From assembly GCA_964017185.1 (NCBI GenBank), contig OZ024871.1, positions 5,701,214-5,765,213 on the forward strand: a stretch of DNA of 64,000 bases, written 5' to 3'. This stretch comes from Rugalucina vietnamica (Eukaryota; Mollusca; Bivalvia; Lucinida; Lucinidae). The translations under genes were made by a program, and so were the position numbers. The notes under the pieces are model-generated. The model was not told where the DNA came from and did not search any database. It worked only from the letters and a program-made list of their open reading frames with translations. Each line of letters opens with the position of its first letter. The first letter of the stretch is position 1. Positions 1 through 64,000 of the stretch are shown piece after piece.

Positions 1-1850
1 ATTTACACCTTGAGGTATAATCCAGAGAAAATTTGTATTGCTGATTTTATGGTTAGCAATATAACTTTTTGCAAGCTGATCTGGGTGTGGTTGTCAGTGT
101 ATGTGCATTTAAAATTGTTATTCACTTGCTCACGGTGGGTTATTTACATGTTCTGATGAATGGTTTTGGAATATATGATGGAAAACGGTATAGTTTTCAG
201 GGAAATGTTCACAAACTTATGCGTATAAATAGGCGGCTTAGTTTGTGTGAAGTCAATATGAATTATCGGAAGAAATGTAAGGGTTGGGCATGAATTGGAG
301 ATGTTTGGATATGGGTTTATCTGGTACACCTGGTCATGGTCAGCGCCAGTCTGGATAGTCGGCCGTCGGTAAGTTATAACAGTTCATAAATATACATTTT
401 GTACAGTGAGATTGTATAGTCATAATAATGTAGCTCATTATGGTGGAAAGCACATTGATAGGGTTGTAAAAATGAAAATTTCTATATTTCTGCACGCTAC
501 GTTGCCGTGAAGCGGCATTGGTTTAGTTTTTATGTATTAAATTTCGCGTAAGAATGACATTGCGCGGTATGTATGTCAACCAAAGTTGTAAAATGGAAAT
601 TTCTGTTATGTACTACGTTACTTGTAGCGACGTTATTGTCGTTGACGTACATTTAGTTTCATGTTATGTTATGTTATCTAATCATCTCATCATAAAGGAA
701 GTTAATGTTGACTCGGAATAAAGCTGTAAGGCTGGAAATTTCAGATTTTAAGTTTTACGTTATAGTAACGTAACGCTTAGATTTGACGTTAGTGACGTCA
801 TTAAGAATATTTGCTATTACTGAAATTAGTGATGTCATTTAAGAAAGGTTTAATATTGTAACAAGATTGTCCCGCAAGATTTATCGTATTCTGAGAAATG
901 GCTTTCTATGAATTTGGTCATAGATTGGCAGGACCAATTCCTGGGTGAGGAATTGTGGATGCATGTCGGAGATTTGCTTGTGATGTCGCTGGGTAAGGAA
1001 CTAGGGTTAGTTCGCGACATATGTGGCTTAACTGTATCTTACATGTGAATAAATATTTCAATGTAGATACTGGAGTATAATAGTTTATATGTAGTACAAG
1101 CAATCTAGCGAATAAACTAATACAGTTCCGGGGTACGGAATTGTGGGAGGTTATTTGCAATTGGATGTTATGACGTGCATAGCTGCAGGAGATTTCGCTA
1201 TGATAAATTGCGACACTATCAGTTATTTTGTTGTTAAGACACAGTTACTTTATTTCAGGCCCTGAAGCTGAAGTTGTTACCTGAAATTGTAATCTATGGA
1301 CGTAATCTGAATTCCTGAAACTAAGCTGGGCTAAACTATATGGGGTGGCAGTGACGGTATAAACGGGACGATATAAAATCATTGGTGTTTGGTTTACTAT
1401 GGACGGGCGTGGTCTACAGTTCGTATTGGGAACACTGGACTGTTTTTGCGAGCAGTGGTGCGGAGTGTACTAGTGAGACGAACGTGTGACAGTATACCCG
1501 GAGATGCCAATGGGAAATGTGTAGGGACAATATAGAACAGTACTACAATGTGGGGAAATAATTGACGAACAAAGGATGTATTTTTTGTTTCTTTTCTCAG
1601 TAATTTCTTTTTGTAATCTCTTTCTATCTTTTTCTCCTTCTTTGCTTCTCACTTTAAACATCATTATAAATAAATCATCATAATTTGAAAATTCTATTTA
1701 ATTGAACCCTCCTATAGATTTGCTGGTCATTCATAGCAGGAAGCGTATACCCTTGGTCATTCGATACATTATTTGTTGGGCACAACAAGCCATTGTATCC
1801 TCTGACTTTATATTAAGTAGAGTCAGTCCGTGACACAGACATCTGCAAGT
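1..1850. other. Non-coding flank left of the Polinton
   Basis: No coding region, RNA gene or clear repeat is recognised here. The only open frames are short (under 81 codons), overlap on both strands and lack family motifs. The stretch is AT-rich with scattered TGACGT-like words. It may contain the left terminus of the Polinton, but I found no match between this segment and the right flank near 22.6 kb, so no terminal inverted repeat can be placed. Confidence 0.6.
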
Positions 1851-1934
1851 TTGTACTCTTTGTTTTAATAGGACATCCGGAATTGTCTTGCACATTGTAC
1901 TGTCTTTGATAAATGTTCCATAGTTCTTTATGAA

Positions 1935-2363
1935 TCACATGTCAATGTCTCTGTCATTCTGAGATAAGTCTTCTCCTGTGCCTTTGAGCTCTTTGTGAAT
2001 AGCTGTTTTCAGATCACGTCCTCTGTTGAGCTGGTCGATGATATAGATACACCACATTCCACAAGTGTTACTCCCTGGATCTTGTAACACTTGTGTGTTC
2101 TGTATCCATCCAGTTGAATTTCGTTTGATAAATGGTAGGATGTAATCTTTATCTGGTGGAAAACCATAGGAATCAAAGTAGATCACTCTATCTTCTCTGA
2201 AGTACACTGCTGTCCAATGTTCTCCTGGATCATCTGACAAGTCTGTGTTCACTATGTATGCTTTTGTATGCAGCGGTTTTCTATCTGGTAATAATTCTTT
2301 AGCACACACTTCTCCTTTCACTGGCATATTGTTCAATATTCTGTTGAGTTGTATAGTATCCAT
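1935..2363 (-). CDS. Adenain-type cysteine protease of Polinton
   Basis: This is a capsid-maturation protease of the adenovirus/Polinton Ulp1-like family, inferred to cleave virion precursors such as the PX-like protein. The 142-residue frame starts at the ATG at 2363, because upstream codons belong to the preceding gene. The catalytic triad is visible in order: His49 in GEHWTAVYF, Asp64 in YFDSYG and Cys101 in SNTCGMWC. Length is close to the usual 140-200 residues for such proteases. It is the last gene of the minus-strand cluster, four nucleotides after the Cys/His gene. It is one of the few undisrupted genes in the element. It could be a shorter relative lacking the C-terminal arm, but the family call is firm. 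Confidence 0.85.
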   Translation of the reverse strand: MDTIQLNRILNNMPVKGEVCAKELLPDRKPLHTKAYIVNTDLSDDPGEHWTAVYFREDRVIYFDSYGFPPDKDYILPFIKRNSTGWIQNTQVLQDPGSNTCGMWCIYIIDQLNRGRDLKTAIHKELKGTGEDLSQNDRDIDM

Positions 2364-2365
2364 TT

Positions 2366-2946
2366 TCAATCTTCTTGTTCTGTTGGTGGAGATGATTCTG
2401 GACAATTTTGTTCTTTGTTGTTTTCTTCAGCTGTTGCGTCTTGGTATGATTCTAACAGTTTATTTGCCAAGAATGTCTTCCACTGATCTGTCATGTCTCT
2501 CTGGTTGTTTTTGAAATACTGCAAGTCTTTATATACTTCAATGATGAGTTCTGGAGTCAGTAAATGGACAGCTTCTATGGTCTTTTTCTGTGATCCCATC
2601 ATGTGTTCCCAAGGACATCGAAGATGTTGAGGCATTCTAAAGCTGGTTCATGATACTTGTAGTCAGTGATCCATTCTTCTGCAGTGGTCCATAGACACAT
2701 ATCGTGGTATTTCTGACTTGGATGGTCAATTCTACATCCCTGACATTCATGTCGAACATAGTCTCTGACACCTTCTCTCAGATTCATCAATACAGCTTTG
2801 ACGAGAAAGTTTTCTCTTTTCACATCTTGTCTTTTCACTTCTTTCTGTAAGGCACTTGGTTAATCGGATTCATATGACGAGAATGTCTGTCTGTATACGT
2901 CTGCTTGGTATTCCAGGTCTTTCTCAATGTAATAGTCCTGATGCAT
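2366..2946 (-). pseudogene. Small Cys/His-motif Polinton protein, disrupted
   Basis: The frame opens with an ATG at 2946, five bases after the capsid stop, and runs to 2366. It has an in-frame TAA at 2860-2862 and a frame change near 2630. The middle part holds a conserved-looking cluster, HECQGCRIDHPSQKYHDMC, which could bind zinc. The C-terminal part is acidic and polar with no recognised domain. Similar Cys/His proteins sit beside capsid genes in other animal Polintons, as far as I recall, and no function is known to me. Its place between the major capsid protein and the protease suggests a virion or assembly role; that is inference. Confidence 0.55.
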
Positions 2947-2950
2947 CTTC

Positions 2951-4272
2951 TTAATAATCTGTGGTCACTTCTCTCAGTCCGTTTATTTCTATCAGATGGT
3001 CAAACTCTTCGTAGTCAATCACGTTGAGTGTGAAGTCGAGTGGTCTGGCAAACTGAAGCTCTAGTCTCAGGTTTCCCGTCGTTTTTATAGGGTGCAGATG
3101 GTTCTGGTCAGCTCCTTGGTCTTATGTCAAATCGAATCCCCAGAAGCAGTATCCGTCTTTATAGTCTTGAAGACTGATGTTACAGTTCTGAACTTGATTT
3201 TGACTGCTCAATGTTTGATATAGTGACATGTATGATCTCAGATACTGATCGTCATTGAAGTTCGGTTCGAATGGCCAGCCATATCACATGTATATTGTGT
3301 CCATCACACGTGACATCAAGTTTCCTGAGCCTGAAATGACTGAATTTGAAAGGATTGCTTGCATAGCTTCCAATGAATTCTTCATTTTTTACCATGCCTA
3401 TAAACAGACGTTTTGAAAGGTTGGCTTTGAAACAAATGATCTTCAATTTTGGATCTCAATCCAGCATTGATCGTAAATGTTTTCACTTCGACTCTTCTAA
3501 TCGGAAATTTTGCCTGTTTCTGAGCTATGGTCTGATTCAGATCATTTGTGATTGCTGGTAAGATTTGTACCGTTCTCACAGAGACTTTGGCTACATCAAT
3601 TGTTACTACCGAAGGATAGGCATCAACTTCACCTACCATGAGACAAAACTGAGGTGAAGCTCGATTCAATCTGAGTCTGATTTCAATTCCATTAGGCAAA
3701 TATTTTTCTTGCATGGCAAGATCCAAGTGCAATCGTCCCATAAGTTCAAAAGATTTTATTTACTTTCTGCTACAGCTGCCATGCGAGCTTTGATCGCATC
3801 AGATTCATTCCAATTTGTAAATTTTGTAGTTTAATCTTGGTACCAAAATTCCCCAGCTTTCATTTGATTTTGTTTTACAACAGAACCAAATGAAAACATC
3901 TTTTCAAGATACGCTCTGTATGTATAAGTATCCATATTGCTTTTCACAAGTTTGTTATTCAAATACAAATCGATACTGCTAAACATGCTATGAAAAAATA
4001 TTCACAGGAGCTACTTTCTTGTCTGCTTCAAGATCATTTCCAACACCAGCTTGCAAAATTCGACATCTCAGATAAAGATACGTCTGAGATAAATCTGTAT
4101 AATTTTCTGTCTGAGGTGGAATTACGAATTCGATGGGTGCATGATGACTATCCAGTGAAGCAATAGGATGATAGTCTGTCCACTGAGTATCTTTCATGGT
4201 TGTCATAGTTGGAGGAACTGATTCCATTTCTATTTCGGTTTTACTGCAGTCACATGAACCAATTTGAATCAT
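2951..4272 (-). pseudogene. Polinton major capsid protein (F54H12.2-like), disrupted
   Basis: This is the double jelly-roll major capsid protein. The N-terminus (4272-3988) carries the family signature QWTDYHPIASL followed by APIEF and the segment YTDLSQTYLYLRC. After a frame break in a T run near 3990 the family sequence continues, then passes in-frame stops near 3830 and 3755 and a shift into 3382-3741, which carries MGRLHLDL and KFPIRRVEVKTFT. A further shift enters 3252-3446, with LSKRLFIGMVKNEEF and KLDVTCDG. The C-terminal part ends at the TAA at 2951-2953 and contains an in-frame TAA at 3122-3124. Total span is about 440 codons, shorter than typical family members (550-700). At least five breaks mean no functional capsid protein. 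It lies just downstream of the PX-like gene, the usual order. Confidence 0.85.
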
Positions 4273-4282
4273 TTTGTTTTAT

Positions 4283-4690
4283 TTACTCAAAACATCTGGT
4301 AAGTGTTCTCCTGCCTTTTTGAACAGGTCGATGTCTAGATTTAGACTGAGACTTTTTGGATTTCTGATTTGATTTTATACCCTCTGAGAACTGATCGATT
4401 GTAGACTGACCAAAAGATTTCAATGCTGATTTTCCTCTGTGTTTTAAAACTTGTTTGACATTCTGACCTTTAACAATTTCTCTCAAAGCTTTAATTCCAT
4501 GATCTTTTGCTACTTTTTTCGCACTCTGTATGCCAACTTTTGCTAAAGGTTTTAAAATTGGAGTAACTGTTCTCAAAGCAGCCTTAAAGATTGATCCTAA
4601 ACCATTTCCATATTGTCTTGAAACGCCACGATAGACGGGATAATCGTTGAATCCCGACCCATATTGACAAATTGTTCCACGCGTACGCAT
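4283..4690 (-). CDS. PX-like basic core/maturation protein
   Basis: This 135-residue basic protein has a Gly-rich start (YGSGFNDYPVYRG, YGNGLG) and an amphipathic Lys/Ala-rich middle (LKPLAKVGIQSAKKVAKDHG). Its tail is dense in Lys, Ser and Arg. In the Polinton/adintovirus family, proteins of this shape next to the capsid gene resemble adenovirus core protein pX and membrane-active pVI. Glycine-rich sites at the N-terminus would suit the adenain protease. The role is DNA condensation or membrane interaction by analogy only. The ATG at 4690 is chosen because a TATA box lies about 42 nt upstream; the stop is 10 nt before the capsid ATG. The frame is intact. Confidence 0.7.
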   Translation of the reverse strand: MRTRGTICQYGSGFNDYPVYRGVSRQYGNGLGSIFKAALRTVTPILKPLAKVGIQSAKKVAKDHGIKALREIVKGQNVKQVLKHRGKSALKSFGQSTIDQFSEGIKSNQKSKKSQSKSRHRPVQKGRRTLTRCFE

Positions 4691-4731
4691 TTTTTTATTA
4701 TTCTTTGGGTCTGAAATGTGCAGCTGCTCTC

Positions 4732-4740
4732 TTTTTATAT
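4732..4740 (-). promoter_or_regulatory. TATA box for the PX-like gene
   Basis: TATAAAAAG on the minus strand lies about 42 nt upstream of the ATG at 4690. The spacing matches that seen before other genes of this element. Confidence 0.5.
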
Positions 4741-5294
4741 TTTTTTTCTTCTTCTGTTGTAAAATATGAACCGCGCCATGAGAGAGACTGCAACCCGGAC
4801 TTTGACCAGGTCGACCAAATCAAACACTATATACATAAAACGATGTTTACATGAATAGTTAGCTTATGGCAACATGCACCTTTGTTGTCGCTAGTATATA
4901 GATCTAAATAAGCAGTTCCCTCATGACGCTTACTACACGATAATTAAGTTCCCATTGGTAGTACTGAACAAGAAAACCAATTTATCAAACTATAAATTAA
5001 TCGTATGAAAGCATTACGCATATGTCTAACAACCTATAGCAAATCCACATATTCAATCAGAGAGTCGCCGGGAAAATGTCTCTTTGCATGTTGTAATAGA
5101 CGCTCATCAGAGTACTGGTTATTCTTCATTGAGCTTTCACAGATATTTGTACGCTCTGTAAATAGCGAAAGTTAAACTATGAATTTAAGCCATGCGCATC
5201 CTGGTTTGTGCTACACCTGATAGGACAGGCACAGATTTTTTCGCAACAGAACTTAAAACATGTTTCAAATATCTTAACAATTTATATATAAACT

Positions 5295-5344
5295 GAAACG
5301 TCGCCCCGACTCGACCAAGCATGCTTTCTTTGGGGCGGCGTTTC
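5295..5344. repeat. Hairpin, 13-bp GC-rich stem
   Basis: GAAACGTCGCCCC pairs with GGGGCGGCGTTTC with one mismatch across a 24-nt loop. It lies in the unexplained gap of the capsid cluster. No terminator or known RNA is recognised. Confidence 0.6.
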
Positions 5345-5662
5345 GTGCATCCTTACCGACTAATTTTATCCATGTCAATGTTATGCTATCGCCAGTCTAG
5401 TCACAATGATACACATTGAAAACGCCCTCAGTTTTGTCATGTCTTGCAAGTGCTATTTTGACTACAAGCGCCGCTTGACCGATTTACCCCGTTATGCAAC
5501 ATGTCACGTGAAACTGTATTTTATGTACATAGATAGTACTGATAATTTGTTTCTCCTAAAGCATCCGAGTTTTGATATTTTTTTCATATATATAGATCTA
5601 TATATAAAGTTTTTTATAAATAGAATTTTGACATGACGTGCTCTTGAATGCACCTCGTCGGT

Positions 5663-5708
5663 CATCTTTTCCCATGAGATTTCGTTTTCACCGTCATGGG
5701 AAAAGATG
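5663..5708. repeat. Perfect 15-bp hairpin
   Basis: CATCTTTTCCCATGA is followed 16 nt later by its exact complement TCATGGGAAAAGATG. It lies in the non-coding gap. The function is unknown; it may be a miniature foldback insertion. Confidence 0.65.
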
Positions 5709-6103
5709 TCATGTAAGCGAGTGTGCCGTTGATATGCTATATTTTTGTTTTAAGGACAGCATTGTGATTCAAATAATGAGTGTGCCTTTGGTTTGCCATC
5801 TCGTTATCATTGCAGACAATATGCTAACTAGGTACATGTATGAAGTAGCCATGTTATAATTGTCATTTATAGCGGAGATGTTGCTACGGAATTCGTCTGT
5901 GTCTCGACGCATGCGGGTCTGTAGCCTTGTCTTTCTCAGCCAGATGATTACAAAAGATAAAACAGAAACACTAAATCTGAAAATTCTAAAAACCCCACCC
6001 CTCCCCACCGCAATTTACTGGCTACTACATTTAATAGTGTACGTTTCTGATCTTGGGCCTAGCATTTGTCATTGTATAGTATTTGCTTTTCCATGTCCTA
6101 TGC

Positions 6104-6742
6104 TTATTTCTTATGTCTTATCCTCATATGTGTTGTAAACACCTGAGTGAATAAAGTGTAGAGTGAGTGTAACTTGATCAACGTCTTTCCAGTAATGAAT
6201 GGAATATCTTCACCTGTATCGCCTTTTATACTAATGTGAACTTGATCATTGTAAGATTTTGTAACAGGCACATAATGCAAATTCAAAAACTCTTGATGAA
6301 AATGAATTTCTCCTTCTATGTATTTGAAAGGAATAACTCTAAGTATTGGTGCAGTAACGTCTCCGATATAAGTGTAGTTTGCCACATCTGAGTAAACATA
6401 GAAACGATTGCTATGTATATTTAGATCTACACCATATTTGAACTGATACTTATTGTTTCCTATAGGTTTGCCAAAGAATGTTTTATCGACGCCTAGAATT
6501 TCTGCCAAAGGTTGTGGAAACATCAAATGCATTTCATTTCTATATTCTCCCACGAAACACACTTTTGTACGTTTGCTTTTATTTCCATATGACAGAATGA
6601 CTGAGTGATAAGCTTGGTCCAATGCAGTTTTTAAACGAGCATCGATCACGTTTTGCATCTCGTGGATTAAGTGATGTGCAGAGGTGTAATTAGAATTTGG
6701 AATTTGTAGTCGATATTCTACACAGAATTTTTTTCCGTGCAT
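6104..6742 (-). CDS. Polinton minor capsid (penton-like) protein
   Basis: A 212-residue open frame on the minus strand. The conserved middle and C-terminus match what I know of the single jelly-roll minor capsid protein. They contain MFPQPLAEILG, FYVYSDVANYTYIGDVTAPI followed by a Leu-Arg-Val-Ile-Pro stretch, HYVPVTKSYNDQVHISIKGD, and the closing IPFITGKTLIKLH. The protein is predicted to form capsid vertices. The N-terminus is shorter than in relatives, and the segment just upstream is occupied by the membrane-protein frame. The true start is therefore uncertain, or an N-terminal part has been lost by frameshift. The frame itself has no stop. Confidence 0.8.
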   Translation of the reverse strand: MHGKKFCVEYRLQIPNSNYTSAHHLIHEMQNVIDARLKTALDQAYHSVILSYGNKSKRTKVCFVGEYRNEMHLMFPQPLAEILGVDKTFFGKPIGNNKYQFKYGVDLNIHSNRFYVYSDVANYTYIGDVTAPILRVIPFKYIEGEIHFHQEFLNLHYVPVTKSYNDQVHISIKGDTGEDIPFITGKTLIKLHSLYTLFTQVFTTHMRIRHKK

Positions 6743-7113
6743 ACTTCTGTTTCATCACTGGACAATTTGAGTCTCTTTGCAGCTTGTTCGGTTAATCTTA
6801 GAAAGAAAAAATGTTTTACTTCTTTTGAAAGTTCGTCACTAGAAGAAGACAGAGATTGTTGTTTTCTGAATTTGAGGCCAGGTGATTGCAAAATGTACCC
6901 TATCGAACTGCTGAGTAAAATCAACCACAATTCTTTATCTGGACTTCTCAAACTGATGTGAACTAGGAATGTGATGATTATCATGTAAAATACAATAATC
7001 TGAGTGAAAAATGTTAAAGGAGTTTAAGCTATTTTGGTTTTACTGTCTGCAGATGATTGCACAGAAGTGTTATCACCACTGCGATTGAATGAACTTTTAA
7101 AATCCATTTTCAT
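6718..7113 (-). pseudogene. Two-span membrane protein of Polinton, one nonsense codon
   Basis: The frame starts at the ATG at 7113, six bases after the integrase stop, and ends at 6718, overlapping the penton-like frame. A TAA at 7024-7026 interrupts it after about 29 codons. Two hydrophobic segments are visible, TFFTQIIVFYMIIITFLVHI and LWLILLSSSIGYIL. A Ser-rich acidic stretch and a Lys/Arg-containing tail follow. Small proteins with a similar second segment (Leu-Trp, Leu-Leu-Ser-Ser, Gly-Tyr) are, to my memory, common beside minor capsid genes in mollusc Polintons. The role is unknown; a virion membrane or cell-exit function is possible. Confidence 0.6.
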
Positions 7114-7118
7114 GCTTT

Positions 7119-8151
7119 TATACAAGATCAGACTCTAGAATCCAACTGTCAAATTTCGATGGATATCCTTTCCAGTGTACTTTGATTTCTTTAACCCACT
7201 TTTTTCCAACTTTGCGTTTTCTGTGAGCTAAGACCGAATCGATTTCAAAAATCTGATCTTTTTCGACACGTTGTAACTCTTGAGAGTAGAATGTACCACT
7301 GACAGATTCACCATCGAGATCAGATCAGAAATCTGAAACAATTCCTGTGTCCAATTTGGCAGATATCCTTTGTCAAATGTGCGTTTAGTTTTATTGATCC
7401 TAACATAATCACCTACTTTGATTTTAGTTTGTTTTTGCAGTTTTCTAGGTTTGCCAAAAAGAATTTCAGACACTTGTGGTTCGTTTTCTTTTGTCACAAA
7501 AACAGGTGCACGTTTGATACTTTTGTGATATGCATGATTGTAACCTTCGACTAATTTTGGAAGAACATCGACATATCTCAAAGTGCGATTGCGTGTGAAA
7601 TACTTCCACATGCGACTTTTCAAAGTTCTTTGGAATCTTTCAACAATACTTGCTTTTGTTTCAGGGTTTTTAGTTGTGAAGAAATGAATTTTCTTAGGTT
7701 TTAAAAAACATTGAAAGTCTCTGTTTTTGAATTCTGTACCTTTGTCAGTTTGCAAACTTTTTGGTTGACGTCCATTTTTCAGCACAAGTTTAAATGCACT
7801 TATTAAAGTTTTCCCCGTCTTGTCTGTAATGGGCACTACCCATGCAAATTTTGAAAACACATCGATGATGCAAAGCAGATATCTAAACTTATCATTGGAC
7901 TTTGACAGTTTTGACATGTCTGCTAGATCGGATTGCCATTGATGATCAATTCCTGCAACCACAGTCTTTCGACGTAAAAATGTTCTTCTGATAGGTTTAT
8001 GTAAAGTGTAGGTCTGTTGTGTTTTCAACCAATTTCTGACATCTTTCAATTCGACATTTTTAGAAGATTTTCTAGCAAGCTTGTACAAAGCCTGTTCACC
8101 AGCATAATCTGCAGGACTTTCTGGATCATAATACAATTTTTCAAACTTCAT
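7119..8151 (-). pseudogene. DDE integrase with C-terminal chromodomain, one frame break
   Basis: This is a retroviral-type integrase of Polinton elements that inserts the linear genome into host DNA. The core has the catalytic triad Asp75 (WQSDLADM), Asp136 (QTDKGTEF) and Glu171 (ASIVERFQRTL), giving DD35E spacing. An SH3-like segment (KVGDYVRINKTK) follows. Near 7320 the frame breaks. In another frame a chromodomain-like tail (FEIDSVLAHRK, then VHWKGYPSKFDSWI) runs to the TAA at 7119-7121. The start ATG at 8151 lies seven bases before the end of the upstream gene. The core is intact and only the tail is shifted, so the break is recent or an assembly error. Confidence 0.9.
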
Positions 8152-8157
8152 TATTGA

Positions 8158-8988
8158 TCATCGTAAGTGAGCCACTGTTTGGGTTGGAACTTTGGCGTAG
8201 ACATTTCTTCTTTTATATAACTTTTTTGTAGCAGACAAAAGAGAATACATCTGCTTTTTAATTTTTGCCAGATCGGACGGTGTAAATTTTGATTTGACTT
8301 TTCTTTTAGTTGTTTTCTGTGTTTTAGAAACGGGAATACGACTTGCACGTTTACGTGCTGTCGAAACACGTTTTTGGGCTGGTGTGACATAATTGTCATC
8401 TGGAGTTCTAGGAGAAGATGAAGCGCCCCGATGCATCCACTCCCACCTTTCCCTATTTCCAATAACATCTTGAGGAATATTCATTTCTCCTAACCCTTCT
8501 GCAAACGGTTGACATCCCGTGGGTTCACTGCCTTTTCTATGTCTTAAAACATCATTGACCAAGTCAATGATATTGGATCCTTCAATAGCTTTGCCATAAA
8601 GTTTTACGGTACCATCATCATCCCAAGTCATGTTAGGATTATCGTTTAAAATGTTAAGTAAAAGTTGTGCTTTACGTTTCATCGTGCTAGGTACACTATC
8701 TAATACATGTTGGTTCATTCTAGAGGAACTGGATGTTACACTTGGTAATTTTAAAGAATGATCTTGCAAAGCTTTTTTGTGAGCCGATTGAAATTTGTGT
8801 AAAGTTTCGCCAAATAATTGAGCTTTTTCAGCTTCAGATATGTCTTCGTCAGCCATGACCGAAGATAAGTCTCTCTGAAGACTTGCTGTGGCAGACACAT
8901 TTGGATTAGGTGGTAATCAAGGTTTTTGAATTTGTTCGTCTTTCCAGCGTTTCATGCCTTCTCAAAGTTTAAATGGAACAATGGCCAT
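8158..8988 (-). pseudogene. Conserved Polinton protein of unknown function, two N-terminal stops
   Basis: This frame runs from the ATG at 8988, overlapping the end of the previous gene's spacing, to 8158. Two in-frame TGA codons lie in the first 25 codons (near 8963 and 8923). From 8898 onward it is open for 246 residues. The recognisable conserved blocks are DSVPSTMKRKAQLLLNIL and GSNIIDLVNDVLRHRK. Both recur in a family found beside capsid and integrase genes in animal Polintons. A Lys/Arg-rich C-terminus could bind DNA. No enzymatic motif is seen. Function is unknown; its conservation and position suggest a structural or packaging role. Confidence 0.65.
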
Positions 8989-8989
8989 T

Positions 8990-9394
8990 TTACGCCCTTC
9001 CATGATGAGGATTGAGGAGACCTCCAAGTACTGAACCAACAGTAGGAGCAAGCAAAGGTTTTAGTAATAAACCGAGCAATGCACCTCCTTTCTGATTGAT
9101 AATTTTCTTTTTATCTGGCACAGACACTTGCTTTGAACTCAGTAAACGTATGTGACGTTGTCGAGCTTGCAATTTTTGTTTTTGAGCTTTTGTCAAACGG
9201 ACATTGCCTTTTATAATGTTCAGGCAACATTCACCGACTGAGACTATGACTTCTTTAGGTGAATCATTGATCATTTTTTGACGATATCTAGGTGGTAAAT
9301 GAGTCAGTCCTTCCAGAAAAGAACCATACGATTTGATTAAACTTTTTTTCTTCGATATTTTTCTAGTACGACGCTTTGTTTTAGTTGCTGCCAT
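8990..9394 (-). CDS. Small basic Polinton protein with Gly-Gly tail (copy 1)
   Basis: A 134-residue intact frame. The ATG at 9394 is preferred over upstream codons because a TATA box lies about 48 nt before it. The N-terminus is a Lys/Arg block (TKTKRRTRKISKKKS). The middle has the block EVIVSVGECCLNIIKGNVRL. The C-terminus has the motif IINQKGGALLGLLLKPLLAP followed by more Gly/Leu. The QKGG step resembles a protease site ahead of a hydrophobic segment, as in pVI-like proteins. It appears homologous to the gene at 9821-10291. A virion role is likely but unproven. Confidence 0.6.
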   Translation of the reverse strand: MAATKTKRRTRKISKKKSLIKSYGSFLEGLTHLPPRYRQKMINDSPKEVIVSVGECCLNIIKGNVRLTKAQKQKLQARQRHIRLLSSKQVSVPDKKKIINQKGGALLGLLLKPLLAPTVGSVLGGLLNPHHGRA

Positions 9395-9440
9395 GCTGAT
9401 GCAATTTTGCAAACTGTGTCAAAATTTAGTTGACATTGAG

Positions 9441-9447
9441 CTTTTAT

Positions 9448-9449
<2 letters not shown>
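9441..9449 (-). promoter_or_regulatory. TATA box before basic protein copy 1
   Basis: CTATAAAAG on the minus strand lies about 48 nt upstream of the ATG at 9394. It sits directly beside a 34-nt T run. Confidence 0.55.

Positions 9450-9483
<34 letters not shown>
9450..9483. repeat. 34-nt T homopolymer
   Basis: An uninterrupted T run (A run on the coding strand) separates two Polinton genes. It may be a slippage hot spot or an assembly artefact. Confidence 0.9.
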
Positions 9484-9776
9484 CAAAATAAAAGTCGTTT
9501 TTTAGCAGTTCTTCTTACAAGTTCTTGTTTTGCTCTTTTTATTCTTTCAACATCAGAAGGAAATGCAGTTTGATCATTCATGACAAACTCTTTTGGATCT
9601 AACAAGTGCATATATGGAATAGTTCCGTGTCGTTTCTGAAATGTAGGACTGTTTTGCATGATGTAACGTTGTTTTGAATTCAGAGGTGAAACAATTGGTT
9701 TTGGTGAACTTCTAAGTGGTGAAAATCTTGCAATTGACAAAGACATTCGTCTTGCATTGGCATCAGGTGAAGACAT
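9483..9776 (-). CDS. Short hypothetical Polinton protein
   Basis: A 97-residue frame rich in Ser, Pro, Arg and Lys (SIARFSPLRSSPKPIVSPL), ending in AKKRLLF. There is no domain I recognise. The frame is open upstream of the first ATG into the 3' end of the neighbouring gene, so the start is uncertain. It sits between two related basic proteins, all on the same strand, and is presumably a minor virion or DNA-binding protein. Confidence 0.4.
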
Positions 9777-9820
9777 TCCTAGATTTTGCCAACTTGTACC
9801 TACTGCTGGTGAATTAGGAC

Positions 9821-10291
9821 TTACAGATTTACTTTTTTATTTCTTCTTTTGGTCACAAATTTATCATTAATGCGTTTCTTGGAATGTTTTTTCGCAGGAC
9901 CTTTTTTAGTTTTAGATTTAGATTTCTTTGGAGTTGATCTTTTACGTCTCAAGAGTTTAGTACAATCCCATCGAATCAAACTTCTGATAATTACACCACC
10001 AAAGCAACCACCATCACCATCTGGTTTTAGAATGATTCTACGTTTGACTTCTGGATCTGTCATTGCACTTGCTAATTTTCTTACATCATCTTTATGCCTA
10101 GCCATGAAGTTCTTAGTTTGTTTAGGCAATTTCATTTTCCCCTCAATGATTTTACGAGCTGCAAATGAAAACCATTTGATCATTTCAGCTAAACCTGCAT
10201 TGAGCAAAATTTTTCGTTTTTGAGCATCGTGTTCTTTGCTCAAATTGTAAAGTGCACGAAGCAAGTTAACAGATGTTTTCCCTACAGCCAT
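9821..10291 (-). CDS. Basic Polinton protein with Gly-Gly motif (copy 2)
   Basis: A 156-residue intact frame starting at the ATG at 10291, about 37 nt after a TATA box. It shares a layout with the protein at 8990-9394: an N-terminal helix, a block ending in RHKDDVRKLAS, then RRIILKPDGDGGCFGG with Gly pairs. The tail is a long Lys/Arg/Ser stretch (KKSKSKTKKGPAKKHSKK) typical of a DNA-condensing protein. The two genes probably arose by duplication and diverged. The function is inferred only: core packing of DNA, perhaps with proteolytic maturation at the Gly pairs. Confidence 0.55.
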   Translation of the reverse strand: MAVGKTSVNLLRALYNLSKEHDAQKRKILLNAGLAEMIKWFSFAARKIIEGKMKLPKQTKNFMARHKDDVRKLASAMTDPEVKRRIILKPDGDGGCFGGVIIRSLIRWDCTKLLRRKRSTPKKSKSKTKKGPAKKHSKKRINDKFVTKRRNKKVNL

Positions 10292-10311
10292 GATGACTTA
10301 ACTGATCAATG

Positions 10312-11015
10312 TCAAACCAAACACGCCCTTTTATACGCTTGGAAATGAACCACTGGTCCTGATTGATCTGATTTTGTAAACCAGTGTTGAAAAATATTTG
10401 TTCTCAATCTCAAGTAATTTGGTGTGGTTGGTTTTAAATCGACCAGTAAGTAACCATAAGGTTTTGATGTTGCATCGTTGAAGGCAGGAATCATATGAGG
10501 TGTTTGCAGTTGATTGGAAAGAACTTTGATCTGCATTTTGTCCCTTGGACTTTGGAACAAAACCAGATAATGAGCGTTCAAACTTATCGTGCGGGATACT
10601 TTGCTTTGTTGAAATAAGTTTTGTGTGATGTAGACCAAACTCGCATTTCTGTGATGTCCTTTTCTCGTAAACCACAGCTTAATTTTCTCGTCTTTGTCTC
10701 CTTACATATCGTCAAAGATGACTAAGTGTGGTACACTGACATCAGTGACGATGTCATCCTCGTCATCTGGGATGGTGAGAATGAATTTTATGTTTGATCC
10801 TTCACGTTCTTGCAGGATATTATAGGCAGATTGCCATTCTTTGTAACACCACACAATTTTTGTGGCTGAATGTCAAACAAATCTTCTTTGTATTCAATCA
10901 TTTTCTTAACAGATTCCGTTTTTCCAGAGCCACTAGGACAAGATATAAAAATATTGGCAGTATGTTTGAAGAACAAACTACCAATATCTTGTTGTAAAAC
11001 TTATATAGCTGACAT
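10312..11015 (-). pseudogene. FtsK/A32-type genome-packaging ATPase, disrupted
   Basis: This is the packaging motor ATPase of Polintons. Reading from the ATG at 11015, an in-frame TAA comes four codons later (11001-11003). The P-loop SCPSGSGKT (Walker A) follows, then a frame break in a five-T run near 10857-10861. The family block WCYKEWQ and the Walker B segment HLVIFDD come next. A second in-frame TAA lies at 10702-10704, after which the C-terminal block (SLVYITQNLF, SRTISLNAHYLVLF, SKPYGYLLVDLK) runs to 10312. Total span is about 234 codons, the normal family length. All catalytic motifs survive and only the three breaks disable it. Confidence 0.85.
10328..10335 (-). promoter_or_regulatory. 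TATA box before basic protein copy 2
   Basis: TATAAAAG on the minus strand lies about 37 nt upstream of the ATG at 10291. It is located within the 3' end of the ATPase frame, showing tight gene packing. Confidence 0.55.
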
Positions 11016-11362
11016 GACCTTAACTGTTTAATTGTGTAACAAACTGATTAAAGAACAAGAAAGGCATGTGTTTTTTATATGTTTTTAATAACAAGACAAA
11101 CAAATGTCTGCCAAAAAAAAAATGACAACTTGTAACCTAGAAAAAGTTTTGCTAAAAAATTTAGAACTTGTCACCTAACAATATTTTTTTAAATTAACAT
11201 CAAACAATTGCAAAAACTTTTGTGGAAACAACTTTGTGAACTTGAAATATTATTTAACATTTGCAAAAAAAATCCAAGTTTGAACAAAAAAACCTTTTTG
11301 TCAACTTGTATACTTTGTGTGTTCAAGTCATATCATTCTGTTCAACTTTTTTATTCAGTCTC
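11016..11362. other. Intergenic stretch between polymerase and ATPase genes
   Basis: AT-rich sequence with many A and T runs and no open frame with family motifs. A TATAAAAAA-like sequence on the minus strand near 11068-11076 lies about 55 nt before the ATPase ATG at 11015 and is a plausible promoter. Confidence 0.45.
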
Positions 11363-14300
11363 TTACAAATCAAATCCATAGGGTACCGTGTATCCTTTAA
11401 CGAGAACCATGCGTTTGTTGTACGTGAATTTATAAGTCTTTGTTTGTTCCTCAGTGGTCACTGTTCTATCGCTGTGTTTTTTTTTATTCTATTGTATTTG
11501 GCAGTCACTGAAAAGTTCCTACTTTCAGACTTTGACCATTCCAACATCTGATGGAAATGTATCAGCTGAGACGTGTTATAGTCCAGTGTCAATCCTTTCA
11601 CTTTACATGTAAATTTCCTCTGTTCATCTTTGTCAACATACTCATACCCATAGTTCTTAGGTCCCATACCAACAAATGTCACAATTCTTGCATCTGGTAC
11701 TTCATCAGTCCATTCACCAAGACGATCCCCAATTTCTGGATTCCATTCGTCTGGCTCGTGAACTTAGATGATTGAGTCCGTGTCAAAGTACAAAACTCTT
11801 GCTCCCAGTTTATCTAACTTATCGAACAATCTCAACCTGGCTTGTGCCGTCACAAATGCACCTACAACCACATTGCTACAAGTGTGAGGTTCAACAAGAT
11901 TGTCTGTCTCTTCCCAGTTCACGTGTACAAATCTTTCTCCGTATATGTCTACATTCTTCAAGATCTTAGATGGATTTGTTATCAGTTCAAAATATTTGGC
12001 TGGGTCAGATATGTATTCAGTCTTTGTCATTTTTTCACGCTGTGCCAGCTTACCCCACAAACTGTTCAACATAATTTTGGCTATAGCTCTCAGTCCGGGA
12101 TTTTTTTCTACTTCTTCCAAGGAGATTCCTTCTGCTTCAAAGTAATCACGTTTGAATTTTTCCTTGTCAGCTTCGGTCCTGCACCATTCGGGATAGCCAC
12201 TGGATTCTTGCTTGACTTTCAAAAAGACATCGATGTACTTCGTGAAGATACCACCCTCGCCAGTTTTCTTGTCATATTGTGTCGTCTCCATGAAATGCCA
12301 TACTTCATACACGTCCAGTAATTCATATTCTTTTTTTAATGCAGCCTTTAACTCAATGCTAACCCAAGTTCCTACTAGTGCTCTTTCATCGTCTTCTATA
12401 TGTGTACACTTTTGTGAGGGATCACATCTTTCTGCACAAGTTCTACACTATGGAAACATGAGTTTGTTGTTACATTTGTAGGGAAGTACAGGGTGAAGTA
12501 AGTCTCTAGGAGGCAATACCTTACATTTGATCAGTCCTTCATATTGCTCAATATTGTCTTTGTCCACATTTTCTTGAGATAGGATGGTTGGATGACCCAA
12601 GGGAAACAGTCCATGCTTGCATACGGTTGGGTACAGGGAACAGACGTCAATGTACTTGATTTCATCCTGTGATGTCTCGTCAATTTCATGATAGAGTTTT
12701 GTTGAATTGGTCCGCCCACCAAACAAAGCATCTCTTGGTCTCAGTGGATCTAAGTTGGTGAAATGAGAGTCCACAGTCTTTCTGAATTCTTCGTCCTCTT
12801 TGTACCTTTTGTCATATTCGCATTCCCACATCTCGATAACAAGGTATCCATTGTCTTTGAATTTTTGCATCAGGTAGTTGGTGTTAGTATACAATTGTCC
12901 CATCGTCTGACAGCTTTGTTTGTGAATCGCCTCTCTATCTGGAAAATGTGTTGGACAACCATGCCAGTAACACCCATGGAACTCGTAGATAGTTCTAGAT
13001 TCTCTGTGATAACCATCCACGCAGTGTCCACAAATCCTAACTTGTCCTCCATTCAATGCATGCTGTATCTCTATCCCTTGTTCCTTTGCTATACTTTGAA
13101 TCCATCTCACTGCTTTGATCGAGTAGTTTTTTCTGGTTTGGATACCCTTCTGGAGGAATGATGGCAACACAGTTTTCTGTAGTTCTTTCTCCTTTCTCCA
13201 GACTTTGGAACGGGCTTGGGCAATAGTACAGAATTCCGTCAAAGGATCTAAACCAATGATATCTTTCAGAATCTTTCTGAAGCAGCCGCATCCACGTCTT
13301 AAGATATCCACATCACTACTGCAATACTCCTCCATCTCTCGTCTAAAGTCAAATATCGTTCCAGACTCTACCTTATCGTTGTACCATTTGTAAAATTCGG
13401 TCCTATCCTTTTCAGACATCTGTCCGGGTATGTACATCTCTGCAGGGAAGTAAAGTCCCACATAGTCCTGATTGCCTTGTGTATTGGCAAGATAAGGAAA
13501 GTATCCTTTCTTCATTTCTTTCAATCCAAATTGGCAAGTCTCATGTGCAGAAACAAGTACGAGTCCAGGAATGTCACTTTGCCTATCCTCATTCTCATGA
13601 TCGTATTTCCATTCATGATCACATCAGGTTTCATTGTCCCATTTTCCAAGATATGTCTCAAGATGAACTGTCCATCGTATCGACCAAAGTTATGAGCAAT
13701 GCATGTCACTCCTTTGTTATCGTCTCCCAGTATCCAAGCGCAAAATCTAGATAACGAACCCGTTCCTTCAAAGATCCCCCTGGTAACGCACTGCACCCTG
13801 GACAGAATTCATCACTGGGTAGATCTATGCAGTAATCGCAAGCTCTTTGTGCCACGCAAAAGTTGACTTGATGTTCTCCAGTTTCTGGAGACGACTCGAA
13901 ATCGAAGAAGACGAATTTCGGACCAGTAGTTGATTTCTCTTCATCTTCGCTTTCCTCAGCATCTGAATCTACTGCCTTAGATACATTTTTCTTAGATACA
14001 TATTTCTGAATGTAACATTGATGATTTGGACCTACAATTTCCTTACAGATCTTACACTTTCTATTACCAGGTTATACATGATTCTTTTTGCTACCAATGA
14101 TACGACCTGAACACTTTTCACAATTGTATACAAGTTGACAAATAGATTTCTTCTGATTACCCTTAATTGCCTTATGATTATCAAAACAACTTTGACTCTT
14201 AAAAGTTCTCTTACAATCAACACATTTGATTTTCTGTCCAGTATACATGGAATGTCACTATAGCAACCATCACATCCATCATTGCATCGATGATCTCCTC

Positions 14301-15337
14301 GTTCAGTATACCCCTTATCGCAATACTCGCAGTAGTAAACGCATCCTAGCAGTCCTGTCACCTTGGTTACGGTATCGTAATGTTTGTCCCCATTCCAGTA
14401 CAGATTAATGACTTTCGTCTCTAGTTGTTTCATGAATTGTAGTGGAAAGATCAGTCCATCCTTGGGATGTTGTGAATGGGTTTTGATCAGGTAATCTGGA
14501 GCCAATACAACCAGGATCTTCTTGTACTCTTCAATGCCACAGACTTGGTCGTGAGGAATCTTAGCTTGGTCCAGTAGGGGTCCAGTAACTTCTTTGCTTC
14601 CCGAGTCTGCATCGGACGATCTGAGTACTTAATGTTTTTCCAGTTTTTCTGCCAAGTCTTTGAAAGATAAAAAAGTAGGAAGCGGTCAGTAAAATCTTTT
14701 TGTAAAACTTTGATATATGAAAATGTATATACAAACAGTGCATATAAAATTCAACTCCAAAAAATTTAAAAAATAATTAGAAATAAAAAATAACTAGTAG
14801 GCTTAAATTAGTTTTACAGGGTCCTAACCTGAATCGTCTTTGTCAGCATTACATTTCCCCACCACCAGCACAGCTCTAGCCATACACATCACATCGTCCG
14901 TAATGTTGATCTGTACAACACTTCGTTTGTTCTGTCTCATGGTCTCTGACTCGAAATACAGACCATGGTGTAGTGGTTTTCTTCCAGCACCAGTAGGGAG
15001 TTTACATGTAGTCACATCAATCCTCATCTGTCCATCGTTTCTCTTGAAATTGTCATTGGATTGCATCACTTTCTCAATTTCTTGTAGGATGATTTCTCCA
15101 GTCAACGAGGATACATCACGCCATGTCACAAATACTCCCAGTTTCAGGCCTGAATGGTTGACAGTCATACGGATTTTGTCATCACATGCCACTTCGATTC
15201 AGTCTCTCTCTTCAGCTTGATATCAAAATATTTGTCATCAGACACTTTCTGCCTTTTGCCGGGTTGTGGCCTCATCATCTTATCTTCACTCTCCTCACTA
15301 TCGGAATAATCTATCAGTCTTCATGTTTATTTGCCAT
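11363..15337 (-). pseudogene. Protein-primed family B DNA polymerase (pPolB), disrupted
   Basis: This is the replicative polymerase of the Polinton, about 4 kb and 1,200-1,300 codons, as expected. The exonuclease is marked by FFDFESS (near 13905), AHNFGRYDGQFIL (near 13690) and EEYCSSDVDIL (near 13320). A TPR-bearing insertion follows. The polymerase motifs are YIDVCSLYP (A, near 12655), KIMLNSLWGKLAQR (B, near 12065), YFDTDS (C, near 11785) and PKNYGY (near 11658). The C-terminus GYTVPYGF ends at the TAA at 11363-11365. Stops lie near 12449 and at 11764-11766. Frame changes occur near 11400, 13525, 13800-14030, 14510 and 15195, and a gap or intron lies near 14663-14829. A Cys-rich knuckle region (YYCEYCDKGY) near 14320 is normal for the family. 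The start at 15337 follows a TATA box. Confidence 0.85.
14663..14829 (-). other. AT-rich gap in pPolB: intron or inserted Penelope-like fragment
   Basis: Polymerase-like sequence stops near 14830 (CAG followed by GTTAGG) and resumes after TTTCAAAG near 14663. That could be a small intron of about 165 nt. However, the first 60 nt (14770-14829) closely match the 3' untranslated region of the Penelope-like elements in this window, including the word CCTGTAAAAC and TTTAAGCC. It is therefore at least partly a retroelement fragment; whether it is spliced cannot be told from sequence alone. Confidence 0.4.
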
Positions 15338-15392
15338 GTTGACTCTTTGAGGTTTATTCAATGAATGATTTCAGAATATCAGATTGTCTCAG

Positions 15393-15400
15393 CTTATATA
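15393..15400 (-). promoter_or_regulatory. TATA box of the polymerase gene
   Basis: TATATAAG on the minus strand is about 56 nt upstream of the ATG at 15337. Confidence 0.55.
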
Positions 15401-16303
15401 TCTGAGACGCGACATGACAAATTATTGTCTTGCCTGACAGCAAGAAATATGGCCAGCCTCACAACTGATCGACCATGTTGGTCTACCACAAATCCCCAGC
15501 TATCATACTGGGATTACCTTGCACTTCAGAATCCCTGGCAAGATGAAGATATCCATTTCAAGTGAAGGTGGGGCCTAATACAATTCTCTAGCCAAGCTAG
15601 CGCCCTTAGATGTGGCCTGATATACCATTCCACACCCCTGTCTCTAAATGCTTGTTCAATATCTTCATATCTACGGGCTGAAGCGGTATAACCTTCCTAT
15701 AACTGGTAACTCTGAGCTGAGCTAATTTTGAGAAGTTGTGAAAAACTATATATAGTGGTCACTTTGTCCTGCGTAGTAAAATTGGGTTTGAGTATTTGCA
15801 TGGACTAGTTAAACATATTTTTATCTATGAAAGTAAGTCAACAGCTATGATGTTTTAGATAAAAATAAATATTACAATAAGTTAAATACATGTTACAAAA
15901 AATTTTCATGTTGATACAAAGTAAAATGGTAAAGCTATTAAGATACTAAAGTAAATATTTACATATAACGTTTACAAGGGGAACAACTGTGTAATAACTG
16001 AAATTAACAAGTATTAGCTTTTAAAAAACCTTCTAAAGTACTTATCCGATTTACATAATTATTTTTGCATATGGTAGGATATCTCAAATACATTAAATTT
16101 TGAAATTAAATTTCGCACCACTGCGCATGCGCGAAATAGAAAAGTAAAATCTAGAAATTAAAATCTACAGTAACTTTATTATGACTTGATCGATTCTCGA
16201 AATTCTTTTTGCACATGTTTCAGTATTTTGTAACGTTCCTATTTTGAAAATATTTTATTACGTATTGCGCATGCGCAAACGTATGCATTAGTATTATTAC
16301 TAC
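15401..16303. promoter_or_regulatory. Divergent intergenic control region with NRF1-like palindromes
   Basis: About 0.9 kb without genes separates the leftward polymerase from the rightward gene at 16342. It contains two GC palindromes of the NRF1 type, TGCGCATGCGCG at 16122-16133 and TTGCGCATGCGCAA at 16265-16278. The latter is extended by TACGT/ACGTA arms. The rest is strongly AT-rich. The layout suits a bidirectional promoter or a replication control region; no origin signature can be proven. Confidence 0.4.
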
Positions 16304-16311
16304 TATATAAG
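16304..16311 (+). promoter_or_regulatory. TATA box before the F-box-like gene
   Basis: TATATAAG lies 31 nt before the ATG at 16342, so the 5' leader would be very short. Confidence 0.5.
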
Positions 16312-16341
16312 ACAATTTCACATTATTCAATTTTTAGAATC

Positions 16342-16812
16342 ATGGCTCAAGTGTACATACCACCAGAAATCCAAGAAAATATTTTCCGCTACTTGATGCA
16401 TTCGTCTGCAAAAGGACTCGCATTCAAATGGAACATACAAGAGGCGTGGTTTAAAGTCAACTTCCCAAGACTACAGAATGCTTTGACTACAAGATCTCGG
16501 GAAACTTATCACAGAGAATTGGTGCGAATGTTATTGGACATAGATCAAATGCCAAACCTGACTGATGAAATGAGAACGAAGTTCCACACAGCGATTTATG
16601 ACTTACATAAACGACAGGTATTTACGCTGGCATCATCCAGACTGTGGAGAGTAACATGGTCATTTTATCGTGAACTGGGATTTGAACCAATATTTCATCA
16701 CGGCTTAAAGAACCATTACATGACAGGATATATTTCTGCAGAAGGTAGTTCGTTCCATGGATATGTGTTACTCGATCGTGAAATGAATAGATATCACGTC
16801 AATAAATTATAA
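16342..16812 (+). CDS. Hypothetical protein with F-box-like N-terminus
   Basis: An intact 156-residue frame that is first on the rightward arm of the element. The start IPPEIQENIFRYLMHSS resembles the first helix of an F-box (Leu/Ile-Pro-x-Glu-Ile...Ile-Phe-x-Tyr-Leu), which would recruit SKP1. The rest has no recognised substrate-binding repeat. It contains basic and aromatic helices (RLWRVTWSFYRELGFEPIFHH) and a short C-terminal beta-like part. A TATA box 31 nt upstream and compact spacing match the other genes of the element. A DNA-virus-like use of F-box mimicry is possible but rests on one short motif. Confidence 0.5.
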   Translation: MAQVYIPPEIQENIFRYLMHSSAKGLAFKWNIQEAWFKVNFPRLQNALTTRSRETYHRELVRMLLDIDQMPNLTDEMRTKFHTAIYDLHKRQVFTLASSRLWRVTWSFYRELGFEPIFHHGLKNHYMTGYISAEGSSFHGYVLLDREMNRYHVNKL

Positions 16813-16914
16813 GGTGGCACACAATTATTGTTCTTAAGAATGTTGGGAATAACCAAATCAACATTTCATATTAGACCTGAGAGTGAACTTTGCTTGAATT
16901 GGAGACTGTTAGAC

Positions 16915-19080
16915 AATATAAAAAGGTACAAGTAGGCAAAGATCAGGAAAAGGCGCAATCAGAAAAAGATTCCCACTCCAAAAACCGAGGTGGGAAAAAC
17001 CAAACTAACAATCAGGTACTTATACCATGAAACAATCGTAAGCCGAATGGGCAGCTATTTTCCCAATAGGTGGCCACTCAGTTACCTTAACTTAACTAAA
17101 AATATGAAAACATACATAAGGCGCCAACAGCACGAAAAATTTTTAAACACCAAGACATAAAACAAAAAGAACCACCACAGAAGTATCGACTTGGAACGAT
17201 CAGTAACACAAAGTTACTGGCGGGCTTAAACCGGTTTTACATGGCCATAACCTCACCCTCAGCTTCTGCAGTGGTTCATAACATTTAGTTAGTTATTCGG
17301 TCCTCGTGGTGAATCTCTAACTAGTCAATGAATCATCAAGAACAAACAAATAAATCATGATAAACATCCTGATGAATCAAAAACCAGGACTCACAGACTG
17401 AGTAAGCTGCCCGACGATGGAGATCCCTGGGCGCCGAATAACCTACTAACTCCGGAGCAAAAGAAAAACACCAGTTGGACCCCGGTGGGCCAAGCAACAG
17501 ACAAGAAGCTCCGGCCCCAACCAACTAAAATGAATAGCTTTATGTCGGGGCCATCATAGAGTCTGACGCCCGACCCACCGGCGTGCAATTAAAGAAGGCA
17601 GCATAGTTATCAACCATGATTGGGTTAAAAACTAAGCATGCAGACTGTCGCATAACATTCAAGTTATAACCTATACGTTTGTAACGTGTTATGATTTTTC
17701 TGAACTGAAAAGAAAAATCATTAATTCCTTTAAGTTTCTTAAATTTGTAAACCAAGTCACCATAAAATTCAGGTTCCGAAAGGCCCTCACTTAAAAGCGT
17801 CTTTAACCCAACATTATATTTGGAAATCAATTCATAGTGTCTACGATAAAATTTAGAAAATGTTTTTCGAAGTTTATGATACCGATAGCCCTGTTGGAGA
17901 AGTTTTGCCGTTAAACATTTATTTCGAGCGTTGAAGTCTGTAACATGATTGCAGACTCTAGCAAACCTAATAAGTTGCGAAATGTATACACCATAAGAAG
18001 CACGACGAGGAACGTCACCATCCAAAAAAGGAAAATTTACTATATCAAAATCAAAGGCATCGCGCTTATCATAAATTTTAGAAGAAACAAATCCATTTGC
18101 AACAGAAAGATGTAGATCTAAAAAGGGGGCTTCAGTATCTGAGATATTGGCTTTGTTCAACTGAAGTTCAGGTGGATAAATTTGATTGACCATACCTTCA
18201 AAATAAGGGTTGTCAATGTTCAATAGGTCATCGAGGTACCTAGATGTGGAATTAAAAGCCTCGATAACATCAGCTTGATTATCATGGTTAAGAGAATCCA
18301 TGAAATCTCTTTCGTAGCAGTATAAAAATAAATCAGCTACGAGAGGTGCGCAATTTGTACCCATCGGAATTCCAACAATTTGTCTGTATAACTTGGTCCC
18401 AAATCTAATATAAATATTATCAAGGAGATAGGATAAGGCGTCGCATACATTCTGACATGACCAAAGTGTATACCGACTTTGGTCAGAGGAAGTGAAAAAA
18501 GCCTTTCTGTCATTACATGCCAAATAAAGTGAACCATAGTTTTTTAATGCCCTTTTGAAGGTCCACTCTATCAAATCCAGAAGTTTTTCTTTAATTAGAT
18601 TATGTGGTAATGTTGTATACAGAGTAGAAAAATCATATGTGGACAAGCTTGTCGCACGGAACCCTCTACACTTCAATTTACTGAGCACCTCACCAGAATT
18701 TTTAATTGACCAAAACCAATTTTTATTTGAAGTTTCATACACTGTCTCACAGTATCTTATAACATGAAATTTGATAGCAGTAAGACAGGAAGTTAATAAT
18801 TTAGAAAGTTCAGTGGTAGTACAAGAGCTAGAATTTGCAATAAATCTAGCTTTGTATGGTCTTTTGTGAAGCTTAGGTAACCAATACATCGTAGGAAGTT
18901 TGTTTTGGCCTTCATTGACACAAACAGAAAACTTAACAGGTAAATCGTTTAAGTGGGCATTAACTACAGACACCTCATCAGTATCTGTCTCCAGATAAGC
19001 CCTGGTACCATCAAGCTCCTGTTTTAAGGTTAGAGCACGAAGACGGAGACATGGTATCATTTGGAAACTGGAAGCTGTTC
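16915..19080 (-). mobile_element. Penelope-like retroelement, copy A (5'-truncated)
   Basis: This is a minus-strand copy. The 3' untranslated region runs from 16915 (ending in GGTACCTTTTT-like sequence, read leftward) to 17539, and the reverse-transcriptase frame from 17540 to about 19080. The same 3' region recurs at about 24.1, 26.9, 28.3, 32.0 and 36.6 kb, which defines the family. The copy separates the F-box-like gene from the next rightward gene, so it inserted into the Polinton arm. Exact target duplications were not found. Confidence 0.8.
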
Positions 19081-19087
19081 GAGACAC
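17540..19087 (-). CDS. Penelope-like reverse transcriptase (515 residues)
   Basis: This frame encodes an RT with the motif order of Penelope-like elements. The motifs are LPTMYWLPKLHKRPYKARFI, STYDFSTLYTTLPHN (motif A), GIPMGTNCAPLVADLFL (motif B), SRYLDDLLN (motif C, a YLDD form) and SRFLDLHLS-type downstream blocks. It ends in a conserved tail, NCTPVGRASDSMMAPT. There is no GIY-YIG endonuclease after the RT. That is expected for the Naiad/Chlamys type, where the nuclease is N-terminal and would be lost in this 5'-truncated copy. The first codons (to about 19060) may be flank. The clade assignment is from memory of the family and is less sure than the RT call. Confidence 0.8.
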   Translation of the reverse strand: MSRTASSFQMIPCLRLRALTLKQELDGTRAYLETDTDEVSVVNAHLNDLPVKFSVCVNEGQNKLPTMYWLPKLHKRPYKARFIANSSSCTTTELSKLLTSCLTAIKFHVIRYCETVYETSNKNWFWSIKNSGEVLSKLKCRGFRATSLSTYDFSTLYTTLPHNLIKEKLLDLIEWTFKRALKNYGSLYLACNDRKAFFTSSDQSRYTLWSCQNVCDALSYLLDNIYIRFGTKLYRQIVGIPMGTNCAPLVADLFLYCYERDFMDSLNHDNQADVIEAFNSTSRYLDDLLNIDNPYFEGMVNQIYPPELQLNKANISDTEAPFLDLHLSVANGFVSSKIYDKRDAFDFDIVNFPFLDGDVPRRASYGVYISQLIRFARVCNHVTDFNARNKCLTAKLLQQGYRYHKLRKTFSKFYRRHYELISKYNVGLKTLLSEGLSEPEFYGDLVYKFKKLKGINDFSFQFRKIITRYKRIGYNLNVMRQSACLVFNPIMVDNYAAFFNCTPVGRASDSMMAPT

Positions 19088-19132
19088 AAGCAGATAATCA
19101 AGTTATTCCAGATACCTGCTCGGATATACATC

Positions 19133-19519
19133 ATGAATAGCATTACAAAGTGTCTACCCGTATGTTTGGATCAGATCTTACAGTTTGACGTGTACAAGTG
19201 TGCTTTGCAACAGACTTTATCATTAGAACCAACCGATGCTGAATTTTTGAAAACAAGAGAAGGTATCAATATGTGGTTGAGCAGATTGGAAACATTTGGG
19301 ACTTTCAAATATTGGTGCAGAAAAATTGCAAATGAAATGTGGAGACTCATTGATGACAGTCCGATTACTTATCTCCACTGGCTTGCTCACTTTGCCAATA
19401 ACGACGGCGTGATTTCTCATCTAGAATCTATACTGACAGATATTCGAAGAGATTGTGAGGTGGAAGATATGGAATATGAAGATCTCATTTCTGCAATCGA
19501 CAAACTGACGCTGAACTGA
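19133..19519 (+). CDS. Hypothetical small helical protein of the element
   Basis: A 128-residue intact frame from the ATG at 19133. It begins MNSITKCLPVCLDQILQF, then shows amphipathic helices with Trp/Leu (EGINMWLSRLETFGTFKYW) and an acidic C-terminus (DCEVEDMEYEDLISAIDKL). No family is recognised. It starts just beyond the Penelope-like insertion and ends immediately before the TATA box of the next gene. The compact layout and strand suggest it belongs to the rightward arm of the Polinton. Confidence 0.45.
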   Translation: MNSITKCLPVCLDQILQFDVYKCALQQTLSLEPTDAEFLKTREGINMWLSRLETFGTFKYWCRKIANEMWRLIDDSPITYLHWLAHFANNDGVISHLESILTDIRRDCEVEDMEYEDLISAIDKLTLN

Positions 19520-19522
19520 ACG

Positions 19523-19530
19523 TATAAAAA
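19523..19530 (+). promoter_or_regulatory. TATA box before the zinc-knuckle gene
   Basis: TATAAAAA begins three bases after the preceding stop codon and lies 47 nt upstream of the ATG at 19577. Confidence 0.6.
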
Positions 19531-19576
19531 CTGGAAGAACAGACTCACAATATCATTTCAAATCTGAACAAGCAAC

Positions 19577-20428
19577 ATGTCACAAGATCCAAGAAAAGAA
19601 AACGTCAGTGACCCAAAGAGTATATACTATCAACATCGAGCATTGATGAATGGTACCTTTACGCATGCTGCGCCAGGGTATAAAGTCGACGACACAGACT
19701 CACATAATCATTCTACTTCAAATCGTCAAAGAGTAAACATGGATTCAACTATGAGCAGTGAGACTAAGAGTATCTACTACCACTTCATGTCTTTGAAGAA
19801 ACTTCTCACTACAGATGAGCTTCAACAGCTATAACCATTAGAAGATACGCTGAAGGCACAAGGAAAACTTGCTCCACCTTTTGGTCAATGTTACTACTGT
19901 AAAGAAACAACACACTCGGCCAGCGATTGTTTGAAACTAAAGCTTGCAAAACCAGCACATGGACAATGTTTCAAGTGCGGTTCGTTCGATCACTGGGCTT
20001 CAAAGTGTCCACAGAAAGATGAGTCAAAAACAGAGAAAATTTCAACATCAACTGAATCAACTGCAGTGGTGGAAAAGACAAATAAACGACGACTGGTAGA
20101 ATATTCCGATAGCTATAAGAGTGAAGATGTGTCAGAGCCGACTCCAAGCAAGCAGCGAAAAGTAGAAAAGACAGCTGAGCCAAAGAAGACGAAACGAAGG
20201 ATTCCTAAGAAGAAGCATTGTTTCATCTGTAAATCAAAGACTCATGATGCCAAGACCTGTGACGAAATTGCTCTTGATCCAGAGGATGTAGCGGGGATCA
20301 CTTATTTTGCCCTTGGCTTGTTTCTCCGCCACAGTACAAATATTTATTCCAACAAAAAACACAACTTGATATTTCAACTTATTTTATTTATTTTTACACA
20401 CAATATCAACCTTTTAATTTCGCCTTAG
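19577..20428 (+). pseudogene. Triple CCHC zinc-knuckle protein, one nonsense codon
   Basis: The frame runs 284 codons with a single in-frame TAA at 19832-19834. After it, in the same frame, come three retroviral-type knuckles of exact CX2CX4HX4C spacing: CYYCKETTHSASDC, CFKCGSFDHWASKC and CFICKSKTHDAKTC. A Lys-rich, Ser/Thr-rich linker separates the second and third. The N-terminal part has two similar blocks around SIYYQH and SIYYHF. Zinc knuckles bind single-stranded nucleic acid, and the family is gag-like or CNBP-like. Here no RT or protease is attached, and the gene is TATA-driven and packed with the element's other genes. Possible roles are nucleic-acid binding or RNA control. The last 50 codons after DPEDVAG look non-native. 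Confidence 0.6.
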
Positions 20429-20484
20429 CTTGAAAAGAAAAATGTTGACTTTATATAGTGTCACGAAGCTCCGCTAACAAAACT

Positions 20485-20541
20485 CACGAGCTGCACGAAG
20501 TCATCGTGGCATGAATACCTCGTGACTTCATGCAGCACGTG
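20485..20541. repeat. Imperfect hairpin with about 22-bp arms
   Basis: CACGAGCTGCACGAAGTCA pairs with TGACTTCATGCAGCACGTG across a short centre. Outer AGCTCCG words also form a wider inverted pair. It lies just after the zinc-knuckle gene. No known RNA family is recognised. Confidence 0.6.
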
Positions 20542-20809
20542 AAAGCTCCATCGGAGCTACATAAACAAACAAACAACGTTGGAACAAAACTGTACAAAAT
20601 TAATCGCGTGCTTCGCGACAGAGGAAGAGTTGAAGAAATCACTGAGTAAATTGAAATCGAACTGATTTTAAGTTATGAACTGTTGTCAAAATATTTTAGA
20701 GACTCAAATAATTCTAGAGACTATATTATTTCAAATGTGTTCACTTTAAAATTGTTTGTACAAATTAAAATTGAAAAAACTGTTTTTGTGTTAGTTGTTT
20801 CTTACAATG

Positions 20810-20993
20810 GAAGTCTTTCTGAAGATTTGGTCAGTAAAGTTTTTACAAAGATATTCTTTCTGAAGATTTGGTCAGCATTATTTTTTACAAACATATTCTT
20901 TCTGAAGATATGGTCAGTAACATTATTACAAAGATATTCTATCTGAAGATTTGGTCAGTAACAATATTACAAAGGTATTCTTTCTGAAGATTT
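20810..20993. repeat. Tandem repeat, about 41-bp unit, roughly five copies
   Basis: The unit contains TATTCTTTCTGAAGATTTGG followed by TCAGTAA and an AT-rich spacer. Read on the minus strand, each unit contains a CAGAAAGAATA word identical to the purine-rich element just downstream of the histone-type stem-loop at 20997-21012. The array is thus an amplification of that 3' processing segment. Confidence 0.75.
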
Positions 20994-21220
20994 AGTAGTC
21001 CTGAAAAGGACTGTTTGGTCATGAGAGACAAGAGATTCCTAAGGCCTTCGAGGCATTGGTCTAACACTGGCCACTGGTTTGCAGTAACCAATGCCTCTTC
21101 TGGCCAAAAATATCTGTATCCCCATCTTGTTTTGTTGCTTCTCAATTTCCCGATAATCGTTTTTGTGAAAAGCAGCTCACAATTTCCTAAGACTAAATCT
21201 AAATTTCTCAAAGAACTCAA
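20939..21220 (-). pseudogene. Small gene ending in a histone-type stem-loop, start and stop lost
   Basis: An open frame of 93 codons lacks an ATG and runs through the stem-loop at 20997-21012 without a stop. Yet it is preceded by a TATA box (21259-21266) and CCAAT words, and is followed by the stem-loop. Stops in the other two frames lie 10-25 nt before the loop, so a frame shift near the end is likely. The protein has no recognised domain. Visible pieces are RNLDLVLGNCELLFTKTII and RWGYRYFWPEEALVTANQW. It is not a histone. Confidence 0.4.
20997..21012 (-). promoter_or_regulatory. Histone-type mRNA 3' stem-loop
   Basis: On the minus strand AGTCCTTTTCAGGACT forms a 6-bp stem with a TTTC tetraloop. 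It is preceded by CCAAAC and followed by ACTA. About 12 nt downstream is CAGAAAGAATA, fitting a U7-binding histone downstream element. The size, loop and flanks match the metazoan consensus for SLBP recognition. Confidence 0.75.
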
Positions 21221-21258
21221 TAGTTCCAGAATGTACAGAAAGAGGCACTGAACACGAT

Positions 21259-21266
21259 GTTATATA
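21259..21266 (-). promoter_or_regulatory. TATA box, with CCAAT words upstream
   Basis: TATATAAC on the minus strand lies about 40 nt before the open frame at 21220. Two plus-strand AACCAATSA words at about 21300 and 21328 could be CCAAT-type elements. Confidence 0.4.
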
Positions 21267-21449
21267 GTCGATGAGTAGGATTGACCTACATTTTAATCAG
21301 AACCAATCAAATGCGTTTTGATCAGAACCAATGAGAGCACACTTATACACATACGATCACGCCACAAAGATCACACCATATCCATAAGACAACACATATA
21401 CAACAAAGATACACTGATAAAAAGTTATTTCTTTCGGAATGAAATATGT

Positions 21450-21465
21450 GGCCCTGAAAAGGGCC
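21450..21465 (-). promoter_or_regulatory. Histone-type mRNA 3' stem-loop
   Basis: On the minus strand GGCCCTTTTCAGGGCC, a perfect 6-bp stem with a TTTC loop, lies 24 nt after the TAA of the upstream gene. It has CCTAAC before it and ACATA after it. The purine-rich word CGAAAGAAATAA follows about 13 nt downstream. This is the near-exact consensus of replication-dependent histone mRNAs. Confidence 0.85.
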
Positions 21466-21489
21466 GTTAGGTGGAACTTAAGCCACAGA

Positions 21490-21935
21490 TTAGGAACAGG
21501 CACAGTATCTGCTCCCGCAGGCAGGACAGCGCTGTCCCCAACGATCAAACTTGACAGTTCCGTAGGTAGGAACTGAAAGACCCCTGCCTTCAAAATGATA
21601 AGTTGGCTCGTTAGCCTCAGACTCCCAGTCTTCTGTCTTTTCGGTGTAGTTATGACTGGGTTTGTCATCATCCCAGTCCTCTTCTGACACAATTGGTGAC
21701 AACGCCTCCCTCTTGATCTCCACTTTTTCTACAACCCGTCCTCCATGAGCTAAATTCATAGCTCGTCGCGTCATACTGATCATGGTCTTTAAGTTAGCCA
21801 CTGTCCGCTGCAAGGACTCAGCCCTGTTCCTGAAAGTGTCGATAGCTTCTAACATGCTAGTACCACCCCACCAATTCTGTCCGCCTGCTCCTCCAAATCC
21901 CTCAAGTAGCACTCACAATCAAACTGTTTCGCCAT
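21490..21935 (-). pseudogene. Coiled-coil protein with C-terminal Cys motif, histone-type 3' end, one frame break
   Basis: The frame starts at the ATG at 21935, 41 nt after a TATA box, and opens with MAKQFDCECYLRDLEEQADR. A frame change near 21860 is needed to enter the long downstream frame. That frame has heptad-like helices (IDTFRNRAESLQRTVANLKT), an acidic central part and a C-terminal CPACGSRYCAC cluster that may bind a metal. The TAA at 21490-21492 is followed by the stem-loop. No family is recognised and it is not a histone. It is divergently transcribed from the gene at 22140 across a 200-bp shared promoter region. Confidence 0.55.
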
Positions 21936-21975
21936 TGTACACGAACAAAGTGTACAGAACTGCAAAATGTGTTTG

Positions 21976-21983
21976 CTTTTATA
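21976..21983 (-). promoter_or_regulatory. TATA box, leftward side of a divergent promoter
   Basis: TATAAAAG on the minus strand lies 41 nt before the ATG at 21935. The 115 bp to its right holds AACCAATCAG and an inverted pair (ACCTACTTT at about 21999 and AAAGTAGGT at about 22078). Confidence 0.6.
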
Positions 21984-22098
21984 CTCTCTGGGGGGATTGA
22001 CCTACTTTAAACTTCAAACCAATCAGAAGTTCTAGTATAAGTCACAAATCACAGCCAACTTTACAAACATGAGACTGAAAGTAGGTCCCCTCAGTGAG

Positions 22099-22106
22099 AA
22101 TAAAAG
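22099..22106 (+). promoter_or_regulatory. TATA-like box, rightward side of the divergent promoter
   Basis: AATAAAAG lies about 34 nt before the ATG at 22140, within GTGAGAATAAAAGC. It is weaker than the leftward box. Confidence 0.4.
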
Positions 22107-22139
22107 CTTAGCTCAACAGTCCAACATTCATGTTCAGTC

Positions 22140-22557
22140 ATGGCTTCGAGTCAAATCAGCTTTGATGATATGATTAACAATCCAGACATATTACTGCAAG
22201 CATGTAATGAAGTCTTTACTAATGACACGGTTACAACACAACAACAGTACTATCAGCAACCAGTACAAGTGACTTCTCCTTACCAACAACAGACATATGC
22301 AACAACAGTTGCATAGAACACAAATTATAGATGTCTTGGTTAAAGAACTCAATGAGTTGAAAACCAAAGTCAAACAACTGGAAGAAGAAGTACAGCGACA
22401 AGCCCAGATGCCAACTATACAGTTCCAAGCGATTAGAATGCCTATCAGATTAGATATCATCAATAGTGAACAATCGACTACATCATCTCCAGCTGTAGGA
22501 TTAGGCATAGCTAAGAAAGAAATACAAGCAACCAATCGAAAGAAGACTACAAAATAA
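22140..22557 (+). pseudogene. Gln-rich/leucine-zipper protein, histone-type 3' end, one frame break
   Basis: The ATG at 22140 (MASSQISFDDMINNPDILLQ) opens a Gln-rich frame that hits a TAG at about 22312-22314. One base away, the frame at 22297-22557 continues the same composition and enters a coiled coil, VKELNELKTKVKQLEEEVQR. A basic tail (NRKKTTK) follows. The break lies in a CAACAACAG repeat. The stop is 31 nt before a perfect histone-type stem-loop. No family is recognised; the zipper and basic tail suggest a DNA-binding or regulatory protein. Confidence 0.55.
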
Positions 22558-22588
22558 AACTTAGACTTCACAAAAAACACACTTAAAC

Positions 22589-22604
22589 AGCCCTTTTCAG
22601 GGCT
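22589..22604 (+). promoter_or_regulatory. Histone-type mRNA 3' stem-loop
   Basis: AGCCCTTTTCAGGGCT has a 6-bp stem and a TTTC loop, with TTAAAC before and ACCA after. ACCA is the exact consensus flank. CTGAAAGATAA, a candidate U7-binding element, lies about 13 nt downstream. Confidence 0.85.
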
Positions 22605-22721
22605 ACCAACTATTTCTGAAAGATAACCCTTTATGCACATTATTTGAAGTCCCTGTCTTGACTCAAGTATACTTACCTACACATGCAACTTAGCTAGTTC
22701 AATTTTAAACTGAGACCCAGG

Positions 22722-22876
22722 GTGCGCACCTATAGGCCAAAACATATAGGCTAAAACTTATAGGCCAAAACTTATGGCCAATTCTGCCGCTACGCTTAAC
22801 AGAATTGGCCCATCAGTTTTGGCCTATAAGTTTTGGCCTATAAGTTTTGGACTATAAGTTTTGGCCAATAGTGCCC
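22722..22876. repeat. Foldback element with about 65-bp arms built of a 14-bp repeat
   Basis: TATAGGCCAAAACT-like units repeat four times on the left (from 22731) and reappear inverted on the right (TTTTGGCCTATAAG units to 22868). The arms flank a 12-nt centre. Outer GTGCGCACC/GTGCCCCC words also pair loosely. It may mark the right edge of the Polinton or be an independent foldback insertion. Confidence 0.8.
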
Positions 22877-22877
22877 C

Positions 22878-23120
22878 CATTACTACTGTCAGGCATGACA
22901 TTAAGTCGTCATATCACATTATTTTTCATAATTTACTTTTGTTGTTTAACGATGAAAGATACCATTAATTTTTAGTTCGGTACATTCTCGGCATGTCTAA
23001 ATGGGCATGCACTTGTGGGACAGGCGTAGGAGAAGATGAATTCTTTTCGCTTGATCGATATCAAAATTATGTATTTACTATTTTACAGTAGATAAAATAT
23101 TTACCTTTAAAATCATTTTT
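22878..23120. other. Non-coding spacer
   Basis: AT-rich DNA with no gene, RNA or repeat recognised. Confidence 0.5.
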
Positions 23121-23121
23121 A

Positions 23122-23352
23122 GGGCGGGGGAGGGAGGTGGCGAACGGTTAAGAGCGCTGTTTCTTAATCACTCGATCATCTCACCGCTGTGTCTGGTGTG
23201 GGTCCGCTCTGGCCACATGTTAGACAACCAAAGTTCTAGTTGTGGGTGTCAGGTGTTTTTTTCTCGGGACTCTCCCGTTTTCGCCCAACCTACTAATTGG
23301 CCCGTCTCATATGAGCTCAAATAATCTTGAAAAGGACGTTAAACTGAAGTAA
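23122..23352 (+). mobile_element. tRNA-derived SINE, copy 1
   Basis: The head resembles a tRNA with an A-box-like TGGCGAACGGTTAAG and a B-box-like GGGTCCGCTC. A unique body with CTCGGGACTCTCCCGTTTTCGC and a 3' tail (GGACGTTAAACTGAA) follow. It is the same family as the complete copy at 55657-55896 but more mutated: its A box has lost the CCGAG core, so it is probably not transcribable. Confidence 0.8.
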
Positions 23353-23784
23353 AAATATTTTCTTTCAAAAAATATTTTGATGACGTAGATGGAAATGGTG
23401 GAGGCCAGCTGAAAAGTGATTGACTCATGACCATGACGACTTTAGGGCGTTACAAAATATGTTCATTTCCTATGGTAGAATAGATACGCACCTCTTTTTT
23501 CCCTTGACGGGCCTCGGTTTATGGTTGTGTGCACCTCCAGTTTGTATGTAGTTAGGCTTATAAATGTTCTTGTTTCTCATTCCCTCTCCATACTGAGAGA
23601 CCCGTGTGATGTACTGCCCTATGATGAGATCGTTAGTTGTTCCGTATGCTCCAAGAGGAATTAAAAACTGTAAGGAGCCGAACGTGAATCCTGCTGCATC
23701 TGGATGGTCTTTGTACAGATCGGCCTGTAAAAGAAATGGAGTCGCGACGCTAGAATGCTGGTCTTTGGAATTCTGACCATGCCA

Positions 23785-23950
23785 CAAAAGAAGGCTAGAA
23801 GCTTAAAATTTTGGATAAAAGAAGATGGTGAATTGGCCTATCCGCGAAAACAACAGCGCTGTTCAGTTATGCAGACTGTAACTGTACAGCTGATCTGCGC
23901 TTTTATTTTCGCTTATGCAAAAATCATTTTTTTTTTGCTCATAACGCGAC
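23785..23950 (+). mobile_element. Short interspersed repeat or MITE, copy 1
   Basis: The core GCGAAAACAACAGCGCTG, then GTACAGCTGATCTGCGC and TTTTCGCTTATGC, and the end CTCATAACGCG recur at 32985-33175 in the same orientation. A palindromic pair of GCGAAAACA...TTTTCGC words brackets the core. The family type is uncertain. Confidence 0.55.
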
Positions 23951-24104
23951 AAAATGATTGATTGACAATCTACTGTAGCTAATGCTGCAAAGACACCATT
24001 GAGAGATACATGAAACGAATCCGCATACTTATTGCGCATGCCCTAAAACAAACATTCATTTGACCGTGGACTAACACAGCCACTGAATCTAATTATTTTG
24101 TGTG

Positions 24105-25065
24105 AAAAGGTACAAGTAGGCAACGATCAGGAAAAGGCGCAATCAGAAAAGATTCCCCACTCCAAAAACTGAGGCGGGAAAAAACAAACCAACAATAAGG
24201 TACCAATACCATGAAAACAATTCGTACGCCGAATAGGCAGCTATATTCCCAATAGGTGACCACTCAGTTACCTCAACTTAACTAAAAATATGATAACATA
24301 CATAAGGCGCCAACAGCAAAAAGAAAAAAACAAAAAACAAAAAAAAAAAGAAAAAAAAAAAAAAAAAAAAAAAACAAGAGCGATCAGTAATAAAAAATTA
24401 CTGGCAGGCTTAAACGGGTTTTACAGGTACCGAACCGCAACCTTAGGTTCTGCAGTGGTTCACAACATTTAGTAAGTTGTTGGTGAATCTATAACTAGTC
24501 AAAGAATCATCATGGACAAACATATAAATCATGATAAATTCCATGATGAATCAAGAACGAGGACTCACAGATTGAGTAAGCTGCCCGACGATGGAGATCC
24601 CTGGGCGCCCAATAACTTACTCCGGAGCAAAAGAAAAACACCAGTTGAACCCCGGTGGGCCAAGCAACAGACAAGAAGCTCCAGCCCCAACCAATTAAAA
24701 TGAATAACTTTGTGTCGGGGCCATCATAGAGTATGACGCCCGACCCACTGGCGTGCAATTAAAGAAGGCAACATAGTTATCAACCGTGATTGGGTTAAAA
24801 ACTAAGCACGCGGACTGTCGCATAACATTTAAGTTATATCCTATACGTCTGTAACGCGTAATGATTTTTCTTAATTGAAAAGAAAAAATCATTCTTCACT
24901 ATAAGTTTCTTAAATTTGTAAACCAGGTCACCATAAAATTCTGGTTCCGAAAGGCCCTCGCGGAAAATGGTCTCTAGCCAAACATTTAATTTGGAAATCA
25001 GTTCATAGTGTCTGCGATAAAATTTTAGAAAAGGTTTTTCGAAGTTTATGAGTCCGATAGCCATA
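24105..25065 (-). mobile_element. Penelope-like retroelement, copy B, first of three pieces
   Basis: This holds the 3' untranslated region and the C-terminal 110 codons of the RT on the minus strand, with frame breaks. It ends abruptly at 25065 in the KLRKTF region, where a TIR element with a TA duplication begins. The sequence resumes at 30806 (copy F) and then at 61703 (copy I). An internal A-rich stretch (24318-24375) replaces part of the untranslated region. Confidence 0.8.
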
Positions 25066-25230
25066 GTTAATGTCGAATGGGCAGAAAAAATAGTCCCGTG
25101 GGAATTTCATGACGATTTGTGACGACCTACCTTAAATCATCCTTTGGGACATATGCAACAATTTAAACCAGCTCGTCGCCCTGAGACCCGCGTATGGGCA
25201 GATTTATGACGTCATCAAAATGGTGACCAG

Positions 25231-26885
25231 CGCACTCATAATATGCATAACAGCCATTTTCATACTATGCTTGTCAGATACAATTTGATTTCTAGCTTCT
25301 CTCTGTTTTCAAATGAATGGATTTTACCAATTGCAATCATAAAAGCTATTTTTAGCACAAAAGTATCTCTCACAAACAGCATAGCACTGAAAATATGAGC
25401 CACATCACGGCGTAATCTGCATGCAAAGTGTGAAACTATGCATAATGCACCGGTAGCTTATTTGACCAACCTTGCATCCCCAAGACAATTTTTCATGGGT
25501 GCCAAATCACTTATTGGGACCAAAGAGATGCAAAGATTTTTTTCTTTTCAAAGATAAGCTCAATTGCACTATGAAAAAATGCACGGTTCCATGGCAACCG
25601 TTCACGTGATTCTTGACCATGGGGGTGTACATACAAAATTGACCAGATCTCCACTGTTACTTATCATAGACTATTGAACATGGTCTCATATTAAAGCGTA
25701 GACATAGCCCTTTTTTCCTATGGTAAGTAATGCAAATTATCTAATAAGCATATTCATTAATTTTCATGAAAAATGGCAAAATGACAAAAATATTAAAAAA
25801 TCTATAAATGAACTAATTTCATCTCAAAACTATCGTTGCACAAAGTGACACTTTTTTATTTATCATTGAACCAGTATTCTCATATGACGACTTTATTGAT
25901 GACGTGGTCCTTTATGGAAATTATCTCATTTGCAAATTCATGAATAAAACTTTCAAAAGTGAGAAAAAAATGCGAGAGAAATATATTCATTGCAAGGTAT
26001 TGGATAGGTTATAAGATTTAATCTATCTTATATCCCTGGGATAAATTTTCAAGACTGTCAGTTTTTTCAGAGGGTCTCTTTAAAATAGTGTCATAAGCAA
26101 TGAAAAAAAAACATTTGCATGATGTAAAATCACATAGTTTCCACATCAGTCCTCATGCGATTCTAAAGAATAGGATGTACTTACAAAAATACTTACATCC
26201 CACCAATAGAATGCTCTAGAATACTATATTTGGTCTGATAGTGATACATGAACCTAACAATTTAACACTGATACCTAATATTTAAATCACTGAATTTACT
26301 TATTCATGAAAATTGATAAAACAAACATAAAGAATTGGAGAACAAAAATAGAGGGAATATGTACAAAATCACTTGTACCAGAGCTGTTAATCAACCCAGG
26401 ATGCTGAAAGAAATATAAAATGAATGCTATGACATTGTGGTATGACACTAAAGTATGATTATGAGAATTATCTGATTTTCAATTTCATGAACTTAAATGA
26501 AAACTTCAGAAATTTGAGAGTGAGAAAAAAAGAAAAGAAAAAATAAAAATAAATAAATGAAAATAAAAATAAATAAATGAGTAAACCTAAAAAATGACTT
26601 AAATCCCGGCATCAAAAATCATATGGTGCTGAAAATGACATCAAATGGTGTTTTGGGCATTATTATACCATCCTGTTCTATTATATATGAGTCATTTTTT
26701 TAGTTTTTAAAGTATTAACAAAACCGTTTGAATTAAGAGAAACAATACGGAAAAATTAAGGGATAAACGTACTATATAAACACAATGAACCTTTGCTTTT
26801 GAAAGACCTAGGGAGCTTAAATTGGTAATAAAAGATTGCTAGGACAATGTTCCGTAACCAAATAATCAGATATACATGTATAAAG
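25231..26885. other. AT-rich interior of the TA element
   Basis: About 1.65 kb without any open frame above 60 codons or recognisable repeat. The sequence near 26520-26580 is an A-rich simple stretch (AAATAAA units). No transposase remnant could be read. Confidence 0.5.
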
Positions 26886-26894
26886 TGAAAATGT

Positions 26895-27258
26895 AAAAGT
26901 GAGATCCTGAGGGTGAGGTTAGGATCCTGTAAAACCGGTTTAAGCCCGCCAGTAACTTTGTGTTACTGATCGTTCCAAGGCGATACTTCTGTGGTGGTTC
27001 TTTTTGTTTTTTGTCTTGGTGTTTAAATTTTTTGTGCTGTTGGCGCCTTATGTATGTTTTCATATTTTTAATTAAGCAAAGGTAACTGAGTGGCCACCTA
27101 TTGGGAGGGAAAATAGCTGCTCATTCGGCTTACGATATGTTTCATGGTATAAGTGCCTGATTGTTAGTTTGGCTTTTTCCCACCTCGGTTTTTGGAGTGG
27201 GAATCTCTTTCTGATTGCGCCTTTTACTGATCTTTGCCTACTTGTACCTTTTTAAGAG
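26895..27258 (+). mobile_element. Penelope-like 3' untranslated region, copy C
   Basis: A plus-strand fragment from GAGGGTGAGGTTAGGATCC to CTACTTGTACCTTTTT. It contains no RT. The flank just after it (CAGTGAACAT ... CCGCGGTTTCGG) also occurs inverted at 36485-36545 beside copy H, so the two share flanking DNA. Confidence 0.8.
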
Positions 27259-27934
27259 CAGTGAACATATAAAAGAGACAGTTGATGGTTCATACCGCGG
27301 TTTCGGCTACTCAAGCTTCAGCTATTGAATGGATATTAATCAGATCTTAATAAACACGAGCAATATCATTGAAACATGAAGGGGTACACCAACAAAATCG
27401 TGTATATGTCAGCTTCCAAGAATCAAAGAATCTCAAAATGGCATCAATTTATTACTAAAACAATGTTTTATTGGCTTGTGCCCAGATATATTAATTATGC
27501 TTTCTGGCAAGCATGATTTAATAAATTTTGATGAAGCACAGTCTTTAATTTTCTGTTATTAATACAATTTTTCGAAACTACATGTATATGTAACGTTCAG
27601 AAAATTTAATAACATGCGTTAAGCTATCGAACTACATGGCAGTAGTGCATTCTGCTAGCATTCAATTGGTACCAAGGACACTGGCGACTGAGATATGAGC
27701 GATTTTTTTTTTGGTGTACCCGTTCATTTTTCGTTGATTTTTCTCTTACTATGGATATCTCAGTAATATCCATACAACAAAAATAGTTGATTATATGGTA
27801 ACAGAACATTGTCATTGATAACATGGTCACAGAGCATTGTCCTATGGTTATATGGTTACAGAACATTGTCCTAGCAATTATTTGATGCCAATTATAGCTC
27901 TCTAGAACTTTCAGTGTATACATTTCGCAACTTT

Positions 27935-28316
27935 TTAGGTTTGCAAGAGTCTGCAATCATGTTACAGACTTCAACGCTCGAAATAAATGTTTAACGGCCA
28001 AACTTCTCCAACAGGGTTATCGGTATCATAAACTTCGAAAAACCTTTTCTAAATTTTATCGTAGACACTATGAATTGATTTCTAAATATAATGTTGGGTT
28101 AAAGACGCTTTTAAGTGGGGGCCTTTCGGAACCAGAATTTTATGGTGACTTGGTTTACAATTTTAAGAAACTTATAGGAAGTAATGATTTTTCTTTTCAG
28201 TTTAGAAAAATCATAACATGTTACAAACGTATAGGTTATAACTCGGGCAGTTAACTGAATCTGTGAGTCCCTGTTTTTGATTCATCAGGATGTTTATCAT
28301 GATTTATTTGTTTGTT
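27935..28316 (+). mobile_element. Penelope-like fragment, copy D
   Basis: An RT fragment (from the NHVTDFNARNKCL region to RYKRIGYN) with an internal deletion that joins it directly to the 3' untranslated region. It meets copy E tail to tail at 28316/28317. Confidence 0.75.
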
Positions 28317-28650
28317 CAACAAATAAATCATGATAAACATCCTGATGAATCAAAAACCAGGACTCACAGATTGAGTAAGCTGCCCGACGATGGAGATCCC
28401 TGGGTGCCGAATAACCTACTTACTCCGGAGCAAAAGAAAAACACCAGTAGGACCCTGGTGGGCCAAGCAACAGACAAGAAGCTCAGGCCCCAAGCTTTAA
28501 GTCGGGGCCATCATAGAGTCTGACGCCCGACCCACCGGCATGCAATTAAAGAAGGCAGCATAGTTATCAACCATGATTGGGTTAAAAACTAAGCATGCAG
28601 ACTGTCGCATAACATTCAAGTAATAACCTATACGTCTGTAACGTGTTATG
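28317..28650 (-). mobile_element. Penelope-like fragment, copy E, inverted against copy D
   Basis: A minus-strand 3' untranslated region plus the last RT codons, ending at 28650 in the ITRY-K region. With copy D it forms a palindrome of about 60-bp arms (28256-28374) centred on TTTGTTCAAC. Confidence 0.8.
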
Positions 28651-28870
28651 AAAAGCCAATATTGAGCCGACGAATAAACGAAGGCTACCGATGGTCACAC
28701 GATTGACACACGAATAGCTCACGATTATACACGAAGCACTCACGAAGATATAGGATTTGCATACGATGTTGATGCGAATGGTGCACGAAGGCCTCACGAT
28801 GGCTTCCCGATAGCCTGACGATATCGTGTTAGATGTCCCGAATGTCTCCCGAAGGCATCACCTGACTACT
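28651..28870. repeat. Segment with regularly spaced CGAT/CGAA words
   Basis: Words such as CACACGATT, CACACGAAT, CTCACGATT, CACGAAG and CCCGAAT occur every 10-20 bp. A comparable segment, partly inverted, lies at 30030-30160 (CACACGATT, ACATCGGG, GCATCG). Together they could be subterminal repeats of a 1.5-kb insertion, but no exact ends were found. Confidence 0.4.
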
Positions 28871-28964
28871 CGATGTTATGTAAAAAGTCAATTAAATAAA
28901 TTTGGGTTGAGCATTGATATAATATCTCATGTTTAACCACAATTAGTTACATATGTATCCTGTA

Positions 28965-29290
28965 AGGGCATTGTGTATTTTATGGGTTGGGGTCAAGGCT
29001 TAGAGTCTTGGAGTGGTCTCGGAGAGAAAGTTTGGAGTGGAACAGGAAATGCAAGTAAACACTTTTTTTAGATCATAACCATCCCATGTTCAAACAGATT
29101 ATCTAAATTAAGGATCTTCCAACATATATAATGAATGATACATGCTAAGACGTTAACAGTCATATCCAAAATAACTTTCTATATGTCAGAATAAACTGGC
29201 TTTGTTTTGATTTAGTTTTCTGCTCCACTCCACAGTTCCACTCAAATCTATGACTCCAAAGACTCCAGTCCATAAAATACACGGTACCTA
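28965..29290. mobile_element. MITE with about 45-bp imperfect inverted ends
   Basis: The left GTGTATTTTATGGGTTGGGGT and inner GAGTCTTGGAGTGG match, in reverse, the right CCATAAAATACACGG and CTCCAAAGACTCCAG. The interior is AT-rich with no coding capacity. Target duplication is not resolved. Confidence 0.55.
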
Positions 29291-29484
29291 CCTATACTGT
29301 AGGCTGGTAGTTGAACCAGCCCCGGTTTCATTGCATGGTCTCTTTTGAGAAAGCATTTTTGTATGCTTTCGTTGTTGACGTCAATAGTAATAAGTTAATT
29401 AATATCAGTTACTTTACAACACTGTTCGATCTTCATGTTGACAGTTTGTCTATAAATTGACACAAATCTGTTCTCGAGTCAGCA

Positions 29485-29755
29485 CATTACGAAAACTTGC
29501 CCATGCAGTATATAGAGATTTTTTGAGCTGTACATTTTTGAAAATTTCATTGAAAAAAAAAATGATATTTTTAATATTCTTGCTAAAACATTAATTATGG
29601 ATGTATGTTAGAACCACCCACTTCGCCAAGGCAGTTTTAACAAGTACCCACAATCTATGTTTTGGATCAAAAATAAGAAAAAAATATGTATACCCCTGTA
29701 AACCCCCGTTTTACTATAAAGGGGATATTCATTTCACGGACATGTTTTCCTGATG
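29485..29755 (+). mobile_element. MITE family M1, copy 1
   Basis: The ends CATTACGAAAACTTGCCCATG and (reversed) CATCAGGAAAACATGTCCGTG form about 21-bp inverted repeats. The interior contains TCTATGTTTTGGATCAAAAATAAG and TATACCCCTGTAAACCCCCGTT. The same sequence, about 250 bp, interrupts the LINE at 47560-47812, which confirms mobility. Confidence 0.75.
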
Positions 29756-30365
29756 GTTAAAAACGTTCGTCTGTCGAATTCTGCAATGGGTACTAGTCTA
29801 CTAGAAAGAATACCAAGCAGTGGTTAAAAGACCGAGTTATAAACAAACCAAATACCTGAGATGGTGTTGTTCCTGCAGGAGTTTTGGGTCATGCTCCAGC
29901 TGTATGTATGGAAGCAGTGCTGCAGCCTTCTTTTTCCTAATTGTTTTTTTCTTCGAAATACGCCATGATTTAACAGTATTCCACTTGAGGCTTCCGAGAA
30001 AAATGTTGTGTGGGTGCTGATTTCTATTTTTTTGTATGTCCACGTAAAATCTGCCGATGGACATACGATGGGTAACGATGCACTTACGGATGGCCCGATG
30101 TCTTCACGATCCGTGCCGAATTTGAAACTTTTCATAATCGTGTGTCCATCGCGTGTTTAAATCGGTTAGGTATGACGCCTACATTACTCTTGTTGTCGTG
30201 ACGTTGGTCGCGTATCGCCATGACGTTAGGCTCGAAAATTTGACGTTTTGGCTGTTCTAAAATTACGTTAAGTCGGATTTAATGTCAAATAACATGAACA
30301 TGAGCGGTGATATGCGCAATTAAAAATCTGATACTTAATTGATAATACAAAATGTAAATATAAGT

Positions 30366-30509
30366 ATTGAAATTTAGATTTTAGCTTTCACTGGAAGATG
30401 ATAAACATTAGCTGTTTTAATGTCTCCGAGAAGCCCTTCGGGCTTCACAGACATTAAAACAGCCTAATGTTTTACATCATCCAGTGAAAGCTAAAATCTG
30501 AATTTCAAT
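30366..30509. repeat. Long foldback, about 65-bp arms, GCCCTTCGGGC tip
   Basis: The left arm, containing TTAGATTTTAGCTTTCACTGG and GCTGTTTTAATGTCT, is matched almost perfectly in reverse (AGACATTAAAACAGC, CCAGTGAAAGCTAAAATCT). The loop is a GC stem capped by TTCG. It may be a foldback transposon or a recent palindromic insertion. Confidence 0.85.
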
Positions 30510-30805
30510 CCTTAATTAACCCATCGACTTAATTCGTCTATCGTATGCATAACCAAATGCATGTCATACATTTTCTTGCAAAATAAACACAAAAATGTCA
30601 TGTTTTCAATTGATTTTGATGGAAATACGAATAATTTATATATAGTCAAATAGTCGCCATATTGATGTCGTCATAAATCGACTCTTACGCGGACGTAAGT
30701 GCGAGGAACAGGTTTAATGTTATGAATATACCCCATAGATAAGTGTATATAGGTCGTCATAAATCGTCATAAAAATCGCACGAGATTCCCATTCGACATG
30801 GACTA

Positions 30806-31036
30806 TGAATAAGTTTGGCTTTTAAACATTAATTATGCGCTTTGAAGTCCGCAACATGATTGCAGACTCTAGCAAACCTAATAAGTTGCGAAATAATTAC
30901 GCCAGAAGAAGCACGGCGAGGAACGTCACCATCCAAAAAAGGAGAGTTTCTTATATCAATATCAAAGTCATCGCTTTTACGATCAATTTTAGAAAAAACG
31001 AATCCATTTGCAATAGAAAGATGTAAGTCCAAAAAT
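30806..31036 (-). mobile_element. Penelope-like retroelement, copy F, second of three pieces
   Basis: An RT segment on the minus strand from LDLHLSIANGF to the NHVADFKAHN region. Its left boundary continues the reading of copy B. Its right boundary ends with AAAAT at 31032-31036, the duplicated target of the 30.66-kb element. The RT continues in copy I at 61703. Confidence 0.8.
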
Positions 31037-31054
31037 CACGGGTGGGCCTCAGGG

Positions 31055-31121
31055 GAGCTACCTCGAAAATGTATTAACACGAATTTGTTCCCACGCCACA
31101 CCCGGGAACTGTCGAGGTAGT
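31055..31121. mobile_element. 67-bp miniature insertion inside the left TIR
   Basis: The right TIR reads CAGGGGAAATCCCC without a break. The left one has 67 bp in between, with inverted ends GCTACCTCGA and TCGAGGTAGT. The paired TIR acts as an empty site. Confidence 0.5.
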
Positions 31122-31147
31122 GGAAATCCCCATATTTTGATAAACAG

Positions 31148-31153
31148 GTGAGA

Positions 31154-31215
<62 letters not shown>
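31148..31215. repeat. (TC)n followed by T homopolymer
   Basis: About 30 nt of CT dinucleotides followed by about 38 T. It lies within the left TIR; the right TIR has an unexpanded TTTGTTTTTCTTTC stretch at the same place. Confidence 0.9.
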
Positions 31216-31711
31216 CAAAGAACACATTATTTAGAAATCGGGCGATGCTATACCATGTAAGTATGGTTTAACCCTATGACTGCCACAGGGACACTTTTGG
31301 GCCACACATAAAGTTAAGATGACTGCCACGGGGCCACTTTTGAGCCACTAGTTTAAAAATGGATTCTGAGACTTGTACTGAGCAGAATGGCATGAATTTT
31401 AACTGTACCCTGAGAATAATCTTTTATGCAGAGGACACACTTTGAATTTTTCGATTTGGTTCATTGTGTTTTCTGTTATAGCCCAAAATCTGAGGGTACT
31501 GAAACGGAAATTTGCAGCCGGGAACCACTGGGAACCACGTTGTTTTCCACTTTAACGTCACAAATTCAATAACGTTTGGCAGCAAACGCAGATAACAACG
31601 TGCCACGTTGCGCGATTAACCGTGAACCGCACCGAACCGCTACGTTACAGATTTCATTAAAAAGACGACAATTTACACTGGAACTGAAACAGTTTTTTAA
31701 TCACATTAAAT

Positions 31712-32693
31712 TCAGTAAATTTTATCGTAGACACTATGAATTGATTTCCAAATATAATGTTGCGTTAAAGACGCTTTTAAGTGAGGGCCTTTCGGAACCT
31801 GAATTTTATGGTGACTTGGTTTACAAATTTAATAAACTTAAAGGAATTAACGATTTTTCTTTTCAGTTCAGAAAAATCATAACACGTTACAGACGTACAG
31901 GTTATAACTTGAATGTTATGCGACAGTCTGCATGCTTAGTTTTTAACCCAATCATGGTTGATAACTATGCTGCCTTCTTTAATTGCACGCCGGTGGGTTG
32001 GGCGTCAGACTCTTTGATGGCCCCGACTTAAATCTATTCATTTTAGTTGGTTGGGGCCGGAGCCTCTTGTCTGTTGCTTGGCCCACCGGGGTCCTTCTGG
32101 TGTTTTTCTTTTGCTCAGGAGTTAGTAGGTTATTCGGCGCCCAGGGATCTCCATCGTCGGGCAGCTTACTCAATCTGTGAGTCCTGGGTTTTGATTCATC
32201 AGGATGTTTATCATGATTTATTTGTTTGTTCTTGATTATTCATTGACTAGTTAGAGATTCACGACTAGGACCAAATAACTAACTAAATGTTATGAACCAA
32301 TGCAGAAGCTGAGGGTGAGGTTAGGTACCTGTAAAACCGGTTTAAGCCCGCCAGTAACTTTGTGTTATAACTTTGTGTTACTGATCGTTCCAAGTCGATA
32401 CTTCTGTAGTGTTTTTTTTTTTTTTTTTTTTTTTTTTGTTTTATGTCTTGGTGTTTAAAATTTTTTGTGCTGTTGGCGCCTTATGTATGCTTTCATATTT
32501 TTAGTTAAGTTAAGGTAACTGAGTGGCCACCTATTGGGAAAATAGCTGCTCATTCGGCTTACGATATGTTTCATGGTATAAAGTACCTGATATGATTGTT
32601 AGTTTGTTTTTTTCCCACCTCGGTTTTTGGAGTGGGAAACTTTTTTCTGATTGCGCCTTTTCCTGATCTTTGCCTACTTGTACCTTTTTAAAA
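31712..32693 (+). mobile_element. Penelope-like retroelement, copy G (5'-truncated)
   Basis: A plus-strand copy. Its RT C-terminus is open from KFSKFYRRHYELISK to FNCTPVGWASDSLMAPT (31712-32031), then the full 3' untranslated region runs to 32693. Codons upstream of 31712 in the same open frame are unrelated flank. A 29-nt T run (32408-32436) lies within the untranslated region. It is close in sequence to copies A and H. Confidence 0.85.
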
Positions 32694-32984
32694 GGGGTAT
32701 CGAGTCAATAGAAGAGTCCTGCAAGAATCTTTCATGAAATGTTATGTTAAAATCCGAAAACATGTATAGCAAACAGACTGTTTTTCTAAAGTTGAGTAAA
32801 ACCCATAGTAAGTCTACGGATTTCGGAAAATTTATAACACGAAGTGCGTGTACATATCTCATTGACCCATGATCAGAATGTCATTACTGAAAGCGGCTAT
32901 TACAACTTGTCTGCCGGCACGGTAAAAGAAATCGCGCAATATAAATTGAGTCACGGCGCGAGAAAAATCGATATTCGGGGTTTC

Positions 32985-33175
32985 CGATCGGATCTGACAC
33001 AAACCGGCCTGTGCAGCTACAGCTTGAAATTTCGAAGTAGGAAGAAGAATTGTACCATAAGTGTAGCGAAAACAAAAGCGCTGATTATCTGTGCAGTTAC
33101 TGCACAGCTGATCTGCGCCTTTGTTTTCGCATACTTTTAGGCAAAAGTCCGTTGTTCTCATAACGCGGCTCATAT
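32985..33175 (+). mobile_element. Short interspersed repeat or MITE, copy 2
   Basis: The same family as 23785-23950. Shared words are GCGAAAACAAAAGCGCTGAT, CAGTTACTGCACAGCTGATC, TTTTCGCATAC and TCATAACGCGGCTC. The inner GTGCAGTTACTGCAC is a perfect palindrome. Confidence 0.55.
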
Positions 33176-33222
33176 TATTGCTATAGTTTTCTTCAAACGT
33201 GTCTTATTTTATACGTACATAC

Positions 33223-34380
33223 ATGATTCCTGTGTAAGTTATAACACCCTGTCCAACGTTGACGACGGAGAAACGGTCCCAACATCGGTTACTACGGTGT
33301 TTTCGCTACAAAATTTGATGGATGCGAATAATTTTTTTGTTTTCTTCAATGCTATATAAACGTTTGCGATGAAGTAAAAAGTGCATCTAAAGGATAATTA
33401 ACTTGACTTTTTATTTCTGCTTGAATGTAAAGCTGCTGTTGTATAATTTCTCCAAACATTCGATCCGAAGTTGATAAACAAGGTTCGGCCAAGGTCTGTT
33501 CGGCCGATTTCTACAGAAACTGTTCGTATTTTCCAAAATACGCACAAAATGTAAGCAAACGAGCATTTTGCAATGACTTGTAGGCAAGATTAAAGGACGT
33601 TTGCAGTGTTCTCGATAGATTTTCCCCCGAAAATGGCACAGGAAGAATTTTATGGCAAAAAGAAAAAACAACGCCGGTTACAACGGTGCCAGAATTACCT
33701 GAGTTAAGATAAGATAAGATAAGATAAACTTTATTTAACGTCGGCATTCAATATAAACATACAAACATTAGCCGTCAAGGCTATTTTACCGACAAACAAA
33801 AATACAAAACTGTACAAGTATAATAAACATTACAGGTTAGAAAGTATATCACAGATTTTATACAAATAAAAACATATAGTACAGGTTTGAAAATTAAAAC
33901 TTTTAAAATACATATATGAGTATGACTAGTAAAATCATAATATATTAGTAAAAAGTTTGACTTAGTATATTAGTATAATAGCCTACTGATTAGTTATATA
34001 AATCCATTTTCGCAATCTATCTAATAGGAGGGGTCGAAAAGCGAAAAGAATTATGGGCCAGATGCAGCGAGAGGGGGGGGGGGGTCAAGGGTCTCTTGCA
34101 GCCTCAACAGCTAATCACGAGAGTCTCGACACGAAACCGAAAAGGAAAGTCTAGGTAGAGAGCAAATAAGACCAGCACATTTAATTCAGATAGATGGGCA
34201 TTCTAGCTTTACAAGATGCGTATTTTTGTTACTAATAATACCTCTTTCATGTAGTTTCGGGTACTATACGTTCATTGGCATGGACATCAACCCTAAAATG
34301 AAGAGATTCTAATGAAACAGTTCCGTATTGTTATGAGATAGAAGTGGTTCCAATAGGAAAACAGGGCTTGCCCGTGACTC
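33223..34380 (+). repeat. Long dispersed repeat, left copy, with an insertion
   Basis: 33223-33705 and 34186-34380 match, in reverse order and orientation, 38380-39075 with roughly 85-90% identity by eye. Shared landmarks are TCCAACGTTGACGACGG, CGGTTACTACGGTG, TATAAACGTTTGCGATGAAG and TGGGCATTCTAGCTTTACAA. The middle part (33706-34185) is missing from the other copy. Confidence 0.8.
33706..34185 (-). mobile_element. LINE 3' end inserted in the long repeat (filled site)
   Basis: Read on the minus strand this ends ...CGTTAAATAAAGTTTATCTTATCTTATC, a typical non-LTR retrotransposon 3' end with a pentamer (TTATC) repeat. The partner repeat at 38590-38620 lacks it, so the boundaries are those of an insertion. 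The 480 bp contain no coding part, so the copy is heavily 5'-truncated. Confidence 0.65.
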
Positions 34381-34547
34381 ACCAATTGCACGTAATTATA
34401 CTTTGAGGTACCTTGGTATTATAAGTTTCACCAATCTTTCTGCAACCCTTTTAAATTGAAGTACTTTCTTGCTTGTACTTACTTACTCGCTCAAAGACTC
34501 TATGACTGACTCATGCATTCGAAAGTTTCGAGTCGAAACATTATCCA

Positions 34548-34548
<1 letters not shown>

Positions 34549-34610
<62 letters not shown>

Positions 34611-34618
34611 TAATAATA
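34549..34618. repeat. (AAT)n microsatellite
   Basis: About 23 AAT/ATA units with one interruption near the end. It is directly adjacent to a foldback at 34619. Confidence 0.95.
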
Positions 34619-34742
34619 GGTTATTGAATGAATGTCGAAAACTATTCTGAACGAGTTCATATGGCGAGGACGCACGAGCTTGCGAGTGAATCTCAGCCAT
34701 ATGAACGAGCTCCGAATATTTTACAATTTTCATTCAATAACA
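34619..34742. repeat. Foldback with about 55-bp arms
   Basis: GTTATTGAATGAA...GAACGAGTTCATATGGC on the left pairs with GCCATATGAACGAGCTC...TTCATTCAATAAC on the right. The loop contains GCACGAGCTTGCGAG, itself partly palindromic. Confidence 0.8.
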
Positions 34743-35587
34743 TTTTCATTACATGTAGATACCCTAAAGTACGCAATGGAAGGTTTGTAAATGCTTATTC
34801 CTGGCATCTCCAGTCCTAACAGACATTTCATTTGGCCACATTTCATGTAAAAAGGTATCGTTTCTAATGACTTATTACCATATTGCAACACACGCAGAGC
34901 TTCGCCTTTGTGTACGCGAGAACCGTGACGTTGCAGTAAAATTGATGACGTTGACGTGACTCTTGGACGTCGTCGGAAATTTCATGAACATAGTTAGAAA
35001 TTTGGAGTACAAACACTTTCAAATTATTGTTCTTCCAAAATTTGAGGTATTTGTCCAGAAATGAAGTTTTGTGTATTTATTGTGCGAGGAAATCTGTATT
35101 TGTTTTCTTTCGTTTAGTTGAAGTGGAAATGGAAAATGGTTGCCAGATATTTTTTTTCAATGGCGACCTACTGTACTATCGAAAGTAGTCCCTCCGGGAA
35201 CTTGCTTCGTTAGACCCGTACAAACTATTGAATATGACATAAGTTTCTAGACTATTGAATATGGAAAATTCTAACACACCTCGCTTATATAGCCAATGGT
35301 TAAAAAAAAACGTTATATTGTGCAACTATTTTACTGGGCGAATAAGCGTGACTTTAATTTACAACGTTTTTACGCCATTTTGGTTAGATTATGACCACAG
35401 CTATCTCATAAGTCACGTTACCTTGACGTTAGACGTTGTAACGTCATTTCAACGCGTTATGAACGTCACAAACATGTGTAGACATTTGCGGTCACGTCAA
35501 AAGTTTAGCGGAATTTCATCAGTGCAATGGTCGTACTGAAGGTTTAAAATGATTTTATTTTGTTTATTGCGTGTAAGAATCGAAAAA

Positions 35588-35747
35588 GATCAGCTCTAGT
35601 GCGTGAATTGTTGAGTAATAATTCACTGTTTGTCAGTCAGTTGTACGCAGATAAATCACTCGCGCTGCGCGCTCGTGATTTGATCTGCCTTACAACTGAC
35701 CTCCAAACAGTGAACTATTACACAACAACTCACTGCTAGAGCTGATC
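35588..35747. repeat. Foldback with about 70-bp arms and GCGC-rich tip
   Basis: GATCAGCTCTAGTG...AACTGACTGAC-type left arm pairs with the right arm ending CACTGCTAGAGCTGATC. The tip is CTCGCGCTGCGCGCTCG. It is organised like the foldback at 30366-30509. Confidence 0.85.
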
Positions 35748-36611
35748 TATTACTTAAATATTCAATATTTTCAGCAAATGTCAAGTGAACGGAGTAATTT
35801 CTTCGGTATAAATATAATATGATATATACATGTATGCTGTGTTGGAGCAAAAAAAAAATGGATTTTTCAAATGGCACCCCAATCTAGAATAGCAGTCCCA
35901 CAAAATGTCAAAGCCCTTCCCAATCTGGCCACAACAGTTGCTGTTGACTGGAACGTCAAATCAAGAACAAACATACAAACAAATAATTTATCTCCCCCTC
36001 AGTGACATCATACATGCACTTTATGTTAACCGTATATTGCCTCATATAGTTATTTGGAATGCTATACCCGAAATACGCTAAATAATCAAATTGATACGTA
36101 GGCCCCTATATGTTTATTTATTTTTTTTGTCAGAAAATGGAATGTCACGTCTGTGGAAAAAAATCCCAACCAAACAAGATCTTTTCTATGGGGAGAAGAT
36201 TATCTTTTCAGCAGATACTGGACTTCTTAGTTCAATTGGAGCTCGGTCTTCAATGAAAGTCTCTAAGGTTCGCGGTTGAAACGAATGTGGACCTTTTTTA
36301 TTTTATTCTTTGATTTATTAAAAGGCCAATGATGACTCCTTTCGCATCCTCCACTTATATTGTCTTATTCTGCAAGAAACAATTCGATACTTTGCCATTT
36401 GGATAATACTAGTCTTTGTGTTGACTTACAAATTTACAGTAATTCTCTTTGTTGCCAAATCTAAAGGGTCACTCATGAGGCTTGAGTATCCGAAACCGCG
36501 GTATGACCCATCCCTTTCTCATTAATATGTTCACTGCTCTTAAATGATCTGTTTTAATCATTGATTGTCAATAAGCCAGACAAAGAAGTTATTTTTCTAG
36601 ATGGCTTATGC

Positions 36612-38066
36612 ATTTTTAAAAAGGTACAAGTAGGCAAAGATCAGGAAAAGGCGCAATCAGAAAGAGATTCCCACTCCAAAAACCGAGGTGGGAAAAAACC
36701 AAACTAACAATCAGGCTATTATACCATGAAACATATCGTAAGCCGAATGAGCAGCTATTTTCCCAATAGGTGGCCACTCAGTTACCTTTACTTAACTAAA
36801 AATATGAAAACATACATAAGGCGCCAACAGCACAAAAAAATTAAAAAACCAAGACATAAAACAAAAAGAACCACCACAAAAGTATCGCCTTGGAACGATC
36901 AGTAACACAAAGTTACTGGCGGGCTTAAACCGGTTTTACAGGATCCTAACCTCACCCTCAGCTTCTGCAGTGGTTCATAACATTTAGTAAGTTCTTCGGT
37001 CCTCGTGGTGAATCTCTAACTATTCAATGAATCATCAAGGACAAACAAATAAATCATGATAAACATCCTGATGAATCAAAAACAAGGACTCACAGATTGA
37101 GTAAGCTGCCCGACGATGGAGATCCCTGGGCGCCGAATAACCTACTAACTCAGGAGCAAAAGAAAATCACCTGTTGAACCTCGGTGGGCCAAGCAACAGA
37201 CAAGAAGCTCCGGCCCCAACCAACTAAAATGAATAGCTTTAAGTCGGGGCCATCATAGAGTCTGACGCCCTACCCACCGGCGTGCAATTAAAGAAGGCAG
37301 CATAGTTATCAACCATGATTGGGTTAAAAACTAAGCATGCAGACTGTCGCATAACATTCAAGTTATAACCTATACGTCTGTAACGTGTTATGATTTTTCT
37401 GAACTGAAAAGAAAACTCATTAATTCCTATAAGTTTCTTAAATTTGTAAACTAAGTCACCATAAAATTCAGGTTCCGAAAGGCCCTCACTTAAAAGCGTC
37501 TTTAATCCAACATTATATTTGGAAATCAATTCACAGTGTCTACGATAAAATTTAGAAAAGGTTTTTCGAAGTTTATGATACCGATAGCCCTGTTGGAGAA
37601 GTTTTGCCGTTAAACATTTATTTCGAGCGTTGAAGTCTGAAACATAATTGCAGACTCTAGCAAACCTAATAAGTTGCGAAATGTAAACACCATAAGAAGC
37701 ACGATGAGGAACGTCACCATCCAAGAAAGGAAAATTTACTATATCAAAATCAAAGTCATCGCGCTTATCATAAATTTTAGAAGAAACAAATCCATTTGCA
37801 ACAGAAAGATGTAGATCTAAAAAGGGGGCTTTGGTATCTGAGATATTGGCTTTGTTCAACTGAAGTTCAGGTGGATAAATTTGATTGACCATACCTTCAA
37901 AATAAGGGTTGTCAATGTTCAAAAGGTTATCGAGGTACCTAAATGTGGAATTAAAAGCCTCGATAACATCAGCTTGATTATCATGGTTAAGAGAATCCAT
38001 GAAATCTCTTTCGTAGCAGTATAAAAATAAATCAGCTACAAGAGGTGCGCAATTTGTACCCATCGG

Positions 38067-38109
<43 letters not shown>

Positions 38110-38149
38110 TTAAGAGTTTGTCTGTATAACTTGGTCCCAAAGTCTTTTT
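36612..38149 (-). mobile_element. Penelope-like retroelement, copy H
   Basis: A minus-strand copy with a complete 3' untranslated region (36612-37238) and 274 open RT codons (37239-38063) from GTNCAPLVADLFLYCYERDF to SDSMMAPT. At 38069 the RT is interrupted by a 40-nt T run. A 27-nt RT remnant (GTCTGTATAACTTGGTCCC) follows at 38118 before the copy ends. It is nearly identical to copy A, so it is young; only the T run breaks it. Confidence 0.85.
38069..38108. repeat. 40-nt T homopolymer within the RT
   Basis: The run starts exactly inside the GIP codons of RT motif B (GGAATT followed by T) and replaces a short RT segment. It is either an insertion or an assembly join. Confidence 0.9.
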
Positions 38150-38222
38150 AAAAACACTAATTCATGGGAGAAAATTGGGTTGATCAGAGGAACGTTTTTT
38201 TTTTTCCAGAACAGTAAGATAT

Positions 38223-38223
<1 letters not shown>

Positions 38224-38285
<62 letters not shown>
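38224..38285. repeat. 62-nt T homopolymer
   Basis: An unbroken T run of this length is unusual in a genome and is a likely place for sequencing or assembly error. It lies between copy H and the right long-repeat copy. Confidence 0.9.
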
Positions 38286-38288
<3 letters not shown>

Positions 38289-38379
38289 AAGAGTTGTTAG
38301 AAACATCTTAATCTTAATGAGTCAGTTCTGAAGTAAGAAAAAATACGAAGAAGTTTAATTAGAAATGAGTAGTTCTTAT

Positions 38380-39075
38380 ACGGCTAACAGCAACCTTTTC
38401 TACAATGAGAGACGATCTATCTTATTACAATACCAGAATACGGAACCGTTTCATAAAAAAACAAAACTCTTCACTATAGACTTGATGTCCATGCCAATGA
38501 ACGAAAAGTTCCCGAAACCTACATGAAAGAGGTATGTAGGCAGAAGCAGGGCACGAATAAGTAACACAATCCGCATCTTGTAAAGCTAGAATGCCCATCT
38601 ATCCAACAATCCAGGTAATTCTTGTACCATAGTAACCGGCGTTGTTTTTTCTTTTTGCCATAAAATTCTTCCTGTGTATTTTTTTGGAGAAAATCTATCG
38701 AGAACGATGCAAACGTCCCATAATCGTGCCTACAAGTAATTGCAAGATGCTCGTTTGCTTACATTTTGTGCGTATTTTGGAAAATACGAACAGTTTCTGT
38801 AGAAATCGGCCGAATAGACCTTGGCCAAACCTTGTTTACCAACTTCGGATCGAATGTTTGGAGAAATTATACAACAACAGCTTTTCATTCAAGCAAAAAT
38901 AAAAAGTCAAGTTAATTATCCATTAGATGCGCTTTTTACTTCATCGCAAACGTTTATATAGCATTGAAGAAAACAAGAAATTTATTCGCATCCATCAAGC
39001 ACCGTAGTAACCGGTGTCGGGACCGTTTCACCGTCGTCAACGTTGGACAGGTTGTATAAGTCATCATGTTTTATT
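38380..39075 (-). repeat. Long dispersed repeat, right copy (empty site)
   Basis: The inverted partner of 33223-34380, without the LINE insertion: the empty site reads CATCTATCCAACAATCCAGG then TAATTC near 38598-38623. The two copies are about 4 kb apart and could form a hairpin-like structure. Confidence 0.8.
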
Positions 39076-40641
39076 GCATCGCAGTTTTGTTTATTCATTT
39101 TTTACTATAATGCAACAGAATACACGTGGTTTAATCCTTGCACGTGTATGCGTCCCGATGGCTTCTGAATAAAAAAGTATCTTCATAAATACTGTAGCAC
39201 CAATATACAAACAGACCCTGTTTCGTACAGACCCATATCAGACAACTGTTTTCATATAATCGCAACGAAACGTAAGTCATTCAGTGTACATCTTTGTTTA
39301 TTGTTGGTTTAACGTCCCAGTCAACAGCTTTGGTCATGTCAGGACATTATCTCTATTTTATGGGACTTTTACCCAACATAAAGATGGCATAGCATTAAAA
39401 ATAATGTAATTGCCCAAGTAAATAACTAAACCTTATAGTTATACATGTATGTATTATTATTATGTGTGCATGTATGTTTTAACTTAACCAATTTTTCTGG
39501 ACCGACTAGGATGTTTTAAGTGCCGGTTCACATAAAAATCAGGCAAAATTGAAAATTCACTCCACATCGAGGTAACTTAACAGATTTTGATGAAATTTAT
39601 TTTATATGAAGGCCGTAATGGTAGTATTTGACCTCTGAAATATTTTTGAAAATTGTCCAGCAGTCGTAGAGAAAATTACGATTGAAGTTTTAAACACATT
39701 TTTACAAGTTTGGCTTGAAGTCTATGGAAAAATGTCGTCAATTTTCAAGTCAAATTTTGGTCACTTCAGTAGACGAGTTTCGATACATAATATACATGAA
39801 AATGCAGCTTAACCTCTCTTCTACACTTTCCAAAAATAAAACACGTTGCCAAATCACTTTTGAAGCCGTATTTTGTACATGTTTACGCCTAGGTATTTCT
39901 TACAGTGCTGGTGTCCCGTTTAGCAATAGAATTTCTTCTTGAAGCCGGTAACCAAACCGCGCGACGTTGCTAAAACAAAGCGTCATGTGACAAATATCAT
40001 GTGACAATACTTTTTGAAGAAAAAACATGAAATTCTTGTGTTTTTAAGAAGCTACGAAGTAAAAAGAAGGGAAAGATGGAACGCATTTGACGTCACAAGA
40101 CGTTAGATTAGTATGACGTGACGTCAGTCGCCACGTGCTTTCATCCTCACGTGCCCAGTCGCGTGGACCCTTAATTGACAATTAAGACACGTTAAACGTC
40201 GTCTTCTTAGAAATAAAATGCAAATTTGAACATGCAACAATGTGGGAATTACGTCTTCCATTAAAACACGAATTATTCCTTTCGTCAGCGTGATATTTCA
40301 GTACACTGAAGTTAACCCAAGACGGACGTTCTAATATTTTAAAAATAAACAATAGACGTAATAGAAAGTGGCCGTTTTACGTCATGCCGGGCTGAACGGT
40401 CCAAACGCTCCTTCACTAGGATGTTAAAATTAATCATGTAAAATCATGAATATATATATAGTAGCAAAAATAAACTGTATTGTCATGCTAGAATTACATG
40501 TACTTAGAATTGTAATTGATATTTTCAATTGTAAACGCGTAAATCACTTTTAAACCATTAAACGTATACTTGAAAAATAAATTGATTGATTTTAATCTAT
40601 AAAATACAATAAAATTAATCAAAATTTGTTCATATTCTTGA

Positions 40642-40676
<35 letters not shown>

Positions 40677-41441
40677 TTTTAAGTAACTTCCCTTGAAATC
40701 TATCATAAAGATAATGCTTTAGTAAAAGTAGTACGCATTTTTGACTTAAAGTTTCCAGTCTATCGTATATATAACTCCACCTCCACCTTTGGATTTGTAT
40801 TCCATTAGTGTCATGACAGCTTAGGTCGTGACATGGGTTAAAAGACTTATCCGAAAGACTGAAGAAGAGCGGGGTAGAACCTGCAATCCACGATTCACAC
40901 GACCATTCGGTCGCGAACATGAGGCTGTAACGGCGTGGAACGGAGTCGGCTCCGCCTCACTGAATTCCATTCAAGAACACCCTGAGTAGTTAACTGTCAT
41001 AAAAGCAACGTGTATAGACATTAACCCCAACATAAAACGGTATATTTGACGATCACAGACACAGGTAAGTGTTGGATGTTGAATGATATATGCTGCTGGT
41101 CAACGAATACCATGCACATTAGGCCTAGACGTTACTATGTCGTAACATACATCATAACAAGAGAGTCGCACGCCGGTCACGGTTTGCAGCCTCGGAGAAC
41201 GGGTAAAAAACAGTCGCATTCCGTTGCGGGGCAGTCGATAATGTGAATCGCGACCTGTCGTAAGAGATCGCACATAAATTACAAGACAGTCTTTCGACTT
41301 GCAATATTTGCAATGCATCTGTGCCGATACGAGTACAAATTGCAAATTCGCCAAATGACAATGCTTATGTGACGAGCTTCTAACGTGTCTCTCGTTGAAC
41401 TTGCTTTGATCGTTGTTGTTGCTGTTTTTTTTTTTTTTTTT

Positions 41442-41472
<31 letters not shown>

Positions 41473-41776
41473 CCAGTGTATCACTCACTGGTCTTCATGT
41501 CTTTTTGTTTGTGGTTTGAATCCATTCCTGGGTCCTCCTCAATGCCTTGGTTAAATTTGTCCTGATCATCGTGCGATTTTTGGTCTGCTATTTTCGACAT
41601 CGTAGGTGATCACGGGCATGTTTAGATTCATACAGGCTCATACAGGCATCGTGCGATTTCTTGCTATGACTTTCGTCCACGTTCTGAGTGAAAGCCATAT
41701 GGAGATCGTTGGAAGATGTCCATGACTAATCCCTACGATTTCTGACTGAGCCTTTTCGGTCTCCTGACGATCACTG
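39076..41776. other. Non-coding stretch with T runs
   Basis: No gene is recognised. It contains a reversed SINE-tail-like sequence (39302-39335, GTTTAACGTCCCAGTCAACAGC), a T run at 40644-40675, and a broken T run at 41425-41472. Short frames here are not supported by any family motif. Confidence 0.5.
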
Positions 41777-42113
41777 TACGAGCCCCGCCCATTGGGGCCC
41801 GTAGAAAAAGATGGGCTTCTGGTGCCTCCAGGCAAAGCTTTTACACTGCTGACTGTATGACTATCTTTATATTACTGGTTAACCGCTCAGAAGAGCCTAC
41901 CCAGGAAAAGTGGTTTCAAGTCAAAGCATCCACACCTACGCTCTGTACGGGCCCCGCCCACTGGGGTCCGAAGAAATAGATGGGGTTCTTGTGCCTCAAG
42001 GCAAAGCTTTTACACTGCTGACTGTATGACTATGTTATTACTGGTTAACCGCTCAGGATGAGCCTACCCAGGACAAGTGGTTTCAAGTCAAAGCATCCAC
42101 ACATACGCTCGTA
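41777..42113 (+). repeat. Two-copy tandem duplication, 169-bp period
   Basis: Each unit runs from TACGRGCCCCGCCCAYTGGGG through GGCAAAGCTTTTACACTGC to AAAGCATCCACAC. The two copies differ at about a dozen positions. Related single segments occur inverted at 45590-45712 and at the window end (63940-64000). Confidence 0.85.
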
Positions 42114-43600
42114 TACGCGGTTGTGGCTTTGTTGGATGGTTATATATCAAGAGTCCCGTAAATGGAGACAACCTCCCGACCTGATCTGTTAGCCGTTGAC
42201 TGGAACGTTAAGCATCAACTTTAACATCAAACGATGGCTGTACAATTTTTGTGACCACATCATCATATACTTAAACGCAAAAGAAACGCAACAATTTACA
42301 TTCTAGTTTTCTTCTACATTACCCATGTAAGGATATTTTTGAAAGTATATTTTATGTCCCTACAGAATGAGTAATGATTTGCCATAAACGGGATTTGATC
42401 GCAGGTTTTCGTTCTGACGTTAATGTGACGTTTGTGTTTTTCAATAATTTGCGTCTAAAATATGGATATTTATTTTGATTTGAAAACAAACAGCATCAAT
42501 CAATAGCCTGGTGTCTATACTAGCAGAAAACAACAAACATGTTGGGAAATTATTGTTTAGCAGCAATCTTAGTAGATGCGTTTCTTTGTTGACGTTAGCT
42601 TATTTTTTCAAACAGTCATTACATACTCATTATGGACGACTAGGTCGCGATCTTTTTTGTCCTTTGTGCTATGTAGTGTGGGCTACATTATGCCATTAAA
42701 AGGTTTCGATTATTGATATTCGTTTGCCAATTAACTGCCAATTACGTCAAAATTTAAACACGTCACAGACACGTTATAAACGTCGACAAAGGCATAAATT
42801 TTCCATATATGCGTTTGTTGTCCTTTTTGCTTTTGAAAACAAACATTGATTTGAAATTTCATTTTCGCTTACAATGTCAAGTATTGAACCTATGTGGCTT
42901 TTAAAAAATGGGTTACCTTGAAGTTTTGGCGTTTTCTCTGCAACCATAAGCAGCAGCGTTCTGATTTTTGCGTTGTATGCAAGACAAAGACCTGGACTTG
43001 TCAATCGTAATATCACCGAAAGCAATTTATGAGTTGATAAGAAAAGATTTGCATTTTTTAAGTGTTGCGAAACTTTTGCGTTTAAGTATAAATAAAATGC
43101 GGTTGCCGCACGATCATCGCAGCATCTCCGGACAATGCTTCCCTTCGACATGGTAACGGTCTTTCGTTTTTAAATAGACTAATTCAAATCGTAGCAACCT
43201 GCGGGAGACCGCAAGAAGACAATTGTGTGGCGTACAATTGACAGACAATGTAAATTGAACTGCATTCATTTTATTACACAGAAGTGCACGTTGGAAAGAA
43301 TTTAGAGGAACAGTATTAAGAGTATAAAGGAACGAAAAAAATATATATAAAAAAAAATGAAGTGTTTACTATGAAGTTTGTTTGTTTTCAGCTTGAAAGT
43401 AGTTATTTTCTGAAAATTCAAGAATGACTAAAATTTAAAGAAATCTTATTTTCAAGGGGAACAACTTCATTTTTTCAACTTAAAGCTTTTTTTTTTAAAT
43501 TACAATAGTTAATACAGAAAAAAAATAAATTCAGGAACATTTTTAGTTGTGCTTGTTTTATGCATTTTTGCTCGTACCAGGAAACACACTTTTGAAGATC
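42114..43600. other. Non-coding stretch with a SINE-tail-like piece
   Basis: GCCGTTGACTGGAACGTTAAG at 42193-42213 resembles the tail of other SINE-like repeats here (35933, 61203). The rest is AT-rich. A 125-codon minus frame at 42774-43151 has no family motif and is not called. Confidence 0.5.
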
Positions 43601-45270
43601 TAGTTGATTCGCAATTATAGTAAAATTTCATATCGATATTAGAAAACTTAGGTTACAAGCTCTTTGTCTCAAAACAGCAGAAAAATTCAAGATATTAGAG
43701 ATACTTTACATGACATAACTTAATTTCAATTTGAATTTGCAATAAATGAGTTTCATAATAGCAGAAAATGCCAATTTTGGGCGGCTGTCAAAGAATGACT
43801 TTGTTGTTGTCATGGAAACCAGTATTTGAATTTTAAAATGGTTAAAACTTTGGAACAAATGATATTTTTGATACTTCTAGATCATTATACATTTTCATAA
43901 CAAAAATTGTCTACAGAATTTACAAGAATTGCATGAGTCTCAAAACAGCAGAAAATTTCAATTTTTGACATTCATCTTTAGGCGTGACTTTGTTGTTGTC
44001 ATGGTTGTAAAGTAAGTGATCATACTGTCTTTTCATCATCGAGCATGATAAAAAAAAAAATGTTGCTTTACTGATACAATGTGACAAAATAAAAACACAA
44101 TTTTCCAGAAGCCAATATAATTGATAGGACCCCCTCCCCCCCCCCCACACACACACACACAAACACACCCTAAAATGTCACATTTAAAAATAAAATATTT
44201 AAAGCGTTTTATTATATAAACTTGTAATAAAATACTTACTCTATAATTACTATTCAATATCATGTTAACATCAATCTACTGAAGTTGCAATAATTTGGCG
44301 TGAAAACAACCAAAAACTTCTTTATTTTATATATTTTCATCTGTTGCATTTTAGTTGTCGCCATGCCAACCTGGTTAGTGAACAAGTTGGCTTTTTTTAG
44401 AAACAGATATGATAAATCAATAGTTGCCATCTTGGTACAATGTTACAGAACAAATCCACAAGTGAAAAGAAGCGGATACAAACTTACCTGTAAACCCCCG
44501 AAATGTAAATTTTAGCCGTTTTATTCCTCCAGTGGTGTTCGGTTTGTTGCTATGGCAACCGCACGTATTAATTTGCGAAGTGTTGTAGTTGTAATATAGT
44601 ACTTTATAATTCTAAATCAATATCATGTTCAAATCAGTCTACTGAAGTTGCAATAATTTGGTGTGAAAACAACAACAAATTTTTCCCTTGTAGCATTATA
44701 CATGTCGCCATGGCAACCAGGTTAGCGACCAAGCTGTCGTTTTTATTATTAAATATGATAAATCAATAGTTGCTTTCTTTGTACAATGCTACAAAATAAA
44801 TCCACCAGTGATTAGAAGCTGATATAAGCATACCTGAAAACCCTCCAAAATGTAAATTTTTGTTTTTCATTCCAGTGGTGTTCAATTTGTTGCTATGGCA
44901 ACAGTGTATATGAAAAGGCAAAGCGTTTTATGGTGGAAACATGTTATACAAGAGTTGTTTTATAAATTAAGTGTTACTGCATATCAATATCAGTCTACTG
45001 AAGTTGCGATAAATTGATCTGAAAACAGCCAAAAATGCCTTTTTCATATTTCTTGACTTAGTAGTATAATATGCATTGTCATGGCAACGCCAAGCTGAAT
45101 AAAATCAATGTTCTTTTAGCTTAAAAGCTTTAAGCTATCTTAAGTGTTTCTATTAGAATTGTTCAATTCTACCTAACATTTATCACATTCATAAAATATT
45201 ATTTTGAATTATACCTTTTTTAGAGCAGAATTTAGCTATTTTTAGGCAAAATACTAGTTCCCGTTGCCAT
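43600..45270. repeat. Degenerate tandem array with X-box-like palindromes (array I)
   Basis: Units of about 360 bp are marked by CAGTCTACTGAAGTTGC at about 44275, 44633 and 44993, followed by AATTTGG(C/T)GTGAAAACAAC. Each unit carries one or more GTTGCTATGGCAAC or GTCGCCATGGCAACC words (for example near 44549, 44703, 44891, 45260). These words fit the RFX X-box consensus. Confidence 0.7.
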
Positions 45271-45556
45271 GGTGACGAGAATTGAAAAAATCGAAATAAA
45301 CCTTATTTTTCATGTTCTGTCATCAAAACCTCTCAGACAAATGAAAATCAGCCAAATCCGTTACCCACCATGTGGAGTCACCTGCATGATTTTTATCTGA
45401 GCCAGCACTTAACCAGTAATCAGATACTCATTTTCGGACAATTAGAAGGTAAAAATAAGATGTGTCTGGAAGCACAAGAATCCCATCTAGTCCTCACAGA
45501 CCAAGGGGCAGAGTCTGTTTGTAGATTTCGACAATCGAATGGCCGCGAAACAGGAC

Positions 45557-45743
45557 ATAAATTTCTAAATGGTGGTCGGATTGGAATGTGGGCCCCACTT
45601 TTCCTGGGCAGACTCAGACATGAGCGGTTACATGTAACCAGTAATCAGATGGTCGGTCAGTAGATTAGAAGCTTTGCCTTGAGGCACAAGCAGTCCGATG
45701 AGCGGGGCCCACATTCCAATCCGACCACCATTTAGAAATTTAT
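45557..45743. repeat. Perfect 40-bp inverted repeat around a 41.8-kb-type repeat
   Basis: Arms 45557-45597 and 45703-45743 are exact reverse complements (ATAAATTTCTAAATGGTGGT and onward to GGGCCCC). The 105-bp centre is an inverted relative of the 169-bp unit at 41777. Perfect arms with a diverged centre imply recent formation or conversion. Confidence 0.85.
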
Positions 45744-47148
45744 ACCGAAAAGGCAGCCGAAAAAAGAAATAAAAATAATTGTTAGATCCTTTGGAAGCAG
45801 TAAAACATTTAAAGCGAGAAGATGGGCCATATTGTACAATTTCGGGTAATGAACCTTCGTCAGTGACCCTTTACAAAACTGGCAGCGAAAGCCAGACATT
45901 TTTGCTGCAATTTCAAAAATTTACATCGGTGTAGTCTAAATCAAAGACTTGTATTCCAAAAGGGGCCAAATAATCAAAATATTGTCAAGAAGATGATTCT
46001 TAACGTACAATATATTTGAAACACTCCAAATATATTCACTGATCCCAAAGGATCAAAAGAAAAATATAATCTGCACTATGGATGATGTACGGGGAGACTT
46101 TTTAGGGCCGCCACACGGCACAACACCAGCTGCAGTAATAGCAAATAAAAATAATTGTTAGATCCTTTGTTAGATCCTAGTCTATAGCCAATATTGCGAA
46201 ACAGCAGTGTTCATGTAAAATGCAACTGGCCAACATGTTGAAGCTTTCCGTAAGCGTGTTCAGTAGTTGTAACGGTGTGCGTCTCAGACAAGATACGGAT
46301 ACGGTCAATGTGATCCTATTTGACATATATAATCATTTCCACTGACGGAGTTTATTGATGCAGTCCGGTTCAATCTGCACGGTTTCATTGTCTGAACAGC
46401 GCGTAACGTCATGCACGACGCGACGCGCTTTTCACGTAAAAAGAAGTTTGTTGATTTTTCGAAACGACGACGACGTGTAAGTTTGGCAGTCTCTTACGAG
46501 ACGTCGTGTGACACTTTTTAAAGCATCGGCTATATAGGTAGGTGTGTTTGAATATTAAACTACATAAACAACAATATTACAAAAGAAAGATGCTACACAG
46601 CCTCTTCACGCAGCGCTGTTGAATTGCCGGTTTACTACCAGAAACCGGGGCAGGAATCGGAAACCGGGGCAGTAATTGTCGGTTTACTACCAGAAACCGG
46701 GGCAGGAATAATAATAAGTATTCAATTACAATTTCGAATTTGGATCGCACAAACTGTTATTATTTTTGTAGGCTGGCCCAGAAATATAATCAAGACGAAG
46801 GTCTGCAATCCGTATGTATTTTCACAACAGGAACAAGTAGCCCAAGGGCAACGATCGTTCACCTGAGAGTCAACAAGTAGAGTCACTAATCAAAGTTTTT
46901 TTATTTTTTTTTTTACCATACATGGGTATAACGGCCATCTTGGTCATGTTTCAGGTCTATGGCTGCAATAGTTTTCATAGGATCATTGGTCCTGTAAACA
47001 CTTACCTGAGACCTAGTTGTCACGTTTTCCCATGTAAAAGCCTATGTTGCCAAAACTTACCTTGACCTAAATTAATCACACACCTTCATGAACTCCAATA
47101 GTTATCCTTGTTACTACCAAGAATGAAGATCAGGGCCCAGTTCAAAAT
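45744..47148. other. Non-coding stretch with a short tandem duplication
   Basis: Contains GGTTTACTACCAGAAACCGG twice (46630-46649 and 46681-46700), each a small hairpin. It also has a repeated AATAAAAATAATTGTTAGATCC (about 45767 and 46143). No gene is recognised. Confidence 0.5.
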
Positions 47149-47149
47149 T

Positions 47150-47150
47150 A

Positions 47151-47223
<73 letters not shown>

Positions 47224-47236
47224 GATCTATCGATCG

Positions 47237-47310
<74 letters not shown>
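47150..47310. repeat. (TCTA)n microsatellite at the LINE 3' end
   Basis: About 40 tetranucleotide units with two TCGA interruptions. It directly abuts the 3' end of the minus-strand LINE, so it probably grew from the LINE's terminal tetramer repeat. The open frame through it (YLSI repeats) is spurious. Confidence 0.95.
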
Positions 47311-47451
47311 ACTGAGTCGATCAATTTCTGATCATCATCTCAGGTGTTGGGTGGGTGCTAAGATGGGGAGAACATTCGGGATGGGCCATTAAAACTATTT
47401 TCAAGAAGCTAAACAGAGGCATACTAAAACGTATACCTCTGAACCCCTGAT

Positions 47452-48955
47452 CTAAATGAGAGCCTTAAATTCTTCCGCAGTCTTTGATGAGACCACTGAA
47501 GAGGGAAGACTATTCCATAAAGGGATAGTTCTCGGAAAAAAAGAATTCTTCAGAGCATCCATTACGAAAACACGCCCATGCAATATAGAGAAAATGTTTT
47601 GGTTGTAAAAATGAAAATTTTCCCTGGAAAATTTTGATATTTTTCTTATTTTTGCTCAAAAAATAGATTGTGGGTACACGTTAGAACCGCCTCGCCAATC
47701 TATGTTTTGGAGCAAAAATAAGAAAAATAGGTATACCCCTGCATACCCCAGTTTTGCTATATAAACGTGGGGTTCAAGGGGGTATATATTCCACGGACAT
47801 GTTTTCCTGATGACTATATCTTGTGTATTGTGAATCATGAGATGTAGATGCCCAGGTACTTCTTAAGTTGGGTGATGTGGTCAGATATCTATCTTTACCA
47901 AGAGGCACTGTACCGGAGTGAATCTTGTAAAAGAAAGTTAAGGAGGACTTCACCCTGCGGTCCTCCAGGGATGGCCACTCAAGTTCGTCCAACATATCGT
48001 AAACACTACTCTTGTTATGTCATCGCATGCAGGTCCACCTGGCTGCTGTCTTCTGCAATTTCTCCACCTTTTTGGTCTGTTTCATTATAGGGATGCCAAA
48101 TAGGAGCTGCATACTCAAGCTGAGGACGAACCAATGTTTTGTATGCAACCTCCTTTGTGTGCCGAGGTGCAAGAGCCAAATTGCGCCGAAGAAAACCCAG
48201 TGTCTTAGTTGCTGTACAAGAAATTTCAGAAATATGTTGACCCCATTCTAAATCGTCAGTGATAGTAAGTCCAAGGTTTTTGACGGATCGAACCTGTTCC
48301 AGAGTTTGCTGATGTAGAGAGTAGTTGAAATGTATTTGATTGCTAGGGAGGTGCAGGGTCACCCTCATTGAGTGACATTTGGCAACGTTGAATTTCATTT
48401 GCCAATCGGTCTCCCATTGTGCAAGGCTATTCAGGTCTTCTTGTAGAATCTGGCAATCAGTGAGTGAATTAATATTCCTATACAAAACACAGTCGTCTGC
48501 AAAGAGACGAACGGATGACCTGATATTGTCCGGAAGGTCGTTAATAAATATCAAGAAAAGGACCGGTCCCAAGACCGATCCTTGCGGGACTCCAGATAAG
48601 ACCGGGACTGGATCTGAGGCTTTACCATCTAACACTACTTTTGATAGCGCTCAGAGAGCCATGAAGCGATCCACTTGTGAGTAGATCCTCTTATCCCGTA
48701 GTAGTGCAGTTTGTATAGTAATCTCTTATGTGGAACTTTGTCAAAGGCCTTTGCAAAATCCATGATGATCACATCCGTTTGTCTGTGACCCCGGTTCTGA
48801 GCTCGATCCAGGTTACTAACCATGTCGTGAAAGAACTGAATCAGCTGGGTCTCGCAAGACCTCTGACTACGGAAACCATGCTGACAGTCAGCAAGAATAT
48901 TTTCAAGGGAAATATGTTTATTTATGTTGCTGAATATAATATGCTCTAAGGTTTG
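47452..48955 (-). pseudogene. LINE reverse transcriptase, C-terminal half
   Basis: Frames at 48955-48635 (IMDFAKAFDKVPHKRLLYKL) and 48635-48015 (VLSGVPQGSVLGPVLFLIF, RLFADDCVLY, NLGLTI, RPQLEYAAPIWHP) encode RT motifs A to E with the FADD active site. Two further frames, 47995-47835 and 47559-47452, hold the C-terminal region (MLDELEWPSLEDRR, SLTFFYKIHSGTV, then PLWNSLPSSVVSSKT). A frame break near 48075 and the MITE at 47560-47812 disrupt it. The stop is at 47452-47454. It continues the RT begun at 57324. Confidence 0.85.
47560..47812 (-). mobile_element. MITE family M1, copy 2, inside the LINE
   Basis: The ends CATTACGAAAACACGCCCATG and (reversed) CATCAGGAAAACATGTCCGTG match copy 1 at 29485-29755. 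The LINE reading is interrupted between YTRY and DALKNSFF codons exactly at these ends. Confidence 0.75.
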
Positions 48956-49026
48956 TAACATAACCCCAATGACTTCTAGCATCTGCATTTCGCTTCCTAC
49001 TGAAGTACTGGGCGAGAGAGACACAT
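48955..49026 (-). repeat. Split direct repeat B2
   Basis: The minus strand ends ...GTCATTGGGGTTATGTTAC at the LINE junction. It matches B1 at 49215-49286 with few differences, including CAGTACTTCAGTAGGAAGCG. Confidence 0.85.
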
Positions 49027-49156
49027 GGAAGAGAAGTAGACAAATGATAAACATCACTTTAGGGTATGGTGGGTGGGAAAACAATGAATGAAGCCATTTC
49101 ATAAATCAGTCGAACGGTCATAATCTCAGTTATTTCCACTCTTTTGTCCATTTACC

Positions 49157-49215
49157 CTAGTCGTATCGAAAAAGAGGTTGATGCTTTATTTCGCCGCTAG
49201 ATGTCGCTGAGGATA
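49157..49215 (-). repeat. Split direct repeat A2
   Basis: The minus strand ATCCTCAGCGACATCTAGCG to CGATACGACTAG matches A1 at the 5' end with one or two differences. It is directly followed by unique sequence and B2. Confidence 0.85.
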
Positions 49216-49286
49216 GTAACATAACCCCAATGACATCTATCATCTGCATTTCGCTTCCTACTGAAGTACTGGGCAAGAGAGACACA
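49215..49286 (-). repeat. Split direct repeat B1
   Basis: The internal copy of B, directly adjoining A2. It shares GAAGCGAAATGCAGATG and ATTGGGGTTATGTTAC with B2. Confidence 0.85.
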
Positions 49287-49289
49287 TCG

Positions 49290-50815
49290 AAGTCCAGCAG
49301 TCTCAATTCATGACCAATCCCCTTAGGCTTACTCTCCCATAACTCTAAAGAATAAAGAAACATATTTACAGTTTATGCAGTTTATATAAATCAAGCAATT
49401 ACGGAATACAAACATGAATGCATGAACATGTGCATCCTTAAACAAACACAGCTACATACATATACACTCCTACATCCATCGCCAGTTTTCAGAGTTTTTT
49501 GCTATTTTTTTTTCTAATCTTTAAGGCTGTCACAATAAATTCTTATAAAGAAGATAATTGCTTTACTGCAGTGAGAAAACGAGATAAAGTGCTTGAGTCT
49601 GGCCACCTGTTTGTTTCAAGAATTAGATGAAATATGCCATTAACTTCTAATTTGCTCTTTGTCTCAATATTAGACAATGGACACAGTGTCTGCTCAGACT
49701 AAATGAAACACTGATCTGAGTCTATAAAGATATTACAGTGGCATTTTTCCCATATTGAGACTTTCAGTTTATATGCATGTGCATACTTTCTGCATTTTTA
49801 CCAAACTATTTTAGGTACTCACATGTTGAGTACCCACTGGCAATTACTGAGCACACAGAGTGTGAAATTCTTTTATTTATGAATACACATTGTACATACA
49901 AATAACTTGAACACCAACGATTCCATGAGAACCCCAAGACCACACTACTACTTGTTTCATACGAACAGTTTCAGTCTTGACTCATAATTTTAGGACCCAG
50001 CTTATTCTGAATACCCACAATTTTGTGCGATTGAATTTTGTGAACATTCTTACAGTGAAGATCAACATAACTTGCCCATGCTTTTTGTAACAAGACAATA
50101 TAGTTATAACATTTTCAATACCTCAAAATATTTTCATGCACTTTTAAATACCCACTTATTTTTAATACACTCAAATTTGAAGACTCATAAATATTTCGAG
50201 TGCCGCAACTTTATCTAATAACATCTTGCTAAAATATCTATATCTTCTAATTGCCACCAATTTTCAGGGCCTACAAAATTTGATCATCCACACTTTTGAA
50301 TACCCACATATTTTGAGTACCAACAAAGTTGAAGACCACAAAATTTACCTTCCCAAAATTTGAGAAAATATAAAAGTATAAACAGCTTAAAGAAATTTAA
50401 AAGTGCTCCCAAATTTTAAATACCCTAAATTGTGAGTAACCATATGCATTAGTACCCACAGACTTGAAATATGAAATTTGTAACACAAAATGGTCAAAGA
50501 GAAAAGAAAAAAATCTGAAATCTCTAGAAATCTGATATCATACACCTGGAGACTGTTGGTCTTGTTAGTTTCACAGTTTACTGATAATGATGATAAAAGC
50601 TGAAAGCTACAAGATATTTTCTGAGATTTATTGCCCAATTGTGCCAGCTCCATTGGAGCTATATTTTGGCGATGGATACAGGAGTGTATATTGGAAATAC
50701 ATTTGATATTTCAAGCAATGTAAATACAATTGACATTACATGGAATAGTCCTACTTAAACATACCATCACCAGAACAATATTCTCTCTCAAAATCAGAAC
50801 TAGTATAATTCTTAT
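49290..50815 (-). other. 3' non-coding part of the DIRS-like element
   Basis: About 1.5 kb between the recombinase and B1, AT-rich with recurring TACCCAC words (for example near 49829, 50011, 50148, 50304 and 50453). No open frame with a domain was recognised; the 88-codon frame at 50387-50653 is not supported. Confidence 0.5.
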
Positions 50816-50818
50816 AAA

Positions 50819-52002
50819 TCACAAAGCCTTGGCAAATTTGGAAAAATCTGCATGCATGTGAAAATCAGTCTCAACTTTTTGTGCGCTCACCATGGAATTA
50901 ACTAGTTCATCTGCTACTATTCCCGAATCAAACAACTTCGCTGATCGACTATAGTATTCAGCAGTTTTAGCACTAGACCAACCTATATGATCCATCATGT
51001 ATTTCATTTTAACGTTACCTTACATTGCAAGGGTTACTGCACAACCCGACCTCAACTATGAGGAGTCTCACCAGAGTCGATACCAAGGATCGACAAATAC
51101 GTTTTCAGTCTCTCATAAATGGCGGTGTAAGACATACTCTCACTTAACACAGTCTTAGCCCCCAGGACAGGACGAAACAAATATCCAGATGACAGATCAA
51201 TACCATGCAATTTAGCGCATGCAAATAATGCTCTACACCTTTGACTGGACAGATAATACTATCATCGTGCAACGTTTCACAACAAATCTATTAAATTTCC
51301 CATCTCCACGAAGTGTTTTACCGAAAGTGTGGTTGAAGACCAACCCTCTTCCGTCTGAGAGGATCCTTATTTCTAGAACTAGGACACGACCGACGTCGCT
51401 GGCCCGGTCACCCGCAAAACATTGTAACTTAAATAGTGCCTGATCTCTAGCTAAAACAAAACGTTCTGTATTTGACAAATCATGACACTGCATTTGCCTA
51501 TTGATATAAGAAGCTATATGTTTAAGTTTCGTAAGAAAAATCGGTTTAGCCTGCTTCGGGGATACATGAGCTTTTGCTTGTTCTTCTTTAATGAACTTTA
51601 AGTACTGTCTTAATAGTAAGATACAGCAGGATTTCCAAATCCGGTAGACTCATCCCATTTTCCTCGTCTACCAAAACTAATAAATATGGTTCTAAGTTGT
51701 TGCAGAACACCATCTACAGTACCAGCCGATAACCGTACAGGGCAAGGGCAAGCTGTAGTTCCATTATCACCGACGAATTGACAGTCAGCTTGATGAACTT
51801 TCGTCTTACCCTGATTATCTTTCCAAATAAGAAAACGTCTTATATCATCAGGCGTTGCAGTCATCAGGGTCGGAGAATGTGGACATGAATCTAAAAAGTG
51901 ACTAAGCTTCTCCTTAAAGCTAGCACACTTTCTATTATATGGGGCAGAACGTACACTCTGTTCAATATCTCGCAATCTGCTATCAATCGCACCAAAATCC
52001 AC
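50819..52002 (-). pseudogene. Tyrosine recombinase of the DIRS-like element
   Basis: The N-terminal SAM-like part is at 52002-51610 (LRDIEQSVRSAPYNRKCASF, LTA/TPDDIRRFLIWKD). The catalytic part follows: FAGDRASDVGRV (first catalytic Arg, near 51400), then a His-Ser...Arg-Ser-Gly box near 51050 that is frame-shifted. HIGWSSAKTAEYYSR near 50970 supplies the His/Trp and catalytic Tyr. Several frame changes and stops (near 51610, 51230, 51060, 51020) break the gene. It would insert the circular cDNA by recombination rather than with an integrase. It is downstream of the RNase H on the same strand. Confidence 0.75.
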
Positions 52003-52191
52003 CTCACTACATGTATCGCCAATTGAAGGAATCTAAAAAAAACACACAAAAGAAAACATTGTCACACACTAAAGGATAGTCTGTAAGCTACTAAGTCCCA
52101 CTTTAAACCCTTATTATCAAGAAAAAAACCCTTTTTACTAGGGATCTTAATGACACCTTTTTTGCCTAACTTCCCACTTAAGACAGATTTT

Positions 52192-54311
52192 TCACAATGC
52201 GCCTGTATGATGGGCTGCCAAATAGCAACGATTTTCATAAATGGTGCTATCAACGTACATCTCCGAACACGCTGTTCCTTTAAAAAAACAAAGAAGCGGT
52301 AAGATCATTGAAATTGGGGGAAACACGTAAGGATTTTTCTCATCGCTGACCACCTGCGCAAAAACATTCACGCCAGCCGAAAGTGGACTAGGACCTGGTG
52401 CGAAATGCTTCAACAGAACTCCATTACTTGACCTCATTGCATTAGAATCCAAAGCCATGAGATCAACTGTGTAATGTCCAAATTGTCGTTCGAGCAACGC
52501 CCATGTCGTTTCCGCCAAGGTAGAATCAGCCAAAGACAAACGCCTAGATGGAGCATCTGCCTCATTCAAACTAGTAGGCACGTAACGAAGATGTAAATCA
52601 ATATTATATGAATAAACAAATGTAAATATTTGCTTCATAATATTGTTCAAAGCCTGATATTTCCCGCCTTGATTTTCAAACGACTGAATGACAGCCATAT
52701 TATCAGACAAAATATCAACCCAAGAATCTTTGATCCGCGTAACCATGGACGATAACGCTTTAAGTACAGCATCCGCTTCTTTCAAATGAATGGATCTTTT
52801 ATCACCTGACGCCCAGAAATCACTGAAAGTAGCACCCTTGTCTTGACCAGACATTATTGCGACACCGTACTTAAATAAAGACGCATCCGTTGCCAACACA
52901 AATTGCTCATGATGTTCGCTGCGCCACTTTGCAATAACAGTCCATGTGTCGAGAAAACGCCAGGACTCTATCTCGCGCAGGAGGTCACCATATTTGTTTA
53001 TGTTTTTACTGTTCTTTTGACAATAAGATATGGCTGTATTCATTTCGCGACAATACAACCGAGCCGCCGGAATAGCTAGACCCATCGAAACGCATTTTCC
53101 TACAAATTTTTGTCCTCAAATCCACTTCTTGTTTTGACAAAATTGATTCCCTTAATGTAATAAACTTTTCTTTCTTATCTGTCGGTACAATGTATGCTTG
53201 TTTGACCGAATCAGCCAGAAAACCTAAAAACCTGATGCAAGTCGACGGATTTAAATTACATTTCTTTAAAGAAAGGGTATATCCTAATCTAGTCAGAACT
53301 TCGACGAGACAATAAGCAACAATTTCAGCAGACAATCTGGTGACATTGCTCAAACAATTGTCTGAATGTTCATTAACAAACTTGCTCTCGGCTGCCATTC
53401 TATCATCTATATATTGCAAAGTCCGTATTCTAAAACTGCGCATATATGAGATTATTCGCATGCCTACGGTTTGGTAAACATAAGAAGATGCTTTCCACCC
53501 AAAAGGGAGTGTTGTGTAGGATATAATCCAACCCCCAAACTGTACGCTAAAATATGTTTGCGACCCTTCCGTCAACCTGATATGGTCATACCCTGATTTC
53601 TCATGTGATCATGCATGCATCATTGTCTATCAATCTGTGAGCATCCTTCAACGTTTCCAGTCGGAAAGGAACATCTTTAGTCCATAAATTTAAATATCTA
53701 TCACCATGACATAAACGAGGTTTACTGGGTTCAACTGTCAGGGGCATAATTACTGTTGGTATATCGCACTCTCCAACTCTACCCCAAACCCGAATAGAGC
53801 CATTTTTGATTCGTTCCAATAATTCAGTTAAAATAAATGAGGCAAACTCTTTACAACTGCTGACATTCGGAAAATACTGTCTCGGTGGCACGTCAGAATC
53901 ATATGACTTGCCCTCGAAGTTTCCTTTAAAGTGCCTGAAAAACGATGTTACATCAACACCATTTTCTATATATGACAACACCTCTTTATCTGTTACATCA
54001 GAAGACAGTATTTTCCTCCATTCAGCGACATGCTTATGTAAACCACCAGAAACAAACTTGTCCGGATCTTGGAGGGGAAGCTTATTTATATTATAACTAC
54101 AATCACCACGAATAACATCTTCTGCACGAGCGTGGTGGGCAAGGAGCTGGGGACTGTCCTTTTCTAAAGTAACCCACTCTTCTTGGGATATCTGTCTATC
54201 CACCGGTTGAAAATCAATTGTTCTTTCCCAGTCGGGAATCTGAATGAAATCACAGCCTGGCGATGTCTTAACTGCAGGTTGAATATGGTCCTGCCAAAAA
54301 GTAAAGTACAC
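52192..54311 (-). pseudogene. Reverse transcriptase-RNase H of the DIRS-like element
   Basis: Three overlapping frames cover the polyprotein. 54311-53601 has the RT N-terminus with IMPLTVEPSKPRLCHGDRYL. 53575-53006 has the RT core with QFGGWIISYTTLPFGWKASS, LQYIDDRM as the YIDD active site, and LGFLAD. 53085-52192 has RNase H with VLATDASLFKYG, HLKEADAVLKAL, DILSDNMAVI and YVPTSLNEADAPSR. The C-terminal part (DLMALDSNAM...GVNVFAQ) is the methylase-like remnant common in DIRS/Ngaro polyproteins. Two frame changes (near 53590 and 53050) disrupt it. Confidence 0.85.
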
Positions 54312-55201
54312 AAAATTTTAGAAAAGTACAAATCCCCAACACCTAGCCCACGTGAGTCGAAACGACCCACTAAGGATCTGTGTCCCCGGACTAGATACTG
54401 GAGATGAACACTACATCTATAAAGCTATGAGTACAATAAAAGAAACAAATATGGCTAACCAAAAGCAAAGCAGCGTAAATATGTAATATCTAAAAAGACG
54501 ACTTTGATTTCGCATTTTTCATTTTCTGGCAATCTTTAACTTGGTGGTCTGTAGACTCGCAAAATAGGCATGCTCCTCTACTCCGCCACTGCCTACCAAC
54601 TCCCCCCCTGCCCATAGCATACATACGAGACATTTGATACATCAGCATACCTGCATATTGACCTGGATACTGAAACCCGAAATGGTACGGTGGAATAGGA
54701 CTAGGGTATTGTAGCCTGTGGCGGGCATTGGAGGGTAAAGATTCGCTAGTGGGGACATTGTGGCTCTAGTCTCAGTCTCTGTTACATGTATTTGGATTTT
54801 TTCCTTCCCATCCGACTTTCTTTGTTTCTTCATGCATTTTGACAAAGCTTTTGAAATAACGTCACCCGTTTTACCACTTAGTGTGGTCGAAAAAATTGCG
54901 CCAAGTCCAACTGCCCTTGTTGGAGTTTCGCCTGTCTGGCTAATTCTTCATAAAGTTCCGCATCAGTATCTCCTTGTCGCTTTGAGACCCGAGCCAATTC
55001 CTCAAAGGTCAATAGAATCAATGGCTCACTAGGAGAATTCTGGAGGCATAGCGACCTCACCTGATCTTTCAGCTGAGTGACAGCACCGCCTGACTTTTTC
55101 TCCAATGAGGAAATCCTCTGTTCTAGTGTAGATTCAGTCATGTCCGTAGACACCTTTTGTTTCTTTGCAGCAGGGCCTTTTTCGTCTGGAACCACCTCCT
55201 A

Positions 55202-55945
55202 AAACGAGACCACAACATCCATTTAAAGGGTAAACTTGTGCAATGACCCAATACCCTACATAAACAAAACAGATATTACAGCTGTTATATACGTTATTAG
55301 AATTATGGACGATCTATGAGAAAACAACATATTTATCTTATTGCTTCCTCTTTCAAACATACATATATAACGCCATACGTCTCCAGGTCGCTATTGCAAA
55401 TAAAAACTGCACCCTTCTATGATAACACTACGGGAAAACTACCTCACAGACATGTAATTACATATACATGTGAACGACACTCCCAAAAATAAAATGAGGA
55501 TGCTGCAGCATTTGATTGTTGCAAAATCTGCAGCTCCAACGAAATTGTAACTTTAACATGAACCAAAAACAGACACTTCAGATGCGCTAATGCAAACATG
55601 TAAAACATTTAGTCACGAGACACTATAATAAAACATCATGCAAACATACAATACATTTTTTTTAATTCAGTTTTACGTCCCTTTCAAGATTATTTCAGCT
55701 CATATGAGACGGGCCAATCAGTAGGTGGGGAGAAAACGGGAGAACCCCGAGAAAAACCACCTGACACACCCGCAAGCAGAACTTGGCTTGTCTCACATGT
55801 GGCCAGAGAGGGGCTCGAACCCACACCAGTCACAGCGGTGAGGTGATCGAGTGATTAAGAAACAGCGCTCTTAACCGCTCGGCCACGGGGGCCGCCCATA
55901 CAATACATGTTGCAAAGAAGTAAACTTACGGCACGAAGCTCCTGG
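55202..55945 (-). other. Probable intron of the gag-like gene, containing a SINE
   Basis: The donor GTAAGT (55945) and acceptor TTTTAG (55202) leave flanking codons in phase. The SINE at 55657-55896 is inside, where it would be tolerated. Confidence 0.5.
55657..55896 (-). mobile_element. tRNA-derived SINE, copy 2, with 12-bp target duplication
   Basis: On the minus strand the head contains the A box TGGCCGAGCGGTTAAGAGCG and the B box GGGTTCGAGCCCC. A body and a 3' end GGGACGTAAAACTGAATT then an A run follow. CATACAATACAT flanks it exactly on both sides (55645-55656 and 55897-55908). Intact boxes and a perfect duplication indicate a recent insertion. The head resembles tRNA-Leu/Ser. Confidence 0.9.
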
Positions 55946-56509
55946 CCCTTTGGCTGCCCAAATTCGTTGGCGAAGATGATAGCATGATGTAACATAATGT
56001 GCAAATTCTCTGCTGCGTAGTCCAAATCACACAATGTTACAATTTCTTCAGCATCTTCGCCGGTCAAGCCATTAAAATGACCTTTAAATTCCTATAAAGG
56101 CATTTCTTCAGTTCTTTTACTAACTAGCATACGCGCATATTCCTGAATCCTTTGCCCACCAGCCTCTGTCCTGATCTTTCGAATTAATGGTTAAATGTTA
56201 ACATTCTTTAAGGAATGCTTCCTTTTCAATGTGGTTGGCAACACCATCTGAAATTACAAAAATAAATCTTATAAAATTCACCGATACCAATATGGCCGCC
56301 TTTGTAATTCTCATAAACCACAAAATAACACAGTGTCCCCGACACAGATCACTAAAATGTCCTGACCATTAAGGTCAACTAGCTACCAAAGCTGTATCTG
56401 ACCACCTAGGTCCACAGCCCCCCCGGGCTGAATCAGCCCCCTCGGGCTGAAAAATATAACAATATTTTTTATACCTTTTCTCAGGCTGGAAACACGTCTT
56501 GCTGCTTCG

Positions 56510-56570
56510 CTAGTCGTATCGAAAAAGAGATTGATGCTTTATTTCGCCGCTAGATGTCGCTGAGGATATG
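56510..56570 (-). repeat. Split direct repeat A1 (5' end of the DIRS-like element)
   Basis: The minus strand starts ATCCTCAGCGACATCTAGCG directly after the LINE codons for LTCICC. It matches A2 at 49157-49215. Confidence 0.85.
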
Positions 56571-57324
56571 CAGCAGATGCAAGTTAGCGACGCCGGTCTG
56601 TAATTAGCTGCGTCATATTTCTCACCTTTCTTATACACCGGGGCCACGTTTGCCTGTCGCCAATCATCTGGTACAGTTCCCTGAGCAAGCGACTCATTGT
56701 AAATAAAGGCCAAGATGAACTACATTCTTTTAATACCCTAGCACTCAGGCCGTTTGGCCCAGGTACCTTGGGAACCTTTAGCCCATTCAGCAGTTTGTGG
56801 ACCCCTTTAGGGTCAACTGTGATTTCACCCATGGGGGTAAAAGGGCTTGTGCCTTTGGAGGAAATTTCAGAGTCAGTCTCACGCGTAAATGCAGACTGAA
56901 ATTGTTTATTGCAGATGTTTGCCTTATCAACAGTGTCGGTTTTTAAAATTCCGTTTTCTCTTAGTGAAGTGATCCCTGACGCGTCTTTTTTGAGGGACTT
57001 AACAAATGACCAAAACCTTTTACATTTTTCATTTTTTCTCGGGCAATCGGGATCATTGTCATCAGTTTCAAAGGAGAATATATTGGAAATATGTTTCCAA
57101 TATGCATCTCTTATGGCTTTCTGTATATGTGCGGTGAACCGTTTGTAATGGTTCTTAATGTCAGGACTGCTTGACTTTCGAGCACGGAAGTACAGTTTTT
57201 CTCGTTTCCTAATAAGACGTTTGATCGAATGATCGATCCATGGTAAGCTATATTTTGTCTTGGTCATTTTTGTTGGTATAAACCTTTCAATAGCCACGAG
57301 AACCTCGGACTTAAAATGACCCAC
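56571..57324 (-). pseudogene. LINE linker and reverse transcriptase, N-terminal half
   Basis: The frame at 57324-56584 carries the endonuclease-RT linker (KMTKTKYSLPWIDHSIKRLI, KRFWSFVKSLKKD) and the RT start (VPGPNGLSARVLKE; normally PGPDG). A change near 56700 then enters GTVPDDWRQANVAPVYKKG and YRPASLTCIC, where the DIRS-like element begins. The RT continues at 48955. The Asp-to-Asn change in the PGPNG block is an extra lesion. Confidence 0.8.
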
Positions 57325-58135
57325 ATATCATTTACTGCAGATGAAAGGAACGAATCCCTAAATTGTGCAAGATGGTCACGGAGACCTTCCATATCCGATA
57401 TTTTATAGAGATAAATCTTCCGCGGGGCGTGTTGGAATCGTTTTGCCTTAATATCATATTCAACATAGATTATGTCATGATCCGCCTTGCCAATGGGGAT
57501 GCATCCCTTCACTCGATTGACGGGTGGTGGGGAATTCGTAAATAAAAGATCAAGGGTTCTGTCGTTGCGAGTGGGTATCTTAACAACTTGGGATAGGCAG
57601 TGGTATTTTATGAGCTCCAAAAGTTGACATGTACTGGCCTTTGCGGTACCCCTTCGGGTACCTGCATAGTGCTCCACTCAACATTCCCGCAGTTGAAGTC
57701 ACCCCCTAACAAGACATGAGCATTTTTGTTTGTCATTACCCTAGTCAAAGATTCATTTAATTCCGTAAGGTATTCTGAATCAACAAATCTAGGGGCGCGA
57801 TAAAAGGAACCAAGGTAAAGAGTCCTACATCCAATTATGTTCAATTTACACCAAATGATTTCACAATTGGCGTCCAGTTCCGGAGATTCCGTACAAAGTA
57901 GGTCACGCTTAAAAGCAATGAAAAACCCACCACCATGGCTATCACCTACTCTGTTTTTCCGGATAGCATCAAAGGAGTCTGGAAAAAATTCCGAGTTCTT
58001 AATATCAGGGGTTAACCATGACTCATTCCCCAAGATGATGTCTGGTTTTGCCGAGTCAATAGCAGTATAAAGTTCAGCTCTTTTATTATTAATAGACTGA
58101 CAATTCATAATCAAAATTCTAAGAGGATGATTCAA
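57264..58135 (-). pseudogene. LINE AP-type endonuclease
   Basis: The endonuclease/exonuclease/phosphatase fold is marked by MNCQSINNK (Asn), ILGNESWL (catalytic Glu), GSFYRAP, LLGGDFNCG (Asp/Asn), NDRTLDLLFTNSP and IGKADHDIIYVEY (catalytic Asp-His). The first part is in the frame 58135-57608 and the second in 57677-57264, with one frame change near 57640. It nicks target DNA for target-primed reverse transcription. All catalytic residues are still present. Confidence 0.85.
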
Positions 58136-58502
58136 GACCGCCTTTTGGTCTTTGATTTAGCTTCTTTCTGCACGATGGGCGAAGAAGCTGCTTGGGGTGG
58201 GGGTGGGAAGCTGAAGTGTCAAACAAAGATGTGGAAAAGTTTGGCATGCCACATCTTGCGGATTCCCATGCCATGCTTTTATTCAATGTTCTATTATAAA
58301 CCCCATACATAGTTGTTGACATACCCTGGCAGTCTATATGATACCAGACATTGCAAGTATCACAACAAATCCCACGGTCTTCCCAACCAACACTGACATC
58401 ACAAAGCCCACAAAGGTAAAGTGAATCATCAGAACGGGAATCCGAACCTGGGTTCGTTTCAATGTCCCATGAGTTGCCTATCAGTATGACAAAAAGGTAC
58501 AA
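58119..58502 (-). CDS. LINE N-terminal segment: 2A-like motif and PHD-type finger
   Basis: A 127-codon frame ahead of the endonuclease. Near its start, IGNSWDIETNPGS matches the 2A ribosome-skipping pattern D-x-E-x-N-P-G-P except for a final Ser. A PHD-like Cys4-His-Cys3 finger follows (LCGLCDVSV, ICCDTCNVWYHIDCQ). Similar 2A-plus-PHD starts are known in APE-type LINEs of invertebrates. The frame overlaps the endonuclease frame by 17 nt, so an original single ORF has probably shifted. The true start may be further upstream but no ATG in frame is clear. Confidence 0.65.
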   Translation of the reverse strand: MYLFVILIGNSWDIETNPGSDSRSDDSLYLCGLCDVSVGWEDRGICCDTCNVWYHIDCQGMSTTMYGVYNRTLNKSMAWESARCGMPNFSTSLFDTSASHPHPKQLLRPSCRKKLNQRPKGGLESSS

Positions 58503-58510
58503 GTGAAGAA

Positions 58511-59280
58511 GCTTACCCGAGCGATAGTCCTTAAGCCTTAAACCCTTCCTTAAAATAGAAACAGTTGGTTATCATTTGCTGTTCTGATGCTAAGGGTCGA
58601 ATAGACAGGGAAGAAGTTTGCTGGAATGTCATCAAGGTCGATATCCTGTGTGTGCAAAATCTTTGCAAAACGAGCTGCCAGCAGCAGGCAGGCAATTGAA
58701 ATTAGTCAAACAAAAGATGATTCATGTTTGGTGTTCTGTGACTTCCTAAGGTGTTGAGGGGCAAACTGAAATAAGTAGTTTCTTGGAAATTAACCTATTC
58801 TTACCAGTTTCACAATAAGTTCAAATAATTTTGAAATTAGATTACTTGTATTTTGGATGATTTTTGATGTCCGACATGTTTGTTGTTTTTCTGGAAGTGG
58901 TGGGTAAAATCCGGGACCAAAAATTACCTGTTTCCACGTGGGCCAAGGAAAAAAAATCAAAATTCTATACTACAGGGTGAACAAGTGTTCAGGCCTTACA
59001 GTTTTGTTAATAAATATTAAAGAAAAGTAAAGAGAACGTAAAAAGTTTAACAACTCAACCCGAAATAGTTTAAAAAATCCAAAATTTGTTCAGAAAAAAC
59101 AGGAAGCACCACTATGTGCGCATGCGCACCCATTAGGTCCTAATTGTATCGGTTCCTGAACCTTGTTTATTCTTATTTTCATACAATGTTTATTTCTGAA
59201 GTAATATAATTGAACATGTGTCTACATTACATAAAATGGGTTTTCAAATGCAAGATTGCTTATTGTAGGGTAATATCATC
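58511..59280. other. Non-coding stretch
   Basis: No gene, RNA or element is recognised. It includes one NRF1-like palindrome, GTGCGCATGCGCAC, at about 59116-59129. Confidence 0.5.
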
Positions 59281-60890
59281 GCCCTTACTGCTTCTGAGAA
59301 GAAGACTTTTGAAATTCTTTTCGAAATTTACCCTTAACGTTGCTATAACAACCAAACTTATTAACCGATTTTGACAGAAAATGCCTAAACTATGTAGGAC
59401 TACTCAACAAACATTTATGCAAAAACAAAATTCACATACCTCCAGTGAGTCAGTGGAAAATGCAAATTTCCGCTTTTATCCACTGAAGTCCATGGAAAAT
59501 ATAAGTTGCCATAGCAACCAGAGTTCTTATCTGATTGGAACAAAAAATCATAAGTATTTTTGTTCCTCTTACCTGTAGATGCTATATGTGAAATATGGAG
59601 AGAATCCGCCTCAAGGCTCAGAGAAGAAGTTGTTTGAATTTTGTCGAAAATTCATCCTTTATGTTGACATAGCAACCTATCAAATTAAGCAATTTAAACA
59701 AAAGTCACATAAAATCATGGAGGGCAACTGAACAAATGTTCATGTAAAATTAAAATTCAAATATCCCCAGTGAAACAACAGAAATTGACAATTCCCACTT
59801 TTCCCCATATAAGACAATGGAAACTTCAAGTTGCCAAAGCAACCAAATTAGTTGGACAAGGACAATAAAAAACACAAACTTTGTGGAGGTTAATGTCATA
59901 AGCATGCATGTAAAGTTTCAGCTTCATCCTCCTTACAGCCTTTGAGAAGATTTTTAAACATTTTTTTCATAAATTCACCCTTACGTTGCTATAGCAACCA
60001 GAATAATTATACCATTATGACAAAAATTGCGAAATTTAATTTTAAGCGAAATGGCAGAAATTGCAATTTTCCGCTTTTCGTCTTATAAGTCAATGGAAAC
60101 TTTAAGTTGCCATAGCAACCAAAGTAGTGGGACACGGACAATAAAAAACACAAACTTTGTAGAGGCTAATATCATAAGCACGTATGCAAAGATTCAGCTT
60201 CATCCGCCTTACAGCTTCTGAGAAGAAAATTTTTGAATATTTTTTCAAAAATTCACCCTTTACGTTGCTATAGCAACCAAACGAATAAAGCGATTTTGAC
60301 AAAAAATGCCTAAAACGGGGAGGACTACTCAATAAACATTGATGTAAAAACAAAATTTCAATGAAACGGCAGAAATTGCAAATTTCCACTTTTTGTCTTA
60401 TAAGTCAATGGAAACTTCAAGTTACCATAGCAACCAAAGAAGTTGGACAAAGACAATAAAAAACACAAACTTTGTACAGGCTAATGTCATAAGCATGTAT
60501 GCTAAATTTCAGCTTCATCCCCCAAACGGCTTATGAGAAGAAGATTTTTGATTTTTTTTTTCGAAAATTTACCCTTTATGTTGCTATAGCAACAAAACGA
60601 ATAAAGTGATTTTTACAAACGTTGCCTTAAACGTGAAGGACTTCTAAATAAGCATTAATGTAAAAACAAAATTCAAATATCCCCAGCCTGACAACGGAAA
60701 ATGCAAATTTCCACTTTTTCTCCATACAAGTCAATGGAAATTTCAAGTTGCCTTAGCAACCAGAGTTCTTATCCGATCGAAATAACAAAAAAAAAAAAAA
60801 AAACACATATTCGTTCCCCCTACCTGTAGATGCTATATGTGAAATATGAACTGATTCGGTCCAGCAGCTTCAGAGGAGAAGTCGTTTGAA
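59280..60890. repeat. Tandem array with X-box-like palindromes (array II)
   Basis: Five units of about 280-325 bp are seen, marked by GTTGCTATAGCAACC-type words at about 59340, 59667, 59986, 60265 and 60583. Each has a second GTTGCCATAGCAACC in its half-unit. Shared sequence includes AATGCAAATTTCC, TCAATGGAAACTT, TAAAAAACACAAACTTTGT and ATTTCAGCTTCATCC. It differs from array I in sequence but shares the palindrome. Confidence 0.85.
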
Positions 60891-60894
60891 AATG

Positions 60895-60945
60895 TTGACG
60901 ACGACGGACGACGACGACGGACGACGCACGGACGCCGGCTCGACT
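60895..60945. repeat. (GACGACG)n-like simple repeat
   Basis: Runs of GACGACGACGGACGACG and the like end array II. A short foldback (CCTCACCTTGTGAGCC...GGCTCAGGTGAGG) follows at 60958-60988. Confidence 0.75.
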
Positions 60946-61094
60946 ACTATACAATAACCTCACCTTGTGAGCCTTCGGCTCAGGTGAGGTAATTATTCGA
61001 AGTCACAGAAACTAATTCATTTATAAGCGCTCTTATGAACCCACCCATATTTTATTGTTGTTTACAGTAATTTATAAAATACTGAAACCTCCAT

Positions 61095-61240
61095 GGCACA
61101 AAGCATAAGTCACTCGACGTAGCCAGGGGTCTAGGGTTCGATCCAAGGCTTCTCTAGTCTTTCAGGTGAGACTTTTAACCGAGGTCCCGTCTCCATATGA
61201 CCTTAGCTGCTGAGTGGGACGTAAAACACCAAATCAACCA
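61095..61240 (+). mobile_element. SINE-like repeat fragment with B box
   Basis: GTCTAGGGTTCGATCCAAGG has a B-box-like GGTTCGATCC. The 3' part GCTGAGTGGGACGTAAAACACC resembles the tails at 35933, 42193 and 23330. The A box is lost, so this is a truncated or decayed copy. Confidence 0.5.
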
Positions 61241-61702
61241 AAGAACAAACTTCTTTTGTTTTGCCTAGGTAAACGCGTTGGAACTATCTCGCTAGATTAC
61301 AGCTTCCTCGCTGGTCTGGGAACAACACGAATTAATTTTTGGAAGAACAGGGCATCTGAAAATTTTTGCGTCATTGTAGTCAATTTGATCATGTTTTGCA
61401 TCATGTGACAGTGGCCCAAAACTGAAACTGAGCTACAAAAGTCTGTCTGAGATGCCCGCCGATATGTCAACACACGGCGAAAATGCAGCCTGACAGTCCT
61501 GGGGTAAAGTCGTCCTGCTCATATTTTCCACTATTTAATGGGGTTTTCTGTCTTCAAGCATTGTTAAACCATATTTACATGGAATTGCATCGCCTGATTT
61601 CTAAGTAATGCGCTCTTTGAAAGAAAGAAAAACAAAAAAAGCGAGAGCCCACCTTTGTGTGTTTATCAAAATATGGGGATTTCCCCTGATGCCCGTGAAA
61701 AT

Positions 61703-61905
61703 GGGGCTTCGATATCTAGGTTGTTTGCTTTATTCAGCTGTAGTTCAGGGGGAAAAATTGTTTGACAATGCCTTCAAAATATGGATTGTCAATGTTCAAA
61801 AGGTCATCGATGTACCTAGAAGTCGAATAAAAAACCTTAAAAATACTGGATTTCATTGATAACATTCGCTCTTATTAGCTGTTAAGAGACATACAAATGA
61901 TGATA
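61703..61905 (-). mobile_element. Penelope-like retroelement, copy I, third of three pieces
   Basis: An RT segment on the minus strand encoding NIDNPYFEG and LQLNKAN up to EAPF. The right-hand part is diverged and carries a small insertion near 61840-61860. Its left edge is the AAAAT duplication of the 30.66-kb element, and its reading continues directly into copy F. The motif C (YLDD) region is degraded. Confidence 0.75.
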
Positions 61906-63140
61906 GTACGGCATCTACGAATATGATTTATGCGAGAGAAAGAAAAAAAACCCTCTCAGTGCGAGACCTCACCTGTTTTTAATATAACGCTTTAATCCAG
62001 TGTCGTTGGAATAGGATCATTGGTTTCAAAGAAGAAGACTATTGAATGATTTTATCATATATTGGCATGCCGGTCATGTTAGTCACGTGATATGGGCCAT
62101 TTATACGATTATTGACCCCAATACCAATAGGCGGCACAAGGTATCACGATACTTGATCACGATATAAATGTTTTATTTATTATATTTTGCAAGACCGAAT
62201 ATATAAATACCATAAGTTCTTTAAGAGTCCTGTTACCACTTGGAATCAGGAACTCATCGTGGTCCATTATCCCGATATATGTATAACCAGACATTCTGTC
62301 GTGGCAATCAAACACTGGCGCCAGCCTGTCATTCTGACTCTGAGGGTTCCCACTCCGATGATGTCGTGACACTATGTCTGAAAAATAGTGCTACAAGTTT
62401 AAGCTTTTCGCTTTTCTCAGTACTATTTTCACTGTATGGCCAAATGGCGTATTCTCGCTGCGATATACCACAACAACCAAGAGATTTTACTTAAAGATGG
62501 GTGTTATTCGTGATCTCATAAATGTTTTACTTCAAATATGCTCACATGTAAAAATCGGCAGAGGACTGGTACTGGTAAATGCTTTGCCCTCCGAAAGCCA
62601 AATCGGCTAATGAGGCCAAAATCAACCTGGCAAATAGAAGCACGGCATCTTGGCTCGATTTACGTGATAAACCGTAGCCATGGATCGAAATACTTATCTA
62701 CTCCTGTGCCACAGATGAAAACTGGGAATGTTTTGAAACATGAAACCATGGCTAATCTATTTATGGGGAAGGAATATCCAGTTCTAATCTAAGTTTAGAT
62801 TATACTCTGTATCATAACCTGAAACACTTTCTCCTGTCAGAGTAGGCGTTGAAAGATAAATAACAGATCTAAACAAAGCAGAAAATTTTGTGATAATGAA
62901 ACAGAAAACTACATGACCTTGTTAAATGTTACAGACTGAAAGAAAGAACAATATTTGCATTTTGGTGTTCAGTTTATGTTTGAGTTTGAACCGCTTCATG
63001 AGAAAACCCATTTCTACAGTTTTCAAACAGCATTGATATTAACTGAAAGAAAACTTTAAAGATGCCGTAAAGAAAACACATGTCCTTTTATCAGTGATGA
63101 TAGATGAAATTCAGCGAGCCTGATGACTTAATCAGACTCT
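61906..63140. other. Non-coding stretch
   Basis: No gene is supported. Short frames of 60-84 codons overlap on both strands without motifs. Confidence 0.5.
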
Positions 63141-63144
63141 TAAG

Positions 63145-63370
63145 CCGTGTTCATGTGCAACATTTGCACCCGGGTGTATTTTTGCACCCCGGGTGCAAAT
63201 TTGCACCCCGGGTGTATTTTATGCCATGTGAACGGTGTTTTAAGAAAATACACCCGGGTGCAAAATACACCCGGGTGCAAATTTGCCCCTTCTTTCGAGG
63301 TGGAGCAAACTGAAATTGCACCTGGTGTATTTTTGCACCCGGGTGTATTTTGTGCATATGAACGCAAAAT
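63145..63370. mobile_element. GC-palindrome-rich MITE
   Basis: The ends GTGTTCATGTGCAAC and (reversed) GCGTTCATATGCACA are inverted. Between them CACCCGGGTG or CACCCCGGGTG occurs about seven times in both orientations (63167-63345), alternating with TGCAAA and TATTTT. The frames that cross it are artefacts of these repeats. Confidence 0.7.
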
Positions 63371-63779
63371 GCTTATCGCTATATGCATTTTGTATGGGAG
63401 TTTTATAACTGGCCAACATTTTTCGACCCTGTTAAGAATCTAGTACAAAAAATAAAGTGTTTAATGTCTAGTAAAGACTTACAAATCAACGATACTTAAA
63501 GTCTGGTGCATATCAGGATTATTATTCATCATAGTAATCACGGTCCATGAAATTGAATTCCACATCGGCCTTTTTTCACCCACCTTACACCACGCCCAAT
63601 CTGACTGAATTAATATGTTTTAAAGTTACCGAGCAACCGATACACATAGGGGCTACTCCCATTCAGACGGCAGGGATAAGTTTTGTCATGGCATAGCACC
63701 AGGCAATATGACCCTGTAGCCAGTTGAGCGCTTTAAACGCGGTATTTCGAGGTTTTGTTACTAAAAATTATAGTTTTAA

Positions 63780-64000
63780 TGTTAAAAGCGTTTGTTTGAG
63801 TTTGAGTTGGGGTTTAGCGTTTCAGTGAACTACTAAGGTCACGTCGGGACGTTGCCTTTATTTTATGGGACTTGTACCAAGAAAAAGGACGTCATGACAT
63901 CCAAAAACTGCTTCAAATATAACCACCCGACTAAGCGAATAAGACTAATGTCATGTATAGATGGTTTGACTTGAACCATTTTTCCTAGGCAGGCTCAGAG
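63780..64000. repeat. Dispersed repeat at the window edge
   Basis: TTATTTTATGGGACTTGTACC at about 63858 resembles 39353-39371. The last 60 bp (GGTTTGACTTGAACCATTTTT to CAGGCTCAG) are the reverse of the 3' part of the 169-bp unit at 41777-42113. The element runs out of the window. Confidence 0.5.

Follow-up and report, generated by a model that had tools for sequence, protein, structure and literature searches.

The 3′ ends of histone mRNAs are made by a dedicated route, in which, according to the excerpted text of one paper, SLBP sits on the loop of a terminal hairpin, U7 snRNP sits on a downstream element and CPSF73 cleaves between the two; in the mouse, that element contains AAAGAG as its purine core and pairs with U7 snRNA (PMC7026596). 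In one bivalve, as far as the excerpted text of a second paper goes, histone mRNAs bear the palindrome, and purine-rich elements are present in only some of its histone genes (PMC6210712). A viral use of this machinery is described in an excerpt on SARS-CoV-2, whose frameshifting uses host SLBP (PMC12166091); that virus and the locus described here would both profit from SLBP, there on a frameshift RNA and here at a putative mRNA 3′ end. A preprint on gene exchange among animal viruses describes histone-like proteins in adomaviruses, one of them from clam data, and the terms 'stem-loop' and 'polyadenyl' are absent from it (PMC11071296), just as 'stem-loop', 'SLBP' and 'polyadenyl' are absent from a review of viral histones (PMC9145170). 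Judged by the titles and abstract openings of the literature matches listed, none links histone stem-loops to Polintons or adintoviruses, and within the literature covered histone-type 3′ ends on Polinton genes appear to be new. The locus shares an integrase, a type-B DNA polymerase (PolB), a weak protease match and accessory genes past PolB with Polinton/Maverick elements and adintoviruses, and it differs from them in the histone-type 3′ ends of its accessory genes.

The window, by which we mean the whole 64 kb stretch of DNA that was analysed, holds a Polinton/adintovirus core on the minus strand (1935–15192), recognised by Pfam matches and open reading frames, with putative protease, integrase and PolB frames between 1.9 and 14.5 kb, among other frames. 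Pfam searches of the window frames returned an integrase (rve, PF00665, E 5.7e-12) and PolB (PF03175, E 1.7e-20), the pairing of a retrovirus-like integrase with PolB that is looked for in Polintons and adintoviruses; the match to the adenovirus-type protease is weak (PF00770, E 0.0023, 18.1 bits against a cut-off of 21.3). Small accessory frames follow past the core, including a zinc-knuckle protein frame near 20 kb (zf-CCHC in Pfam; 19931–20428, plus strand), with the core on one side of it and the hairpin genes on the other. A segment beside the PolB arm (15282–15333) and a segment of the zinc-knuckle frame (20079–20128) show inverted similarity over 52 nt (82.7%, E 1e-6). A repeat that is multi-copy in the window, and whose long frame (17540–19087) we take, by eye, to encode a Penelope-like reverse transcriptase, is inserted at about 16.9–19.1 kb. 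Three hairpin genes occupy 20.8–22.65 kb, past this inserted repeat. Terminal inverted repeats enclosing the genes were not recognised within the window, and the left end may fall outside it.

Some further features of the window are recorded here as observations in their own right. Matches to the SECIS (selenocysteine insertion) model all lie within copies of one repeat, by eye a Penelope-like retroelement; two, with 39.0 and 37.4 bits, exceed the gathering score (17498–17565 and 37197–37264, both minus strand), three are weaker (32006–32073 plus, 28471–28522 minus and 24668–24735 minus), and the one at 17.5 kb overlaps the stop of the repeat's long frame. Two facing arrays of the 14-nt unit TATAGGCCAAAACT stand immediately past gene 3 (22731–22870), and a long palindrome at 28258–28372, to which several microRNA models respond without reaching gathering score, is possibly a small inverted-repeat transposon.

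With the ends of metazoan replication-dependent histone mRNAs the three genes share a 16-nt hairpin, a UUUC loop, an A-rich 5′ flank and an ACCA-like 3′ flank, and with histone genes they share a purine core at 14–16 nt, a stop codon 24–31 nt upstream, short length, a TATA-like box and the lack of an apparent intron. They differ from histone genes in that their proteins show no match to histones, that they stand beside a virus-like transposon, and that gene 1 carries five U7-site-like units. The hairpins are AGTCCT-TTTC-AGGACT for gene 1 (20997–21012, minus), GGCCCT-TTTC-AGGGCC for gene 2 (21450–21465, minus) and AGCCCT-TTTC-AGGGCT for gene 3 (22589–22604, plus), and each of the three stems pairs in full at its six positions. 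The first-pass annotation of this DNA had described three hairpins with 6-bp stems and TTTC loops at these positions and on these strands, with AAAC or TAAC before and ACCA, ACTA or ACAT after, two of them 24–31 nt past a stop, and we found every part of this description to hold. The flanks are AAAC and ACTA in gene 1, TAAC and ACAT in gene 2, and AAAC and ACCA in gene 3, and stop and stem are 24 nt apart in gene 2 and 31 nt apart in gene 3 (26 nt in gene 1, from its shorter frame).

The histone 3′ model RF00032, which had been proposed as a check and is independent of how the hairpins were noticed, was run on the window, and the refuting outcome named in the first-pass annotation, scores under threshold for all three hairpins, did not occur. 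Its matches span 20971–21017 minus (gene 1), 21425–21470 minus (gene 2) and 22584–22628 plus (gene 3), with no fourth match at E 10 or better anywhere in the 64 kb. The gene 2 hairpin passes the gathering score (35.1 versus 34 bits), and those of gene 1 (27.6 bits, E 0.0011) and gene 3 (30.7 bits, E 7.9e-5) stay under it, the E-values referring to a search of the whole Rfam library; for these two the claim is that the hairpin probably works like a histone 3′ end, not that it is a member of the family. The second G-C pair and the loop U's of the histone stem-loop are important to SLBP, and both are unchanged across the three hairpins. Genes 1 and 3 resemble each other at their 3′ ends over 47 nt (78.7%, E 0.023).

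The hairpin pattern AAVRGYYCTTTTCAGRRCYAC, which was built post hoc to fit the three hairpins and the known consensus, has three matches in the window; 100 dinucleotide shuffles have none, and the count expected from base composition is 5.7e-6. As 33-nt RNAs, the hairpins are equalled in folding by only 4, 0 and 1 of 200 shuffles; within 88 nt of surrounding sequence these hairpins still form, and the whole fold of gene 1 is matched by 112 of 200 shuffles. Two-sided changes are seen at two of the six stem pairs and the other four pairs are invariant among the three hairpins compared, a covariation that is weak with three sequences and is equalled by 61 of 500 shuffles. Such hairpins might also arise by chance, or act in the DNA as terminators or as replication or recombination sites, and resemble histone ends only in looks. 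There is room for this in a window with 35 sites of perfect 6-bp stem and 4-nt loop, and once the purine core is left off, the hairpin pattern also turns up at seven loci in IMG/VR (2.9 million contigs). However, a loop starting with TTT is found in only 4 of 70 strand readings of the window sites, three of these being the hairpins described here, with their histone-type flanks and purine core, and all seven IMG/VR loci fall short of the gathering score of RF00032.

Six of these IMG/VR loci have six stem pairs, with G-U allowed, and one has five. Two are matched by RF00032, L003 at 25.1 bits, within a 528-aa open frame, and L007 at 17.1 bits, while the remaining L001, L002, L004, L005 and L006 lie in nearly one common sequence context. 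A scan of IMG/VR for the 3′ stem half with the purine core gave 25 loci, none with a six-pair stem (best 5), and Rfam at gathering score returned no match on the 10 of these loci to which it was applied. Searching IMG/VR with PolB, the integrase and the gene 3 alignment brought up no related locus. These scans lower the odds of chance; as IMG/VR gave no relative of the element, they bear on chance and not on how frequent such hairpins are in Polintons. We rate chance or a role in the DNA as very improbable and read the hairpins as putative 3′ ends of histone type.

Downstream of the stem, the first-pass annotation had noted a purine-rich AAAGA element 12–15 nt on. AAAGA is indeed present behind all three hairpins, starting at +14 in gene 1, +16 in gene 2 and +15 in gene 3 relative to the stem end, and lies in the U7-site-like elements GAAAGAAA of gene 2 (21428–21435, minus) and TGAAAGAT of gene 3 (22617–22624, plus). 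Behind the gene 1 stem-loop stands a 41-nt tandem array (20812–20993, minus) with five copies of the U7-site-like TCTTCAGAAAGAAT, at 20812, 20853, 20895, 20936 and 20977 (spacing 41–42 nt), three of them exact and two with one mismatch. Allowing up to two mismatches, TCTTCAGAAAGAAT occurs eight times in the whole window, against a mean of 1.43 and a largest value of 5 in 100 shuffles. In both relatives of the gene 1 region, known only as proteins, we read from the residues the repeated unit in three frames (LQKEY, FRKN and SSERI), so the array seems to belong to the repeated element in general, beyond the copy in this window. U7 snRNA itself is not among the Rfam matches within the window.

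A putative promoter module lies upstream of each gene and consists of a GTAGGTC box followed after 8–24 nt by a TATA-like hexamer. Sequence alignment and pattern counts place it, together with a CCAAT box, at 21260–21308 (minus) for gene 1, with GATTGGTT, GTAGGTC and TATATAA, and at 21977–22024 (minus) for gene 2, with TATAAAA as the last box; a pattern match at 22081–22105 (plus) gives GTAGGTC and the TATA-like AATAAAA for gene 3. Three occurrences of the module were counted in the window, each upstream of one hairpin gene and on its strand, and 100 shuffles gave a mean of 0.10 and at most 2, none with three, for a pattern that was defined after viewing the alignment of the three upstream regions. 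The CCAAT box GATTGGTT just ahead of the module in genes 1 and 2 has two matches in the window (shuffle mean 0.00), and the stem-loop follows the TATA-like box at 0.25–0.51 kb. By themselves, the promoters of genes 2 and 3 are only weakly similar (E 3.5). The motif AAGTAGGTCAATCC, taken alone with up to three mismatches, was rejected as unenriched (8 occurrences versus a shuffle mean of 5.7, with 20 of 100 shuffles reaching 8); enrichment is confined to its core combined with the TATA-like box. The module also stands upstream of gene 1, which ties the hairpin that had previously been left without a gene to the same system. Together, the promoter module and the repeated U7-site-like unit go beyond what the first-pass annotation contained and strengthen its case.

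The products of genes 2 and 3 were characterised through their relatives. Gene 2 (21490–21935, minus) is predicted from related clusters and a model of the relative P0001 to encode a long helix with a Cys-rich end, and gene 3 (22140–22557, plus) is predicted from related clusters and a model of P0024 to encode a long helix with a disordered tail; the structure models, long helices followed by disordered tails, are of low confidence (the two models have mean pLDDT values of 64.5 and 59.7). For gene 2 there are 11 related clusters with 65 listed member sequences (61–85% identity, 133–153 aa); the protein is in one frame there, and the window copy is divided between two frames. Gene 3 has 21 related clusters (210 member sequences as listed), 16 of which encode 139–146 aa in one frame, and the window copy lies in two overlapping frames; the alignment of 16 clusters, as we read it, suggests two diverged subfamilies. 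One gene 3 relative, P0012, agrees with the window at every residue of the second frame yet has 140 aa in one frame, and is either a near-identical intact copy or the window gene annotated otherwise. The claim that none of the three proteins is a histone agrees with Pfam, where neither the gene 2 and gene 3 frames of the window nor five relatives of genes 1–3 had a histone match; in PHROGs, relatives of the three genes matched nothing strongly.

Gene 1 is less clear in its coding. Its region has two related protein clusters, and a frame of 45 codons from stop to stop, 28 aa from the first ATG, ends 26 nt before the stem-loop (21039–21176, minus; coding uncertain). This shorter frame has an in-frame stop, with no ATG upstream of that stop, and a longer frame continues through the hairpin, so that an mRNA processed there would have no stop. 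Residues across the hairpin are identical in both relatives, and in one of them the residue that follows the loop is changed, as an ACCA flank would allow. Over 21039–21180 a codon-by-codon comparison of the two relatives shows 8 distinct changes, 4 of them synonymous in the shorter frame; only changes that alter the other frame are visible, and the comparison is suggestive at most. The product may come from the frame stopping before the hairpin or from the read-through frame.

The state of these copies bears on whether the cassettes could be a promoter and 3′ end copied from a host histone locus, now decayed and useless to the element. The window copies of genes 1–3 do look damaged, as such a copy would. 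Against this, the proteins of genes 2 and 3 are conserved across many clusters, the hairpins are perfect despite the broken reading frames that adjoin them, and a core-histone remnant was not found in the window by tblastn with the four core histones (best E 0.43), a search on which we also reject the decayed host histone cluster named as a refuting outcome in the first-pass annotation. We thus regard a useless decayed copy as very improbable, and histone-style cassettes that serve the element as the better account of the three genes.

A more serious alternative accepts the signals as real and assigns the three genes to a host cluster, or to some other repeat, that merely adjoins a Polinton. 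It gains from the terminal repeats not being found in the window, from the nearest other frame, that of the zinc-knuckle protein, stopping at 20428, and from the 210 listed member sequences of gene 3 in 21 clusters, which could also fit a host array. Yet this high copy number and the two diverged gene 3 subfamilies fit a mobile element, and 20079–20128 resembles 15282–15333 beside the PolB arm. Moreover, one gene 2 relative and one gene 3 relative are listed on contigs that are both 6,139,545 long, and from this shared size the pair is probably together elsewhere. Adjacency, copy number, co-listed relatives and the 52-nt similarity are what suggest that genes 1–3 are part of the Polinton, and we hold a host cluster or adjoining repeat to be unlikely. 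The earlier proposal that genes in a Polinton arm use the histone 3′ pathway accordingly stands in part: RF00032, the purine cores, the non-histone proteins and the Polinton neighbours speak for it, and terminal repeats that would bound the genes were not found in the window.

Conventional polyadenylation signals are also present. In gene 3 an AATAAA overlaps the stop codon, and in gene 2 an ATTAAA lies 192 nt past the stop, and these count against an exclusive use of histone-type 3′ processing. Among the other frames of the element, 7 of 16 have AATAAA or ATTAAA within 300 nt after the stop, which gives no clear contrast.

On the evidence of the sequence, we consider it probable that genes 1–3 are compact histone-style cassettes of a Polinton/adintovirus-like element whose mRNAs are ended by SLBP/U7-dependent cleavage without poly(A). 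Host SLBP would bind the stem-loop and U7 snRNP the AAAGA element, and CPSF73 would cut between them, leaving an mRNA that ends past the loop and lacks poly(A). Such mRNAs would follow histone mRNAs in their production, translation and removal, chiefly during S phase or through maternal SLBP stores, a timing that would suit a replicating element in need of its accessory proteins.

Our results further incline us, by somewhat better than an even chance, to the broader reading that an animal Polinton/adintovirus lineage may run histone-mimic accessory cassettes, with a promoter module, SLBP loops and amplified U7 sites, that are tied to host DNA synthesis and bypass polyadenylation. If this is true, a mobile element uses histone mRNA 3′ ends for non-histone proteins, and the pathway would be open to takeover. 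The genes would then offer a natural non-histone reporter for SLBP and U7 function, and would hint at how Polintons time their genes to replication.
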